Part shown: positions 1 to 64,000 of the stretch, piece after piece
How the letters are laid out: every line of letters begins with the position of its first letter
Numbering within the stretch: position 1 is the stretch's first letter
Assembly: GCF_012927275.1 (NCBI RefSeq)
Contig: NZ_JABBGG010000009.1
Span: 62,001-126,000 of the forward strand
DNA length: 64,000 nucleotides
DNA from: Massilia polaris
GTDB taxonomy: Bacteria; Pseudomonadota; Gammaproteobacteria; Burkholderiales; Burkholderiaceae_D
Direction: 5' to 3'
The notes under the pieces: model-generated
Database searches by the model: none
The model's input: the letters and a program-made list of their open reading frames with translations, nothing else
What the model was told of the DNA's origin: nothing
Position numbers and translations under genes: made by a program

Positions 1-2064
1 ACGCGCTACCGCACGCTGGTCGAGTTGATGCCGGACGCGATCTGGATCCACACCGGCGGCAAGGTCGTGTTCATGAATCCGGCGGCGCAGCAGCTGTTCG
101 GCGCGTCCGCGCCCGAGCAGCTGCTTGGTTGCGAAGCGATCGACCTGATTCCCGAGGAATTCCACGCCCAGATGGCGCAGGGGATTTTTGGCGACCTCGC
201 CGCGGCGCAGCAGCAGCCGCGCTGCGCGCTGCGCGTCGCGCGCGTCGACGGCTCACTGGTCGACGTCGAGTTCTTCGGCTGCGCGATCCGCTTCAACGAC
301 GCTGAATCCGTGATGAACGTCGCACACGACATCACGGAGCGGCGCCAGCACGAGATGGCGATCGAACACCAGGCCACGCACGACCTGCTGACCGGCCTGC
401 CCAACCGCGCGCTGTTCCTCGACCGGCTGGCGCAGGCGATCCGGCGCGCCGAGCGGCACGGCGACAAGCTCGCGGTCATGTTCGTCGACCTCGACAAATT
501 CAAGAATATCAACGACACGCTCGGCCACGCCTGCGGCGACGACCTGCTGCGCATGGTCGCCAGCCACCTGCGCCATTGCGTACGCGGCTCCGACACCGTG
601 GCGCGCCTGGGCGGCGACGAATTCGTCCTGCTGCTCGATAACCCGCTGGGCGACACCACCCCGGCCATGATCGCCGGGCGTATCGCGACGCGGCTCGGCC
701 AGCCCGTGATGCTGGGCGGGCAGGAGCACGTCGTCACCGGCAGTATCGGCATCAGCATTTATCCGGAAGACGGCAGCAAGGCCGAGGCGCTGCTGCGCCA
801 GGCCGACATCGCGATGTACCGCGCCAAGGAAGGGGGACGCAACAGCTTCCAGTTCTTTACGCAGGAAATGCAGAACCGCCTCGACGCGCGCGTGGCGCTC
901 GAACAGGGCTTGCACCGCGCGCTCCAGCGCGACGAATTCGTGCTGCACTACCAGCCGCAGGTCGACCTGCGCAGCGGCCGCATCGTTGGCATGGAAGCGC
1001 TGGTGCGCTGGCAGTCGCCCGAACTGGGCCTGGTCCCGCCGATGCAGTTCATCCCGGTGGCCGAGGAAAGCAACCTGATTAACGCGATCGGCCTGTGGGT
1101 GCTGAACAAGGCCTGCGCCACCCTGCGCGCCTGGCTCGATGCCGGTGTTCCGGTAGTGCCGATCGCGGTCAACGTGGCGGCCTCGCAGTTCTCCGACCAG
1201 GAGATGGACGAGCTGATACGCACCACGCTCGAACGCCACCGGGTCGATCCGCGGCTGCTGGAGCTGGAGCTGACCGAAAGCCTGTCGATGAACGATCCGG
1301 AAGCCTCGATCGAGCTGATGCACCGGCTGAAGGCGACCGGCATCGGCATGTCGATCGATGATTTCGGCACCGGCTATTCGAATCTATCGTACCTGAAGCG
1401 CTTCCCGGTGGACAAGCTGAAGATCGACCAGTCGTTCACGCGCGGGCTTACCAGCAATCCGGAAGACCGGTCGATCGTCACGGCGGTGATCCGCATGGCG
1501 CACAGCCTCGGGCTGCGCGCGATCGCCGAAGGCGTCGAGACCGAAGGGCAGCTGCGGCTGCTGGCGGCCGAGGGATGCGACGAGATCCAGGGTTACTACT
1601 TCAGCCGCCCGGTGCCGGAACAGGCGATGCTGGCGATGCTGGAGCGCGACATGGGCATGGACATGGCGCCGCTCGCGCGCAGCGTCCAGCGCCGCACGGT
1701 GCTGCTGGTCGATGACGAGCCGCAGGTGCTGTCGACCTTCTGCAAGATGCTGGACGGGCAGGGGTTTGAAGTGCTGACCGCGCACGGGCTGCCGGAAGCG
1801 TATGAGCTGCTGGCGGGGCATGAGGTTGGCGTTGTGATTTCGGATCAGGAGCTGATCGGGAATACGGGGATCGACTTCTTCCAGCGGATCAAGAGCATGT
1901 ATCCGCGCACGGTGCGGGTGCTGCTGACGGCGGATGTCACGCCGGCCAACCTGGCCGACGCGATCAACAAGGGCGCGATCTACAAGTTTGTGGAGAAGCC
2001 GTGGCGGGATGAGGCTTTGCTGGGCGTTCTCGCCAGCGGTTTTGCGCATTACGAGAGCTTGTAA
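1..2064 (+). CDS. PAS-GGDEF-EAL-receiver signalling protein, 5' truncated by the window edge
   Basis: This protein is predicted to make and/or degrade cyclic di-GMP. The reading frame is open from base 1 and a tyrosine-rich PAS lead-in lies upstream of the first internal Met, so the N-terminus is outside the window. Visible order: a PAS domain, a GGDEF domain with intact GGDEF in ARLGGDEFVLLLD, an EAL domain with EALVRW and a DDFGTGYSN motif, and a C-terminal response-regulator receiver (VLLVDDEP, a phospho-acceptor Asp in VISDQEL, Lys in VEKPW). A receiver after EAL suggests control by a histidine kinase. Both catalytic signatures look intact, so cyclase and phosphodiesterase activity are both possible. 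The sensory input may be incomplete because of the truncation. Confidence 0.93.
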   Translation, partial: TRYRTLVELMPDAIWIHTGGKVVFMNPAAQQLFGASAPEQLLGCEAIDLIPEEFHAQMAQGIFGDLAAAQQQPRCALRVARVDGSLVDVEFFGCAIRFNDAESVMNVAHDITERRQHEMAIEHQATHDLLTGLPNRALFLDRLAQAIRRAERHGDKLAVMFVDLDKFKNINDTLGHACGDDLLRMVASHLRHCVRGSDTVARLGGDEFVLLLDNPLGDTTPAMIAGRIATRLGQPVMLGGQEHVVTGSIGISIYPEDGSKAEALLRQADIAMYRAKEGGRNSFQFFTQEMQNRLDARVALEQGLHRALQRDEFVLHYQPQVDLRSGRIVGMEALVRWQSPELGLVPPMQFIPVAEESNLINAIGLWVLNKACATLRAWLDAGVPVVPIAVNVAASQFSDQEMDELIRTTLERHRVDPRLLELELTESLSMNDPEASIELMHRLKATGIGMSIDDFGTGYSNLSYLKRFPVDKLKIDQSFTRGLTSNPEDRSIVTAVIRMAHSLGLRAIAEGVETEGQLRLLAAEGCDEIQGYYFSRPVPEQAMLAMLERDMGMDMAPLARSVQRRTVLLVDDEPQVLSTFCKMLDGQGFEVLTAHGLPEAYELLAGHEVGVVISDQELIGNTGIDFFQRIKSMYPRTVRVLLTADVTPANLADAINKGAIYKFVEKPWRDEALLGVLASGFAHYESL

Positions 2065-2095
2065 CACCAAACCGGCGGATGTGTTCGGCAACGGA

Positions 2096-2146
2096 GTATC
2101 CGCTTGCAAGCGGATACCGTTCCGCAGGCGAATCGCGTGCGATTCG
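2096..2146. repeat. Two adjacent perfect palindromes
   Basis: Positions 2096-2117 form a 22-bp perfect palindrome with half-site GTATCCGCTTG. Positions 2129-2146 form a second one (CGAATCGC, 2-nt loop, GCGATTCG). They lie between convergent genes, 32 bases after the stop of the signalling protein. No T-run follows on either strand, so a classical terminator is not obvious. GCGGAT/ATCCGC at 2075-2103 resembles the dispersed repeat seen elsewhere in the window. Confidence 0.6.
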
Positions 2147-2186
2147 AAACCCCTGCTACACCGTCCCCCGCCTTCCGCCACTTCAT

Positions 2187-3527
2187 CTAATCGTGGTCGT
2201 CGCGGTCTTCCGGCCTGTGCAAGCGCGGTATCACCTTCACCAGCACGATCCGCGGCCCGTTCATCTTCTTGACCACGACGTCGAACTGCGGGAACTCGAT
2301 GCGCTGTCCCTGTTTCGGGATGTCGCCCAGTTTCACCATCAGCAGTCCACCCACCGATTCCACTTCATCCATCCCCAGCGTCTCGTTATCGATGTCGATC
2401 CCGAGGCTACGTTCGAGCGAGAAGATCGGCAGGCTGGCCTTGCCGATCAGGGTGCCGTCCGGCTGGCGCAGCCAGTCGTTCTCATTGAGCCTGAATTCGT
2501 CATGGATCTCGCCGACCATCGCGCCAAGCAGGTTATCGAGCGTGATGAACCCCACCGGCCGCTTGCCCTTTTCGCCAATCAGCGCAAAGTGCGGCGCGCC
2601 CTCGCGGAAGCGGCGGAACATCTGCTGCGCCGGCGTGCGCGCCGATACCGTTTCGACCGGCCGCAGGAACGAGGTCAGTTCGGCGATCTTCTTGCCCGAC
2701 TGCTGCGCGAAGAACAGGTCTTTCAGGTGGATCACGCCCAGCACTTCCTCGCCGCTCGCATCGAAGTACGGGTAGCGGCTGAAACGGTTGCGCTGCACGG
2801 TCTGCAGGTTTTCTTCAATCGTCTTGTTGGCGTACAGCGCAATCACTTCATTAATCGGACGCATCAGGTCGAGCACCGTCAGCTGGCTGAAGTCGAGCGA
2901 CTGGGCCAGGATGTGGCGCTCGTCGCGGGTGAACTTTTCGCCCGGCTGGCTGGTGCGCAGGATCAGCTTGAGTTCTTCGTTCGAGTAGTGCGAATCGTGC
3001 CCGCCCTTGCCGGACAGGCCGGCCACGCGCAGCACGAAGTTGGCGCTGCCGTTCAGCAGGTAGATGGCCGGGTACATCATCCAGTAGAACGCGTACAGCG
3101 GCGGCGCGCTCCACAGGCCGACCACTTCAGGATTGCGGATCGCCATCGACTTCGGGGCGAGCTCGCCGATGACGATGTGAAGGAAGGAGATCACGCTGAA
3201 GGCGACCACGAACGAGATGCCGTGCAGCAGCTGCTCGGACTCGACGCCGACGGCGGTGAGGATAGGTTCGAGGATGCGGGCAAACGCCGGTTCGCCGACC
3301 CAGCCGAGGCCGAGCGATGCGAGGGTAATGCCGAGCTGGCAGGCGGACAGGTAGGCGTCAAGCTGGCCGTGGACCTTGCCGAGGATGCGGCCGCGCAGGC
3401 CCTGGGTCCTTGCAATCGCGCGTACGCGCGTCTTGCGCAGGGTGACGATACCGAATTCGGCCGCCACAAAAAAGCCGTTAAGCACCACGAGGATGAGGGC
3501 GAGTACGACTAGTAGAAAGTTTTCCAT
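2187..3527 (-). CDS. CorC/HlyC-family (CNNM-CBS) membrane protein
   Basis: This is a four-domain inner-membrane protein of 446 aa, the normal family length. An N-terminal DUF21/CNNM transmembrane domain (residues about 1-190, with FFVAAEFGIVTLRKTRV and the QLGITLASLGLGWVGEPA motif) is followed by a CBS pair (about 205-335) and a C-terminal CorC_HlyC transporter-associated domain. Relatives include YfjD/PaeA and CorC, linked to Mg2+/Co2+ or polyamine efflux; the old 'hemolysin' label is probably misleading. It is transcribed alone, convergent with the cyclic-di-GMP gene. No strong Shine-Dalgarno is visible before the ATG. The family is sure; the transported ion is not known. Confidence 0.9.
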   Translation of the reverse strand: MENFLLVVLALILVVLNGFFVAAEFGIVTLRKTRVRAIARTQGLRGRILGKVHGQLDAYLSACQLGITLASLGLGWVGEPAFARILEPILTAVGVESEQLLHGISFVVAFSVISFLHIVIGELAPKSMAIRNPEVVGLWSAPPLYAFYWMMYPAIYLLNGSANFVLRVAGLSGKGGHDSHYSNEELKLILRTSQPGEKFTRDERHILAQSLDFSQLTVLDLMRPINEVIALYANKTIEENLQTVQRNRFSRYPYFDASGEEVLGVIHLKDLFFAQQSGKKIAELTSFLRPVETVSARTPAQQMFRRFREGAPHFALIGEKGKRPVGFITLDNLLGAMVGEIHDEFRLNENDWLRQPDGTLIGKASLPIFSLERSLGIDIDNETLGMDEVESVGGLLMVKLGDIPKQGQRIEFPQFDVVVKKMNGPRIVLVKVIPRLHRPEDRDDHD

Positions 3528-3576
3528 GAAGTAAGGTTAATTGAACAGCCGGGCTGTCGAACAGGCATTGTACAGT

Positions 3577-4485
3577 TCAAGCCGGATCCAAGACACCCTG
3601 GTGACCTGCCGACATGATTGCCTCGACGGCCGGGTGGGCGATCTTGCGTTCGTTCGAGATGGCGTAGCATTGCTCGCGCAGCTGGGGCACTTCGCCGACC
3701 AGCGTGGCGCCGAACTGTTTTTTCATGTCGGCCGCCGCCATGCTGGAAGCAAAGAAAAGGCCGGCCCCGCGGCGCCCGAATGTACCCAGCAGCGCGTTGT
3801 CGTCGAACTCGCCGACGACATCCGGACGCACATTGTGATGGTCGAACCATTCGTCGATTTTGCCGCGCAGGACGTTGTTCCGGGTCGGCAGCAGGAAGGG
3901 GGCGCGGTCGAGGCTGCGCGGGAAATCGCCGGCATACGCCTGCGCCAGCGGCGCGGCGCCGACCACGATGGTCGGACTTTCCAGCAGCAGGTGGCTGAAC
4001 ACGCGCAGCGGCGTGCCGGAGCGCACCGGGCGGTCGGTCAGCACCAGGTCGAGCTTGTGCAGGGCCAGGTCGGTCAGCAAGGCGTCGAACGGACCTTCGT
4101 TGCAGACCAGCCGCACCGGCGGCGCCAGGTGCATGGTCGCTTCCAGCAAACGGAACGCGGTCGGCTTGGGCAGCGAGTCGGAAATTCCGACGGTCAGCCG
4201 GGTGCGCGTGGTTTCGGCCTGGCCGAGCGCGTCCTGCATCTGTTCTCCAAGCAGGAAAATCTGGTCGGCGTACGATAGCGCGGTGCGCCCGGCCTCGGTC
4301 AGCACAAGCCGGCGGCCTTGCTGGGTGAACAGCGATTTTCCCAGCGCCTGCTCCAGCAGGCCGAGCTGGGTGCTGACGGTCTGGATTGCGAGGCCCAGGC
4401 GGGTGGCTGCGCGCGTGATGCCGCCTTCCTTCGCGACAACCCAAAAATAGTAGAGATGCCGGAAATTGATGCCGCTGTCTTTCAT
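3577..4485 (-). CDS. LysR-family regulator, NhaR-like
   Basis: This 302-aa DNA-binding transcriptional regulator begins INFRHLYYFWVVAKEGGITRAATRLG, the N-terminal helix-turn-helix form typical of NhaR rather than of generic LysR proteins (HLYYFW and the QTVSTQ recognition helix). The substrate-binding domain contains GEFDDNALLGTFG, also NhaR-like. NhaR in E. coli activates the Na+/H+ antiporter nhaA. Here the divergent neighbour is a DUF475 membrane protein 105 bp away, so that gene is the likely target. GGAAGT lies before the ATG as the ribosome-binding site. The NhaR subfamily is a motif-based call, and the inducing ion is unknown. Confidence 0.88.
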   Translation of the reverse strand: MKDSGINFRHLYYFWVVAKEGGITRAATRLGLAIQTVSTQLGLLEQALGKSLFTQQGRRLVLTEAGRTALSYADQIFLLGEQMQDALGQAETTRTRLTVGISDSLPKPTAFRLLEATMHLAPPVRLVCNEGPFDALLTDLALHKLDLVLTDRPVRSGTPLRVFSHLLLESPTIVVGAAPLAQAYAGDFPRSLDRAPFLLPTRNNVLRGKIDEWFDHHNVRPDVVGEFDDNALLGTFGRRGAGLFFASSMAAADMKKQFGATLVGEVPQLREQCYAISNERKIAHPAVEAIMSAGHQGVLDPA

Positions 4486-4590
4486 TTGACTTCCGTTTTT
4501 ACGAAGTAACGCTTCAATTATCTCCTATTTTTAAATTAGCTCTGGCAAACTACACTGCTGCCATTAAATAACAATAGAGGGAAGAATCTT

Positions 4591-5655
4591 ATGAAACACT
4601 TCAGGTGGTCGTTTATTGTCACAGTCATCTGTCTCGCGGTTGCGGGCTGGTGGGGTTATCAGAACGCAGGCCTGGGCGGCGCCCTGACCGCGCTCGGCAT
4701 CGCCATCATCCTCGGCGTGATGGAAGTCTCGCTGTCGTTCGACAACGCGGTCGTCAATGCATCGGTCCTCAAGACCTGGGACGAATTCTGGAAAAAACTG
4801 TTCCTCGGCCTCGGCATCATCATCGCCGTGTTCGGTATGCGCCTGGTGTTCCCGCTGGTGATCGTCGCGGTTGCCGCCGACCTGGGCATGGCCGAGGTGT
4901 GGAACCTGGCGCTGACCGATCCCAAGGCGTTCTCGCTGCACCTGACCAACCACCACGCTGAAGTGGCGGCGTTCGGCGGCATGTTCCTGCTGCTGGTGTT
5001 CCTGAACTTCCTGCTCGATGACGAAAAAGAGCTGCACTGGCTTGGCAACTTCGAGCAGAAGATTGGTTCGCTCGGCAAGGTGTCGTCGATCGCGGTGATG
5101 ATCGCGCTCGGTACGCTGATGGGCAGCCTGACCATGGTCGAAGAAGGCCAGAAGATGATCGTGCTGATGGCAGGCCTGTGGGGCATCCTGATCTACATCG
5201 GCGTCGACACGATTTCGAGCCTGCTTGAAAAAGGCGAAGAGGGCGGCGGCGAAATGGGCGATATGGTCAAGCGCGGCGGTATCGGCGGCTTCCTGTACCT
5301 CGAAGTGCTGGATGCGTCGTTCTCGTTCGACGGCGTGATCGGCGCGTTCGCGATCACCAGCGACGTCGTGATCATTATGCTGGGCCTGGCGATTGGCGCG
5401 ATGTTCGTGCGTTCGATGACCGTCTACCTGGTCGACAAGGGCACGCTGGATCAATACGTCTACCTTGAGCACGGCGCGCACTACGCGATCGGTATCCTCG
5501 CCGCGATCATGTTGGCAAGTATGAAGTTCCACATCCCGGAAATCTTCACTGGCCTGATCGGCGTGGCATTCATTGTCGCTTCGCTGTGGTCGTCGGTCCG
5601 CTACAACAAACAGCAGCACCTGGAAACGGTGAAGCTGGGCGTTCGACATCATTAA
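4591..5655 (+). CDS. DUF475 integral membrane protein (TerC-like)
   Basis: This 354-aa polytopic inner-membrane protein has about eight hydrophobic segments. The repeated motif SLSFDNAVVNASVLKTW (about residue 48) and a second SFSFDGVIGAFAIT (about residue 245) resemble the acidic transmembrane motifs of TerC-type metal exporters. DUF475 proteins have no settled function; a role in metal or ion export is inferred from the TerC-like motifs and the adjacent NhaR-type regulator. AGAGGGA lies 9 bases before the ATG. A GC-rich inverted repeat (5662-5669 with 5678-5685) follows the stop codon but has no T-run. Confidence 0.85.
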   Translation: MKHFRWSFIVTVICLAVAGWWGYQNAGLGGALTALGIAIILGVMEVSLSFDNAVVNASVLKTWDEFWKKLFLGLGIIIAVFGMRLVFPLVIVAVAADLGMAEVWNLALTDPKAFSLHLTNHHAEVAAFGGMFLLLVFLNFLLDDEKELHWLGNFEQKIGSLGKVSSIAVMIALGTLMGSLTMVEEGQKMIVLMAGLWGILIYIGVDTISSLLEKGEEGGGEMGDMVKRGGIGGFLYLEVLDASFSFDGVIGAFAITSDVVIIMLGLAIGAMFVRSMTVYLVDKGTLDQYVYLEHGAHYAIGILAAIMLASMKFHIPEIFTGLIGVAFIVASLWSSVRYNKQQHLETVKLGVRHH

Positions 5656-5974
5656 ATAGTACGCTGCGCCAGACAGTGCGCAGCGCGTATTGCATCGGTT
5701 AGTGACATCTTCCCGGCCTGGTTACCGGACTGGTTTGGGGAGCCGTCAGCAGCTGGTGCGATACGCGCTGCGCATTGTCCGTTTACGCGCTCGAAATTTA
5801 CGCGCGCGCTTTTGGACCAGCGCAGCGGCCTGCGATGCCTGGTCGCTGATGGTCGCGTCGCCGCCGCCAGTTCCGGTGGCGACTGGCGTCTTGGCCTAAG
5901 CGGCAATCAGTGAGAAGGAGAGGGTAGTGGCGAGAAGCGTTTTGACGAGGCGGGGCGGGCGGCTGGGCATGGAT
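5656..5974. other. Intergenic region without a recognisable gene
   Basis: This 319-base stretch lies between the DUF475 gene and the convergent lipoprotein gene. It holds one 8-bp hairpin (CGCTGCGC/GCGCAGCG, 5662-5685) just after the DUF475 stop. Short open frames of 60-85 codons exist on both strands, but they have no ribosome-binding site or recognisable composition. I see nothing else. Confidence 0.5.
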
Positions 5975-6367
5975 TCAAATGTTGGTGATGCTGACGGTGA
6001 CTGGATGCGGCGGCGGTTCCTGGTGTGTCATGCGCACCGGCGGCGGATCGGTTGTCGCCAGCACGATGCGCACGCCCTTGAGCGCCTTCGTGTCGAAGGT
6101 GGGCCTGTCGATGTCGAGCATGAACGGTTCGGACGCCGTCTTCCCGATCAGCGTGAAGTGGTAAATGATGCTGCCGGCCCAGATGCAGCGGGCGTTCGAC
6201 GGGCAGCGGCTGTCGATGGCGCGCTCATAGCGCAGGCTGATCGTTTCGCCGAGGGCGAGCGTCTGCTGTGGCTGGAGGGTCAGGGTGGCGTCGTTCACGG
6301 GAGCCTCGCTGATGGTGGCGCACGCTGCAAGAAGGCATGCTGCTGCGAGAGTCAGATAGCGGGTCAT
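5975..6367 (-). CDS. Small putative lipoprotein
   Basis: This 130-aa protein has a lipoprotein signal: a basic start (MTRY), a hydrophobic core and a lipobox LLAAC with Cys16 as the predicted lipidated residue. The mature part is mostly beta-strand-like and carries two cysteines in CPSNARCIWAGS, plus a proline/histidine-rich end (PPPVRMTHQEPPPHP). The CxxxxxC pattern resembles small secreted proteins of unknown function; I do not recognise a characterised family. It is a single gene between unrelated neighbours and lacks a clear Shine-Dalgarno. Export is likely; function is unknown. Confidence 0.72.
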   Translation of the reverse strand: MTRYLTLAAACLLAACATISEAPVNDATLTLQPQQTLALGETISLRYERAIDSRCPSNARCIWAGSIIYHFTLIGKTASEPFMLDIDRPTFDTKALKGVRIVLATTDPPPVRMTHQEPPPHPVTVSITNI

Positions 6368-6423
6368 GGCGTTAGCCCATCGGTAGGTGCGATGAGTGTA
6401 TCAAACTTGCCATTGGCGGGCCG

Positions 6424-6468
6424 CGCGCAGATGTGCCCGGATGAGGGGAGGCAGCAAACATCTGCGCG
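6424..6468. repeat. 11-bp inverted repeat downstream of the thiolase
   Basis: CGCGCAGATGT (6424-6434) pairs perfectly with ACATCTGCGCG (6458-6468) around a 23-nt loop. It lies just beyond the 3' end of the minus-strand thiolase. There is no T-run on the minus strand, but a short one (6484-6488) on the plus strand. It could be a weak terminator or a repeat remnant. Confidence 0.4.
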
Positions 6469-6525
6469 GCTGGGGCCGTATTATTTTTCCGAGGTGCGCG
6501 AACCGTTCAACATCTTGGAGCAGGC

Positions 6526-7663
6526 TCAGTCCATCGTCTCAAGAATTGTCGCAATTCCCTGGCCACCACCAATACACTGGGTCGCCAGCGCATAGCGCCC
6601 ACCCTCCCGCGCCAGGAGCGATGCCGCCTTTCCCACGATCCGCGCGCCGGTCGCTCCCAACGGATGGCCAATCGCCAATCCTCCGCCATCAAGGTTTACC
6701 CTCGCCATATCGAGACCCAGTTCACGGATGCATGCCAGCGCTTGCGAGCCGAATGCCTCGTTAATCTCCACGACATCGATGTCGGCCACCGTCAGGCCCG
6801 CGCGTTCGAGCGCCAGCCTGGTTGCCGGCACCGGGCCCATTCCCATCAGTGCAGGGTCGCAGCCGAAAGTCGCCATCGACTTGATGCGCGCCGATGGCTT
6901 CAAGCCATGCTTGCGCGCGAATGCATCGCTGGTGACCAGCACTGCCGACGCGCCGTCGGTCAGTGGAGATGATGTGCCCGCAGTGACCACCCCGTCATCC
7001 CTGAACACAGGGCGCAGTCCGGCCAGCGCTTCCAGCGTCGTGCCGGGCCGGATGCAGCCGTCCTCCGCGACCCGGACGCCGCGGCCATCATCGATCGGCA
7101 CGATTTCATCCTTTAGCCGTCCTTCAGCACGCGCAGCGGCGGCCTTCAGGTGCGACTCCATGGCAAGCCGTTCCTGGTCGGCGCGGCGCTACTTCATAGC
7201 GCCGCGCCACGTTCTCCGCGGTGAGTCCCATGCTGATGTAGGCGTCGGTTTCTTCCAGCAGGGTAGGGTTGGGCGAAAAATTGAATCCCCCCTGTGGCAC
7301 CATCGTCATCGACTCGACGCCGATGCAAAGATAGGCCTCGCCCAGGCCTGCCTCGATCTGGGCAGCGGCGATGTGGATTGCTGACATGGACGAACCGCAG
7401 AAGCGGTTGACGGTCATCCCGCCCAGCTGCTGCGGCAGGCCCGCCAACAAGGACACGATACGGGCCAGGTTGTTGCCCTGCGATGCCTCGGGGTAAGCAC
7501 AGCCGAGGATCACGTCGTCGAGCAGGGCCGGGCTGACGCCGGTTCGCTGTACCAGCCCGCGCACCACTTGCGCCGCCAGGTCGTCGGGACGGACTTCGGC
7601 CAGTGCGCCTTTACGTGAAAAGTGAAATGGCGAGCGCGCATATCCGGAAATGACTGCTTTCAT
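6526..7663 (-). pseudogene. Acetyl-CoA C-acyltransferase (thiolase), split by a frameshift
   Basis: Two overlapping frames together make one thiolase of about 380 aa. The first (ATG at 7663, with AAGGAA before it) runs from MKAVISGYARSPF to ENVARRYEV and includes the active-site Cys in NRFCGSSMSAI. The second continues ADQERLAMESHLKAAAARAEG and carries IGHPLGATGAR and ATQCIGGGQG, the catalytic His and second Cys. The frame changes at 7186-7189, where one extra base relative to a three-base codon is present (minus-strand gcgc between Val and Arg). All catalytic residues survive, so a recent mutation or an assembly error is as likely as long decay. It would form an operon with the aldo/keto reductase 16 bp upstream. 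Its substrate chain length is not evident. Confidence 0.85.
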
Positions 7664-7679
7664 GCTGGTTCCTTTTAAG

Positions 7680-8744
7680 TTATGCAACCGGGTGAATCCG
7701 GCGGCCGGTCAGTTCTGGCTTGCCGCCGGCGATGGCAAGCTGGCTCTCGGAAATTTGACGATGCGGTGTGCCTGGTTCGACCGCGCTGACTTCGTCAAGG
7801 CGCGCGATCTGCCCAGCGCTCAGGGTCAGCTTGAGCGCGCCCAGCGTGCTGTCGAGCTGCGCGAGCGTGCGTGGACCGAGGATCGGTACCAGCGCGGTCG
7901 ACGACGCCGCATCCTGGTGCATGATCCAGGCGATGGCCACGTGGGCCGGGGGAACTTCGTGCTCGGCCGCGATCGCCAGCACGGTATCGAGGATGGCGGT
8001 CTCGCGGGCCGATTTTTCACTGTGGACCAGCATGCCAAGGTTCTGCAGGCGCGAGGTCTCGTTCTGATTCCGGTATTTGCCGGTCAGGAAGCCTCCGCCG
8101 AGCGGCGACCACAATGCTCCGCCGAGACCGAGAGCCTCTATCATCGGCATCAAGTCGCGGTCGGCCGTGCGTTCGGCCAGGCTGTACTCGAGCTGGATGC
8201 CGGCGATCGGCGCCCATCCGCGCAGGTCGGCCATCAGGTCGGCACGCGCTGCACGCCAGGCCGGGAAGTTGGAAAGGCCCGCGTAGACGATCTTGCCAGA
8301 GCGGACCAGGTCGTCAAATCCGCGCATGATTTCTTCGGTGGGCGTGGTGGCGTCGGCGAAGTGAGCCCAGTACAGGTCGATGCGGTCAGTGTTGAGCCGT
8401 TTCAGGCTCGCTTCAACCGCCTGCACCATACTCTTGCGGCTGTTGCCGGTGCTGGAAGGCGATGTGCCGTTCAGGGTGAATTTGGTGGCGAGCACGAGGT
8501 CGTCGCGCTGGCCGGCAATGAACTCGCCGACAAATTGTTCCGACTGGCCGCCCTGGTAACCATCGGCCGTGTCGATGAAATTCCCGCCCGCCGCCAGGTA
8601 GGCGTCGAACATGGCTTTCGCGTCGGCCTTCTCTGCGCCGTGGCCCCAGCCAGTGCCAAAATTGCCCGTCCCGAGTGCCAGCTCGGAAACGCGAAGACCC
8701 GTACGGCGGCCAAAAGTTTTGTATTTCATCGTTACTTCAGACAT
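7680..8744 (-). CDS. Aldo/keto reductase
   Basis: This 354-aa NADPH-dependent oxidoreductase has a TIM-barrel fold. Catalytic tetrad candidates are visible: Asp and Tyr in FIDTADGYQGGQSE, Lys in LATKFTL and His in YWAHFAD. The C-terminal half has the cofactor-binding SPLGGGFLTGKYR segment. Length and motifs fit the YajO/AKR11-like group. The ATG at 8744 is preceded by AAGGGGAAC. It is divergent from a TetR gene across a 99-bp region with an operator-like palindrome, and 16 bp upstream of the thiolase. TetR control in response to an electrophile or carbonyl compound is inferred. The substrate is unknown. Confidence 0.92.
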   Translation of the reverse strand: MSEVTMKYKTFGRRTGLRVSELALGTGNFGTGWGHGAEKADAKAMFDAYLAAGGNFIDTADGYQGGQSEQFVGEFIAGQRDDLVLATKFTLNGTSPSSTGNSRKSMVQAVEASLKRLNTDRIDLYWAHFADATTPTEEIMRGFDDLVRSGKIVYAGLSNFPAWRAARADLMADLRGWAPIAGIQLEYSLAERTADRDLMPMIEALGLGGALWSPLGGGFLTGKYRNQNETSRLQNLGMLVHSEKSARETAILDTVLAIAAEHEVPPAHVAIAWIMHQDAASSTALVPILGPRTLAQLDSTLGALKLTLSAGQIARLDEVSAVEPGTPHRQISESQLAIAGGKPELTGRRIHPVA

Positions 8745-8761
8745 GTTTGTTCCCCTTATAA

Positions 8762-8814
8762 ATTACGATCATCATCAAGACTTTATATATTATGTTCGTA
8801 ATGTATAATGTCAA
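8762..8814. promoter_or_regulatory. Divergent promoters with a candidate TetR operator
   Basis: For the tetR gene a perfect TATAAT lies at 8804-8809. For the reductase, a perfect TTGACA (minus strand, 8814-8809) is followed after 16 bp by TAATAT. The imperfect palindrome ATTATGTTCGTAAT (8789-8802, 5 of 6 positions symmetrical) lies inside both promoters, and ATTACGA (8762-8768) is an inverted copy of TCGTAAT (8796-8802). This is the usual place for a TetR-type repressor. Binding is inferred. Confidence 0.55.
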
Positions 8815-8843
8815 GGACAAATTCGCTTTGAAGGAGGCAGATC

Positions 8844-9416
8844 ATGAAAGTCAGCAAACAACAGGCGGCCCAAAACCGCGAGCGCGTCGTTGAGACGGCA
8901 GCCAAGTTGTTCCGGGAGCATGGTTACAACGGAATCGGCGTGGCCGACCTGATGAAAGCGGCGGGGATGACCCATGGCGGCTTCTATGCCAAATTCGGTT
9001 CCAAGGAAGCGCTGTTGGCCGAGGCTGCCGCCAAGGCAATCGAGGTGTCGATGGAGGATTGGGACAGGGTCGTCGCCAAACAGCCTGGCGATCCGCTGCG
9101 GGCGGTGACGGAGGCCTATCTTTCTCCCTTACACCGGGACCAGATTGGCAGGGGCTGTGCGATCGCTGCGCTGGGACCGGAACTGTCGCGCCTGTCGGAT
9201 GAAGTGCGCGATGCGGTAACGGACGGTGTCAGCAAGCAGATCGACAAGTTGACGCCAATAATGCACCAAGCGGATCCGCAAGCGCAGCGCCAGTCCGCAT
9301 TGGCTGCATATGCAGCGATGGTCGGTGCTCTGGTTCTCGCCCGTGCTGTCACCGACGAGAAGCTGTCGGCGGAAATGATGGACGCAGTGCTGGAAAGTAT
9401 AAACAGAGCGGTCTGA
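8844..9416 (+). CDS. TetR/AcrR-family transcriptional regulator
   Basis: This is a 190-aa repressor-type protein. The N-terminal helix-turn-helix is clear (RERVVETAAKLFREHGYNGIGVADLMKAAGMTHGGFYAKFGSKEALL, residues about 13-57); the rest is the helical ligand/dimerisation domain, with Cys in GRGCAIAALGPEL. AAGGAGG precedes the ATG. It is divergent from the aldo/keto reductase-thiolase pair, which it probably represses along with itself. The GRGCAIAALGPEL segment with its single Cys is typical of the group often found beside reductases. The ligand is unknown. Confidence 0.92.
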   Translation: MKVSKQQAAQNRERVVETAAKLFREHGYNGIGVADLMKAAGMTHGGFYAKFGSKEALLAEAAAKAIEVSMEDWDRVVAKQPGDPLRAVTEAYLSPLHRDQIGRGCAIAALGPELSRLSDEVRDAVTDGVSKQIDKLTPIMHQADPQAQRQSALAAYAAMVGALVLARAVTDEKLSAEMMDAVLESINRAV

Positions 9417-9492
9417 ACGGTGCGTGATCGCGCATGAAGGTTGGCGCGATGGGTGAATCAAACCCGCCAATGGCCGGACGCGCTTCGGACGT

Positions 9493-9516
9493 AAAAAAGG
9501 CGCCCGCAGGCGCCTT
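9493..9516 (-). terminator. Rho-independent terminator of rpoH
   Basis: AAGGCGCC (9497-9504) and GGCGCCTT (9509-9516) form a perfect 8-bp stem with a CGCA loop. Read on the minus strand, the stem runs into a run of T residues (9498 down to 9493). It lies 22 bp past the rpoH stop codon. Confidence 0.88.
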
Positions 9517-9538
9517 CGTTCGATCGGTCCGGACCGGC

Positions 9539-10438
9539 TTACACAAACGCCGCCAGCGAACCTTTCATTTTCTTCAGTGCCGCCGCTTCGATCTGGCGGA
9601 TACGCTCGGCGGACACGCCGAATTCGGCAGCCAGCGTGTGCAGGGTCGCACCCGAGCCATCGTCGTTGGCCAGCCAGCGCGCTTCGATGATGCGGCGCGA
9701 ACGCGGGTCCAGCTTCGACAGCGCCGACGCCAGTCCCTCCGACTGCAGGCGCGTGACCTGCTCGGCTTCCAGCACCTTGGTCGGCTCCGACAGGTCGGAC
9801 GACAGGTAGGCGATTGGCGAGAACTTGTCGTCTTCGTCGTCGGTCGGCGATTCGAGCGCGATGTCGCGGCCCGACAGGCGCGTTTCCATCTCGATGACTT
9901 CTTCACGCTTGACGTCGAGCAGCTTGGCCAGCGCATCGATCTGGGTCGGCGACATCGCATCCAGACCCGTCTTGTTGCTGCGCAGGTTGAAGAACAGCTT
10001 GCGCTGGGCCTTGGTCGTGGCGACCTTCACCAGGCGCCAGTTCTTCAGGATGTATTCGTGCATTTCGGCCTTGATCCAGTGCATTGCATAGGACACCAGG
10101 CGAACGCCCTGGTTAGGATCGAAACGCTTGACCGCTTTCATCAGCCCGATATTGCCTTCCTGGATCAGGTCGGCGTGCGGCAGGCCGTAGCCAAGGTAGC
10201 CGCGCGCGATCGATACCACCAGGCGCAGGTGCGACAGCACCAACTCCTGTGCGGCGCCGAGGTCGTTGCTGTCGCGCAGGCGGCGGGCCAGCGACTGTTC
10301 TTCCTCATGCGTCAGCATCGGCAGACGGTTGACCGCCGAAATGTAGGCATCGATATTACCAAGATTGCCAGTAAATCCGAGTCCGAGAGCACGACTTCCA
10401 GTCGGAACCAGTGCGGATTGTGCGGACGTCATAGTCAT
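9539..10438 (-). CDS. rpoH: RNA polymerase heat-shock sigma factor RpoH (sigma-32)
   Basis: This 299-aa sigma factor directs RNA polymerase to heat-shock promoters. Region 1.2/2 (PMLTHEEEQSLARRL, LVVSIARGY, LIQEGNIGLMKAVKRFDPNQGVRLVSYAMHWIKAEM) is followed by the RpoH-specific box QRKLFFNLR (about residues 140-150), the DnaK/FtsH-sensitive region in E. coli. Region 4 ends with HTLAAEFGVSAERIRQIEAAALKKMK. GAGGAA is the ribosome-binding site. Length matches the family. A CIRCE operator covers the promoter, so HrcA probably adds transcriptional repression to the usual post-translational control. Downstream is a strong terminator, so it is monocistronic. Confidence 0.97.
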   Translation of the reverse strand: MTMTSAQSALVPTGSRALGLGFTGNLGNIDAYISAVNRLPMLTHEEEQSLARRLRDSNDLGAAQELVLSHLRLVVSIARGYLGYGLPHADLIQEGNIGLMKAVKRFDPNQGVRLVSYAMHWIKAEMHEYILKNWRLVKVATTKAQRKLFFNLRSNKTGLDAMSPTQIDALAKLLDVKREEVIEMETRLSGRDIALESPTDDEDDKFSPIAYLSSDLSEPTKVLEAEQVTRLQSEGLASALSKLDPRSRRIIEARWLANDDGSGATLHTLAAEFGVSAERIRQIEAAALKKMKGSLAAFV

Positions 10439-10571
10439 CTATTTCCTCGTAATGTGAGCAGTGCTGCATCGTCAATTTGCCATGGCAGCATTTCCCATGG
10501 AGCGACAGTTACGGTGTGTTACCCGGACGCTAGCGGTAGTGTTTTCGAATACTCTGCCAGGCGCTGGTCAT

Positions 10572-10601
10572 ATATTAGCACTCTCCAGCAACGAGTGCCA
10601 A
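10572..10601 (-). promoter_or_regulatory. Sigma-70-type promoter of rpoH
   Basis: On the minus strand TTGGCA (10601-10596) and TAATAT (10577-10572) are separated by 18 bp and direct transcription towards rpoH. The -35 lies inside the right CIRCE arm and the -10 overlaps the left arm, so HrcA binding would block polymerase. The 5' leader would be about 130 nt. Confidence 0.55.
10575..10601. promoter_or_regulatory. CIRCE operator (HrcA-binding site) upstream of rpoH
   Basis: TTAGCACTC (10575-10583), a 9-bp spacer and GAGTGCCAA (10593-10601) match the CIRCE consensus TTAGCACTC-N9-GAGTGCTAA with a single mismatch. HrcA binds such elements and represses heat-shock genes at normal temperature. The element coincides with the likely rpoH promoter. 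Confidence 0.88.
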
Positions 10602-10887
10602 TCGCCCCCAAATTTGCTTTTCGACATCAATTTAAGATTGCCGTACGGAAATATATTTAGAAGATTCCACTCTATGGCGAGCCAGGATTTACCGAATTGA
10701 GATGCGTCAAAAGTATTGCAGAGTAATCATGCAGGTACGGGCTTAAGACGGCCTTAAGACGCGCGGTCGATGCGTTCATTTTAAAGGAAGGGGGGAGCGA
10801 TTTCTGTACGATGAATCACTTTCGCGGCCGAAGCGGGAACTTGACCGCTAGCCCGGCGCGGCGGCCGGGATAGCGGGACGCGTGGCG
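10602..10887. other. Intergenic remainder between rpoH promoter and ftsX
   Basis: This stretch is AT-richer than the genes. It contains a tandem CTTAAGACG repeat with a 2-nt spacer (about 10742-10761) and a GC-rich imperfect hairpin near 10855-10872 just beyond the ftsX stop. No convincing open frame or RNA gene is visible. Confidence 0.4.
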
Positions 10888-11804
10888 TTAAGCCAGCCGC
10901 GCCAGGTGGCGGCGGATCGACAGCATGGCGCCGACCAGCCCGAGTCCGGCGCTGATGGCCAGCAAGCCGAGGCTTGCCAAAGGACCGAGCGGCAGCAGCA
11001 GGAACTCCGATGCGTACAGCCGGGCGAACTCGGCAACCGCGCTGTTGAGCGGCTGCAGCGACAACGCGACCGCGCCGAGCGCCACCACGCCGGCGCCAAG
11101 TCCGAGCAGCATGCCGGTGTAATAGAACGGACGGTGGATGAAGTTGTCGGTCGCGCCGAGCAGCTTGGCCATCGTGATTTCTTCGCGCTGGGTCAGCACC
11201 TGCAGGCGGATCGTGTTGAACACCACCGCGATCACCACCATGCCGAGCGTGACCGCCAGCAGCAGCAGCGCCAGGCGCAGCACATTGAGCAGGGCGGCGA
11301 GGCGCTTGACCCAGGCCGAGTCCACGTGCACCGCGTCGACGTTCGGCAGCGCGCGCAGCTTGTCGGCCAGCGTGTCGATGCCGGCGGCATCCCTGGCGCT
11401 GTCGTAGCCGTCGAGCTTGAGCACATAGCTGTCGGGCAGCGGATTCTCGCCCAGCGTATCGAGCACGTCGGCGGTTGCGCTCTTGGCCTTCAGTTTCTCC
11501 AGCGCTTCCTCGCGCGGCACGAAGGTAACGGTGGCGCGCTGCGCGCCGACGCTCTTCTCCAGTGCCGGCACCAGTGCGCGCGCCTGCTCGCGGGTCGCGC
11601 CGGGCGACACGAACAGGCTCAGTTCAGGTTCGACCGCAAGCTGTTGCGACAGCGGCCTGACGTTGTCGAGCAGGGTCAGGCCCGCGAACGGCAGCGCCAG
11701 TGCGATGGCGACGACGATCACATTGAACAGGAAGCTGCCCGGCGCGCGGCGGATGGTGGCGAACGCGCCGTCGAGCGCGAAGCGGTGTTGGCGGATCCAG
11801 CTCT

Positions 11805-11808
<4 letters not shown>
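10888..11808 (-). CDS. ftsX: Cell-division ABC transporter permease FtsX
   Basis: This 306-aa inner-membrane subunit of the FtsEX complex couples ATP use by FtsE to activation of septal peptidoglycan hydrolases and divisome assembly. It has the type VII ABC topology: TM1 (residues about 25-45), a large periplasmic domain (about 50-165), then three TM segments with the permease motif TQREEITMAKLLGATDNFIHRPFYYTG. Its ATG overlaps the ftsE stop by 4 nt. It is the last gene of ftsY-ftsE-ftsX. Length is typical. Confidence 0.96.
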
Positions 11809-12464
<656 letters not shown>

Positions 12465-12470
12465 GAGGCC

Positions 12471-13730
12471 TTATCCGAGCAGCGCTTCGACAAATTCGTC
12501 AGCCTTGAATGGCTGCAGGTCTTCGATCTTCTCGCCCACGCCGATGAAATACACCGGCACCGGGCGGGTGCGCGCGATTGCTGCCAGCACGCCGCCTTTC
12601 GCGGTGCCGTCCAGTTTCGTGATGACGAGGCCAGTCAGGGTCAGCGCGTCGTCGAAGGCCTTGACCTGCGCCAGCGCGTTCTGTCCGGTGTTGCCGTCGA
12701 TGACCAGCAGCGTCTCGTGCGGGGCGCCTTCCATGCCCTTGCCGATCACGCGCTTGATCTTGCGGAGTTCTTCCATCAGGTGCAGCTGGGTCGGCAGGCG
12801 TCCGGCCGTGTCGACCATGACCACGTCCATGCCGCGCGCTTTACCCGACTGCACCGCGTCGAAGGCGACGGCGGCCGGATCGCCCGACTCCTGCGAGATG
12901 ACGGTGACGTTGTTGCGCTGTCCCCAGACCATCAGCTGTTCGCGCGCGGCGGCGCGAAAGGTGTCTCCCGCGGCCAGCAGCACCGACTGGTGGTAGGTCT
13001 GCATGTGCTTGGCCAGCTTGCCGATGGTGGTGGTCTTGCCGGCGCCGTTGACGCCCGCAATCATCATCACCAGCGGTTCGTAGCGGCCCAGCTCCAGCGG
13101 CTTTTCGAGTGGACGCAGCATGTCGGTCATCAGCACCTTGAGCGCGGCCTTGACCTCGACGGCGTCGAGCAGCTTGTCTTCCTTGACTTTCCTGCGCAGC
13201 GCGTCGAGCAGGTGCTGGGTGGCGTCCATGCCCGCGTCGGACATCAGCAGCGCCGCTTCCAGTTCTTCGTACAGGTCTTCGTCGATGCGGGCGCCGACAA
13301 ACAGCAGGCTCAGGTTGTTGGACGTCTTCGACAGGCCGGCCTTGAGGCGGTCCATCCAGGATTTTTTGCGGTCCGCTTCGCTGCCGAGGCGTTCGGCGGT
13401 TTCCGGGATCAGCTCGGCGACTTCGACGACTGGAGCGGGAGCGGGAGCAGGTTCTGGTGCGGGCACCGGCGCCGGTTGAACGACTGGCGGGGCGACGGGT
13501 GCAGGCGCAACCGGCTGCAGCACTGGCGGTGCGGAAAATGTCGAGGTTGTGCCGTAGCGGCGCGCCATGCCGGATGGCGCTGGCGCTGGAGCCGGAACAG
13601 GCGTCGGCGCCACAGGCGCGGCAGGCTCAACGTGAACAGGTGCAACCGGCGCAGGAGCAGGCGGCGGCGCGATTGGCTCGGGCGCCGCACTCTCTTCCGG
13701 GCGGAGAATTTTTTTGAAGAAACTAAACAT
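12471..13730 (-). CDS. ftsY: Signal recognition particle receptor FtsY
   Basis: This 419-aa SRP-GTPase docks ribosome-SRP complexes at the inner membrane. The first ~110 residues are a Pro/Ala-rich, low-complexity A-domain; then comes the N domain and the G domain with GVNGAGKTTTIGKLA (P-loop), DTFRAAAREQL, VDTAGRLPTQ and TKLDGTAKGG. The Pro/Ala stretch is richer than in E. coli, whose A-domain is acidic. It is first in the ftsY-ftsE-ftsX operon, a conserved arrangement. Confidence 0.97.
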   Translation of the reverse strand: MFSFFKKILRPEESAAPEPIAPPPAPAPVAPVHVEPAAPVAPTPVPAPAPAPSGMARRYGTTSTFSAPPVLQPVAPAPVAPPVVQPAPVPAPEPAPAPAPVVEVAELIPETAERLGSEADRKKSWMDRLKAGLSKTSNNLSLLFVGARIDEDLYEELEAALLMSDAGMDATQHLLDALRRKVKEDKLLDAVEVKAALKVLMTDMLRPLEKPLELGRYEPLVMMIAGVNGAGKTTTIGKLAKHMQTYHQSVLLAAGDTFRAAAREQLMVWGQRNNVTVISQESGDPAAVAFDAVQSGKARGMDVVMVDTAGRLPTQLHLMEELRKIKRVIGKGMEGAPHETLLVIDGNTGQNALAQVKAFDDALTLTGLVITKLDGTAKGGVLAAIARTRPVPVYFIGVGEKIEDLQPFKADEFVEALLG

Positions 13731-13838
13731 GGGTCTGTATCGGCGGGCGCTGCATGCACATTCCCTCGACTGCGGGGAACGATGAATTGGATCGCGCGTA
13801 TTTTACCAGAGCAGTGCCCGTGATTCTTGTCATCCTGT

Positions 13839-14777
13839 CTAATTGGCAAGCTCGACACGGCTGGTGCGCCAGCGGCCCACCGCACCGGCGATGCCCTCAA
13901 GGTCGAGCACGCAGTCGGGCCCCAGCTGGCGAATCAGCTGGGCTGCGCAGGCGCCGCCGATCCAGACCTCTGCGCTACCGTCCAGCCGTTCCTTCAGCTG
14001 GGAGATGTTGTCGATCGCGGCGCGCGATGAAATTCCGATAGAAAACGACAGCGCGACGACATCCGCGCGGTGGACTTTAGCGGCGGCAACGATCTCGGAC
14101 AGCGGCGTCTGCACGCCCAGCGAGATGCAGCATGCACCTTCCAGGGCAAACAGCGCTTCGGCCATCAGCAGGCCGAGGCCGTGGCGCTCCATCGGAACGG
14201 TGGTCAGCAGGATGCGCGGGCTGGCCTGGTCGCGCTCGTTCGGCTGGCTTGCGGCAAAGATCGCGGCGCGCATTACGCCTTGCAGTGTTTCCGCATACAG
14301 GTGTTCCTCGAACACGGCCAGGCGGCCGGCGGACCACGCATCTCCCACCAGCGTCGTCAGCGGCGCAACCAGCTCGGTGACGAAGCTGCGCAGGCCAAGG
14401 CGCAGCTGGGCCTGGACCATCGTTTGGCGCAGCTCATGCATCCGGTGCCCGGCAAGCAGCGCCATGCACTCGGCGAGCAGCGGGTCGTTGGCGTTGGGCG
14501 GCGGCGTGGTCGTCTTGCGCGCCGCCAGCTGGGCCAGCTCGTCGCCCGACAGGTTGACAATTTTTCCTGGACGGTAGCCGTTGTCGATCAGCCTCTTAAT
14601 TAGTTGCAACCGAACGCGTTGCTCCACCGAATATATCCGTTCACCGTTCGCATCCCGGCTTGGCTTGGGAAACTCATAGCGCCGTTCCCAGACGCGCAGG
14701 GTTTCCTTGGCGATACCGGTCTCGCGTTCAACCTCGCTAATGGTGATCATGCGTTCGGCGTGGGCATTGTTGCTCAT
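13839..14777 (-). CDS. Cobalamin-binding MerR-family regulator, LitR/CarH type
   Basis: This 312-aa protein is a predicted B12-dependent light-sensing repressor. An N-terminal MerR helix-turn-helix (ITISEVERETGIAKETLRVWERRYEFPKPSRDANGERIYS) is followed by a helical-bundle domain and a Rossmann-like B12-binding domain. Key cobalamin residues known from Thermus CarH are visible: W-x9-E-H in WSAGRLAVFEEH, which caps the upper axial face, and E-x-H-x-x-G in MERHGLG, whose His is the lower ligand. ATG at 14777 is chosen over an earlier ATG at 14825 because AGGA precedes it and it begins nearer the HTH. It is divergent from the fatty-acid modification operon, its likely target. In CarH, adenosylcobalamin gives dark repression and light releases it; the same here is inference. 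Confidence 0.88.
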   Translation of the reverse strand: MSNNAHAERMITISEVERETGIAKETLRVWERRYEFPKPSRDANGERIYSVEQRVRLQLIKRLIDNGYRPGKIVNLSGDELAQLAARKTTTPPPNANDPLLAECMALLAGHRMHELRQTMVQAQLRLGLRSFVTELVAPLTTLVGDAWSAGRLAVFEEHLYAETLQGVMRAAIFAASQPNERDQASPRILLTTVPMERHGLGLLMAEALFALEGACCISLGVQTPLSEIVAAAKVHRADVVALSFSIGISSRAAIDNISQLKERLDGSAEVWIGGACAAQLIRQLGPDCVLDLEGIAGAVGRWRTSRVELAN

Positions 14778-14896
14778 GGGTAATCCTGTGGTGGTGCCGG
14801 TATGTATAGGACAGAGTTTTTGCATTGTAAGCGTATCCGCGGCTGTTCAGCTACGGAAACTGAAACTCAATGCAAAGGCGCGAAATAGCTGTCTAG

Positions 14897-14963
14897 GACA
14901 AATAATTGACAATCGCACTTATATTGTGGATTATTCACATTGTAGAGGATTTGTCTTGGACAA
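14897..14963 (+). promoter_or_regulatory. Promoter and candidate LitR/CarH operator of the lipid-modification operon
   Basis: A perfect -35 TTGACA (14906-14911) is followed after 17 bp by GATTAT (14929-14934, 4 of 6). GACAA occurs as direct repeats exactly 11 bp apart (14897-14901 and 14908-14912), the second overlapping the -35. An inverted pair TTGTC-TTG-GACAA lies at 14951-14963, just past the expected start site. An 11-bp direct-repeat period over the -35 is what I recall for Thermus CarH operators. Binding is inferred. Confidence 0.55.
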
Positions 14964-14984
14964 AATTAAGGTGCTGGGAAGAAC

Positions 14985-16274
14985 ATGAAAACTGCAGTCA
15001 TCGGCGCCGGCATCTCCGGCCTGTCGAGCGCTTACAGGCTGGTCCAGGCGGGCGCCGACGTCACGCTGTTCGAAGCCGGGAGCTACTTTGGGGGACATAG
15101 CAATACGGTGGATGCCGACGTCGATGGTGTCCGTTTCGGCGTCGACACGGGCTTCCTGGTGTTCAACGAACGCACTTATCCGGAGCTGATCGGGCTGTTT
15201 GCCGAACTCGGCGTCGAAAGCGTCGCCAGCGACATGTCGTTTTCGGTCAAGCTGCCGCTGCCGGGCCGCACGCTCGAATGGGCCGGCAGTAATCTCGGCA
15301 CCGTGTTTGCCCAGCGCGGCAACCTGTTCAATCCGCGCTTCCTGCGCATGGTGCGCGACATCCTGCGCTTTAACAAGGAAGCCACCGCGCTGGCCGCCGG
15401 CGGTGACGCGATGCCGGCGCAGTCGCTGGGCCAGTTCCTTGATGAACGCCGCTACAGCACCGAGTTCCGCTACTGGTACCTGCTGCCGATGGCCGCCTGC
15501 ATCTGGTCCTGTCCCGCAGGTCAGATGCTGGCCTTCCCGGCCGCGACGTTTATCCGATTCTGTCACAACCACGGCCTGCTGCAGGTGAGCGACCGTCCGC
15601 AATGGCGCACGGTGCGCGGCGGTTCGCGCGTGTATGTGGACAAGCTGCTGGCCGCGATCCCGTCGCGCCGCCTTGACATGCCCGTGCAGTCGGTGACGCG
15701 CGCGGCGCATGGCGGTGCGCGCTCGGTGCGGGTCGAAACGGCCGCCGGCGCCGAGCAGTTCGACCAGGTCGTGCTGGCGTGCCACAGCGACCAGACGCTG
15801 GCGCTGCTGGGCGATGCGCGGGCCGATGAACGCGCCGTCCTCGGCGCCATCGGCTACCAGCCGAACCGCGCGGTGCTGCATACCGATGCCAGCTGCCTGC
15901 CCGCGAAGCGCCGCGCGTGGTCTGCCTGGAATTACCAGAGCACGGCGTCCGCCAGTCCACAGGTGTGCGTGCACTACCTGATCAACAAGCTCCAGCCGCT
16001 GCCATGCACGACGCCGGTGATCGTCTCGCTGAACCCGATCGACGAGCCGGACCCGCGCCTGGTGCTGGGCGAATTCGATTACGCCCACCCCGTGTTCGAT
16101 GCCGCTGCGGTGGCGGCGCAGGGGCGACTTCCCGCGCTACAAGGCGTGCAGGGCACCTGGTTCGCCGGCGCGTGGACCGGCTACGGATTCCACGAAGACG
16201 GACTCAAGTCGGGACTGTCGGTGGCGGCGGCGCTGGCGGCGCGCATGTCGGGGCAGGGCAATGCAGCCGCCTGA
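14985..16274 (+). CDS. FAD-dependent oxidoreductase (amine-oxidase/desaturase-like)
   Basis: This 429-aa flavoprotein opens with a Rossmann dinucleotide motif, AVIGAGISGLSSAYRL, followed by the FAD-binding acidic strand end LFEAGSYFGGHSNT. This pattern is shared with protoporphyrinogen oxidase, amine oxidases and phytoene-desaturase-like enzymes. The C-terminal FAD motif includes WFAGAWTGYGFHEDGLKSG. GGGAAG precedes the ATG. It is first in the operon and overlaps the DUF1365 gene by 14 nt. This exact trio (FAD protein, DUF1365, Cfa-like methyltransferase) is conserved in light- and singlet-oxygen-induced clusters, where fatty-acyl chains are modified. Oxidation of a membrane acyl chain is a reasonable but unproven role. 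Confidence 0.9.
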   Translation: MKTAVIGAGISGLSSAYRLVQAGADVTLFEAGSYFGGHSNTVDADVDGVRFGVDTGFLVFNERTYPELIGLFAELGVESVASDMSFSVKLPLPGRTLEWAGSNLGTVFAQRGNLFNPRFLRMVRDILRFNKEATALAAGGDAMPAQSLGQFLDERRYSTEFRYWYLLPMAACIWSCPAGQMLAFPAATFIRFCHNHGLLQVSDRPQWRTVRGGSRVYVDKLLAAIPSRRLDMPVQSVTRAAHGGARSVRVETAAGAEQFDQVVLACHSDQTLALLGDARADERAVLGAIGYQPNRAVLHTDASCLPAKRRAWSAWNYQSTASASPQVCVHYLINKLQPLPCTTPVIVSLNPIDEPDPRLVLGEFDYAHPVFDAAAVAAQGRLPALQGVQGTWFAGAWTGYGFHEDGLKSGLSVAAALAARMSGQGNAAA

Positions 16275-17046
16275 CGCCCCAGTGCCGCAGCTGTGTTTCG
16301 GCCAGGTGCGTCACCGGCGCCTTCGGCCGCGAGCGAACGCGTTCGCCTACGCCAGCTACTACCTGCGCCTTCCGATTCGCACGCTGGGTGCGCAGGGCTT
16401 CGGCTGCAAGCTCGTAACGCGCAACCGCTTCAACCTGCTGTCGTTCTTCGACGCCGACCATGGCAACGGCGAGCGTCCGCTGGTCGAATGGATCGACGCG
16501 CTGCTTGAATCCGAAGGCGTGCACGATGCCGATGGCGAGATCTGGCTGCAGGCGATGCCGCGGGTGCTGGGGTTTGCGTTCAACCCGGTGTCGTTCTGGT
16601 ACTGCCACCAGGCCGGCGGCGCCCTGCGCGCGGTGCTGTGCGACGTGCGCAACACCTTCGGCGAGCGCCACTTCTACCTGCTCGATAACGGCGCCGCGAT
16701 TGCAAACGGCAGCGAGCTGTGTGCCCGCAAAGTGTTCCACGTGTCGCCGTTCTGCCGCGTCGAAGGCGGCTACCGCTTCCGCTTTTTGCGTGCGGTTCGC
16801 GACGACGGTGAACACACGCTGGCATGCATCGATTACGACGACGCCGACGGCCTGCTGCTGCAAACAAGCCTGTCGGGACTCGCCACCCGCCTGTCCGACG
16901 CCAGCGCGGCACGGGCGTTTTTCGGTTTTCCCCTCATGACCTTCGGCGTCGTTGCGCGCATCCACTTGCAGGCCTTGCGTCTGTGGCTGCGCCGCGTGCC
17001 TTTCCATTCCAAACCCGCTCCTCCTGAACAAAAGGTTAGCCGATGA
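16261..17046 (+). CDS. DUF1365 family protein
   Basis: This 261-aa protein belongs to the DUF1365 family, whose signature CFGQVRHRRLRPRANAFAY and later FNPVSFWYCHQ, VRNTFGERHFYLL and FHVSPFCRVEGGYRF are evident. Function is not established; the gene almost always neighbours the FAD oxidoreductase and Cfa-like methyltransferase. The ATG at 16261 is chosen because it is preceded by GGGCAGGGC and begins right before the conserved region; a longer upstream frame lies inside the previous gene. It overlaps both neighbours (14 nt and 4 nt), so translational coupling is likely. Confidence 0.9.
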   Translation: MQPPDAPVPQLCFGQVRHRRLRPRANAFAYASYYLRLPIRTLGAQGFGCKLVTRNRFNLLSFFDADHGNGERPLVEWIDALLESEGVHDADGEIWLQAMPRVLGFAFNPVSFWYCHQAGGALRAVLCDVRNTFGERHFYLLDNGAAIANGSELCARKVFHVSPFCRVEGGYRFRFLRAVRDDGEHTLACIDYDDADGLLLQTSLSGLATRLSDASAARAFFGFPLMTFGVVARIHLQALRLWLRRVPFHSKPAPPEQKVSR

Positions 17047-18278
17047 ATTCCGATTTCATGCCGTCCACGGCCCCGGTCGCCGTGCCCGCGCGCGCCCGCA
17101 AGCAGCCCGTCCCAACATCGGCGCGTATGGTCCTGCGCCTGCTGGAGAAAATCCAGCACGGCACGCTGCAGCTTCGCACGCCAGCCGGCCAGCACCTTGT
17201 GTTCGGCGCCGGCGGCGTGCCGGTCACGCTGGAACTGAACAACTGGAGCGTGTTCGCAGCGGCCCTGCGCTCCGGCGATATCGGTTTTGCCGAGTCGTAC
17301 ATCGCAGGCGGCTGGCACACCAGCAGCCTTACCGGCCTGCTGGAACTGCTGGCGAAGAACCGTGACCAGGTCGAATCGGCGCTGTACGGCAGCTGGTGGG
17401 GACGGCTGGCCTACCGCGCCCGCCACCTGCTGAACCGGAACAGCCGCGCCGGTAGCCGCAAGAACATCCACGCCCACTACGATATCGGCAACGCGTTCTA
17501 CAAGCTGTGGCTCGACCCGTCGATGACGTATTCGAGCGCGCGCTTCACCGCCGCCAGCGGCGACGACCTGGCACTGGCCCAGGCCGAAAAATACCGCGGC
17601 GTGCTTGGCCAGCTGCGGCTCGATCCCGGCCAGCGGGTGCTCGAAATCGGCTGCGGGTGGGGCGGGTTTGCCGAAGTCGCCGCGCGCGAGGCGGGCGTGC
17701 ACGTCACCGGCCTGACCTTGTCGGAGCAGCAGCTGGCCTACGCCACCCAGCGGATGCAAGATGCCGGCCTCGCGCACATGGCGGACCTGAAACTGTGCGA
17801 CTACCGCGACAGCGACGGCCAATACGACGCCATCGCCTCGATCGAAATGTTCGAAGCGGTGGGCGAGGCTTACTGGCCGAGCTACTTCGACTGCATCGCC
17901 CGCAACCTCAAACGCGGCGGCCGCGCCTGCGTGCAAACCATTGTCATCGCCGACGAACTGTTCGAACGCTACCGCAAGGGCACGGACTTTATCCAGCAGT
18001 ACATCTTCCCCGGCGGGATGCTGCCGTCGCCGCAGGCCTTCACCCGCATGGCCGGGGAAAGAGGGCTAAAAGTCACCCGCGAATTCGCCTTCGGCATCGA
18101 CTACGCAGATACGCTGGCGGCATGGCGCGTCGCGTTCCACGCCAACCTCGACGCCGTGCGCGCGCAGGGATTCGACGAGCGCTTTATCCGTACCTGGGAC
18201 TTTTACCTGGGTTACTGCGAGGCCGCGTTCAGGGCGCACAACACCAGTGTCGTGCACTTCACGCTGGAGAAGGCCTGA
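17043..18278 (+). CDS. Cyclopropane-fatty-acid-synthase-family SAM methyltransferase
   Basis: This 411-aa enzyme is predicted to methylate double bonds of phospholipid acyl chains using S-adenosylmethionine. The N-terminal domain (about 1-125) is the Cfa lipid-binding part; the catalytic domain contains NIHAHYDIGNAFYKLWLDPSMTYSSA, SAM motif I VLEIGCGWGGFAEVA and FIQQYIFPGGMLPS. In Rhodobacter sphaeroides a Cfa homologue (UfaM) makes methylated unsaturated acyl chains that lead to furan fatty acids; this operon's gene set suggests a similar product, but the choice between cyclopropane and methyl-alkene cannot be made by eye. ATG overlaps the DUF1365 stop by 4 nt. Confidence 0.92.
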   Translation: MNSDFMPSTAPVAVPARARKQPVPTSARMVLRLLEKIQHGTLQLRTPAGQHLVFGAGGVPVTLELNNWSVFAAALRSGDIGFAESYIAGGWHTSSLTGLLELLAKNRDQVESALYGSWWGRLAYRARHLLNRNSRAGSRKNIHAHYDIGNAFYKLWLDPSMTYSSARFTAASGDDLALAQAEKYRGVLGQLRLDPGQRVLEIGCGWGGFAEVAAREAGVHVTGLTLSEQQLAYATQRMQDAGLAHMADLKLCDYRDSDGQYDAIASIEMFEAVGEAYWPSYFDCIARNLKRGGRACVQTIVIADELFERYRKGTDFIQQYIFPGGMLPSPQAFTRMAGERGLKVTREFAFGIDYADTLAAWRVAFHANLDAVRAQGFDERFIRTWDFYLGYCEAAFRAHNTSVVHFTLEKA

Positions 18279-18279
18279 C

Positions 18280-18810
18280 ATGGCGCGCCGCTTCCAGGCC
18301 GCCTTGATGGCCGCCTTGCTTGCCTTCGGCGCGGCCCACGCGGCCATGCCGAATATCGCCGCCGATGTGCCAGGCGCGCGCGTGGCCGGACAGGGCGGGT
18401 TCACCTGGTTCGGCATGAAGATCTACGATGCCAGGCTGTGGGTCGGCGACGCAGGTTATGTGCCGGACGCGCCGTTTGCGCTCGAGCTGCGCTACGCGCG
18501 CACGCTCAGCGGCGCCAGGATCGCCGAGGCAAGCGCCGGCCAGATGGAGAAAACAGGCGGCGGCACCCCCGCCCAGCGCGCCGCCTGGTTGAACCAGATG
18601 CGCGCTATCTTCCCGGACGTGAAGGAGGGTAGCAGCATCACCGGCGTGTTCCTTCCCGGAGGCGCTGTGCGCTTCCACCTGGACGGCGCGGACCTGGGTA
18701 CCATCGCCGAACCGGGCTTCGCGCAGGCCTTCGCCGGCATCTGGCTCAGTCCCCGCACTACCGCGCCGCGCCTGCGCGAAGCGCTCCTCAAGGAAGCGGC
18801 GCGGCGATGA
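18280..18810 (+). CDS. Chalcone-isomerase-like exported protein
   Basis: This 176-aa protein has a signal peptide (MARRFQAALMAALLAFGAAHA, cleavage likely after AHA at about residue 21). The mature part contains GFTWFGMKIYDARLWV and FALELRYARTLSGARIAEAS, typical of the bacterial 'chalcone isomerase-like' (CHI) fold. The proteobacterial members sit in the periplasm and probably bind fatty acids rather than isomerise flavonoids. The ATG at 18280 is 1 nt after the methyltransferase stop; an upstream ATG at 18247 would lie inside that gene and destroy the signal peptide. It overlaps the MFS gene by 4 nt. Confidence 0.87.
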   Translation: MARRFQAALMAALLAFGAAHAAMPNIAADVPGARVAGQGGFTWFGMKIYDARLWVGDAGYVPDAPFALELRYARTLSGARIAEASAGQMEKTGGGTPAQRAAWLNQMRAIFPDVKEGSSITGVFLPGGAVRFHLDGADLGTIAEPGFAQAFAGIWLSPRTTAPRLREALLKEAARR

Positions 18811-20042
18811 GCCGCCTGGCCATGCCCCAGCTGATGTCCTACGGCCTGCTTGGCTTGCCGCTGGCGATGGTCGCGCTACCGATTTACGTCTATCTCCCGA
18901 AGTTTTACGCCGAGCGCTCCGGATTGTCGCTGGCGCTGATCGGCGCGGCGCTGCTGGCGGCGCGCGTCGGCGCGGCCTTTCTCGACCCGCTGCTGGGGTG
19001 GTGGATCGAACGCGGGCGCGGCGCGTTTGCTCGCTTTGTCGGCATAGGCTCGCCGCTGCTGCTGGCCGGCTTCGTGGCGCTGTTCCATCCGCCCGCGCTG
19101 GAGGGCGCGAGTGCGCTGGCGTGGTTTCTCGGAACCCTGATGCTGGTGTACCTGGGCTTCGGGCTGGTGACCATCGCACACCAGAGCTGGGGCGCTGCGC
19201 TGACGCAGGCGCCGGTCGAACGCGCGCGCGTCTGCGGCGTGCGCGAAGCATTCGCGCTGGCCGGCGTGGTGCTGGCGGCCGCCGTCACCAGCGTCGCCGG
19301 ATATGGCGCGCTGTCGCTCTCGTTCGCGCTGGCGCTGGGCAGTGGCGCGCTGCTGCTGATTGCCAAAGCCCCCCGTCCGGTGATGGTCACGGCCAGCGCA
19401 GGATTGCCGGGCATGAGAGCGATCGCAGCGCCGTTCGCCAACCGCCGCTTCCGGGCACTGTTCGCCATCCTGATCGTCAACGGCGTCGCCTCCGCCATCC
19501 CCGCCACGCTATTCCTGTTCTTCGCCTCCGACCGCCTCCAGCTTGGGTCGATCGCGGGCCTGTTCCTGATCCTGTACTTCGTCGCCGCCGCCTGTTCGGT
19601 AGCGCCGTGGGTGGCGGCGGCGCGCCAGGTTGGCGAAGCGCGCGCATGGGCAGGGGGCATGCTGGGGTCGGCGCTGGTGTTTGTGTGGGCTTTCGGCCTG
19701 GGGCCGGGCGATGCGATTGCCTTCGGCGCGATCTGCATCGCGTCCGGCTTCGCACTCGGCGCCGACCTTGCGCTGCCGCCCGCGCTGCTGGCCGGCGTGA
19801 TCGCCAGCGCGGGCCACGCGGGCCAGCGCGAGGCGGCCTACTTCGGCGTCTGGAACTGGGGAATTCAAATCACATTGGCACTGGCGGCGGGGATCTCGCT
19901 GCCTTTGCTCGACTGGCTGGGCTATGTGCCCGGCAGCACCGCAGGCACGGGCGCTCTCGCCGCAGCCTATGCATTTCTTCCATGCGTACTGAAACTGTTC
20001 GCCGCCGCGATGCTGTGGCGCGCCCCTTTACGCGATTGCTGA
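18807..20042 (+). CDS. MFS transporter (GPH-like)
   Basis: This 411-aa inner-membrane protein has about 12 hydrophobic segments. Features such as PIYVYLPKFYAERSGLSLALIG, ARVGAAFLDPLLGWWIERGRG and the internal VFLW/AFLDP loop resemble glycoside-pentoside-hexuronide symporters. In the related Rhodobacter singlet-oxygen operon a transporter of this type is also present. The substrate is unknown; lipids or lipid precursors are possible from context. It overlaps the upstream gene by 4 nt and is followed by the DUF3833 gene after 21 nt. Confidence 0.88.
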   Translation: MSRLAMPQLMSYGLLGLPLAMVALPIYVYLPKFYAERSGLSLALIGAALLAARVGAAFLDPLLGWWIERGRGAFARFVGIGSPLLLAGFVALFHPPALEGASALAWFLGTLMLVYLGFGLVTIAHQSWGAALTQAPVERARVCGVREAFALAGVVLAAAVTSVAGYGALSLSFALALGSGALLLIAKAPRPVMVTASAGLPGMRAIAAPFANRRFRALFAILIVNGVASAIPATLFLFFASDRLQLGSIAGLFLILYFVAAACSVAPWVAAARQVGEARAWAGGMLGSALVFVWAFGLGPGDAIAFGAICIASGFALGADLALPPALLAGVIASAGHAGQREAAYFGVWNWGIQITLALAAGISLPLLDWLGYVPGSTAGTGALAAAYAFLPCVLKLFAAAMLWRAPLRDC

Positions 20043-20063
20043 CCAACCCGAAAGGAATCCGAC

Positions 20064-20600
20064 ATGAGACTCTCCACTGTACTGATGGCGGCCGCTGCCG
20101 CCGTTACGCTCGCGGCATGTACCGCGCCGCAGCCATCGCAATACGCCGGCGAGAAGCCGGTGCTCGACGTGCAGTCCTATTTCAATGGCACGCTGGACGC
20201 GCACGGCATGTTCCAGGACCGTTTCGGCAAAGTGGTCAAGCGCTTCGTGGTCGTCATGCGTTGCACCTGGAACGGCGACGTCGGCACGCTCGACGAGGAT
20301 TTTGTTTATTCGGACGGCACGCGCCAGAAGCGCGTCTGGACCTTGCGCAAGACCGGGCCCGCAAGCTTCACCGCGACCGCACCTGACGTTGTCGGCACAG
20401 CGGAAGGCATCGTGTCGGGCAATTCGCTGCGCTGGCGTTACGTGCTGTCGCTGCCGGTGGGCGAGCGCGTCATCGACGTCAGGATGGACGACTGGATGTT
20501 CCTGATTGACGACCGCGTGATGCTAAACCGTACCGCGATGAGCAAACTCGGTGTGGACCTCGGCAACGTCACAGTGTCGTTCACCAGGCGATTGCCGTGA
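20064..20600 (+). CDS. DUF3833 family lipoprotein
   Basis: This 178-aa protein has a lipobox (signal ending LAAC, Cys19) and is therefore predicted to be anchored in the membrane facing the periplasm. It shows the DUF3833 signatures DVQSYFNGTLDAHGMFQDRFG and DDWMFLIDDRVMLNRTAMSKLGVDLG. The molecular role is unknown. The family is a regular partner of the Cfa-like methyltransferase cluster. AAAGGAATCC lies before the ATG. It overlaps the SDR gene by 4 nt. Confidence 0.9.
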   Translation: MRLSTVLMAAAAAVTLAACTAPQPSQYAGEKPVLDVQSYFNGTLDAHGMFQDRFGKVVKRFVVVMRCTWNGDVGTLDEDFVYSDGTRQKRVWTLRKTGPASFTATAPDVVGTAEGIVSGNSLRWRYVLSLPVGERVIDVRMDDWMFLIDDRVMLNRTAMSKLGVDLGNVTVSFTRRLP

Positions 20601-21364
20601 ACCCGCGAATTCCCGAATGGCGCGGCAAGCGGATCTGGGTGATCGGCGCATCGACCGGCATCGGACAGGCAACGGCTGAACTGCTGCACGCGCTTGGCGC
20701 CACGGTCGCCGTGTCCGCACGGAGTGCCTCGAAGTTGCAGGCAACGGCGGCCGGCATGGAGCGCGCCATCGCGGTGCCGCTGGACGTGCTTGACCATGCG
20801 AGCGTGATGGGCGCGAGCGAACGGATCATCGGCGATTGGGGCGGCATCGACCTGGTGCTGCTGGTCGCCGGAGGCTATAACGACATGCGTGCCGATGCCT
20901 TCGACCTCGACGCGGCCAATGCGCTGGTCGACCTGAACCTGCGCGGCGCGTTCAACTGCATCGACGTGGTGCTGCCGCAGCTGCTGCGGCAAGGGGCGGG
21001 CGGCATCGGCATCGTGGCGTCGGTGGCGGGCTATGGCGGCTTGCCGAAGGCGCTGGTGTACGGGCCAACCAAGGCGGCGCTGATCAATCTCTCCGAATCG
21101 CTCTACCTCGACCTGCGCCCGCGAGGCATCGCGGTGTACCAGATCAATCCCGGCTTCGTCGCGACCCCGCTCACGGCCGATAACGACTTCCCGATGCCTG
21201 CGCTGATGTCCGCCAGCGATGCGGCGCTCGCACTGGTCGACGGCCTTGAGAAAGGCCAGTTCCACATCCATTTCCCGCGCCGGTTCACCAACACGCTGCG
21301 GCTGGCGCGCCTGCTACCGTACCGCCTGTACTTCTGGCTGGTTCACAAGGTGACCGGGTTATGA
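20597..21364 (+). CDS. Short-chain dehydrogenase/reductase
   Basis: This 255-aa NAD(P)-dependent oxidoreductase starts with GTG (overlapping the previous stop). The cofactor motif is IWVIGASTGIGQATAELL (TGxxxGIG type) and the active site Ser...Tyr-x3-Lys is VASVAGYGGLPKALVYGPTKAAL, with Tyr and Lys intact. The C-terminal extension (RFTNTLRLARLLPYRLYFWLVHKVTG) is basic and hydrophobic, suggesting membrane association and hence a lipid or carotenoid-like substrate. It belongs to the operon's fatty-acid modification set. The substrate is unknown. Confidence 0.9.
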   Translation: MNPRIPEWRGKRIWVIGASTGIGQATAELLHALGATVAVSARSASKLQATAAGMERAIAVPLDVLDHASVMGASERIIGDWGGIDLVLLVAGGYNDMRADAFDLDAANALVDLNLRGAFNCIDVVLPQLLRQGAGGIGIVASVAGYGGLPKALVYGPTKAALINLSESLYLDLRPRGIAVYQINPGFVATPLTADNDFPMPALMSASDAALALVDGLEKGQFHIHFPRRFTNTLRLARLLPYRLYFWLVHKVTGL

Positions 21365-21795
21365 ACAGGTCGGCCGAACTTGAGCGCCTGGTGCGGTTTT
21401 ACGAAACCATCGATGCGGCGACGCTGTTCGTACGGCTGGCCGCCATCTACGCGCCGGATGCGCACTTCAAGGATCCGTTCAACGAAGTGCAGGGGCGCGA
21501 CGCCATCGAACGTATTTTTGCCCACATGTTTCATCAGGTGGTTGATCCCCGATTCACGGTGGTGACAGGAGTCCAGCAGCAAAACCAGGCATTCGTGACC
21601 TGGGAGTTTCGCTTTCGGATGAAGCGGTTCAGCATGGAAGAGCAGTGCATTCGCGGCGCCAGCCATCTTGTTTTCGACGGCGCCGGCGCGGTGCAGCTGC
21701 ACCGCGACTATTGGGATGCGGCGGAAGAGCTTTACGAAAAGCTGCCGCTTCTGGGGGCGCTGATGAGAATGTTAAAGCGCGCCGCCGCGCGATAG
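21361..21795 (+). CDS. SnoaL-like / NTF2-fold protein
   Basis: This 144-aa protein has the alpha+beta NTF2-like fold: RLVRFYETIDAATLFVRLAAIYAPDAHFKDPFNEVQGRDAIERIFAHMF, then FVTWEFRFRM and HRDYWDAAEELYEKLP. Such domains bind small hydrophobic ligands and sometimes isomerise them. It closes the operon and overlaps the SDR gene by 4 nt. A convergent hairpin follows. Catalysis versus ligand binding cannot be decided. Confidence 0.85.
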   Translation: MNRSAELERLVRFYETIDAATLFVRLAAIYAPDAHFKDPFNEVQGRDAIERIFAHMFHQVVDPRFTVVTGVQQQNQAFVTWEFRFRMKRFSMEEQCIRGASHLVFDGAGAVQLHRDYWDAAEELYEKLPLLGALMRMLKRAAAR

Positions 21796-21805
21796 AATAT
21801 TTTCA

Positions 21806-21838
21806 GGCGGAACACGAGCCGGATAGCCCTGTTCCGCC
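21806..21838. terminator. Hairpin between convergent genes
   Basis: GGCGGAACA (21806-21814) pairs with TGTTCCGCC (21830-21838) around a 15-nt loop. It lies between the end of the lipid operon and the end of the TPP-enzyme gene. T-runs are weak on both strands, so factor-independent termination is only possible. Confidence 0.4.
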
Positions 21839-21854
21839 AGCTTCCATTACGGTC

Positions 21855-23558
21855 TTACTTCGCTGCTTTCGAGGCCATGGCGTTCTCGCGGATGGTCTCG
21901 AGCGTCGCATTCGGCGTGATCAGGTTGCCGTCGTAGCGCAACTCGATCAGTGCCGGCAGGCTGGTCGCGCGGGTGTGCTCGAGCGCGCGCGCCAGGGCCG
22001 GGCCGAAGGCTTCCGTCGTGTCGACCTGTTCGCCATGCGCACCGTAGGCCCGCGCCAGCGCGGCGAAATCGGGGTTGTGCAGTTCGGTGCCCGAAACGCG
22101 CCCTGGATAATCGCGCTCCTGGTGCATGCGGATCGTGCCGAACATCCCGTTGTTGAAGACGATGATGACCACGCCCGCCTTGTACTGCACCGCGGTGGCC
22201 AGCTCCTGCCCGTTCATCATGAACTCGCCGTCGCCCGCGAAGGTGACCACGGTGCGTTCCGGGTTGACGATTTTTGCGGCCACGCCGGACGGCACGCCGT
22301 AGCCCATCGCGCCGTTGGTCGGCGCCAGCTGCGTGCGCATGCCGCCGTAGCGGTAGAAGCGGTGTGCCCACGACGCGTAATTGCCCGCGCCGTTGGTGAT
22401 GAAGGTGTCGTGCGGGACGGCCTTCATCAGGTCCTGCACCACCTGCCACAAATCCAGCGGCGCCTTGCCGTCCTTGAAGATCGGCGGCTGCTGCTGGTAT
22501 GCCGCCAGTTCGGCCTTTGCTTCGGCGACGCTGGCGCTCCATGCGCTCGCATCGACGGGCGCCATCGCGGCCAGCATGGCGCATGCCTGCGGCGCGCCGC
22601 TGTTGATCATCAGGTCGGCCTGGAACACGCTGCCCAGCTCCTCGGCGTCGCAATGGAAGTGCACCAGCTTTTGCTGCGGCACCGGCGACGACAGCAGCGT
22701 GTAGCCGCCGGTCGTCATTTCGCCAAGGCGCGGGCCGATGGCGATGACCAGGTCCGCGTTCTTCACGCGCGCGGCCAGTTTCGGATTGATGCCGATGCCG
22801 ACATCGCCGATGTAGTTCGGGTGCTCGTTATCGAGCAGGTCCTGGAAGCGGAAGGTGCAGCCCACTGGCAGCGAATTGGCTTCGACGAAGCTGCGCACGT
22901 CGGCGCAAGCCTGGGCGTTCCAGGTGGCGCCGCCAAGCAGCACCACCGGGCGCTTCGCTTCGGCCAGCATGCCGCGCAAGGTGTCGATCTGGGCTGCGGA
23001 AGGGGAGGCTTGCACCGGCTGGTAGCGGCGCGTGTCGGCCACGCTGGCCGTCTCGATCAGCATGTCTTCAGGCAGGGCCAATACCACTGGGCCCGGACGG
23101 CCGCTGGTGGCGACCTGGAAGGCGCGCGCGATGTATTCGGGGATGCGGTCGGCGCGGTCGATCTGCGTGACCCACTTCGCCATCTGGCCGTACATGCGGC
23201 GGTAGTCGATTTCCTGGAACGCCTCGCGATCCATGAAGTCGCCGCCGACCTGGCCGATGAACAGGATCATCGGGGTCGAGTCCTGGTAGGCGGTATGGAC
23301 GCCGATCGACGCGTTGGTCGCGCCCGGGCCGCGCGTGACGAAGCAGATGCCCGGCTGGCCCGTCATCTTCCCGTAAGCCTCGGCCATGAACGCGGCGCCG
23401 CCTTCCTGGCGGTTGATGATGAAGCGAATGCTCGAATCATGCAGCGCGTCGAGGACGTCGAGATAGCTCTCGCCGGGCACGCCGAAGGCGGTGTCCACGC
23501 CGTGGATCTTGAGCGCATCGACCAGGATCTGGCCGCCGGTACGGGAAGGGTGCGTCAT
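21855..23558 (-). CDS. Thiamine-pyrophosphate enzyme, acetolactate synthase large-subunit-like
   Basis: This 567-aa cytoplasmic enzyme has the three-domain TPP fold. The N-terminal PYR domain includes the catalytic Glu in NRQEGGAAFMAEAYG; the C-terminal PP domain has the TPP/Mg motif GDGEFMMNGQELATAV...FNN. A central domain (about 190-330) is Rossmann-like. Close relatives are annotated as acetolactate synthase, benzoylformate decarboxylase or oxalyl-CoA-like enzymes. There is no adjacent small regulatory subunit (ilvH), which argues against the biosynthetic enzyme. Substrate unknown. Confidence 0.88.
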   Translation of the reverse strand: MTHPSRTGGQILVDALKIHGVDTAFGVPGESYLDVLDALHDSSIRFIINRQEGGAAFMAEAYGKMTGQPGICFVTRGPGATNASIGVHTAYQDSTPMILFIGQVGGDFMDREAFQEIDYRRMYGQMAKWVTQIDRADRIPEYIARAFQVATSGRPGPVVLALPEDMLIETASVADTRRYQPVQASPSAAQIDTLRGMLAEAKRPVVLLGGATWNAQACADVRSFVEANSLPVGCTFRFQDLLDNEHPNYIGDVGIGINPKLAARVKNADLVIAIGPRLGEMTTGGYTLLSSPVPQQKLVHFHCDAEELGSVFQADLMINSGAPQACAMLAAMAPVDASAWSASVAEAKAELAAYQQQPPIFKDGKAPLDLWQVVQDLMKAVPHDTFITNGAGNYASWAHRFYRYGGMRTQLAPTNGAMGYGVPSGVAAKIVNPERTVVTFAGDGEFMMNGQELATAVQYKAGVVIIVFNNGMFGTIRMHQERDYPGRVSGTELHNPDFAALARAYGAHGEQVDTTEAFGPALARALEHTRATSLPALIELRYDGNLITPNATLETIRENAMASKAAK

Positions 23559-23688
23559 GTTCTTGCCTCTAAGTTTAGGTATGCCTCATTCTATGCGAGC
23601 CTCGCGCGACCGGGCTTTTGAAATAACGACACCAAATTTAAGAATCGGAACGTCGCTGCCGTTGCCGGCGAGGGGCAAGAGCCGGTGC

Positions 23689-23831
23689 CCACCTGTTACA
23701 GGTCAACTTTGGGGTCAGGTCTGTCATTCGGACACGGGCGCAGCCGTAGTGCGGCGCACTACGGCTGCGCCCGTGTCCGAATGACAGACCTGACCCCCAC
23801 GAAGAGAGTCCAGCGGCGACCACCTGTTACA
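23689..23831. repeat. Perfect 42-bp-arm hairpin flanked by 12-bp direct repeats
   Basis: Bases 23711-23752 and 23756-23797 are perfect reverse complements with a 3-nt loop; the outer end reads GGGGTCAGGTCTGTCATTCG. The 12-mer CCACCTGTTACA flanks it at 23689-23700 and 23820-23831, the right copy merging into the rnpB -10 region (TACAAT, 23828-23833). This looks like a small non-autonomous element (MITE or REP-like) with a target duplication. Elements opening with GGGGTCAG are familiar to me from beta- and gammaproteobacterial REP/RAYT systems, but that link is from memory. Confidence 0.75.
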
Positions 23832-23842
23832 ATACGCCCCGT

Positions 23843-24196
23843 GAAGCAGGCCAAGGCAGCCGCTGGCTGGCGTGTAATGCGTCGGCGGGAGGAAGGTCCG
23901 GACTCCATAGAGCAGGGTGACGGTTAACGGCCGTCCGCTGAAAGCTTCCCGCGCAAGCGGGGGTATAAGGCGAGGAATAGGGCCACAGAGACGAGCGTAT
24001 TAAGTTACGGTGAAACGCGGTAACCTCCACCTGGAGCAATTCCAAATAGGCACGCGTTGATGTTGCTCGCGGAGCGTGCGGGTAGGAAGCTTGAGCGCCG
24101 GAGTAATTCGGCGCCTAGAGGAATGGCTGTCATAGCGAACGTTCGCAAGGGCGTTCGCCGTATACAGAATCCGGCCTATCGGCCTGCTTTACACTA
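23843..24196 (+). ncRNA. rnpB: RNase P RNA (bacterial type A)
   Basis: This is the catalytic RNA that matures tRNA 5' ends. The 5' end GAAGCAGGCC pairs with 3' GGCCTGCTTT to close helix P1. Universally conserved core segments are present: GAGGAAGGTCCGGACTCC, ATAGAGCAGGGTGACGG, CTCCACCTGGAGCAATTCC with AAATAGG, and ACAGAATCCGGCCTATCGG. The likely promoter -10 is TACAAT (23828-23833), 10 bp before the mature end; a matching -35 is not evident because the hairpin element lies there. Ends are estimated from P1 pairing. Confidence 0.95.
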
Positions 24197-24245
24197 ATTC
24201 TTACGGCCCAGGCAGACCTGCGGGCCACGCGCCGGGGCCTGATTG

Positions 24246-25727
24246 ATGACTCAATACATCCTCGCCCTCGACCAGGGCACCACCAGTTCCCGCGCCATCC
24301 TGTTCGACCGCGAAGGCCGCATCCGCGGCGCCGCGCAGCAGGAATATCCCCAGCACTTTCCCCAGCCCGGATGGGTCGAACACGACCCGCGCGATATCTG
24401 GAACAGTCAGCTGAAGGTGGCGCGCGAAGTGCTGCGCGCAAGCCACGTCGCGCATGCGCAGGTCGCCGCCATCGGCATCGCCAACCAGCGCGAGACCACC
24501 ATCGTCTGGGACCGCAAGTCGGGCGAGCCGGTGGCGAACGCCATCGTGTGGCAGGACCGGCGCACCGCCGGCGAATGCGACCGCCTTCGTGCCGAAGGCG
24601 TGGCCGAACGCATCGGCCAGCGTACAGGGCTTGAACTTGACGCCTATTTCTCGGCCAGTAAACTGGCGTGGCTGCTCGAACATGTGCCGGGAGTGCGGTC
24701 GCGCGCCGACCGTGGCGAGCTGGCGTTCGGCACCGTCGACAGCTGGCTGGTGTTCAAGCTGTGCGGGCGCCACGTCACGGACGCCAGCAATGCGTCGCGC
24801 ACGATGCTGTTTAATATCCACGAGATGAAATGGGATCAGGAGCTGCTGGACCTGTTCGGCATTCCTGCATCGATGCTGCCCGACGTGGTTGAAAGCGCGG
24901 GAGAGGCGGGGACCGCGTCGAGCGAGTGGTTCGGCGGCCCGATCCCGATTACCGGCATCGCCGGCGACCAGCAGGCGGCGATGTTCGGGCAGGCTTGCCA
25001 CCGTCCGGGCATGGTCAAGAACACCTACGGCACCGGTTGCTTCATGCTGATGCACGCCGGGCAGCGTCCGGCGGTGTCGCACAACCGGCTGCTGTCGACA
25101 GTCGGATGGAGCGTGGGCGGGACCACCGACTACCTGATCGAAGGCAGCGTGTTCATGGGCGGCGCGACGGTGCAGTGGCTGCGCGACGGGCTTGGCATCA
25201 TCCGCGAGTCGCATGAGGTCGAGGCGCTGGCTGCCAGTGTCCCCGATAACGGCGGCGTGTTTTTGGTGCCAGCGTTCGCGGGGCTGGGTGCGCCGCACTG
25301 GGACCCGTATGCGCGCGGCACGCTGGTCGGGATGACGCGCGGGACCAACAAGGGCCACATCGCGCGCGCGGCAGTGGAGGCGATCGCGTACCAGAGCGCG
25401 GAGCTGCTTGCGGCGATGTGCAGGGATGCGTCGGTGCCGGTCGCCGAAGTGCGCGCCGATGGCGGCGCTGCAAGGAATGACCTGCTGATGCAGTTCCAGG
25501 CCGATTTGCTCGGCGTGCCGGTGGTGCGGCCGCGCGTGACCGAAACCACGGCGCTTGGCGCCGCCTACCTGGCCGGGCTGGCGGTGGGATTCTGGGCGTC
25601 GCAGGAAGAGATTGCGGCGCAGTGGCAGGCCGAGCGCAGGTTCGAGCCGTCGATCGGCGCCGATGAGCGGCGCGGCTTGATGGCGCGCTGGGATGAGGCG
25701 GTGGCAAGGTCGAAGGGCTGGGCCTAG
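24246..25727 (+). CDS. glpK: Glycerol kinase
   Basis: This 493-aa cytoplasmic FGGY-family kinase phosphorylates glycerol to sn-glycerol-3-phosphate. It begins [20 protein letters not shown] (the phosphate-1 loop with the QGTTSSR signature), and has [33 protein letters not shown] and the family signature region [11 protein letters not shown]. Length equals that of typical GlpK. ATG at 24246 is used; a TTG one codon upstream is less likely. The ribosome-binding site is weak. It follows rnpB by 50 bp and has no glpF/glpD neighbour here. Confidence 0.95.
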
Positions 25728-26081
25728 TCAACGCGGTGGATGCGCCCGTCGGACTTATCCACCCTGCAAAGACGTCCCATGCGGCGCCACGTGCGAAGCG
25801 CGTCCGCCTGCTCGCCATCCAATCTATCCACCAAACTTAACTCCCCATCGCGCGGGACACCCGTCTCCCCTCAATCTCCCGTTGTTGCTAAAAAACAAGC
25901 ACGTATTTATTTTATGTTAGCTCAAGCAGGCAAAAATCGCTGCTTTATAGATGAAGTAGCACATTCAATGTCTTTTCTAAGTGCCTGTTTTATGGCACAT
26001 TTTCCCGCGACGCCGCTTCAACGAAGTGCGCTAAGTCATTGACTTCATTAGAAAATTTCCCATTTTCGATACGGAAACCGC
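25728..26081. other. Intergenic region between glpK and the mra promoter
   Basis: The first part carries one copy of the dispersed inverted repeat (25735-25767). From about 25870 the sequence becomes AT-rich (blocks like TAAAAAACAAG and ATTTATTTTATG), unlike the coding DNA. Short open frames on the plus strand have no ribosome-binding site. No RNA gene was recognised. Confidence 0.45.
25735..25767. repeat. Dispersed intergenic repeat, copy after glpK
   Basis: GGTGGATGCGCC followed by CTTATCCACCCTGC forms a 7-bp-ended hairpin (GGTGGAT/ATCCACC). It is closely similar to the arms at 44061-44140 and to 60109-60134. It starts 7 bp after the glpK stop codon. Confidence 0.6.
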
Positions 26082-26143
26082 TTGACCCACTCAATTGCTT
26101 ACTCTAAAGTGGGTAACAGTGTGAAAAAGTGTAGTTTTGTGGG
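26082..26143 (+). promoter_or_regulatory. mra (dcw) promoter with four MraZ-type boxes
   Basis: TTGACC (26082-26087), 17 bp and TAAAGT (26105-26110) form the promoter. GTGGG (26109), GTGTG (26119), GTGTA (26129) and GTGGG (26139) recur with an exact 10-bp period, matching the known MraZ operator layout of G-rich pentamers with 5-bp spacers. MraZ binding there would repress the dcw operon. The first box overlaps the -10. Confidence 0.75.
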
Positions 26144-26208
26144 AGATTTTGAGGCTTCCCAGGCTAAAAAAGCAGTTATATAAAATCAATCCAGACCCAG
26201 GCTAAAAC

Positions 26209-26637
26209 GTGTTTCAAGGCGCGTCCGCAATCAACCTCGATGCCAAAGGCAGGATGTCAATCCCGGCCAAGCATCGTGACGCACTCGCAGTCCAGTGCGA
26301 AGGACGGCTCACGCTCACCAAACACCCGCACGGCTGCCTGCTGTTCTTCCCGCGCCCGGTCTGGGAATCGCACCGCGACCAGATCGCCGCATGGCCGATG
26401 TCGGCACGCGCCTGGCAGCGGATTTTCCTCGGTAATGCCTGCGATGTCGAGTTGGATTCGGCAGGCCGCATCCTGATTTCGCCGGAACTGCGCCAGGCCG
26501 TCGGCCTGGCGCGCGACGTGATGCTGCTCGGTATGGGCACCCACTTCGAGATCTGGGACGCCGCCAAGCTGTCCGAAAACGAGCAGGAAGCCGTCGCCGG
26601 CGGCATGCCCGACGTTCTCTCCAATTTTTCTTTCTAA
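26209..26637 (+). CDS. mraZ: Transcriptional regulator MraZ
   Basis: This 142-aa DNA-binding protein of the AbrB-like fold represses its own operon. Two SpoVT-AbrB repeats are visible: [23 protein letters not shown] (residues 2-24) and [26 protein letters not shown] (about 76-101), each with the DxxGR signature. The start is GTG at 26209; an AGGC before it is a weak ribosome-binding site. It heads the dcw cluster and is 12 bp from rsmH. Confidence 0.96.
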
Positions 26638-26649
26638 AGGCGCCAGCGA

Positions 26650-27615
26650 ATGACTACAGTAGCGGCGCCTGAGTTCCAGCACCGGACGGTGCTGCTCAAC
26701 GAAGCGGTCGATGCGCTCAACATCGATGGCGTGCGCGCCGACGGCGTCTATATAGATGGTACGTTCGGCCGCGGCGGCCATAGCCGCCTGATCCTGTCGA
26801 AGCTGGGGCCGAACGGCCGCCTGTTCGGCTTCGACAAGGACCTGCAGGCGATCGCCACCGCCAACCAGATCCTTGACCCCCGTTTCGAGATCGTGCACGA
26901 CAGTTTCGCCACCATGAAAAGCGCGCTGCAGGAACGCGGCGTCAGCCATGTGGACGGCATCCTGCTCGACCTGGGCATCTCTTCGCCGCAGGTCGACGAC
27001 GCCGCGCGCGGCTTCAGTTTTCAAAAAGACGGGCCGCTCGACATGCGCATGGATACCACGCGCGGCGTCTCGGCGGCCGAGTGGCTGGCCACGGCAACCG
27101 AACAACAACTGGAAAAGGTAGTGCGCGATTATGGGGAAGAACGGTTTGCTTTTCAGATTGCAAAGGCGATTGTTGCTGGCCGGGCAGTCGTACCAATTTC
27201 AACCACACGACAGCTTGCCGGTATCGTGGCAAACGCGGTCAAGACCCGCGAAAAGGGCAAGGATCCGGCCACCCGTACCTTTCAGGCTATCCGGATTTTC
27301 GTCAATAAAGAGCTTGAAGATCTCGAGACAGGCCTGAGCGAAGCGTACGCGCTGCTCGCGCCTGGCGCGCGCCTCTCGGTCATCAGCTTCCATTCGCTGG
27401 AAGACCGCATGGTCAAGCAGTTCCTGGCCAGTAAAGCCAAGGTCGCGCAGCCGGACCGCCGCCTGCCGATCCGCGCCGTCGACCTGCCGCAGCCTTTGAT
27501 GAAGCTGATCGCCAAGATCAAGCCGTCCGACGAGGAAGTAAAAGCCAACCCGCGCTCGCGCTCGGCCGTCCTGCGCGTGGCCGAACGCCTGCCCTATGCG
27601 GGAGCCGCCGCGTGA
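26650..27615 (+). CDS. rsmH: 16S rRNA (cytosine1402-N4)-methyltransferase RsmH (MraW)
   Basis: This 321-aa SAM-dependent enzyme methylates N4 of C1402 in 16S rRNA. It has [13 protein letters not shown], the SAM motif [37 protein letters not shown] and [16 protein letters not shown] with HSLEDRMVK, all diagnostic. It overlaps ftsL by 4 nt. Confidence 0.97.
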
Positions 27616-27884
27616 GCTTCAAGATCAACATCTTCTTCGCGGCCCTGCTGGTGACCTGCGCGCTGGCGCTGGTGAACTCGCAGTACAAGGCGCGCAACCT
27701 GTTCATCGAACTGGAAAAGCTGGAGCAGCAGTCGCGCCAGCTCGACATCGACTGGGCCCAGCTCCAGCTGGACCAGTCCACGCTCGGCAAGAACGCGCGC
27801 ATCGAGCAGATCGCGCGCACTGAGCTGAACATGGCGCCGCTGTCCCCGGCACGTACGCAGTACCTCACGGAAGGCGCCAAATGA
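27612..27884 (+). CDS. ftsL: Cell-division protein FtsL
   Basis: This 90-aa bitopic membrane protein joins FtsB and FtsQ in the divisome and activates FtsWI. One TM segment ([18 protein letters not shown], about residues 5-22) is followed by a periplasmic coiled coil ([29 protein letters not shown]) and the [18 protein letters not shown] end. The start is GTG overlapping the rsmH stop. Position between rsmH and ftsI confirms the assignment. Confidence 0.94.
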
Positions 27885-29656
27885 AGCGCGGCGGCAATGG
27901 CGTGAACTCGCGGGTCGCCGCCTCGAAAGGGATGTCGTTCTCGAAAAGCCCGGTGCTGGCGGTCAGCCTGCCGACCTGGCGTTCGCGCGTCGTGCTGTTC
28001 GTGCTGTTCGCCGCATTCGCGGCGCTCGCCGTGCGCGCGATATGGCTGCAGGGGATGTCCAACGAGTTCCTGCAAAAGCAGGGCAAGAGCCGCTACGAGC
28101 GCACCATCGAACTGCCGGCCACGCGCGGCAAGATCATGGACCGCAACGGCCAGGTGCTGGCGTCGTCGCTGCCGGTCAAGGCGGTGTGGGCGATTCCTGA
28201 AGACGTGCTTAAGTCTTCTCCTGAAAAGCTGGCCGAACTGGCGCGGCTGCTGGAAATGAGCAATGCCGAACTGCGCAAGAAGCTCAATTCGGACCGCACC
28301 TTCGTCTACCTGAAGCGCCAGGTCGAGATGGACGTGATCGCGAAAATCGACAAGCTCGAAATCGCCGGACTCGACACCCGCAAGGAATACAAGCGCTTCT
28401 ACCCGCAGGGCGAAGTAATGACCCACGTGGTCGGCTTCACCAACGTCGAAGACACCGGCCAGGAAAGCATGGAGCTGGCGCAGCAGAAGACGCTGCAGGG
28501 CGCCACCGGCAGCCGCCGCGTCATCAAGGACCGCCTGGGCCGCATCGTCGAAGACGTCGGCCTGTCAAAGCAGCCGCATGACGGCAAGGACCTGACCCTG
28601 TCGGTCGACAGCAAGCTGCAGTACATCGCCTTCTCCAGCATCAAGGAAGCGGTCGAAAAGTTCAACGCCAAGGCCGGTGCGGCCGTGGTGCTGGACGTGA
28701 AGACCGGCGAAGTGCTGGCGCTGGCCAACTACCCGACCTACAACCCGAACGACCGCCGCGTGCTCACCGGCGAGCAGCTGCGCAACCGCGTGGTCACCGA
28801 TACCTTCGAGCCGGGTTCAACGCTCAAGCCGTTCACGGTGGCGCTGGCGCTGGACACCAAGCGCGTCACGCCGGATACGATGTACGAAACCGCGCCGGGC
28901 TACATGGTCATCGGCGACCGCCGCGTGCGCGACATGCACACCTATGGCACGCTATCGGTCAGCAAGATCATCCAGAAGTCGTCCAACATCGGCATGGCCA
29001 AGATTGCACTGCCGATCCCGCCGCAGGAGATGTGGGAGATCTTTACCAAGTCCGGTTTCGGCCAGCAGCCTAAGTTCGGTTTCCCTGGCGCCGTGGCAGG
29101 CCGCGTGCGCCCGTACAAATCATGGAAGCCGATCGAGCAGGCCAACATGGCCTTCGGTCACGGCATTTCGGTCTCGCTGCTGCAGCTGGCGCGTTCGTAC
29201 ATGATCTTCGCGCGCGACGGCGACATCATTCCGCTGTCGTTCCAGAAGGTCACCGAGCCGCCCGTCGGCCAGCAGGTCATTTCGCCGCAGACCGCGCGCC
29301 AGATGCGCACCATGCTTGAAAGTGTCGTGGGCCCTGAAGGCACCGCGTCCAAGGCGCAGGTGCCTGGCTACCGCGTCGGCGGCAAGACCGGTACCGCGCA
29401 AAAGCTGATCAACGGCCGCTATTCGAACAACCGCAACGTCGGCTCCTTCGTGGGCATCGCGCCGATGTCGAATCCGCGCTTCATCATCGCCGTCATGCTC
29501 GACGATGTAAGCGGCGTGTACCGCACCGGCGGCTGGGTCGCCGCACCGACCTTCGCAGCGCTGGCGGCCAATGCCCTGCGCGCGGCCAACGTGGCGCCCG
29601 ATTCGACCGTCACCGACATCATCATTCCTGAAAACCCGCTGGAGGACAGCCTGTGA
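27881..29656 (+). CDS. ftsI: Peptidoglycan D,D-transpeptidase FtsI (PBP3)
   Basis: This 591-aa class B penicillin-binding protein cross-links septal peptidoglycan. There is a single TM near residues 35-60, a PBP dimerisation domain, and a transpeptidase domain with the SxxK motif STLK (about residue 312), SSN (about 367) and KTGT (about 502). Its ATG overlaps the ftsL stop by 4 nt, and its stop overlaps murE by 4 nt. Confidence 0.97.
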   Translation: MKRGGNGVNSRVAASKGMSFSKSPVLAVSLPTWRSRVVLFVLFAAFAALAVRAIWLQGMSNEFLQKQGKSRYERTIELPATRGKIMDRNGQVLASSLPVKAVWAIPEDVLKSSPEKLAELARLLEMSNAELRKKLNSDRTFVYLKRQVEMDVIAKIDKLEIAGLDTRKEYKRFYPQGEVMTHVVGFTNVEDTGQESMELAQQKTLQGATGSRRVIKDRLGRIVEDVGLSKQPHDGKDLTLSVDSKLQYIAFSSIKEAVEKFNAKAGAAVVLDVKTGEVLALANYPTYNPNDRRVLTGEQLRNRVVTDTFEPGSTLKPFTVALALDTKRVTPDTMYETAPGYMVIGDRRVRDMHTYGTLSVSKIIQKSSNIGMAKIALPIPPQEMWEIFTKSGFGQQPKFGFPGAVAGRVRPYKSWKPIEQANMAFGHGISVSLLQLARSYMIFARDGDIIPLSFQKVTEPPVGQQVISPQTARQMRTMLESVVGPEGTASKAQVPGYRVGGKTGTAQKLINGRYSNNRNVGSFVGIAPMSNPRFIIAVMLDDVSGVYRTGGWVAAPTFAALAANALRAANVAPDSTVTDIIIPENPLEDSL

Positions 29657-31194
29657 CCCCGGTTAGCATGCAGGATATCTGCCAGTGGATCCGCGACACT
29701 GCGCCGAGCGCGCAGCTGGCGTCCGACTCGCGCCGCATCAAGGCTGGCGACGTGTTCTTTGCCTATAAAGGCGAGGGCGGCGACGGCCGCGACTTCATCT
29801 ATGCCGCCGTCGAACAGGGCGCTGCCGCGGTGGTTTTCGAAGCCACCGACTTCGCCTGGGACAGCGCACTCGATGTGCCGCACCTGGCGGTCGAACACCT
29901 GAAGCGCCACGCCGGCGAGATCGCGCACACGTTCCATGGCATGCCCGACGCGCAGATGTTCACCGTCGGCGTCACCGGCACCAATGGCAAAACGTCATGC
30001 GCGGTCTGGCTCGGCCAGGCCATGTCGCGCCTCGGCAGCCCGACCGCCGTCATCGGCACCCTCGGCGTTGGCCTGTTCAGCGGCCGCGGCGAACCTGTAT
30101 ACGACGTCACCGGCTACACGACACCGGATGCGGTGCTGCTCGCAGGAAAGCTTGCGCAAGTACGCCAAGCGGGCGCTGCATCGCTGGCGATCGAGGTATC
30201 ATCGATAGGTTTGGAGCAGGGCCGCACGTCCGGCATGCATTTCGATGTCGCGTTGTTTACCAACCTGACGCGCGACCACCTCGACTATCACGGCGACATG
30301 GCCAGCTACGAAGCGGCCAAGATTAAATTGTTTGAATGGCCTCACCTGAAGACCGCTGTACTTAACCTGGACGACCCAGTTGGATTGCGCCTCGTAGCGC
30401 ACCTGCGCGCCAGGTTCGGCGATGCGCTGGCGCTGATCGGCTACACGCTGCGCGACGCCGTGGCGCAGCCGGAGCTCGACGGCGTCGCGATCCTGCGCGC
30501 GTCGCAGTTCCGCAGCCGCCACGCAGGCACCGACTTCCACCTCGAATCCCCGTACGGCGCGGCCACCGTGAAGACCCACCTGGTCGGCCATTTCAACATC
30601 AGCAATGCGCTGGCGGTGCTTGGCGCGCTGCTGGCCAAAGGCACCGCGCTGCGCGCCGGCGTCGATGCGCTCGAAGCGCTGACCCCGGCCCCGGGCCGCA
30701 TGCAGCAGCTCGGCGGCCAGGACGCGCCGATGGTCGTCATCGATTACGCCCACACCCCGGACGCGCTGGAGAAAACGCTGCAGGCGCTGCGCCAGGTAGC
30801 CGATGAACGCGGCGGCAAGCTGTGGTGCGTGTTCGGCTGCGGTGGCGACCGCGATCCGGGCAAGCGCCCGCAGATGGGCGCCATCGCGCAGATCGCGCAG
30901 CACGTGCTGGTCACCAGTGACAACCCGCGCAGCGAAGAGGCGGGCGAGATCATCGCCCAGATCGTCGCCGGCATGGACAAGGATCATCCTGAATCGACCT
31001 TCCAGGCGATCGAAGACCGCGCCGCGGCGATCCTGTCGGCCGTCAAGCAGGCGGCAAAGCAGGATGTCATCCTCGTGGCAGGCAAGGGCCACGAGCCGTA
31101 CCAGGAAATCAAGGGCAAGAAGATGCCGTTTTCCGATGCCGACCACGCCGCGCTGGCATTTGCCGCGCGCGTCACCATGATGAGGACTAACTGA
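29653..31194 (+). CDS. murE: UDP-MurNAc-L-Ala-D-Glu:meso-diaminopimelate ligase MurE
   Basis: This 513-aa cytoplasmic ATP-dependent ligase adds the third residue of the peptidoglycan stem. The P-loop is VTGTNGKTSCAVWL (about residue 105); DNPRSEE (about residue 422) is the motif that selects meso-diaminopimelate rather than lysine. It starts at GTG overlapping ftsI and shares one base with murF. Confidence 0.96.
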   Translation: MTPVSMQDICQWIRDTAPSAQLASDSRRIKAGDVFFAYKGEGGDGRDFIYAAVEQGAAAVVFEATDFAWDSALDVPHLAVEHLKRHAGEIAHTFHGMPDAQMFTVGVTGTNGKTSCAVWLGQAMSRLGSPTAVIGTLGVGLFSGRGEPVYDVTGYTTPDAVLLAGKLAQVRQAGAASLAIEVSSIGLEQGRTSGMHFDVALFTNLTRDHLDYHGDMASYEAAKIKLFEWPHLKTAVLNLDDPVGLRLVAHLRARFGDALALIGYTLRDAVAQPELDGVAILRASQFRSRHAGTDFHLESPYGAATVKTHLVGHFNISNALAVLGALLAKGTALRAGVDALEALTPAPGRMQQLGGQDAPMVVIDYAHTPDALEKTLQALRQVADERGGKLWCVFGCGGDRDPGKRPQMGAIAQIAQHVLVTSDNPRSEEAGEIIAQIVAGMDKDHPESTFQAIEDRAAAILSAVKQAAKQDVILVAGKGHEPYQEIKGKKMPFSDADHAALAFAARVTMMRTN

Positions 31195-32588
31195 TGCGCG
31201 GCTCACTGGCACTGATGGTCCCGTCGATCGCGGGCGCACGCATGACGCAGAACGCGACGTTCGAATCGGTCACGACCGACAGCCGCACGGCCAGCGCCGG
31301 CGAACTGTTCGTCGCGCTGCGCGGCGAGAACTTCGACGGCCACGATTTCCTCGAACAGGTCGCAGGCCGCGGCGTGGGCGCGGTTGTCGTCGAAGAGCTG
31401 CCGCCAGGCCTGAAGCTGCCAGCCATCGTGGTGCCGAATACCCTGGTGGCACTCGGCCAGATCGCCAACTTCTGGCGTGCGCGCTTCGACATTCCTGTTA
31501 TCGGCGTCACCGGCAGCAACGGCAAGACCACTGTCAAGGAAATGATCGCGGCCATCCTCGCGCAAGCACACGGCGAAGACGGCCGCCTCGCCACGCGCGG
31601 CAACCTGAATAACGAAATCGGTGTTCCGCTCACCCTGATGCGCCTGACCGAAGCGCACCAGGCCGCCGTAGTCGAACTGGGCATGAACCATCCCGGCGAA
31701 ATCGGCCGCCTGACCGCGATCGCCGCGCCGACCATCGGCCTGGTGAACAACGCGCAGCGCGAGCACCAGGAATTCATGCACACCGTCGAAGCGGTAGCGC
31801 AGGAAAACGGCGCCGTCATCGCTGGCCTGCCCGCCAACGGCGTGGCCGTGTTCCCGGCCGACGACACCTACACCGACCTGTGGCTTAGCCTCGCGCAGGC
31901 GCGCGGCCAGCGCAAGGTCATCACCTTCGGCCTGAATAACGCCGCCAACGTCAGCTGCGCGCACCGCACGTCCGGCGCGGGCAGCGAACTCGATGTCACC
32001 GTGGCCGGCACCGGCAAGGAAGACGGCACCTTCAGCGTGCAGCTGGCCGCCTTCGGCATGCACAACGTGCGCAACGCGCTCGCTTCGATCGCCTGCGCGG
32101 TTGCAGCCGGCATCGGCCGCGACGCCATCGTGCGCGGCCTCGAGGCCTTCGCGCCGGTCAGCGGCCGCCTGCAGCGAAAGCAGGCCGTATGCGGCGCCAC
32201 CGTCATCGACGACACCTACAACGCCAATCCGGATTCCGTGCGCGCCGCCATCGACGTGCTGGCCGAAGCAGCCGCGCCGCGCATCCTGGTGCTGGGCGAC
32301 ATGGGCGAAGTCGGCACGCAGGGACGCGAGTTCCACGAAGAGATCGCCGCCTACGCGGCCAGCCGCGGCATCGCGACGGTACTGGCGACGGGCGAGCTGG
32401 CGCGTCACATGACGACCGCCGGCGCACAACATTTTGAGCAGTTTGACGAGTTATTGGCAGCACTGGGCGCAAAGCTGGGCACCAAATCTGACGCAACTGT
32501 GTTGGTGAAGGGCTCGCGTTTCATGGAGATGGAACGCGTGGTTCAGCACCTTCTTGGACAACACAACACTGGCAAGGAAGCCCACTAA
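31194..32588 (+). CDS. murF: UDP-MurNAc-tripeptide:D-Ala-D-Ala ligase MurF
   Basis: This 464-aa ligase completes UDP-MurNAc-pentapeptide. It carries the Mur N-domain ([20 protein letters not shown]), the P-loop [14 protein letters not shown] (about residue 103), [10 protein letters not shown] and [10 protein letters not shown]. The ATG overlaps the murE stop by one base. Length is normal. Confidence 0.96.
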
Positions 32589-32589
32589 T

Positions 32590-33759
32590 ATGCTGCTCTG
32601 GCTCGCACAAATGTTCCAGGACGAATTCGGTCCGCTGCGCGTTTTCAACTTCATCACTTTCCGTGCGGTGTTCGCCACCATCACGGCGGTGCTGATCGGT
32701 TTGTTCGCCGGCCCGGCTGTCATCCGCAAGCTGGTCGAATTGAAAGTCGGCCAGGCAGTTCGAACGAACGGTCCGCAGACGCACCTGAAAAAACACGGCA
32801 CCCCGACCATGGGCGGTGTGCTGATCCTGATCGCCATCGGCGTGTCCACGCTTTTGTGGGCCGACCTGTCGAACCGCCTGATCTGGCCTGTGCTGGTGGT
32901 CACCATCGGCTATGGCGCCATCGGCTGGGTCGACGACTACCGCAAGGTGGTCTACCAGGACCCGGAAGGCATGCGCTCCGGCGAAAAGTACTTCTGGATG
33001 TCGCTGATCGGCATCGCCGCCGCGCTGTACCTGGCGTTCTCGGTGTCGGCCGCGACCCCGGCCAAGGTGTGGGAACTGTTCTTCGCGTGGGTGCAGTCGG
33101 GCTTCTCGATGGACCTGCCGCCGAAGGCCGACCTGATCGTCCCGTTCTTCAAGACCATCAGCTACCCGGTCGGCGTGTGGGGCTTCATCGCGCTGACCTA
33201 CTGCGTCATCGTCGGTTCGAGCAACGCGGTCAACATCACCGACGGCCTCGATGGCCTGGCCATCATGCCGACCGTGATGGTCGGTTCGGCGCTCGGCCTG
33301 TTCGCCTACCTGACCGGCAGCGCGACCTACTCGAAATACCTGTTCATCCCGCACATTGCAGGCGCGGGCGAACTGCTGATCTTCTGCGGCGCGATGGCGG
33401 GCGCGGGCCTGGCCTTCCTGTGGTTTAACGCGCACCCGGCCCAGATGTTCATGGGCGACGTCGGCGCGCTGGCACTGGGCGGCGCGCTCGGCACCATCGC
33501 CGTCATCGTGCGCCAGGAAATCGTCCTGTTCATCATGGGCGGCATCTTCGTGGCCGAGACCATCTCGGTGATGATCCAGGTGAGCTGGTTCAAATACACC
33601 AAGAAGCGGTACGGAGTGGGGCGGCGGGTATTCCTGATGGCGCCACTGCACCACCACTTTGAACAAAAGGGCTGGAAAGAGACCCAGGTCGTGGTCCGCT
33701 TCTGGATTATCACGATGATGCTGGTCCTGATCGGCCTCTCCACACTGAAGCTGCGCTGA
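32590..33759 (+). CDS. mraY: Phospho-MurNAc-pentapeptide transferase MraY
   Basis: This 389-aa polytopic enzyme makes lipid I on undecaprenyl phosphate. The motifs [24 protein letters not shown] (Asp-Asp), [13 protein letters not shown] and the His-rich [11 protein letters not shown] loop are all present, with about ten TM segments. ATG at 32590 is preferred over an ATG at 32554 inside murF because the protein then begins MLLWLAQMF as in relatives and GGAAG precedes it. Confidence 0.97.
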
Positions 33760-33761
33760 TA

Positions 33762-35273
33762 ATGATCTACGAAGGCAAAAAGGCACTGGTGCTGGGGCTC
33801 GGGGAATCCGGGCTCGCAATGGCGCAATGGCTGGCACGCTGCGGGGCAACCGTGCGCGTGGCGGACACGCGCGCCGAGCCGCAGCGCCTTCCTGCCTTGC
33901 GCGACACCGTGCCGGGCGCCGAATTCGTGGGCGGCCCGCTGGCGGCAAGCCTGGTCGACGGCGTCGACTTCGTGGCAGTGAGCCCGGGCCTGATGCCGCA
34001 GCGCGAGCTGGCCGACGTCACACCAGCGGCAGAGAAAAAAAATATCCCTGTCTGGGGCGAGATCGAACTGTTCGCACAGGCGCTCGCACACCTTAAGCAG
34101 GAACGCGGCTATGCGCCGAAGGTCATCGCGATCACCGGCACCAACGGCAAGACCACCGTCACCAGCCTGACCGGCCTGCTGTGCGAACGCGCCGGTTTGA
34201 CGACGCGCGTGGCTGGCAACATCAGCCCGGCCGCGCTGGACGTCCTGCGCGAAGTGCTCGACGCCGACGAACTGCCGCAGGCATGGATCCTCGAGCTGTC
34301 CAGCTTCCAGCTGCACGCCACCTTCAGCCTCGACGCCGACGCGGCGACGGTGCTGAACGTCACCCAGGACCACCTCGACTGGCACGGCGACATGGCGTCG
34401 TACGCCAACGACAAGGCCCGCATCTTCGGCGAACACACCGTGCGCGTGCTGAACCGCGACGACGCCGCCGTCATGCGCATGGCTGCACCGACTGCCGACG
34501 TGGTCACTTTCGGCATCAACGAGCCGGCGCAGGCCGGGTCGTTCGGCCTGCAGAACGAACGCGGCGTGCTGTGGCTCGCCGTCGGTGTGCCGGGCGAGGA
34601 AAGCGAGAAGAAGCGCCGCAAGAACGAACCGGTGGAAGAGGTGCCATGCATCGTCAACCGCCTGATGCCGGCCGACGCGCTGCGCATCCGCGGCGTCCAC
34701 AACGCATCGAACGCGCTGGCCGCGCTGGCCCTGTGCCGCGCGATCGGCCTGCCGTTCGCGGCACTGCTGCACGGCCTGCGTGAATACCAGGGCCAGCCTC
34801 ACCGCGTCGAACTGGTGACGGCCATCGACGGCGTCGAATTCTATGACGACAGCAAGGGCACCAACGTCGGCGCTACTGTCGCGGCCCTGAACGGACTGGG
34901 CAAGGTCTTCGCTGGCGAGAACCAGCCAAGCGTGGCCCGGAAGGTTGTCCTGATCGCCGGCGGCGACGGCAAGGGCCAGGAATTCGATCCGCTGGCTGAA
35001 CCAGTCTCGCGCTACGTGCGCGCGGTGGTGCTGATCGGCCGCGATGCGCCGCTGCTGCGCAGCGCGATCGGGCCGGCTGGGGTCGACATGGTCGATTGCA
35101 CCACGCTGCCGGAAGCAGTGCTGCGCGCCGCCGCGCTCGCCCAGCCGGGCGATTGCGTGCTGCTGTCGCCTGCGTGCGCCAGCATGGACATGTTCACCAA
35201 CTACGCGCACCGCGCGCAGGTGTTCGTCGACGCGGTGCGCGACTTGGCGCTGGAAAAAGGACAGGACATCTGA
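33762..35273 (+). CDS. murD: UDP-MurNAc-L-alanine:D-glutamate ligase MurD
   Basis: This 503-aa ATP-dependent ligase has the P-loop [16 protein letters not shown] (about residue 125), ELSSFQL and TQDHLDWH motifs and the C-terminal [11 protein letters not shown]. It is about 60 residues longer than the E. coli enzyme; much of the difference is a charged insertion [17 protein letters not shown] around residue 285 between strands of the central domain. It starts 2 bp after mraY and overlaps ftsW by one base. Confidence 0.96.
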
Positions 35274-36484
35274 TGGCCTTCCAGCTTCCATTCAAGTTTT
35301 CCGGATCCTCGTCGGACGCCCTGTCGGGTAGCCGCGCGCGTCCCTCGAAAATGATGGAATACGACCAGCCGCTGGTCTGGGTCACCTTGCTGCTGATGCT
35401 GTTCGGGATGGTGATGGTGTATTCCGCTTCCATCGCGCTGCCGGATTCGCCGAAGTTCGCCAACTACAAGAACAACTACTTCGTGCAGCGCCAGGCGATC
35501 TTCATCGTCGTCTCGGTCCTCGCCGCGTTGTTCGTGTTCCGCATCCGTATCGCGGTCTGGCAGCGCTACGCGCCGATCATGTTCGTCGGCACGCTGTTCC
35601 TGCTGGCGATCGTCCTCATTCCTGGCATCGGCGTGTCGGTCAACGGCGCCCAGCGCTGGCTGAACCTGAAGGTCTTCAACCTGCAGCCGTCCGAAGTGAT
35701 GAAGATCGCCGCCGTGCTGTATGCGGCCGATTACACGGTGCGCAAGCAGGAGTACATGCACAAGCTGACCAAGGGCTTCATGCCGATGGCGGCCGCGATC
35801 ACGCTGATCGGCGGCCTGCTGCTGCTCGAACCCGACTTGGGCGCATTCGGCGTGATCGTCTGCATCGCCATGGGCATCCTGTTCCTGGGCGGGATCAACA
35901 TCGTCTGGTTCGGCGGCATCGTGATGCTGCTGGTGGCGACCTTCGGCGCGATCATCGCGTTGTCGCCGTTCCGCCGCGCGCGCATGTTCGCCTACCTCGA
36001 CCCATGGCAGGAAGACAATGCGCTCGACAAGGCTTACCAGCTGACCCATTCGCTGATCGCCTTCGGCCGCGGCGAGCTCTTTGGCGTTGGCCTGGGCGGC
36101 AGCGTCGAGAAGCTGCACTACCTGCCGGAAGCGCACACCGACTTCATCATGGCCGTCATCGGCGAAGAACTCGGCCTGGCCGGCGTGCTGGTGGTGATCG
36201 CGATGTTCTACTGGCTGGTCAAGCGCGCCTTCGACATCGGCCGCCAGGCCATCGCCATCGACCAGGTGTTCGCGGGCCTGACCGCAAAAGGCATCGGGAT
36301 CTGGATCGGCGTGCAGACCTTCATCAACATGGGCGTGAACCTCGGCCTGCTGCCGACCAAGGGCCTGACCCTGCCTTTGATGAGCTACGGCGGTTCCGGC
36401 GTGCTGTTCAACTGCGTCGGCCTGGCGATCCTGCTGCGCATCGATTACGAAAACCGTGTGCTGATGCGCGGAGGCCGTCCATGA
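35273..36484 (+). CDS. ftsW: Septal peptidoglycan glycosyltransferase FtsW
   Basis: This 403-aa SEDS polymerase works with FtsI. Ten TM segments; typical SEDS features include [69 protein letters not shown] and [13 protein letters not shown] at 35273 overlaps the murD stop by one base; a longer frame upstream lies inside murD and is not used. Confidence 0.97.
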
Positions 36485-37566
36485 AACGCCTGATGATCAT
36501 GGCAGCCGGCACCGGCGGACACATCTTCCCCGGCATCGCGATTGCGCAGACCATGCGCCAGCGCGGCTGGGAGGTGAGCTGGCTGGGTACCTCGCACGGC
36601 ATGGAGACCGACCTGGTGCCGAAGAACGGCATCGAGATGGACACCATCGACTTCGCGGGCATGCGCGGCAAGGGCCTCGGCCACACCGTGCGCGGCGCCT
36701 TCAAGATGGCGGCCAGCTTCGCGACCTGCATGGGCATCATCCGCCGCCGCAAACCGGACGTCGTGCTGGGCATGGGCGGCTACGTTTGCGTACCTGGCGG
36801 GATGATGGCGCGCTGCGCCGGCGTTCCGCTGGCACTGGTCAACGCCGATGCCGCGCTGCTGTTGTCTAACAAGACGCTGGCGCCAATCGCGCAGCGCGTG
36901 ATGTTCGGCTTCCCGGCCGACTTCGGCCGCGCGGCAAGCAAGGCCATCGTCACCGGCAACCCGGTGCGCAAGGAAATTCTGGAGATGCCGTCGCCGGAGG
37001 CGCGCTTCGCGTCGCGCACCGGCGTGCTGCGCATCCTCGTGGTGGGCGGAAGCCTCGGCGCCAAGGTGCTCAACGACAGCGTACCCGCCGCTCTTGCGAT
37101 GCTGCCGCAGGGCGAGCGCCCGGTGGTGACCCACCAGTCGGGCAAAAAGAACATCGATGCGCTGCGTGCCTCGTATGCGGCAGCGGGCGTCGAAGCGAAT
37201 GTGGTCGACTTCATCGACGACATGGCAGGCGCATACGCCGGCGCCGACATCGTGGTCTGCCGCGCCGGCGCGATCACCGTGTCCGAGCTGACGGCGTCCG
37301 GCGTGGCCAGTGTGCTGGTGCCTTTCATGGCGTCGACCACCGGCCACCAGCGCGACAACGCGGTGTGGATGTCCAGGCAGAACGCGGCGATCCACCTGCC
37401 GCAAACCGAATTGAGTGCAAAAAGCATGGCGGCCTTGCTGCAATCGCTGACCCGCAACGACTGCCTGCAGATGGCGGCGGCGGCAAAGTCGGTCGGCAAG
37501 CGCGACGCGAACGAAGCGATCGCCATGGTGTTGGAACAACTGGCTGGAACGGACAAAAAAGCATGA
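36481..37566 (+). CDS. murG: Lipid II synthase MurG (GlcNAc transferase)
   Basis: This 361-aa membrane-associated GT28 enzyme adds GlcNAc to lipid I. Motifs: [41 protein letters not shown] and [16 protein letters not shown] (UDP-GlcNAc site). ATG at 36481 overlaps the ftsW stop by 4 nt. Note the murC start also overlaps its stop. Confidence 0.97.
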
Positions 37567-38960
37567 AGCACAAGATCAAGAATATCCATTTCGTCGGCAT
37601 CGGCGGCAGCGGCATGAGCGGCATCGCCGAAGTGCTGCTTAACCTCGGCTACAACGTGTCCGGTTCCGACCTGGGCAGCAATGCGGCTACCCAGCGCCTC
37701 GCGGAACTGGGCGCGACCGTCATGCTCGGCCACGCAGCGAAGCACGTCGCGCAGGTCGACGCGGTCGTCACCTCGACCGCCGTCCAGGCGGACAATCCTG
37801 AAGTCGTCGCAGCCCGCGCCGCGATGATCCCGATCGTGCCGCGCGCGATCATGCTCGGTGAACTGATGCGCCTCAAGCGCGGTATCGCGATTGCCGGCAC
37901 CCACGGCAAGACCACCACCACCAGCCTGGTCGCATCGGTGCTGGCGCAGGGCGGCCTGGATCCTACGTTCGTCATCGGCGGGCGCCTGACCAGCGCCGGC
38001 GCCAACGCCAAGCTGGGCACCGGCGAATACATCGTGGCCGAAGCCGACGAATCGGATGCGTCGTTCCTGAACCTGACGCCGATGCTGGAAGTGATCACCA
38101 ACATCGACGCCGACCACATGGAAACCTACGAGCACGATTTCGAAAAGCTCAAGGGCGCCTTCGTGCACTTCACGCACCGCCTGCCGTTCTACGGCCGCGT
38201 GATGCTGTGCATCGACGACGTGCATGTGCGCTCGATCCTGCCTGAAGTGACCAAGCCGATCACCACCTACGGCTTCTCGGAAGATGCGCAGGTACGCGCC
38301 GTCAACGCGCGCGCCGAAGGCCTGCAGATGCATTTCACCGTGATCCAGGACGGCTACCCGGACACCGACTTCGTGCTGAACCAGCCTGGCATGCACAACG
38401 TGCAGAACGCCTGCTCGGCGATTGCGATCGCGCGCGAACTCGGCATCGAGGACGAAGCGACCCAGCAGGGCCTGGCCGAATTCCGCGGCGTCGGCCGCCG
38501 CTTCACCCGCTACGGCGACGTCGCGATTCCTGGCGGCGGCACGTTCGCGCTGGTCGACGATTTCGGCCACCACCCGGTCGAAACCGAGGTCACGCTGAAG
38601 GCCGCGCGCGCCGCCTACCCTGGCCGCCGCCTGGTGCTGGCGTTCCAGCCGCACCGCTACAGCCGCACGCGCGACCTGTTCGAAGACTTCGTCAAGGTGC
38701 TGGCCGCGCCTGACGTGCTGGTGCTGGCCGAGGTGTACGCCGCCGGCGAAGCGCCAATCGTCGCCGCCGATGGCCGTGCGCTGGCGCATGCGCTGCGCGT
38801 AGGCGGCAAGGTCGAACCGATCTTCGTTGAGTCGATGGCCGACATGCCGTCGACGCTGATGGGCGTTGTGCGCGACGGCGACGTCGTGATCACGATGGGT
38901 GCGGGCTCGATCAGCGGCATCGCCAACAAACTGACAACCTATGCAGAGGCCTCGAAGTGA
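37563..38960 (+). CDS. murC: UDP-MurNAc:L-alanine ligase MurC
   Basis: This 465-aa ligase adds the first stem residue. It has [19 protein letters not shown] (N-domain nucleotide loop), [14 protein letters not shown] (P-loop, about residue 112), [10 protein letters not shown] and [12 protein letters not shown] at 37563 overlaps murG by 4 nt; an earlier ATG inside murG gives an unlikely extension. Its stop overlaps the ddlB GTG. Confidence 0.97.
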
Positions 38961-39919
38961 GCGCAACTACCACCACAACTGAATTCGGCAAAGTCGGCGT
39001 GCTGTTCGGCGGCCGCTCCGCCGAGCGCGAAGTGTCCCTGATGTCCGGCACCGGCGTCCTGGAAGCCCTGAAGGCAAAGGGCGTCGACGCCCACGCCTTC
39101 GATCCGGGCGAGCGCAGCATCGCCGACCTGGCGGCTGAAAAATTCGACCGCGTGTTCATCGCGCTGCACGGCCGCTTCGGCGAAGACGGCAGCCTGCAGG
39201 GCGCGCTGGAACAGCTGGATATTCCATACACCGGGAGCGGCGTGATGGCCTGCGCGATCGGCATGGACAAGGTCTACACCAAGATGATCTGGCTGATGAA
39301 CAAGCTGCCGACGCCGCAATACGCGACGCTGGATGCGAATTCGGACCTGTCCACGGTGGTAGCTGAACTCGGCCTGCCGGTGATGATCAAGCCGCCGCTC
39401 GAAGGCTCGACCATCGGCATCACCAAGGTCACGCTTGAGCCTGAGCTGCAGGCCGCGGTCGACCTGGCCGCGAGCCTGGGCGACGTGGTGCTGGCCGAGC
39501 AGTTCGTGACCGGCCGCGAATTCACCGTCGCGGTGCTGGGCAAGGGCCGCGCCGCCAAGGCGCTGCCGATCGTCGAGATCGTGGCGCCGGGCGGTAACTA
39601 CGACTACCAGAACAAGTACTTCACCGACGACACCAAGTATTTCTGCCCGGCCGTGATTGACGATGCGACCAGCGCGGAGATGCAGCGCCTCGCGGTGCTG
39701 GCGTATAACGCGCTTGGCTGCGAAGGCTGGGGGCGCATCGATTTCATGCTGCGCGAGTCGGACAACAAGCCGTTCCTGATCGAGGCCAACACCTCGCCGG
39801 GCATGACCTCGCACTCGCTGGTGCCGATGGCGGCGCGCGCGCTGGGCATCAGCTACGAAGACCTGTGCGTGGAAATCCTGCGCTCGGCACGCCTGAAGAT
39901 GGCGAAGGGACAGGGCTAA
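38957..39919 (+). CDS. ddlB: D-alanine:D-alanine ligase
   Basis: This 320-aa ATP-grasp enzyme makes the D-Ala-D-Ala dipeptide used by MurF. It has [18 protein letters not shown] at the N-terminus, [17 protein letters not shown] and the C-terminal RIDFMLRE...[15 protein letters not shown] motif with Mg2+ ligands. GTG start overlaps the murC stop by 4 nt. Being in the dcw cluster indicates the DdlB type. Confidence 0.95.
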
Positions 39920-39925
39920 GCGCGA

Positions 39926-40750
39926 ATGTGGCAAGACGTACGGGCCTTGAACTCAACGGCGAACGCTTTAATCGCGCTGGTTGTCATCGCGCTGCTGGGT
40001 TCAGGCGTTTGGTGGATCTCGCAACGTCCGATGTTCGACCTGCGAACGGTGTATGTGCAGCACATGTACGGCATGAACCTGAAGCATGTGAACAAGCTGA
40101 CGCTGACGCAGGGCATGCTGGGCAAGGTGAAGGGCAACTTCTTCACCACGGACCTGGAGCAGGTGCGCGGCGCGTTTGAACAGGTGCCCTGGGTACGGCG
40201 CGCAACGGTCAGGCGCGAGTGGCCGGACCAGCTGGTGGTGGAAGTGGAAGAGCATGAAGCGCTCGGCACGTGGGGCGAAGACGGCAGGCTGCTGTCGGTG
40301 AAGGGCGATATCTTCACCGCCAACCTGGCCGAGGCGGACGAGGACCATGAGCTGCCGGCCTTCGATGGCCCGAAGGGCAGCGAGAAGGAAGTGCTGGCAC
40401 GGTTTATCGATCTGCGCACATGGTTTGCGCCGGTGAGCCTGATTCCGTCGGCGCTGAACCTGTCGTCGCGCTATGCATGGACGGTGCAGTTCAGTAATGG
40501 GATGGAAGTGGCGCTGGGCAGGGAACAGGACGCGACGACGCTGAAGACGCGGGCGGACCGGCTGGTGGGGATTTATCCGCAGCTGTCCAGCCTTCTGAAG
40601 GACGGCATCGCGACGGTGGACATGCGGTACCAGAACGGGCTTGCGCTGTCGGCCCACGGGCTGCAGGTGCCGAACGATATAACAAAGCCTGTGAAGGCTG
40701 TAACACAAAAAACGAAAACAACCAGCAGTACAAACCGGAACAGACAGTAG
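39926..40750 (+). CDS. ftsQ: Cell-division protein FtsQ
   Basis: This 274-aa bitopic protein connects cytoplasmic and periplasmic divisome parts. One TM helix (ALIALVVIALLGSGVWWIS, about residues 13-31) precedes a POTRA domain (TVYVQHMYGMNLKHVNKLTLTQG) and the FtsQ beta domain. The C-terminus is a basic/polar tail (TQKTKTTSSTNRNRQ). It starts 6 bp after ddlB and lies 9 bp before ftsA. Confidence 0.93.
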   Translation: MWQDVRALNSTANALIALVVIALLGSGVWWISQRPMFDLRTVYVQHMYGMNLKHVNKLTLTQGMLGKVKGNFFTTDLEQVRGAFEQVPWVRRATVRREWPDQLVVEVEEHEALGTWGEDGRLLSVKGDIFTANLAEADEDHELPAFDGPKGSEKEVLARFIDLRTWFAPVSLIPSALNLSSRYAWTVQFSNGMEVALGREQDATTLKTRADRLVGIYPQLSSLLKDGIATVDMRYQNGLALSAHGLQVPNDITKPVKAVTQKTKTTSSTNRNRQ

Positions 40751-40759
40751 GCCAGGAAA

Positions 40760-41992
40760 ATGACAAAAGACGCGAAAAATCTGATCGTCGGGCTCGACAT
40801 CGGCACCTCCAAGGTGGTGGCGGTGGTGGCCGAGGTGATGGCCGACGGACGGCATGAGGTCATCGGACTCGGGCAGCACGAGTCGAAGGGCCTGAAGAAG
40901 GGCGTCGTCGTCAACATCGAGGCCACCGTCGAGTCGATCCAGCGCGCGCTCGAAGAAGCCGAGCTGATGGCCGACTGCAAAATCCGCAACGTGTATGCCG
41001 GTATCGCGGGCAGCCATATCCGCTCGTTCAATTCGAGCGGCATGGTCGCGATCAAGGACAAGGAAGTCACCGCGGCCGACGTCGCGCGCGTGATCGAGAC
41101 CGCCAAGGCCGTAACCATCGCCACCGACCAGCAGCTGCTGCACACGGTGCCGCAGGAATTCATCGTCGACAAGCAGGAAGACGTGCGCGAGCCGATCGGC
41201 ATGAGCGGCGTGCGCCTCGAAGTGCGCGTGCACATCGTCACCGGCGCGGTGTCGGCGGTACAGAACATCGTCAAGTGCGTGCGCCGCTGCGGCCTCGAAG
41301 TGTCGGACCTGATTTTGCAGCCGATGGCCTCCGCCGACGCGGTGCTGACGGCCGACGAAAAAGAGCTGGGCGTGGTCCTGATCGACATCGGCGGCGGCAC
41401 CACCGACATCGCCGTTTTCTCGGACGGCGCGATCCGTCACACCGCGGTCATCCCGATCGCCGGCGACCAGATCACCAACGACATCGCGATGGCGCTGCGT
41501 ACGCCGACCTCCGAAGCCGAAGAAATCAAGATCCGCTATGGCGTCGCCAAGCAAGTGCTGGCCGATCCGGGCGAGACGCTTGAAGTGCCCGGCCTGGGCG
41601 ACCGCGGACCGCGCAACCTGTCGCGCCAGGCGCTGGCCGCCGTGATCGAGCCGCGCGTCGAAGAACTGTTCGCGATGGTGCACCAGGCGGTGCGCGAGTC
41701 CGGCTACGAAGGCGTGCTCTCGTCGGGCATCGTCCTGACCGGCGGCACCTCGATCATGCCGGGCATGGCCGAAATGGCCGAAGACATCTTCCTCAAGCCG
41801 GCGCGCCTTGGCACGCCGGACTACCGCGGCCAGCTGGCTGACGTCGTGCGCAGTCCGCGCTATGCGACCGTCCTCGGCCTGCTGCTGGAAGCGAAAAAGC
41901 AGTACTTGCGTGGGCACATCGTGACGCGTCAGGATGGTTCGGTGAAGGCGGTGTGGCAGCGTATGAAGGAATGGTTCTTAGGTAATTTTTAA
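40760..41992 (+). CDS. ftsA: Cell-division protein FtsA
   Basis: This 410-aa actin-like ATPase tethers FtsZ to the membrane. It has IVGLDIGTSKVVAVVAEV (phosphate-1), IDIGGGTTDIAVFSDG (phosphate-2), SGIVLTGGTSIMPGM (adenosine) and a C-terminal amphipathic helix VWQRMKEWFLGNF that serves as membrane anchor. AGGA precedes the ATG. Confidence 0.97.
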   Translation: MTKDAKNLIVGLDIGTSKVVAVVAEVMADGRHEVIGLGQHESKGLKKGVVVNIEATVESIQRALEEAELMADCKIRNVYAGIAGSHIRSFNSSGMVAIKDKEVTAADVARVIETAKAVTIATDQQLLHTVPQEFIVDKQEDVREPIGMSGVRLEVRVHIVTGAVSAVQNIVKCVRRCGLEVSDLILQPMASADAVLTADEKELGVVLIDIGGGTTDIAVFSDGAIRHTAVIPIAGDQITNDIAMALRTPTSEAEEIKIRYGVAKQVLADPGETLEVPGLGDRGPRNLSRQALAAVIEPRVEELFAMVHQAVRESGYEGVLSSGIVLTGGTSIMPGMAEMAEDIFLKPARLGTPDYRGQLADVVRSPRYATVLGLLLEAKKQYLRGHIVTRQDGSVKAVWQRMKEWFLGNF

Positions 41993-42132
41993 GTTGCATG
42001 GCAGGGCGGGCAGCAAGATTCTGGATTGTCTTAAAAAGAGATTTTTATAAATAACCGCAGTTTTCAATCTCCAGGTTTCATATATATAAGAGCCCTGGCG
42101 CTTGGAAACGGCAAATTCATCAGGAGTACATC

Positions 42133-43341
42133 ATGGAGTTCGATATGGTCGATAACGCAGCACTGGGAACCGTCATCAAGGTCGTCGGCGTCGGCGGCGC
42201 CGGTGGCAACGCGGTTCAGCACATGATCAACAAGGGCGTTTCCGGCGTTGAGTTCATCGCTGCGAACACCGATGCCCAGGCACTGGCCGCATCGTCCGCG
42301 CACAACATCATCCAGATCGGCGAGACCGGCCTGGGCGCGGGCATGAAGCCTGCGGTCGGCCGCCAGCTGGCCGAAGAATCGCGTGCGCGCATCGAAGATT
42401 CGCTGCGCGGCGCGCACATGGTGTTCATCGCTGCCGGCATGGGCGGCGGCACCGGCACCGGCGCGGCACCGATCGTCGCTGAAATCGCCAAGTCGATGGG
42501 CGCGCTGACCGTGGCCGTGGTATCGAAGCCATTCTCGTACGAAGGCCAGAAGTGCATGGACATCGCCGAAGAAGGCCTGGAAGCGCTGTCGCAGCACGTC
42601 GATTCCCTGATCATCATCCTGAACGAAAAGCTGGAAGACATCTACGAAGATGAATCGATGCTCGACTGGATGAAGCACGCCGACGATGTACTGAACAACG
42701 CGGTTGCAGGTATCGCCGAGATCATCAACGTCCCGGGCCACATCAACGTCGACTTCAACGACGTCAAGACCATCATGGGCGAGCAGGGCAAGGCGATGAT
42801 GGGCACCGCGACCGCGTCCGGCGTCGACCGCGCACGCATCGCAGCCGAGCAGGCAGTGGCATCGCCGCTGCTGGACGGTATCGACCTGTCCGGCGCGCGC
42901 GGCGTGCTGGTCAACGTCACCGCCAGCCGTGGCCTGAAGGGTAAGGAGATCAAGGAAGTGATGGCGGCGGTACGCGCATTCGCAGCGCCTGACGCATCGA
43001 TCGCGCAAGGTATCGCGTACGACGACAACATGGGCGACGACATCCGTGTCACCGTGGTGGCGACGGGCCTGGGCAGGGCCAAGAAGGCGATGCAGCTGGT
43101 CCAGACCCCGATGCTGCGCACCGGCACCCACAACGCGCCGATGATGGCCTCTAGCGGCATGGGCGCGGCTTCGGCCGGCGTCTCGATGGGCTCCGCTTCC
43201 GGCGTCGGCAGCGCGATGGACGGCATGAAGCAGCCAGCCGTATGGCGTCGCGAGCAGGCATCGGAGCAGGTCCAGGCGATGCAGCGCAATGGCGTCGAGA
43301 CGTACGACATTCCAGCGTTCCTGCGCAAGCAAGCTGACTAA
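42133..43341 (+). CDS. ftsZ: Cell-division protein FtsZ
   Basis: This 402-aa tubulin-like GTPase forms the Z-ring. The GTP loop GMGGGTGTGAAPIVAE (about residue 104), the T7 loop VDFNDVKTIM and a variable linker are followed by the conserved C-terminal peptide YDIPAFLRKQ. GGAG precedes the ATG. A 140-bp gap to ftsA with AT-rich stretches (TTTTCA and TATATA near 42061-42088) probably holds an extra ftsZ promoter. It is followed by a long hairpin terminator. Confidence 0.98.
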   Translation: MEFDMVDNAALGTVIKVVGVGGAGGNAVQHMINKGVSGVEFIAANTDAQALAASSAHNIIQIGETGLGAGMKPAVGRQLAEESRARIEDSLRGAHMVFIAAGMGGGTGTGAAPIVAEIAKSMGALTVAVVSKPFSYEGQKCMDIAEEGLEALSQHVDSLIIILNEKLEDIYEDESMLDWMKHADDVLNNAVAGIAEIINVPGHINVDFNDVKTIMGEQGKAMMGTATASGVDRARIAAEQAVASPLLDGIDLSGARGVLVNVTASRGLKGKEIKEVMAAVRAFAAPDASIAQGIAYDDNMGDDIRVTVVATGLGRAKKAMQLVQTPMLRTGTHNAPMMASSGMGAASAGVSMGSASGVGSAMDGMKQPAVWRREQASEQVQAMQRNGVETYDIPAFLRKQAD

Positions 43342-43363
43342 GTTTTAAGAAGACTCGTTCGCC

Positions 43364-43440
43364 GTAGGGACGAAGAGCGCCGCGTCATCCGCCGAATGCA
43401 AATCGGCGGATGACGCGGCGCTCTTCCGCCCTACTTTTTT
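43364..43440. terminator. Long hairpin terminator after ftsZ
   Basis: A 24-bp perfect stem (43372-43395 with 43403-43426, 7-nt loop) is extended by a 6-bp stem GTAGGG/CCCTAC (43364-43369 with 43429-43434) across a 2x2 internal loop. TTTTTT follows at 43435-43440. Its outer GTAGGG/CCCTAC ends match those of the dispersed repeat at 44061-44140. Confidence 0.85.
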
Positions 43441-43528
43441 GGGTCTTCGCCAGCAGAAAAACCGCGGATCAGGCATACTCCCCGGTCAAGCACTTGCTAT
43501 TTTCCCAACACACGACAAGGAGTCATAC

Positions 43529-44035
43529 ATGACCATCAAAATCGGCGAACGCCTCCCGGAAAGCACCCTGGCTGAATTCGTAGAGACCGAATCCGAAGGC
43601 TGCGCGCTTGGCCCGAATACTTTCCAGGTAGCTGACTTGGTCAAAGGCAAGAAGATCGCGATCTTCGGCCTGCCGGGCGCCTACACCCCGACCTGCTCGG
43701 CACAGCACGTGCCAGGCTACGTCAAGAACTTCGCCGAATTCAAGTCCGCTGGCGTCGACGAAATCTGGTGCATCTCGGTCAACGACGCGTTCGTGATGGG
43801 CGCGTGGGGCCGTGACCAGAAGGCGACCGGCGCCGTGCGCATGATGGCCGACGGTAACGCTGCATTTTCGAAGGCGCTCGGCCTGGACGCTGACTTCTCC
43901 AAGTTCGGCATGGGCACCCGCTCGCAGCGCTACTCGATGCTGGTTGAAGACGGCGTCGTCAAGCAGTTGAACGTGGAGCAGGGCGGCGGCTTCGAAGTGT
44001 CGAATGCCGAGACGATGCTGAAGCAATTGGCTTAA
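43529..44035 (+). CDS. Peroxiredoxin (Prx5-type)
   Basis: This 168-aa thiol peroxidase has the peroxidatic Cys in PGAYTPTCSAQHVPGY and Arg in GMGTRSQRY. It reduces peroxides using glutathione or thioredoxin; no fused glutaredoxin domain is present. ATG at 43529 is supported by AAGGAG 7 bases upstream; an upstream start at 43439 would begin in the terminator. The gene is a regular neighbour of ftsZ/lpxC in this bacterial group. Confidence 0.95.
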   Translation: MTIKIGERLPESTLAEFVETESEGCALGPNTFQVADLVKGKKIAIFGLPGAYTPTCSAQHVPGYVKNFAEFKSAGVDEIWCISVNDAFVMGAWGRDQKATGAVRMMADGNAAFSKALGLDADFSKFGMGTRSQRYSMLVEDGVVKQLNVEQGGGFEVSNAETMLKQLA

Positions 44036-44060
44036 GCTTCCTCGACTTCGTAGTCCGCTC

Positions 44061-44140
44061 GTAGGGCGGATAAGCGAAGCGCATCCGCCTGCATGCGTCA
44101 ACACGACTCATGGCGGATGCGCCTTGCTTATCCGCCCTAC
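44061..44140. repeat. Dispersed intergenic repeat, double-armed copy
   Basis: Left arm 44061-44089 and right arm 44112-44140 are inverted copies (27 of 29 matching). Each arm is itself an imperfect palindrome, for example GGCGGATGCGCC then GCTTATCCGCC. It starts 25 bp after the peroxiredoxin stop and ends 16 bp before the next ATG. Confidence 0.8.
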
Positions 44141-44156
44141 ATTTATTTGGTCTCAC

Positions 44157-45053
44157 ATGAATCACACCAGAACCGCCACCGCCAACGGCAACCTGCGCAG
44201 CATCTACGCGATGCTGATCGCCGTCGCCATGTTCTCGCTGATGGACACGGCCATGAAGCTGCTGTCCCAGCACTATCCCGCCGTGCAGGTGGCCGCGCTG
44301 CGCGCGCTGTCGTCGCTGCCGCTGATGATCGGCTACGTGGCCTGGCGCGGCGCCTTCCGCAATATCCTCAAGGTGCGCTGGCCGCTGCAGGTGCTGCGCG
44401 GCGTGCTCGGTATCGCGATGCTCGGCATGTTCGCCTTCGGCCTGAAAAGCCTGTCGCTGGCCGAGGCCTACACCATCTTCTTCATCGCCCCCGCGCTGAT
44501 CACGGCCCTGTCGGTGGTCTTTTTGAAAGAGACGGTCGACGCCCCGCGCTGGATCGCCATCGCGGTCGGCCTGGCCGGCGTGCTGGTCGTGCTGCGCCCG
44601 ACCGGCGAAGGCATGCTGACCCTCGGCGGCCTGGCCATCCTCGGCTCCGCCGTCGCCTACGCGGTATCGGCCATCGCGGCCCGCATCCTGGCCCGCACCG
44701 ACCCTGCCGAACACGTGATGTTCTGGCTGATCCTGATGATCGCCGTGGGCGCCAGCATCATCGCTGCACCGAACTGGGTAACGGTCCGCGTGTCCGATGC
44801 ATGGCTGCTGATTGGCCTCGCGGTCAGCGGTTTCCTCGGCCAGATCGCGATCACCGAGGCGTTCAGCTCGGGCGAGGCGTCGAGCGTGGCGCCGTTCGAG
44901 TATTCGGCGCTGGCCTGGGGCGTGGCGATCGACTGGCTGCTGTGGCAGGCCCTGCCCGACGAATACACCCTGCTGGGCGCAGCCATCATCATCGGCAGCG
45001 GCATCTACCTGATCCGCCACGAACGCGTTCACGTGGAAAGCGAGCATCCCTGA
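44157..45053 (+). CDS. EamA-family (DMT) transporter
   Basis: This 298-aa inner-membrane protein has ten hydrophobic segments in two EamA repeats (SIYAMLIAVAMFSLMDTAMKLL and LAILGSAVAYAVSAIAARIL). RhaT/RarD-like drug-metabolite transporters export small metabolites; the substrate is unknown. ATG at 44157 is chosen because the ATG at 44124 lies inside the repeat. The ribosome-binding site is weak. It precedes lpxC by 43 bp. Confidence 0.88.
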   Translation: MNHTRTATANGNLRSIYAMLIAVAMFSLMDTAMKLLSQHYPAVQVAALRALSSLPLMIGYVAWRGAFRNILKVRWPLQVLRGVLGIAMLGMFAFGLKSLSLAEAYTIFFIAPALITALSVVFLKETVDAPRWIAIAVGLAGVLVVLRPTGEGMLTLGGLAILGSAVAYAVSAIAARILARTDPAEHVMFWLILMIAVGASIIAAPNWVTVRVSDAWLLIGLAVSGFLGQIAITEAFSSGEASSVAPFEYSALAWGVAIDWLLWQALPDEYTLLGAAIIIGSGIYLIRHERVHVESEHP

Positions 45054-45096
45054 GCCCGTCAATGCAGGGTGATTTCAACCCGGATATAATCGGGGG

Positions 45097-46032
45097 ATGC
45101 TTAAACAACGAACCGTCAAACAAGAGGTCCGCACCACCGGTGTGGGCCTGCATTCCGGGCGCAAGGTCGTCCTGACCCTGCGCCCGGCAGCTGTCGATAC
45201 CGGCATCGTATTCCGCCGCGTCGACCTGGATCCTGTTGTCGAATTTCCATCGACCGCGACCATCGTCGGCGACACCCGCATGGCATCTGTGCTGATCAAG
45301 GACGACGCGCGCGTGTCCACCGTCGAACACCTGATGTCGGCCTGCGCCGGCCTTGGCATCGACAACCTGTATGTCGACGTATCGGCCGAAGAAATCCCGA
45401 TCATGGACGGTTCGGCATCGTCGTTCGTGTTCCTGCTCCAGCAAGCTGGCGTGCAGGAGCAGGACGCGCCGAAGAAATTCATCCGCGTGCTGAAGGATGT
45501 CGAGGTACGCCAGGGCGCCGGCAACAACGAAAAGTGGGCGCGCCTGTCGCCGCACGACGGCTTCAAGCTGGACTTCTTCATCGAATTCAATCACCCGGCC
45601 GTGGACGGCACCATGCAGCGCGCGTCGGTCGATTTCGGCGACGTCTCGTATGTGCATGACGTGGCGCGCGCGCGTACCTTCGGCTTCATGCAGGACGTGG
45701 AAAGCCTGCGCGGCATGGGCCTGGCGCGCGGCGGTTCGCTGGAGAACGCGATTGTGATGGACGAGTACCGGATCCTGAATTCGGACGGCCTGCGCTACGA
45801 AGATGAATTCGTGCGCCACAAGATCCTCGACGCGATCGGCGACCTGTACCTGGTCGGCCATCCGCTGGTGGCCAGCTACCACGCGCACAAGTCGGGCCAT
45901 GCGCTGAACAACCTGCTGCTGCTCGAACTGCTGAAGGACCCGGCTTCCTACGAGATCGTGTCCTACGACTCGATCGACAAGGCGCCGCACTCCTACCAGC
46001 GCCAGATGACCAGTGAGTGGTCGCTTACTTAA
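45097..46032 (+). CDS. lpxC: UDP-3-O-acyl-N-acetylglucosamine deacetylase LpxC
   Basis: This 311-aa zinc enzyme catalyses the committed step of lipid A synthesis. Zinc and catalytic residues are visible: His in VEHLMSA (about residue 78), His and Asp in [11 protein letters not shown], and catalytic His in [22 protein letters not shown] is the conserved active-site strand. Length is standard (E. coli 305). It ends overlapping the convergent dciA gene by 4 nt. Confidence 0.97.
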
Positions 46033-46499
46033 GCCTGGCGCCGCTTGGCCGCCATCGACTTGATGGCGGCGATCAGTTTCTCGTTCTGGGGCGTGGCCTC
46101 CAGCGCGTCGCCCAGCTCCTCGAACGCCGTCACCGCATTGTCGGGCATCGACAGCTTGCGGATCTCGACCACCGGCCCGGCGGCGCGGGTGACCTGCACT
46201 TTCAGCTTGATCGCATCGACCTGCCAGCCGCGCTTTTGCAGGTCGGCCTGCAATTTTGGCAACTGCTGCTTCAGCCTTGCCGCCACCGCCGACGTCGGCA
46301 TCGCCAGTAACAACTGGCCTTGTTCGAACGCCAGCACGTCGCACTGCGAGAACATCGGCGGCAGGGCGTTCGCGCAGTCCCTCTGCAAGCTGGCCATGCG
46401 CATCGCGGCCGGCATCAGGCTGGCGAGGCGGTCGTTCTTGCGCAGGAAATCGGTCGCGCCGAGCGAGGTCCGGGAGTTTTTGGTGCCGTAGATATGCAC
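46029..46499 (-). CDS. dciA: DciA-like helicase-loader protein (DUF721)
   Basis: This 156-aa protein contains the DUF721 domain in its C-terminal half ([33 protein letters not shown]). DciA proteins load the replicative helicase DnaB in bacteria lacking DnaC. Position next to lpxC is the usual one in betaproteobacteria. It is convergent with lpxC with a 4-nt overlap. No strong Shine-Dalgarno is seen. Confidence 0.82.
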
Positions 46500-46563
46500 T
46501 GTGCGTTGTGGGGCAGCTGGTTGGGGTGAGGGCGTTACATTAACACAGCTGCCCGCCGCCCTG

Positions 46564-48774
46564 TTATTCGCTGGCCACGCTCAGGCGCTCGAACAGCAGT
46601 CCCAGTCTGCGCCTGTCCTCGCCCAGTCCCAGTTCGTGCGGCGAGGCCGGTTGCGGCAGGGCGATGTCGATGTCGCGCACGTCGCCGGATGCCAGCTCGA
46701 CCGGCAGGTTCAGCATGAACGGGTCGGCGTCGATTGGCCGGGTGTAGCTGCGCCCGTCGATACGGATCGTGATGTTCTTGCCTAGGTTCGGGCCGAATGG
46801 CCGCCCGCTCAGTTTCAGCACGAAGCGCCTGGGTAAAGCCTCGCGGAAGGTGACCGTGACTGTGCGGGCGACGTTGGCGTCCGACCAGCGCCCGCTGGGC
46901 TCCGGCACGGACAAGCCTTGCAGCTTGCGCACAAACAGCGGCACCTCGGGGCGCGTGAAGTCGATTCCGTCCGCCAGGCTCGCGTCGATCAGTTTCCCCA
47001 TCGGGCCGACGAGGTAGCCGGCCTTGCGCATCAGGTCCAGCGCCGCCGTGCCTTCGGGAAGCGGTGCTGCGGTCCCGTGGAGCCGGAAAAACACCACCTC
47101 GCCATCGGCACGCACCAGCGAGGGTGCGGCTCCCAGCAGCGCGGTCAGTTCCGCCACGGCGGCCTGTCCATGGTCGGCATAGCCGCCACGGTCAAGATAA
47201 ATGCCGGCGAAGCCCAGGCGGCGCATCACGTCCAGCTGCCGCGCCATCGGTTCCTGCGCCAGCGCGCGGTAGAACAGGTCGCCCTCGCGGCCCTTCATGC
47301 CCGCGTAGTTCCAGCGCAGCGTGCGCGAATGAAGGAAGCCGGCCATGTGGTCGTACGCTTCCATCCGTTCGCGCGGTCCGACCTCGGGGAATCCCATGTA
47401 CGGCAGCTGGTAGACCGCGCTGCCCGCAGGGAGCGATTTCTCGATGGCGCCGACGAAGTCGCGGTCGAGGGCAAAAGCGCGCTGCCCGGCCGCCCGGTGC
47501 GGCGCCGACGGGGCCGCGGTCTGGTCCAGCAGCCCGGCAACCGCAAGGACGATGGCGACGGCGACGACCGCGCCGCGGCCCCGGATCCAGCCTTGCAGAA
47601 CAAGGAATCCGCCCAGCAGCGCGCCGAACGCGATAAAGATGCTGATCCGGTTCCACCCGCGCAGCGATGCCGATACGATCTGTGAAAACAGCGATCCGAA
47701 TCCGCCGGCCGTGCCGAACATGAACAGCATCAGCACCACCAGCGCAAGCAGGGCGACCGGCGGCGCGACCTTGCGTCCCGCCAGCGCGGCGAAAACGGCG
47801 CACAGCATGATGGCGAGGCCCGCCGACGCCACCGCGCCCAGATTGCTGGTGACATTCTCGTTCGACAGCGGGAACTGCTTGTAGTAATCGAGCGCGTACT
47901 GGTTCCAGCGCTCGATCCGGTGATCGATGCGCGGCATGACCAGCTGGGCGAATTTGAAGCCGAGCAGTTCGGCCTCGTGGGCGCCACGCTGCGCTACTTC
48001 CATGTTCGGACCGTCAGGATGGCGCTGCGCCAGGTTGGGCGCCACGTTAACCAGGACCCCGGCCAGCACCAGCGACATCACGGCCAGCGTCCGGCGCACC
48101 ACCGCGCCATCCCAGCCGCGCACCAGGCGCGCAAGCGCGGCCGTCGCCACGACCAGCAAGCCGAAGAAGGCGTAGTAGACCCCGGTCGAGCCCAGCGCGA
48201 CCAGGCCGGCGTCGCGCCAGCGCAAGGCGCGCGGCGGCTGGCGCCACAGCTGCATCGCGACGTGGAAGAACAGCGGCACAGCCACATAAAACGTCAGGAA
48301 GATATGCTCGGCGCGCTGGAAGTGGAAGGGCGCGAAATTGAACAAGAGGGCGGCGGAAAGGGCCAGCGGGCGCGCCAGGCCCTGTGCGCGCATCGCGCCG
48401 TAGGCCGCGGCGAAGATCGCGCCGAAGCCGCCGAGGAAGTAGAGCGTCATCGCGGCCTGGAAGCCCCAGCCGGGAAGCCCCAGCAGTTTGAGCAGCACCA
48501 GGCTGGCGCCGTCGGCGCCGGGATAGTCGAGGAAATTCGATCCGAACGGGTAGCCGCTGCGCGGGTTGTCGAAGATCCAGCCTTCGATCGCGCGCTGGAC
48601 CAGCCACGCGTGGCTCAGGCTGTCGTGATGGTAGTCGAGCGGCACGCCGAGGCCGGGCAGCAGGCCGGCTGGCCAGCCCGACAGCAGCACGCTGGCCAGC
48701 AGCATGCTCAACGCGGCGCCAGGCAGCCACCAGCGCCATTCAGCGCGCAGGATCGCGCTCATCGAGGTGTTCAT
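46564..48774 (-). CDS. Large GT-C-like membrane protein, last gene of a glycan operon
   Basis: This 736-aa protein has about ten to twelve TM segments in its first ~430 residues, with a first periplasmic loop carrying LDYHHDSLSHAWLVQ, the place of the acidic catalytic motif in GT-C glycosyltransferases. The C-terminal ~300 residues are soluble and predicted to face the periplasm. GT-C enzymes use polyprenyl-phosphate sugars. Being directly downstream of gtrA-like and gtrB-like genes, it probably is the serotype-type transferase moving the sugar to an acceptor such as O-antigen. The acceptor is unknown. ATG overlaps the gtrA stop by 4 nt. Confidence 0.7.
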   Translation of the reverse strand: MNTSMSAILRAEWRWWLPGAALSMLLASVLLSGWPAGLLPGLGVPLDYHHDSLSHAWLVQRAIEGWIFDNPRSGYPFGSNFLDYPGADGASLVLLKLLGLPGWGFQAAMTLYFLGGFGAIFAAAYGAMRAQGLARPLALSAALLFNFAPFHFQRAEHIFLTFYVAVPLFFHVAMQLWRQPPRALRWRDAGLVALGSTGVYYAFFGLLVVATAALARLVRGWDGAVVRRTLAVMSLVLAGVLVNVAPNLAQRHPDGPNMEVAQRGAHEAELLGFKFAQLVMPRIDHRIERWNQYALDYYKQFPLSNENVTSNLGAVASAGLAIMLCAVFAALAGRKVAPPVALLALVVLMLFMFGTAGGFGSLFSQIVSASLRGWNRISIFIAFGALLGGFLVLQGWIRGRGAVVAVAIVLAVAGLLDQTAAPSAPHRAAGQRAFALDRDFVGAIEKSLPAGSAVYQLPYMGFPEVGPRERMEAYDHMAGFLHSRTLRWNYAGMKGREGDLFYRALAQEPMARQLDVMRRLGFAGIYLDRGGYADHGQAAVAELTALLGAAPSLVRADGEVVFFRLHGTAAPLPEGTAALDLMRKAGYLVGPMGKLIDASLADGIDFTRPEVPLFVRKLQGLSVPEPSGRWSDANVARTVTVTFREALPRRFVLKLSGRPFGPNLGKNITIRIDGRSYTRPIDADPFMLNLPVELASGDVRDIDIALPQPASPHELGLGEDRRRLGLLFERLSVASE

Positions 48775-49157
48775 GTCCGGCTCCCCTTAAAGGTGAGCAC
48801 CAGCCGGTTCATCGCGTAGGTCAGCGGCAGCATGGCGACGGTGACCGGCAGCGGCGCCCAGGCCGGCGCGGCGCCCAGGCGTTCGACCAGCACGTGCAGC
48901 AGCAGTGCGGACAGCCCGTACTGCACCACGTACACCAGCGGGTAGGCAAACAGTCCGCGCCACGACAGCGGCACGCGGAACACATGGCGCGCATTGAACC
49001 AGTAGGCAAACACGATGCCGGCGGCGTACGCCACCAGGTAGGCAAGCTGGTAATCCATGACAAACTGGAGCAGCAGGTAGACGCCGTAGCTGAAGGCGGT
49101 GTTGGCTACGCCGCCCGCGACGAAGCGCAGCCAGCGGGCGGCACGCCCGGCCGTCAC
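48771..49157 (-). CDS. GtrA-family membrane protein
   Basis: This 128-aa protein has four TM segments with the GtrA signature WLRFVAGGVANTAFSYGVYLLL and YLVAYAAGIVFAYWFNARHVF. GtrA-type proteins are thought to flip polyprenyl-phosphate sugars across the inner membrane. The start is GTG at 49157 overlapping the upstream stop by 4 nt; a longer upstream frame would put the TM domain after an unlikely Arg-rich leader. Confidence 0.85.
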   Translation of the reverse strand: MTAGRAARWLRFVAGGVANTAFSYGVYLLLQFVMDYQLAYLVAYAAGIVFAYWFNARHVFRVPLSWRGLFAYPLVYVVQYGLSALLLHVLVERLGAAPAWAPLPVTVAMLPLTYAMNRLVLTFKGSRT

Positions 49158-50029
49158 TGCGCGCCGCTCCTGACCTCGTCGAGGAACTCGCCGTAGTTGC
49201 GGATGTAGTCGGCCGCTTCGTAGTATTCCGAGGTCAGCACCAGCAGTACCGCGTCCGGTGAATACTTGTACTGGATACCCCAGGTCATCGGCGGCAGGTA
49301 GACGCCCTGGTCGGGCGAATCGAGCACCACTTCGCAACGCGCATTGCCGTCGTCGACCACCAGCGCGCAGCTGCCCTTTACGCAGATCAGGTACTGCTTG
49401 CAGCGGCGGTGCGCGTGCTCGCCGCGGGTCTTCTCGCTGGGGACGTTAAACACCAGGAAGTAGCGCCTGACCTCGAACGGCACGTCGGTCGGGAACTCGC
49501 CGTACACCAGGTCGCCGCGCGGATCGCCAACCATCTTGTGGCGGTGCAGGGTGACGTCGCCTACGCCGAGGCGCACGACCGCAGGCGTGGCCGGGAAGCT
49601 GGCGATGTTGTGCCATTTGCCGCCCGCTTCCGGGGACAGCTGTTCGACGTAGCCGGTGACGCGCGCAGGCGCGCCGCTGACGATGGCAAACGGCGGCACC
49701 GACTGGGCCACGACCGAGCCGGGTTCCACCACGGCGCCGGCGCCGACATGCACGCCGCGCCGGATGGTTGCGTTGGCGCCCACCCGGCAGCCGGCGCCAA
49801 GCACGATGGCGCCGGCGTCATCGACGGGCTGCTCGAGCGCCACGCCAGGGCCGAGGTGCACGCCGCGTTCCAGCCGCACGCCGGCCCACAGCTGGGTGAA
49901 GCCGAGGACTTCGCAATCGTCGCCGAGCAGCGCGCCTGCATGCACGGTGACGTAGTCGCCCAGGCGGCATGAGGCGGCGACGCTGGCGCCGGGGTGGACC
50001 TGGGCGGAAGTCGCGGGGATCTGGGTCAT
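49154..50029 (-). CDS. Fused acetyltransferase / dTDP-sugar 3,4-ketoisomerase (FdtD/WxcM-like)
   Basis: This 291-aa protein has two parts. Residues 1-155 form a left-handed beta-helix acyltransferase with hexapeptide repeats (VHPGASVAASCRLGDYVTV, GAIVLGAGCRVGANATI and GAVVEPGSVVAQSVPP). Residues 160-291 form a cupin of the FdtA/QdtA type with RGEHAHRRCKQYLICVKG and DDG; the His pair is the catalytic signature. Such fusions isomerise dTDP-4-keto-6-deoxyglucose and N-acetylate the later 3-amino sugar. Product would be a 3-acetamido-3,6-dideoxyhexose (Fuc3NAc or Qui3NAc type). ATG overlaps the GNAT stop by 4 nt. Confidence 0.85.
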   Translation of the reverse strand: MTQIPATSAQVHPGASVAASCRLGDYVTVHAGALLGDDCEVLGFTQLWAGVRLERGVHLGPGVALEQPVDDAGAIVLGAGCRVGANATIRRGVHVGAGAVVEPGSVVAQSVPPFAIVSGAPARVTGYVEQLSPEAGGKWHNIASFPATPAVVRLGVGDVTLHRHKMVGDPRGDLVYGEFPTDVPFEVRRYFLVFNVPSEKTRGEHAHRRCKQYLICVKGSCALVVDDGNARCEVVLDSPDQGVYLPPMTWGIQYKYSPDAVLLVLTSEYYEAADYIRNYGEFLDEVRSGAQ

Positions 50030-50934
50030 GGTCGGTGGCGTTCGTAAGTCGAGAATAAATGGGTGCAGCGGCCGTAGCGGTAGCCGTGGTGCTGCCATAC
50101 CTTGAGGACGGCGCGGTTGGTGGCCTGGGTAGTCATGAACACGCTGTCCACGCCGCGCTCGCGCATGCGCATGCTCATTTCGCCGATCAGCTTGACGTAC
50201 CAGCCGCTGCGCGCGGCGGCGACGGCCGACAGCACCATCTTGCCGATCCGGCGGCCGGGCAGGGCGTCGGCCTCCGGCAGGTACAGCGCGGTGAGGAAGG
50301 CATTGGCCGGCCCGCTGGCAGGCACGATGACCTCGTCGGCGAAACCGGCCACCGAATTGGCGACGTAGGTCGCGAGGAAAGCATCGGCTTCGGCCCGGGT
50401 AAAGAAGTCGTCGGCGTGGAAGCGGTCATACAGGTTGACGGCGTCGATAGCGGCCAAGCGCAGCTCGGTCACATCGGCATCGGCGGCGTCGCGTACCGCG
50501 TAGCGGCGCGGGGGCGCGAAACGCTGGATGTCGTCGCGATAGCAGGTGATGCGGGTTTCGATCATGCGCCATGCTGCGCGGCTCATCCCGCCGATGGCCG
50601 CGGTGTCCTCGGCCGGCACTTCGGCCATCAGGTAGAACTGCGGATGGCGCGCGGCCAGCAGTGCGCGCAGCCGCGCATAGGCCAGGGCCAGCACCGCGGC
50701 GCTGCAGCCGGGCGGCATTTCGGTGTACTCGAGGCGGAAGCTGGGCACGCCGAAATAGCCGCTGTCCCATGCCAGCGCGCGCAGGTACAGGGCAATGCCG
50801 TCGCCGCCGTCGATGCGCTCGAGCGCACCTGCCTGCAGGTCGGCCTCGAGCTCCGCCAGCCAGCTGTGTCCGCACGCTTCCGGCTGGCCAAGGATCGCCA
50901 GCGGAGCATAGTGGACCGCGCGCCCGTGCGTCAT
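50026..50934 (-). CDS. GNAT-family acyltransferase
   Basis: This 302-aa protein has a divergent N-terminal half and a C-terminal GNAT fold; the acetyl-CoA region shows GRRIGKMVLSAVAAARSGWYVKLIGEMSMRMRERGVDSVFMTTQATNRAVLKVWQHHGYRYGR. Relatives act on amino sugars (WecD-like). In this operon a second acyltransferase beside the FdtD-like fusion suggests either an additional N-acyl group or acylation of a different amino position. ATG at 50934 overlaps the glycosyltransferase stop by 4 nt. Confidence 0.8.
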   Translation of the reverse strand: MTHGRAVHYAPLAILGQPEACGHSWLAELEADLQAGALERIDGGDGIALYLRALAWDSGYFGVPSFRLEYTEMPPGCSAAVLALAYARLRALLAARHPQFYLMAEVPAEDTAAIGGMSRAAWRMIETRITCYRDDIQRFAPPRRYAVRDAADADVTELRLAAIDAVNLYDRFHADDFFTRAEADAFLATYVANSVAGFADEVIVPASGPANAFLTALYLPEADALPGRRIGKMVLSAVAAARSGWYVKLIGEMSMRMRERGVDSVFMTTQATNRAVLKVWQHHGYRYGRCTHLFSTYERHRP

Positions 50935-51869
50935 TCGCTGTCCCGGTTGCTGGTGTGGGCGGCCACCACCGCGAGCGGACGGCCTTTGCTGTTTTCGTAA
51001 CCGCGCCATGCGTAGGTGCCCACCAGGCCGAGGCCAAGCAGGTTCAGTCCGCCCAGCAGCAGCACCGAGATCACCGTGGTGGCATAGCCGGGCACGGCGA
51101 TATCGCCGGTCAGGCGGGCGATCAGCACCATCGCGCCCATGGCCACCGACAGCAGCGAGCCGGCCAGGCCGGCGCGGATCAGCAGGCGGATCGGCAGGTC
51201 GGTGAACGAGAACACGCTGTCCATCATGTAGTCGATTTTTTTGGACAGGGTCCAGGCCGATTTGCCTTCCTGGCGCACCTGGCGGTCGTAGCCCTGCAGC
51301 TTGCGGCGGAAGCCGAGCCAGAAAATCAGCACGATCAGCGATGAACGCGATTCTTCCAGCTTGAGCAGCTGGTCGCGGAACGCGCGGTTGCAGCCGAACA
51401 CATCGACGCCGCCTTCGGGCATGTCGGGCACGACGAGGCGCCGGAAGATGCCCCAGAAGATACCCGAGGCGATGCGCGAGGCGAGCGGATCGGAACGGCG
51501 GTTGCGCGTGCCGATGGCGACATCGCATTCGTCAGCCGACAGGGAGGCGAAGAAGGCCAGCAGCAGCTCGGGCGGCTCCTGCAGGTCGGCCGCCATCACG
51601 CCGTAGTAGTCGCCGCGCGCGGCCGCCAAGCCGGTCCGGATCGCCTGGAACGAACCGAAATTGCGCGAATGCGCCAGCAGCTGCGCCTGGTAGCCCAGCG
51701 TGGGCAGCGCGTCGCGCAGCAGCTTGTACGACTGGTCCGGACTGCCGTCCACCACGAACACTACTTCGAGCTGGCCGCGCAGGCTGTCGTTCATGTCTGC
51801 CAGCGCCGACAGCAGGCGCGGGATCGATTCCTCGTTTTTGTAGACGGGGATGACTACCGAGCAGATCAC
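50931..51869 (-). CDS. GT2 polyprenyl-phosphate sugar transferase (GtrB-like)
   Basis: This 312-aa enzyme loads a nucleotide sugar on undecaprenyl phosphate. GT-A catalytic domain: CSVVIPVYKNEESIPRLL, VFVVDGSPDQSY, ADLQEPPELL (Asp-x-Asp region) and GTRNRRSDPLASRI. Two C-terminal TM segments (about 230-255 and 265-290) are typical of GtrB. Start is GTG at 51869 overlapping the aminotransferase stop by 4 nt; the frame upstream is inside that gene. Confidence 0.87.
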   Translation of the reverse strand: MICSVVIPVYKNEESIPRLLSALADMNDSLRGQLEVVFVVDGSPDQSYKLLRDALPTLGYQAQLLAHSRNFGSFQAIRTGLAAARGDYYGVMAADLQEPPELLLAFFASLSADECDVAIGTRNRRSDPLASRIASGIFWGIFRRLVVPDMPEGGVDVFGCNRAFRDQLLKLEESRSSLIVLIFWLGFRRKLQGYDRQVRQEGKSAWTLSKKIDYMMDSVFSFTDLPIRLLIRAGLAGSLLSVAMGAMVLIARLTGDIAVPGYATTVISVLLLGGLNLLGLGLVGTYAWRGYENSKGRPLAVVAAHTSNRDSE

Positions 51870-52972
51870 GCGGCCTGCCACTGGTTGACCGCCTCGATGA
51901 CCTGGTCCACCTGGGCGTCGGTCATCTCCGGGTAGCACGGCAAGGTCAGCACCTCTCCCGCCAGGCGTTCCGTGTGCGGCAGCCGTACGGCGGCAAAGCG
52001 CTCGCCGAACAGCGGCTGGCGGTGGTCGGGGATCGGGTAATGGACATCGCTGCCGATGCCTTGTTCGCGCAGGTGGGCGCGCAAGCCGTCGCGGTCCAGG
52101 CTGCGCACCACGCACAGGTGCGCCACGTAGCTGTCGCCGCCGCCATCGAATGCGGGCAGCTGAACGCCGGCATGGCGGATGCGGCTCGCGTATGCGCGTA
52201 CGACGGCGCGGCGGCGCGCGTTGTCGGCGTCGAGCGCGGGCAGGAAGACCGACAGCAGGGCCGCCTGCATCTCGTCGAGCCGGCTGTTGCGCGCGCCCGC
52301 AAGCTCGACCTGGTATTTGGCGCTCCAGCCGTACTGGCGCAGCTGCGCCACGCGCGCGGCCAGCCTTTCGCTGCTGGTGACCACGGCGCCGCCGTCGCCG
52401 AGCGCGCCGAGATTCTTGGTCGGATAAAAGCTGAAGGCGGCGGCGTCACCGAAGCTGCCGGTGCAGCGGCCGTCGATGCGGGCGCCGTGCGCCTGGGCGC
52501 AATCTTCCAGCAGCGGCACGCCGCGCGCCGCGCACAGCGCCGCGATGTGCGCGATATCGCGGATCGCCTGGCCATACAGATGGGTGACGACGACAGCTGC
52601 AACGCCGGCGTCGAGCACGCGCTCCACTTCGGCGAGCGTGGTGACCTGGGTGGCAGGGTCGACGTCCATGAATTCCGGCGCGGCGCCGATGGCCAGGATG
52701 GCGGTGCTGGCGTACATGCCTGCGTTCGCAACAGTGGCGACGCGCTGCCCGGAGGCGACGCCCAATGCGCGCAAACCGAGTTCGAGCGCATCGGTGCCGT
52801 TGGCAAGGCCAACGCAATAACCGGCGCCGACATAGGCGGCAAAGGCCTGCTCGAACTGGCGTACTTCCGGGCCGAGGACCAGCCAGCCGCTGGCCGTGAC
52901 GCGGGCCAGCGCCTGCTGGATCGGCGCCTCGAAACGGCCGATTTTAGCGGCCAGACTATTAATTTGTAACAT
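51866..52972 (-). CDS. DegT/DnrJ/EryC1 sugar aminotransferase (FdtB-like)
   Basis: This 368-aa PLP enzyme transaminates a keto sugar nucleotide. The PLP lysine is in SFYPTKNLGALGDGGAVVT, with EDCAQAHGA and the substrate loop RNSRLDEMQAALL. With the FdtD-like fusion downstream, a dTDP-3-keto-6-deoxyhexose is the likely substrate, giving a 3-amino sugar. It is first in the operon. No strong Shine-Dalgarno precedes the ATG. Confidence 0.9.
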   Translation of the reverse strand: MLQINSLAAKIGRFEAPIQQALARVTASGWLVLGPEVRQFEQAFAAYVGAGYCVGLANGTDALELGLRALGVASGQRVATVANAGMYASTAILAIGAAPEFMDVDPATQVTTLAEVERVLDAGVAAVVVTHLYGQAIRDIAHIAALCAARGVPLLEDCAQAHGARIDGRCTGSFGDAAAFSFYPTKNLGALGDGGAVVTSSERLAARVAQLRQYGWSAKYQVELAGARNSRLDEMQAALLSVFLPALDADNARRRAVVRAYASRIRHAGVQLPAFDGGGDSYVAHLCVVRSLDRDGLRAHLREQGIGSDVHYPIPDHRQPLFGERFAAVRLPHTERLAGEVLTLPCYPEMTDAQVDQVIEAVNQWQAA

Positions 52973-53194
52973 GCGAGGTAGCCCCGGCGGTAGTGTCAGA
53001 AAATCTTTGCAAAATCATACGCTTGCAGCAAGCACGGAAGGATACCAGCAAATAGCTCATCTGTGGGCTGGCGGGGCCGCGCGGCCGTCCGGGGCGGCCC
53101 GCTTCATACTTGCATCTTGTTATCTAACGTACTATCCCCATTTGGCACGGGATCGCATGATAAAATCACTGTCTTTTTGCCATAGTCGGCCTCA

Positions 53195-53232
53195 GGGTGA
53201 TGTAATTTTGCCATCACCCGGGTTTCTTTTTC
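53195..53232 (+). promoter_or_regulatory. Attenuator-like hairpin in the secA leader
   Basis: GGGTGATG (53195-53202) and CATCACCC (53212-53219) form an 8-bp stem with a 9-nt loop, followed by GGGTTTCTTTTTC. No plus-strand gene lies upstream for 7 kb, so it is not the terminator of another gene. A 42-codon frame with ATG at 53158 runs over it into secA. A regulatory leader is possible. Confidence 0.45.
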
Positions 53233-53256
53233 GGCGTCTTTTTCAAGAATTCAAGC

Positions 53257-56016
<2,760 letters not shown>

Positions 56017-56033
56017 CGCGGCCTGCGGGTTAG

Positions 56034-56073
56034 AAAAAAGGGAGGGAGAGCGAAAGTTCTTCCTCCCTTTTTC
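56034..56073 (+). terminator. Rho-independent terminator of secA
   Basis: A near-perfect stem of about 17 bp (56035-56051 with 56056-56072, GU pairs allowed) is closed by a GAAA tetraloop, with five T residues at 56068-56072 forming its 3' side. It lies 18 bp after the secA stop. Confidence 0.88.
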
Positions 56074-56160
56074 ATTGGCCGGCAAACCAACAACCGTGTG
56101 CTGGGCCTTCGTTCCGATTGCGCGCGCCGATTGCAGGTCACTGCCAATTCGCGTACGCTA

Positions 56161-56170
56161 TTCTGCAGAA
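56161..56170. promoter_or_regulatory. Palindrome before the toxin-antitoxin pair
   Basis: TTCTGCAGAA is a perfect 10-bp palindrome immediately before the antitoxin ribosome-binding site (GGAGG, 56172-56176). Antitoxins of this class often bind such sites to control their own operon. Binding is inferred. Confidence 0.4.
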
Positions 56171-56181
56171 CGGAGGGGATC

Positions 56182-56664
56182 ATGAGAGTCAAACCGGGGC
56201 CCGTGAAGTTGCCACAGAATGGTGGTCAACCGCTCGCTGAAACCGTTAAGGCCAACAATGCGTTTGCCGAGCTCGTGCATGAGTTAGCGAGGGATCGGCA
56301 AGAAGCGATTGCGGCAATTCGCGCAGGTTTTTCGGCAAGCGTACTAATGGATGCCGGGACGTATTTCAATGTGCCGCTCAAGCGCATCCAGGCCATCGTG
56401 CGTCTTCCTGAAGCTGCCGCGCATACGCTGGTCAAACGCGGCGCCCCTATGGACTCCGTCGCATCAGAGGGACTTTGGCGCCTCGCGGACGTCACGGCGA
56501 TGGCAGAAGAAGTATTCGATGACGCAGAGGCTGCGAAAACATGGCTTCGCACAACGAATCGCACCTTCCACGATACCGCGCCTATGGACTATCTCGATAC
56601 AGAGCCGGGCGCCATGGCCGTGCGGCAGGTTCTGAATGCCATCGCGTGCGGCGGGGTCCTATGA
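56182..56664 (+). CDS. Antitoxin of the Xre/MbcA/ParS family
   Basis: This 160-aa protein has an N-terminal helical region and the C-terminal MbcA/ParS/Xre toxin-binding domain (formerly DUF2384): RLADVTAMAEEVFDDAEAAKTWLRTTNRTFHDTAPMDYLDTEPGAMAVRQVLNAIACG. It should bind and neutralise the RES toxin encoded next. ATG at 56182 has GGAGG 6 bases upstream. It overlaps the toxin gene by 4 nt. Confidence 0.92.
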   Translation: MRVKPGPVKLPQNGGQPLAETVKANNAFAELVHELARDRQEAIAAIRAGFSASVLMDAGTYFNVPLKRIQAIVRLPEAAAHTLVKRGAPMDSVASEGLWRLADVTAMAEEVFDDAEAAKTWLRTTNRTFHDTAPMDYLDTEPGAMAVRQVLNAIACGGVL

Positions 56665-57122
56665 GGCTTTGGCGCATTGAACAACGAAAGTATGCGCTCG
56701 ACAAGCGATGCATCGGAACTACGCAATTTGGCGGTCGCTGGAATCCGGTCGGTTCGCCAGCCCTTTATTCGAGTACCTCCATTTCTCTGTGCGCACTTGA
56801 AAAATTTGTCCACCTCGGCTTCGCTCCGTTGCCGCCACTTGTCCTTATTGCGGTCGACATACCGGACTCTGCGTCGATATACGTTCCCAACCGGGAGGAC
56901 TTGCCTGCCGGTTGGGATACCTTGCCGACATCACGCTCGGCCCAAGCTTTCGGGGGCGCCTGGATCGCCGCAGTGACTGAGCTTGCAATGAAGGTTCCGT
57001 CGGTGGTCGTCCCGGAAGAAAATAACGTTGTTCTGAACGCACGGCACGCTACGTACAACCGTGTTCGCCTTTCTGTGGCAAGGGAATTTAGCTTCGACAA
57101 GCGCCTGTTCGAACACGCTTAG
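56661..57122 (+). CDS. RES-domain toxin
   Basis: This 153-aa protein has the RES fold; conserved residues include Arg in FGGRWNPVGSPALYSS with Tyr, Glu in CALEKFVHLG, and Ser in VPSVVVPEENNVVLN. RES toxins deplete cellular NAD+ and arrest growth; the antitoxin blocks the active site. ATG overlaps the antitoxin stop by 4 nt. Key residues look intact. The pair lies between secA and argJ, an accessory insertion. Confidence 0.92.
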   Translation: MRLWRIEQRKYALDKRCIGTTQFGGRWNPVGSPALYSSTSISLCALEKFVHLGFAPLPPLVLIAVDIPDSASIYVPNREDLPAGWDTLPTSRSAQAFGGAWIAAVTELAMKVPSVVVPEENNVVLNARHATYNRVRLSVAREFSFDKRLFEHA

Positions 57123-57258
57123 TCGCGCTGCTCATCGTGACAAATGTGGCTCAGCGGTTTCGCTTGTTCTCGCCATGACACGAAGTTGACGACGCGCAAC
57201 TCCGTCCAGCCCCCTTACTGCAATCTAAGCGCATCGTTCCATAACTTCGGAGGATGCC

Positions 57259-57489
57259 ATGAACTCGATTCGCACCGCGGGTGTTGTCGTTGCAGGTTTA
57301 CTGGTGGCGTTGTGGTGGGGTGTCCAGCCGCCGCGCCATGAACCCCAGGTGGGCGGCAGCCTCAAGGCGCAGGAACAGGCCCAGTGCCCGGCCAACACCA
57401 AACTCGAAGACAAGCTGTGCACCTGCCCGGAAGGCATCAGCTGGACCGGGTCGCAGTGCATGCAGGTCTGGTCGAGCGCATCACGCTGA
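57259..57489 (+). CDS. Small cysteine-containing exported or membrane-anchored protein
   Basis: This 76-aa protein has a hydrophobic N-terminal segment (AGVVVAGLLVALWWGVQPP, about residues 7-25) that could be a signal anchor. The remainder contains four cysteines in CPANTKLEDKLCTCPEGISW...C, spaced like a compact disulfide or metal knot. GGAGG lies before the ATG. No family is recognised. The gene is alone between the toxin and argJ. Confidence 0.7.
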   Translation: MNSIRTAGVVVAGLLVALWWGVQPPRHEPQVGGSLKAQEQAQCPANTKLEDKLCTCPEGISWTGSQCMQVWSSASR

Positions 57490-57567
57490 TCCCACGGCGG
57501 CCATGCGTACCTTTTTTGCATCAGGCGGTACAATAGCGGCTTCATTTCTTACGCTAGAGATCCTGCC

Positions 57568-58806
57568 ATGGCCGTCAATTCCCCACTCCCCGTCGCCGAA
57601 GACCTGAAGCCCGTCCACGGTATCGAAATCGGCTTTGCCGAAGCCTGCATCAAGAAGCCGGACCGCAAGGACGTGCTGGTGATGAAGCTGGCGCCGACGG
57701 CCACCGTGTCGGGCGTCTTCACCAAGAACCGCTTCTGCGCTGCGCCGGTCCAGGTCAGCAAGGCGAACCTGGCGGCGGCGTCAAGCGGCGGCGAGAAGAT
57801 CGTGGCGCTCTTGGTCAACACCGGCAACGCCAACGCGGGCACCGGCGACAGCGGCCTGGCGGATGCGCAGGCTACCTGCGCGGCGCTGGCCAAGCTGCTC
57901 GATTGCCACCCGCAGCAGATCCTGCCGTTTTCGACCGGCGTGATCCTCGAACCGCTGCCAGTGGCAAAGGTCGTCGCCGGCCTGCCTGACGCGGTCGCGA
58001 ATCTCCAGCTCGACAACTGGTACAACGCGGCCGAAGCGATCATGACGACCGACACGCAGCCGAAGGCGGCGTCGCGCACCGTCACCATCGGCGGCCACAC
58101 CGTCACCATGACCGGCATCAGCAAGGGCGCCGGCATGATCAAGCCGAACATGGCGACCATGCTGGGCTACCTCGCGTTCGACGCCAAGGTCGCGCAGCCG
58201 GTGCTCGACCAGCTGGTGCGCCACGCTGCGGATCACTCGTTCAACTGCATCACCATCGACGGCGACACCTCGACCAACGATTCCTTCATGCTGATCGCCA
58301 CCGGCGCCGGCAGCCTGGTGATCGACTCGGCCGGCACGCCGGAATACGAAGCGCTGAAGGAAGCGGTCACCGACATCTCGCGCAACCTGGCGCAGCAGAT
58401 CATCCGCGACGGCGAAGGCGCGACCAAGTTCATCACCATCACGGTGGAAGAGGGCGCCAGCGTCGAAGAGTGCCGCAAGATCGCCTACTCGATCGCGCAC
58501 TCGCCGCTGGTCAAGACCGCATTCTTCGCATCCGACCCTAACCTGGGCCGCATCCTCGCAGCTATCGGCTACGCGGGCGTGGACGACCTCGACGTCACGA
58601 AGCTGGACATGTACCTAGACGACGTCTGGGTCGCCAAGAACGGCGGCCGCAATCCGGACTACCAGGAAGCGGACGGCCAGCGCGTGATGAAGCAGAGCGA
58701 GATCACCGTGCGCGTCAAGCTGGCGCGCGGCGACGCCACCGCCACCGTCTGGACCTGCGACCTGTCGCACGACTACGTCACCATCAACGCCGACTACCGC
58801 TCGTAA
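57568..58806 (+). CDS. argJ: Bifunctional glutamate N-acetyltransferase / ornithine acetyltransferase ArgJ
   Basis: This 412-aa enzyme recycles the acetyl group in arginine biosynthesis. The autocleavage site is in [17 protein letters not shown] with Thr about residue 197 becoming the N-terminus of the beta chain. [21 protein letters not shown] and [15 protein letters not shown] are other ArgJ signatures. A TACAAT (57529-57534) may be the -10. Confidence 0.96.
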
Positions 58807-58812
58807 GTCCAC

Positions 58813-59688
58813 ATGACGCCACTCGACCAGTTCCTGCTGCGCGCGGAAGCGTTGCTGCAGCGGGTGGAGGCGGTGCTGCCGCCCAGTTATCCGCGCGAAC
58901 CGGACTGGAAGCGCAGCATTGCCTTCCGCTGGCGCAAGCGCACCGGTGGCGGCGCCAGCTACCTGCAGCCGGTGATGCACGTGTCGTCGATCAGCCTCGA
59001 CGACCTGCACAACATTGCCACTCAAAAGCAGCAGATCGAGCAGAACACGCGCCAGTTCGTGCAGGGCCGCCCGGCCAACAACGTGCTGCTGACCGGCGCG
59101 CGCGGTACTGGCAAATCGTCGTTGATCAAGGCTTGCCTGAACCAGTTCGCCAGCGACGGCCTGCGCCTGATCGAAGTGGACAAGGAAGACCTGGCCGAAC
59201 TGGCCGACATCGTCGACCTGGTGGCTGGGCGGCCGGAGCGCTTCGTCATCTTCTGCGACGACCTGTCGTTCGAGGAAGGCGAGAGCGGCTACAAGGCGCT
59301 CAAGGTGGCGCTGGACGGCGGCATCTCGGCGCAGTCCGATAACGTGCTGATTTACGCGACCTCCAATCGCCGCCACCTGATGCCGGAGCGGATGTCCGAT
59401 AACGCCACCTACAAAACTGGCAGCGACGGCGACCTGCATCCCGGCGAGACGGTCGAAGAGAAGATCTCGCTGTCGGAGCGTTTTGGGCTGTGGCTGTCGT
59501 TCTATCCCTTCAAGCAGGACGACTATCTCGACATCGCGGCGCACTGGCTGGGCAGCTTCGGCTGCGATGCGCAGCAGGTCGAGGCGGCGCGCACCGAGGC
59601 GCTGCAGTGGGCTTTGCAGCGCGGCTCGCGCTCGGGCCGCGTCGCCTGGCAGTTCGCAAAAGACTACGCAGGAAAACACCCTAAATGA
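58813..59688 (+). CDS. DUF815 ATP-binding protein
   Basis: This 291-aa AAA-type P-loop protein has GARGTGKSSLIKACLNQF (Walker A, about residue 95) and FVIFCDDLSFEEGESGYKALK (Walker B). DUF815 proteins are frequent neighbours of mutT-yacG in betaproteobacteria; function is unsettled. It follows argJ by 6 bp and overlaps mutT by 4 nt. Confidence 0.9.
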   Translation: MTPLDQFLLRAEALLQRVEAVLPPSYPREPDWKRSIAFRWRKRTGGGASYLQPVMHVSSISLDDLHNIATQKQQIEQNTRQFVQGRPANNVLLTGARGTGKSSLIKACLNQFASDGLRLIEVDKEDLAELADIVDLVAGRPERFVIFCDDLSFEEGESGYKALKVALDGGISAQSDNVLIYATSNRRHLMPERMSDNATYKTGSDGDLHPGETVEEKISLSERFGLWLSFYPFKQDDYLDIAAHWLGSFGCDAQQVEAARTEALQWALQRGSRSGRVAWQFAKDYAGKHPK

Positions 59689-60098
59689 ATGAAGCACAAG
59701 CACGCCCGATCGATGTGGCGGTTGGTATTTTGATGAAGCCGAATGGCGATGTCCTGCTCGGGCAGCGGCCGGAAGGCAAGCCGTATGCGGGCTACTGGGA
59801 ATTCCCCGGCGGTAAAGTCGATGCGGGCGAGTCGATACTCGAAGCGCTCAAGCGCGAGTTTGTCGAGGAACTGGGAATCGAGGTGGCCAGCGCGGAGGAG
59901 TGGTGCGGGGTCGAGCATGTGTATGAACACGCGCATGTGAGGCTGCACTTCTTCATCAGCCGCGAGTGGCGTGGCGAGCCGCAGAGCCTTGAGGGACAGG
60001 CGTTTGCGTGGCAGGGGACGGTGGGAGTGGAGCCGTTGTTGCCGGCGACGATACCGTTGTTGGAGTGGCTGGATCGGCTACGTTACGCGCAGGCTTGA
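59685..60098 (+). CDS. mutT: NUDIX hydrolase, MutT-like
   Basis: This 137-aa protein carries the full Nudix box (GGKVDAGESILEALKREFVEEL, about residues 41-62, with REFVEEL). MutT hydrolyses 8-oxo-dGTP to prevent AT-to-CG mutations. YWEFPGGK is the MutT-type start of the box. It overlaps the ATPase gene by 4 nt and is followed by a repeat copy. Confidence 0.9.
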   Translation: MNEAQARPIDVAVGILMKPNGDVLLGQRPEGKPYAGYWEFPGGKVDAGESILEALKREFVEELGIEVASAEEWCGVEHVYEHAHVRLHFFISREWRGEPQSLEGQAFAWQGTVGVEPLLPATIPLLEWLDRLRYAQA

Positions 60099-60108
60099 TG
60101 CGGGCAAT

Positions 60109-60134
60109 GGCGGATAAGCGTGAGCGCATCCGCC
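60109..60134. repeat. Dispersed intergenic repeat, copy after mutT
   Basis: GGCGGAT (60109-60115) and ATCCGCC (60128-60134) enclose AAGCGTGAGCGC. The unit is the inverse of the arms seen at 44112-44140 and 25735-25767. It lies 10 bp after the mutT stop and before the convergent yacG. Confidence 0.6.
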
Positions 60135-60148
60135 GATTTCAACGTACC

Positions 60149-60331
60149 TTACCCATTGTCCTTATCCGGCGGCGGTTCGTCATCAATCGACGGCCCTGGA
60201 ATCACGAACTTCTCTTCGGCCCATGCGCCGAGATCGATCTGTTTGCAGCGCTCCGAACAAAACGGGCGGTACTTGTTGGCTTCGGTCCATTCGACCTTTT
60301 TGCCGCAGGTGGGGCAGGCTACTACTGGCAT
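60149..60331 (-). CDS. yacG: DNA gyrase inhibitor YacG
   Basis: This 60-aa zinc protein has [10 protein letters not shown] and [19 protein letters not shown], the C-x2-C...C-x3-C zinc finger that binds GyrB. The D-E-P tail is typical. It is the last gene of the pilD-coaE-zapD-yacG series. Confidence 0.95.
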
Positions 60332-60346
60332 GATTAACTCACAGCG

Positions 60347-61102
60347 TTAAAAGTTGCAAAGCGTGAGCTCGAACGGCACATCGTCTTCCAGCGGCTTCGG
60401 TTTCAATTCGCCGCCCTGCGTTGTGAAGCGAACCCACAACATGTATTTGTTGGCGGATATCTCGGGGATCGCGCCGATCGATTCGTCCAGGGTCAGGCGC
60501 AGCATCTGGTACACCTTCCCCTGCAACATCTGCTGGTAGCTTCCCGCGAGGGCGATCATTTTGACCGGGCCGCCCGAATCGCGCAACAGGCGCAGCACCA
60601 GCGACAGCGCATCGAACAGCGGCGCCAGCGGCGCGAACCAGTTGGCGATGTCGTCGTAGCGCTGTTGTGCAGGGCGCTGCTGCCAGGCGTAATACGAGGG
60701 CAGGTCGAACTCGCAGGCGCCGCCTGGAATGATGGTGCGGCCACGGATGCTCATCAGCCATTCGTTGTCGCGGATGTTCTGTCCCGTCTTGCCCTGCGCC
60801 GCGACCAGCGCGCTGCTGACGGTTTCGAGTTCGTTGAGCACGGCGTCGAGCATCTCGGGCACGACCTTCGGGTTGGAGCGGAAGCTTAGCAGGCTCTGCC
60901 TCTGGCGCTCAAGTTCCTGCAGCAGGTCGGATTTGAGGTCGGCGCGGCCGGCAACTTCGAGCATGTCGAAGATGGTCGCCAATGCAACGTGGTGTTGCAT
61001 TGCATGTTCCTGGTTCACAAAGAACTTGAACTTCTCGTACAGGTCTTCCAGCCGCAACAACGTGCGAATCCGCTCGTTGAAAGGATATTCGTAGACGATC
61101 AA
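60347..61102 (-). CDS. zapD: Z-ring-associated protein ZapD
   Basis: This 251-aa cytoplasmic protein bundles FtsZ filaments. With TTG at 61102 it begins [25 protein letters not shown], exactly where ZapD proteins begin; AGGGAT lies before it. The frame is open further upstream but no ATG gives a natural start. The C-terminal Asp/Arg-rich FtsZ-binding region is conserved ([21 protein letters not shown]). A three-codon frame (ATG...TGA) overlaps the TTG. Confidence 0.93.
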
Positions 61103-61166
61103 AATGACATCCCTGTAAATGTAGGCTGAACGACAATCACGTGATTCTGAACGAAGCGACGCAAAA

Positions 61167-61826
61167 TTACAAATGCTCAAGCGGTAATCGGGACATTCTT
61201 TCGGAAAACCCCAGATATTTCGCGTGTAAAGACGCGATTTGCGGCCCCAGTGCGTCCAGGCCGCCTTCATTGACGACCACGTCGTCCGCTGCGGCGAGCC
61301 TTTCCGCGCGCGTGACCTGGGTCGCCATGATCGCGCGGACCTGCTGCTCGCTCATGCCGTTACGCGCCATCACGCGCGCGACCTGCACTTGTTCCGGACA
61401 GTCGATTGCGAGTATCCGGTCGACGCGCTCGCTCCACGTGCCCGATTCAATCAGCAGCGGCACCACGAAAATAAGGTACGGCCCGGTGGCGATGGCGGCG
61501 GCCGCGTAGGCGGCGTCTCGGATGCGCGGATGCAGGATCGCTTCAAGCCGGTGGCGCGCGGTGCTGTCGGAGAAGACCAGCGCGCGCATCGCGGCGCGGT
61601 CAAGCGCGCCTTCAGGCGTGGCGAAGCCGGCGCCAAACTCGTCGAGGATGGCGGGCATCGCGGCGCCATGCGGCGCAGTCAGGGAGTGGGCGATTTCGTC
61701 GGTGTCGACCACCGCGGCGCCGAGCGCGGCGAACATATTGGCCACGGTCGTCTTGCCGCAGCCGATGCCGCCCGTCAGGCCGACGCTGAACCGGCGGTGG
61801 GGAGTGCTGGCGGCGCCGGTTGCCAT
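61167..61826 (-). CDS. coaE: Dephospho-CoA kinase
   Basis: This 219-aa kinase makes coenzyme A in the last biosynthetic step. The P-loop is [22 protein letters not shown] (about residue 15), with DTDEIAH and the CoA-site [35 protein letters not shown] at 61826 lies 2 bp after the pilD stop; a longer upstream frame is inside pilD. Confidence 0.95.
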
Positions 61827-61828
61827 GA

Positions 61829-62698
61829 TTAAGCCAGTAAGCCCTGGGTGAACCCGGTGAGGCGGGTTCCGAACAGCAGGGCGATCAGTCCGGCCGCGGC
61901 CAGGTAAGGGCCGAACGGGATCGGCTTTTCGCGTCCGTGTTTGGTGAATACGATCAGGCTGATGCCGACCACGGCGCCAACCACCGACGACAGCAGGATA
62001 ATCGTTGGCAGCATGGTCCAGCCGAGCCATGCGCCCAGCGCGGCCAGCAGCTTGAAGTCGCCGTAGCCCATGCCTTCCTTGCCGGTCACCAGCTTGAACA
62101 GCCAGTAGATGCCCCACAAGACCAGGTAGCCGGCGGCCGCGCCGATGACGGCTTCGTGCAGCGGCACGAACATGCCGTTCAGGTTGACCAGCAAACCGAG
62201 CCACAGCAGCGGGTAGGTCAGGTCGTCGGGCAGCAACTGGGTGTCGAAGTCGATGAAGGTCATCGCGATCAGCAGCCACGCGAACACCAGGGCGGCCAAG
62301 CCCGTCGCGCCGCTGCCGAAGGTCCATACCATCAGCGCGGAGACTACGCCGGTCAGGAGTTCAATGGCTGGATAGCGCGGCGAGATCGGCGCCTTGCAGG
62401 AGCGGCATTTGCCGCGCAGTGCGAGCCAGCTGACGACGGGGATGTTTTCGATCGCGGTGATCTGGTGGCCGCAGTGCGGGCAGGCAGAGCGCGGCACCAT
62501 CAGGTTGAAGCGGTCGGTGTGGGGAAGCTCCTTGCCGCTTTCGCTGGCGACGTAGTTGTCCGACTCGCGCTGCATCATTTTCGGGATGCGGTAGATGACC
62601 ACATTCAGGAAGCTGCCGATCAGGAGGCCGAACAGGGCGGCGGCAAGCGCTGCGCCGCCAGACCCGGCGGGTGCGAACAAAAGTGTTTCCGGTAGCAT
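61829..62698 (-). CDS. pilD: Type IV prepilin peptidase / N-methyltransferase
   Basis: This 289-aa membrane aspartic protease cleaves and N-methylates prepilins. The N-terminal cytoplasmic domain has two CxxC pairs (CPHCGH and CRSCKA); the catalytic Asp residues are in [12 protein letters not shown] and [21 protein letters not shown] at 62698 with GGAG upstream is preferred over a TTG at 62719. pilB and pilC, its usual upstream neighbours, are not adjacent here. Confidence 0.94.
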
Positions 62699-62936
62699 GG
62701 TGCTCCACAGTCGAGTCAAATGGGTAGTGCCCTACATCATCCTATTGTAGGGGCTTTCCGGCCCGCTTGGCACCCCCTATGCTTGCCAATCGGCAAATTT
62801 CTTCAGCGTGTGCGAGGCCGGTTACGGCCGCTAATGACATTCTTTTATGCGGACGTGATTTTACAAAAGATTAATGTTAATTTAGTAGCAACTGTGACAT
62901 ATTTGACGATTGATGGATGATCAGGAAGCGATAAGA

Positions 62937-63788
62937 ATGAAATGTCTTGTATGCGACGGTTCTACAAAAGCAGGTTTATTCGATTGGCACCGGTTTTGTC
63001 CGAGCTGCCGTTATGAGAGTGCGGACCTTGCCCCGGTGATTAACGAGGCGGGTGCACATACCCGCGTTGATGAATTGGATCGCGAGGTCGCGCTCAAGAG
63101 CTTACGGGCGGAAAACTTCAAAGTGATCGTTGACCTGATCAACCGGCTTGTTCCGGTTTCCGCAAAGCGCCTTCTTGATGTCGGCAGTGCCCATGGCTGG
63201 TTTCTCGACGAAGCAAGCAAGCGCTTCGACGTCGTCGGCGTCGAGCCGGATACCGCTGTCGCCGAGCGCGCGCGCGACCGCGGCCTGCCTGTGCGTATCG
63301 GTTACTTCCCGGACGTGCTGAACCAAAGCGAATTGTTTGACGTGATTGTGTTCAACGACGTGATCGAGCACATTCCCGACATTAATCGCGCGCTGCAAGC
63401 AAGTTATGACCAGCTCAGTCCAGATGGCCTCCTCGTGTTGAATCTACCGAGGAGCAGCGGGGTGTTCTATCGGATCGCAAAAGTGTGCGCCCGGTTTAAC
63501 TGGCACGGTCCGTTCGAGCGCATGTGGCAGAAGGATTTGCCGTCACCACATGTCCATTATTTCAACGAGAAAAACCTCGACGCGTTGGTAACGCGTCACC
63601 GCTTCCAGCCACTGCAGTCGCGCCATTTAAGCTCATTAAGTAGCGGGGGATTGCTGGAAAGGCTCCGCTTTGTCGGGCAGGTTCACCCAGTTGCGCTATA
63701 TACCCAATGCCTTATTTTGCGCTGCGCTATCCCGTTCCTGAAGCTCATGCCGAGCGATATCGTTGTTTGCACCTACCGAAAGCGATAA
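62937..63788 (+). CDS. SAM-dependent methyltransferase
   Basis: This 283-aa protein starts with a Cys-rich module (MKCLVCDGST...CPSCRYE, four cysteines, zinc-ribbon-like) followed by a class I methyltransferase: motif I LLDVGSAHGWFLDEA, VVGVEPDTAVAERA and FDVIVFNDVIEHIPDINRAL. Such methyltransferases occur in surface-polysaccharide loci. ATG at 62937 is supported by AGGAAG 9 bases upstream; ATG at 62913 is an alternative. Upstream DNA is AT-rich, unlike the neighbours. Substrate unknown. Confidence 0.82.
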   Translation: MKCLVCDGSTKAGLFDWHRFCPSCRYESADLAPVINEAGAHTRVDELDREVALKSLRAENFKVIVDLINRLVPVSAKRLLDVGSAHGWFLDEASKRFDVVGVEPDTAVAERARDRGLPVRIGYFPDVLNQSELFDVIVFNDVIEHIPDINRALQASYDQLSPDGLLVLNLPRSSGVFYRIAKVCARFNWHGPFERMWQKDLPSPHVHYFNEKNLDALVTRHRFQPLQSRHLSSLSSGGLLERLRFVGQVHPVALYTQCLILRCAIPFLKLMPSDIVVCTYRKR

Positions 63789-63803
63789 TAATCCGCCGGA
63801 GCC

Positions 63804-64000
63804 TTAGTCAGGGCGGTTCCCGCCCTGTTTAGCGCCTCGTGACGCATGCCACTCGGCGAATTTCTCGCCGATGTAGAGATCGCCTTCGTAGCTCAGGTGG
63901 TTATTGTCGCGATACAGCAGGTTGCCGTCCTTCATGGCCCAGCACAGCTTGTCGTCGCACATCAGCTGCCTGGTGCGGAACCGTTTGACGCCTGGGAAAT
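63804..64000 (-). CDS. C-terminal end of an acyltransferase with SGNH domain (partial)
   Basis: The minus-strand frame is open from the window edge to a TAA at 63804. The translated end contains LMCDDKLCWAMKDGNLLYRDNNHLS and YIGEKFAEWH; the D-x2-H-L-S motif is the catalytic end of SGNH domains fused to acyltransferase-3 (OafA-like) proteins that O-acetylate polysaccharides. Only about 65 codons are visible, so the family is a motif-based inference. It is convergent with the methyltransferase. Confidence 0.7.
   Translation of the reverse strand, partial: FPGVKRFRTRQLMCDDKLCWAMKDGNLLYRDNNHLSYEGDLYIGEKFAEWHASRGAKQGGNRPD
63809..63830. terminator. Small hairpin at the convergent 3' ends
   Basis: CAGGGCGG (63809-63816) and CCGCCCTG (63820-63827) form an 8-bp stem followed by TTT. 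It lies within the last codons of the minus-strand gene and 20 bp past the methyltransferase stop. It may terminate the plus-strand gene weakly. Confidence 0.4.

Follow-up and report, generated by a model that had tools for sequence, protein, structure and literature searches.

Gene organization at the locus

The window analysed here, a stretch of 64,000 nucleotides from Massilia polaris, contains a gene for a LitR/CarH-family regulator on the reverse strand (13839..14777) and, divergent from it on the forward strand, an operon of eight genes of the ufa type by Pfam. The 312-aa regulator consists of a MerR helix-turn-helix domain, a helical cap and a B12-binding domain. Its open reading frame opens at 14825; the start at 14777 is the likelier one, because a close relative (L101) begins there and an AGGA lies just ahead of it.

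The first three genes of the operon correspond in family and in order (D-O-M) to the UfaD, UfaO and UfaM types. The UfaD-like protein (14985..16274) is an FAD oxidoreductase of the amine-oxidase superfamily (Pfam amine oxidase/NAD_binding_8), and its nearest solved sequence is LkcE (9.6e-43). It is followed by a UfaO-like DUF1365 protein (16261..17046; PF07103, E 5e-75) and a UfaM-like methyltransferase of the CFA-synthase family (17043..18278; Pfam CMAS, 3e-82). The latter also matches solved CFA synthases and, relative to E. coli CFA, carries serine in place of C139 and glutamine in place of H266. The remaining genes encode a chalcone-isomerase-like protein (18280..18810; Chalcone_3), an MFS_2 transporter assigned by Pfam (18807..20042), a DUF3833 protein (20064..20600; Pfam, 1e-64) with a start that looks lipoprotein-like by eye, a short-chain dehydrogenase with a GTG start (20597..21364; adh_short) and a SnoaL-like protein (21361..21795; SnoaL_2).

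An earlier note on this DNA had described a regulator divergent from an eight-gene operon, joined mostly by 4-nt overlaps and resembling the UfaM/UfaD/UfaO set. All nine genes are present and their families agree by Pfam; the likeness to the Ufa set holds by family and order, and 4-nt overlaps make up four of the seven junctions, while at the remaining three the genes overlap by 14 nt or stand 1 and 21 nt apart. The core gene order persists in relatives down to approximately 40–60% protein identity, some of them without the MFS or the chalcone-isomerase-like gene, so the arrangement is well beyond chance.

A B12-type regulator without His132

MerR_1, B12-binding_2 (the helical cap) and B12-binding all score above cut-off in the regulator. 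The B12-binding match (PF02310, E 7e-10) separates it from class II LitR proteins, which have a helical bundle only and lack the B12-binding Rossmann domain. The W-x9-E-H motif reads WSAGRLAVFEEH and the lower-ligand motif E-x-H-x-x-G reads ERHGLG; both are present in all 38 regulator sequences compared. The residues equivalent to W131, E141 and H142 of Thermus thermophilus CarH (TtCarH) are likewise kept in 38/38 of these and in 80/80 regulators from named loci, and that of H177 in 38/38 and 78/80 respectively. Thermus CarH is also the nearest solved sequence, and the predicted model of the regulator matches the B12 domains of TtCarH. The earlier note had called the protein a B12-dependent LitR/CarH-type regulator, and both B12 domains and both motifs are indeed there; judged by these domains and ligand motifs, it is a B12-type LitR/CarH relative, which would be expected to bind AdoCbl.

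The regulator thus shares with class I CarH/LitR proteins (Thermus thermophilus, Bacillus megaterium, Myxococcus) a MerR helix-turn-helix with the RxWERRY motif, the helical cap and B12 domain, Wx9EH, ExHxxG and, as predicted, a TtCarH-like fold. Unlike them, it has Ser/Ala at the position of TtCarH His132, the light-state cobalt ligand; the histidine was found in 0/38 and 0/80 of the regulators examined. The residues of the TtCarH dimer salt bridge are also poorly kept among the named regulators (D201 in 0/80, R176 in 28/80), and the score against the NCBIfam CarH equivalog is 123 bits, short of the cut-off of 400. His132 is reported to be needed for break-up of the TtCarH tetramer (PMC10442372), so that the light step of TtCarH is not transferable to this regulator. 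The neighbourhood differs too, the regulator adjoining an operon for lipid modification and not carotenoid genes.

Promoter and candidate operators

A palindrome, TTTGTCNNNGACAAA, occurs twice in the intergenic region, 62 bp apart, flanking a sigma-70-type promoter on the forward strand. The first candidate operator, O1 (GCTGTCTAGGACAAA, 14888..14902), agrees with the palindrome at 10/12 positions and lies just upstream of the -35 element TTGACA (14906..14911). A 17-bp spacer separates the latter from the -10 element GATTAT (14929..14934), and just downstream follows the second candidate operator, O2 (TTTGTCTTGGACAAA, 14950..14964), which agrees at 12/12 positions and is the sole exact match in this genome. 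This operator pair and promoter between regulator and operon are new and were absent from the earlier note. A weak third copy (14801..14815; 9/12), in direct-repeat relation to O1 and O2, precedes the regulator start by 23 bp; it is a possible autoregulatory site, and several relatives have similar or better equivalents near their regulator starts. A repeat search of 14777-14985 gave these three copies, with spacings of 87 and 62 bp, and neither a head-to-tail repeat nor a tandem 11-bp direct repeat of the TtCarH type. The geometry of paired palindromes therefore differs from that reported for TtCarH and BmCarH, which use tandem 11-bp direct repeats.

Across loci the palindrome site co-occurs with the regulator. 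The pair recurs at 62 or 63 bp in 20/31 loci in which the regulator and a ufaD-like gene lie less than 400 bp apart. Within the 600 nt ahead of ufaD, 27/37 regulator-linked loci have a site of at least 11/12, versus 3/42 others; of these three, L098 ends at a contig edge, and in G062 and G078 the regulator gene lies at another place in the genome. Near the regulator start itself, such a site occurs in 59/80 named loci versus 0/285 control spans, and where GPx- or FolE2-like genes separate the regulator from ufaD (seven loci), a site of at least 10/12 adjoins the regulator. The association has exceptions. In four genomes whose regulator homologue is not at the operon, no site precedes ufaD (best matches of 12: G105, 7; G110, 9; G085, 8; G086, 8), and one regulator-linked locus, L130, has no site either. 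The 10-base core of the palindrome alone shows no genome-wide excess over the reversed control (7 vs 7 in this genome). No operator lies ahead of the photolyase gene of this genome, where one 10/12 match within 5 kb falls inside the gene.

Distribution and genomic context

The arrangement of regulator and operon is widespread in Burkholderiales. In other genomes of the order, TetR or ECF/anti-sigma genes take the place of the regulator beside the operon, and a quick tree indicates at least five switches of the linked regulator. The earlier note had proposed that a light sensor took over control from ChrR; the direction of that change finds no support, because several regulators alternate at the operon. 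Gene content varies as well: no ufaD-like gene was found in 28/80 named loci (two of these 28 incomplete), and DUF3833 is missing from 17/49 regulator-bearing genomes.

No ECF sigma/ChrR pair was seen among the genes read in 9539-25727, nor in the operon. The ChrR family (Cupin_7) gives two partial matches in this genome that span roughly 60 of the 105 positions (best E 5e-8); among the other genomes a strong match (4e-33) is confined to G005, with weaker near-full matches in G014, G008, G010 and G015. The statement that no ChrR, sigma-E or photolyase is visible thus stands for ChrR and the ECF sigma factor in the operon. It fails to carry over to photolyase, of which this genome has an unlinked gene. 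By tblastn, glutathione-peroxidase-like genes lie near the regulator in 19 of the 80 named loci, FolE2-like genes in 13, photolyase-related (DPRP) genes in 11 and photolyase genes in 7. The description of a non-phototroph agrees with the lack of any match to a photosynthetic reaction centre in this genome and among the 17 genomes of the genus (0/17). The two SQS_PSY matches of this genome sit side by side on a contig other than that of the operon, and are presumably of the hopanoid type.

The genome looks like that of a B12 importer: a cobalamin riboswitch accompanies TonB receptor, BtuC-like and BtuF-like import genes, and a PduO-type adenosyltransferase scores above cut-off, while BtuR/CobO was not found. 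Across 145 genomes, presence of the regulator was not associated with that of BtuR/CobO (p=0.73).

Comparison with known light and singlet-oxygen responses

By family and order, the genes have a close counterpart in the Ufa system of Rhodobacter sphaeroides and Rhodopseudomonas palustris, in which UfaO carries DUF1365 and the D-O-M order is that of RPA2571-2570-2569 (PMC7380195). In R. sphaeroides ufaM is reported to lie far from ufaD and ufaO, whereas here all three are adjacent; control in Rhodobacter is by an ECF sigma-E with ChrR, and here there are a sigma-70-type promoter, two palindromes and a MerR-type regulator. Consecutive ufaD, ufaO and ufaM types are also reported in Halomonas (PMC12089945).

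Light control has been described in Pseudomonas, where class II LitR (PplR/PmlR) and short LOV proteins govern phrB and ufaM in a cluster that also holds an FAD oxidoreductase and an SDR (PMC9758184). Those regulators have a helical bundle only, LOV partners and an operator of the form TGTACA-N12-TGTACA, unlike the full B12 regulator and different operator found here. In Vibrio cholerae, blue light is reported to induce a CFA-synthase-like gene and photolyase-family genes, a response under ChrR/sigma-E and the MerR protein VCA0056; these regulators are proposed to respond to ROS (PMC5241685), a difference from the light response supposed here. VCA0056 would be a class IV LitR, the Vibrio class said to lack the B12 domain (PMC9758184). 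Light control of a ufa-containing cluster by a LitR relative (Pseudomonas) and control by ChrR/sigma-E (Rhodobacter) are thus already known from published accounts; a B12-type LitR/CarH on a ufa operon was not found in the open-licence literature searched.

Proposed function and alternatives

We think it fairly likely that the regulator is an AdoCbl-dependent dark repressor, released by light, and that the divergent operon which it represses serves to make membrane fatty acids of the methylated and furan kinds. In the dark, the AdoCbl-bound protein would occupy O1 and O2, which enclose the promoter, and would block RNA polymerase directly or by a bridge between them. Green or blue light would break the Co-C bond, the regulator would leave the DNA and the operon would be expressed. 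The UfaM-like enzyme would then methylate cis-vaccenoyl chains, the UfaD-like enzyme would desaturate and the UfaO-like enzyme oxygenate the methylated chains to yield the furan, and the furan acyl chains would protect the membrane from singlet oxygen. The regulator, the site pair and the ufa-type genes together point to a membrane defence set off by light, in an organism that has no genes for photosynthesis. In favour of this reading count the B12 domains with their kept ligand residues, the operator pair and its co-occurrence with the regulator, the D-O-M order and the genes for B12 import and adenosylation. Against it count the missing His132, the low CarH equivalog score, palindromes in place of tandem repeats, the loci and genomes that lack a site, the 10-base core without genome-wide excess, the photolyase gene without an operator, the lack of association with BtuR/CobO, and the absence of DUF3833 or a ufaD-like gene from part of the regulator-bearing genomes and loci.

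Alternatively, the regulator might sense the supply of AdoCbl, or oxidation of B12 by reactive oxygen: AdoCbl would cause repression, its lack or oxidised B12 would not, and light would be incidental. Supply may vary, since this genome is importer-like and lacks BtuR/CobO. In addition, the residue that couples light to TtCarH tetramer break-up is missing from all regulators examined, and TtCarH H132A reportedly stays mostly tetrameric in light (PMC10442372). However, Trp131 and Glu141 never vary, and it is these residues that hold the photolabile adenosyl group. CtMerR, which has Arg in the place of His132, is reported still to shed that group in light (PMC11796333), and some relatives have photolyase-type genes close to the regulator. 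We regard sensing of supply as unlikely.

The wiring may also be right and the product a methyl-branched, cyclopropane or other oxidised acyl chain. The Ufa assignment was made by family and order, not against characterised UfaM, UfaD and UfaO sequences, the operon has five further genes, and the C139S/H266Q changes are reported to recur partly in cotton CPS proteins (PMC3132707). Such a product is nevertheless distinctly improbable, given that UfaD-, UfaO- and UfaM-type genes occur together in the published order and that UfaM from a similar run in Halomonas makes 11-methyl-octadecenoate in E. coli (PMC12089945). Least probable is a B12-independent mode like that of CarA, with a structural B12 domain and inactivation by an antirepressor or singlet oxygen, which the paired inverted repeats (the Myxococcus CarA operator is reported as two inverted repeats within ~55 bp; PMC9304148) and the unkept salt-bridge residues recall, but against which stand the B12 ligand residues, each conserved in at least 78 of the 80 named regulators, and nine genes with no Pfam match suggestive of an antirepressor.

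Beyond light-released repression at this locus, Burkholderiales may, more tentatively and at somewhat less than even chance, hold a large clade of CarH-like B12 photoreceptors, all those examined being without the bis-His ligand. These would have another mechanism of light release, a promoter flanked by two palindromes at a distance of about six helical turns, furan fatty acids instead of carotenoids as output and an operon re-wired repeatedly among B12-LitR, TetR and other regulators. The operator motif would make direct targets near the regulator recognisable in genomes. If the wider reading is true, B12 photoreceptors would gain an output beyond carotenoids, and a natural set of CarH proteins without His132 would be at hand for asking whether the bis-His switch is general. 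Massilia, Janthinobacterium, Noviherbaspirillum and Comamonadaceae would then offer a ready genetic system for the role of furan fatty acids in non-phototrophs.

Regulator and operon

The 4.5-Mb genome containing the window encodes a 312-residue LitR/CarH-family regulator on the minus strand at 13839-14777. Pfam assigns it MerR_1, B12-binding_2 and B12-binding domains, and the cobalamin motifs quoted for it in the earlier note match the sequence exactly. On the plus strand, a single run of eight genes (14985-21795) carries the Pfam domains amine oxidase, DUF1365, CMAS, Chalcone_3, MFS_2, DUF3833, adh_short and SnoaL_2. Adjoining the regulator are minus-strand genes (9539-13730) resembling, by eye, rpoH, ftsX, ftsE and ftsY. 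In several Duganella-type loci the regulator is followed by a comparable row, so its presence here looks like inherited gene order and not a functional connection.

The first three operon genes are ufaD-, ufaO- and ufaM-like. According to PMC7380195, UfaD (RSP1091) has a predicted NAD/FAD domain, UfaO (RSP1090) carries DUF1365 and UfaM is a SAM-dependent methylase; RSP1087-1089 of R. sphaeroides are dispensable for furan. The D-O-M order of the window is that of R. palustris (RPA2571, RPA2570 and RPA2569; same source). All three ufa genes are reported to be consecutive in Halomonas, whose UfaM yields 11-methyl-octadecenoate in E. coli (PMC12089945). In alignments of 80 ufaM-like proteins, the position of E. 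coli CFA C139 is Ser in 79, with one gap, and that of H266 is Gln in 80/80. These changes are no proof of UfaM identity, because cotton CPS proteins are reported partly to have them too (PMC3132707).

Operator palindromes

Comparison of intergenic regions across loci revealed a 15-bp palindrome, TTTGTCNNNGACAAA. A motif scan placed two copies in the window, O1 (14888-14902, matching 10 of 12 scored bases) and O2 (14950-14964, 12 of 12). They lie 62 bp apart and enclose promoter elements (TTGACA at 14906, a 17 bp spacer and GATTAT at 14929). A blind repeat search recovered both, plus a third, weaker copy ahead of the regulator start. The operators of TtCarH and BmCarH are described as tandem direct repeats, and that of Myxococcus CarA as two inverted repeats (PMC9304148).

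The palindrome accompanies the regulator. Sites matching at least 11/12 in the 600 nt upstream of ufaD were found in 27/37 regulator-linked loci versus 3/42 others, and in 5/395 random pieces. The three exceptions are L098, with only about 300 nt of sequence ahead of ufaD, plus L068 and L075, from genomes (G062 and G078) with the regulator located elsewhere, where the pairs are spaced 63 and 64 bp. Such a site is missing before ufaD in four further genomes that carry a regulator homologue at another place (G105, G110, G085 and G086). In 31 loci, including the window, fewer than 400 bp separate the regulator from the ufaD-like gene. The pair occurs in 20 of them (spaced 62 bp in 18 and 63 bp in 2); another 10 have just one site, no more than 200 nt from ufaD, and L130 lacks a site altogether. 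Where genes intervene between regulator and ufaD (seven loci), sites of at least 10/12 adjoin the regulator. Across 80 named loci, a site of at least 11/12 lies between -400 and +60 of the regulator start in 59, versus 0/285 control spans; 62 and 63 are the most frequent spacings.

Eighteen regulator loci have no ufaD-like gene alongside (L172-L174, L176-L183, L185, L186, L188, L189, L199, L201 and L211), including Duganella, Rugamonas, Pseudoduganella, other Oxalobacteraceae and two MAGs. All 18 retain a pair (each site at least 9/12) at 62-64 bp, and 15 have a porin-like gene, by eye, beside the regulator. The switch may therefore act there on a different transcript or on the regulator's own gene. 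In six genus genomes (L149-L154; e.g. L151:4507), the palindrome ATTGTCATGGACAAT (10/12) precedes a protein of 1227 to 1253 residues, in L151 a receiver-GAF-PAS-GGDEF-EAL protein by domain scan; this site is possibly a second target of the regulator or belongs to another regulator. Second regulator copies (G062:C49:103800 and G177:C48:165134) have one in-frame stop each and are probably decaying.

Distribution and re-wiring

Among 145 family genomes, 70 have DUF3833, 51 the regulator (E<=1e-15; 49 without two HTH-only matches) and 32 both (Fisher p 0.005). The 79 loci with the ufaD-like gene comprise 37 with the regulator, 20 with a divergent TetR-type gene, 21 with neither and L098, which is cut off. 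Both of the TetR-type genes scanned have TetR_N by Pfam, which also confirmed an ECF/RskA pair in L061. A tree of the three enzymes (79 rows) requires five switches of linked regulator, versus a shuffled mean of 34.5.

In L077, L079 and L092, a photolyase-like gene (confirmed by Pfam for L077) lies behind a TetR-type gene divergent from the same lipid operon, which is a different wiring of that operon. Photolyase-related and glutathione-peroxidase-like genes lie upstream of the operon, without the B12-type regulator, in L051 (pair confirmed by Pfam), L052, L053, L056 and L060. By tblastn, the 80 named loci hold GPx-like (19), FolE2-like (13), photolyase-related (11) and photolyase (7) genes; neighbours are thus often of a photoprotective kind. 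The arrangement also extends beyond non-phototrophs: Rubrivivax gelatinosus (L247), a phototroph, carries this regulator together with ufa-like genes.

B12 supply and pigments

The window's own genome is probably equipped to take up B12 and to adenosylate it. Its one cobalamin riboswitch is followed by a TonB receptor, a BtuC-like permease and a BtuF-like binding protein, none above its own NCBIfam B12 cut-off. A PduO-type adenosyltransferase exceeds its cut-off, and BtuR/CobO has no match in this genome. No photosynthetic reaction-centre match occurs in the 17 genus genomes. The two SQS_PSY matches are adjacent and presumably represent a hopanoid pair, so there is no evident sign here of carotenoids, on which CarH usually acts.

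Conclusions

LitR relatives and light acting on ufa genes are already known from Pseudomonas (PMC9758184). Relative to the papers searched, what is new is a full B12 regulator at this operon, the paired palindromes, a sensor lacking His132 (the light-state cobalt ligand of TtCarH) and repeated re-wiring. Judged from sequence, the B12-LitR/ufa module is real and widely conserved, and its light response, B12 binding and lipid product are predictions.
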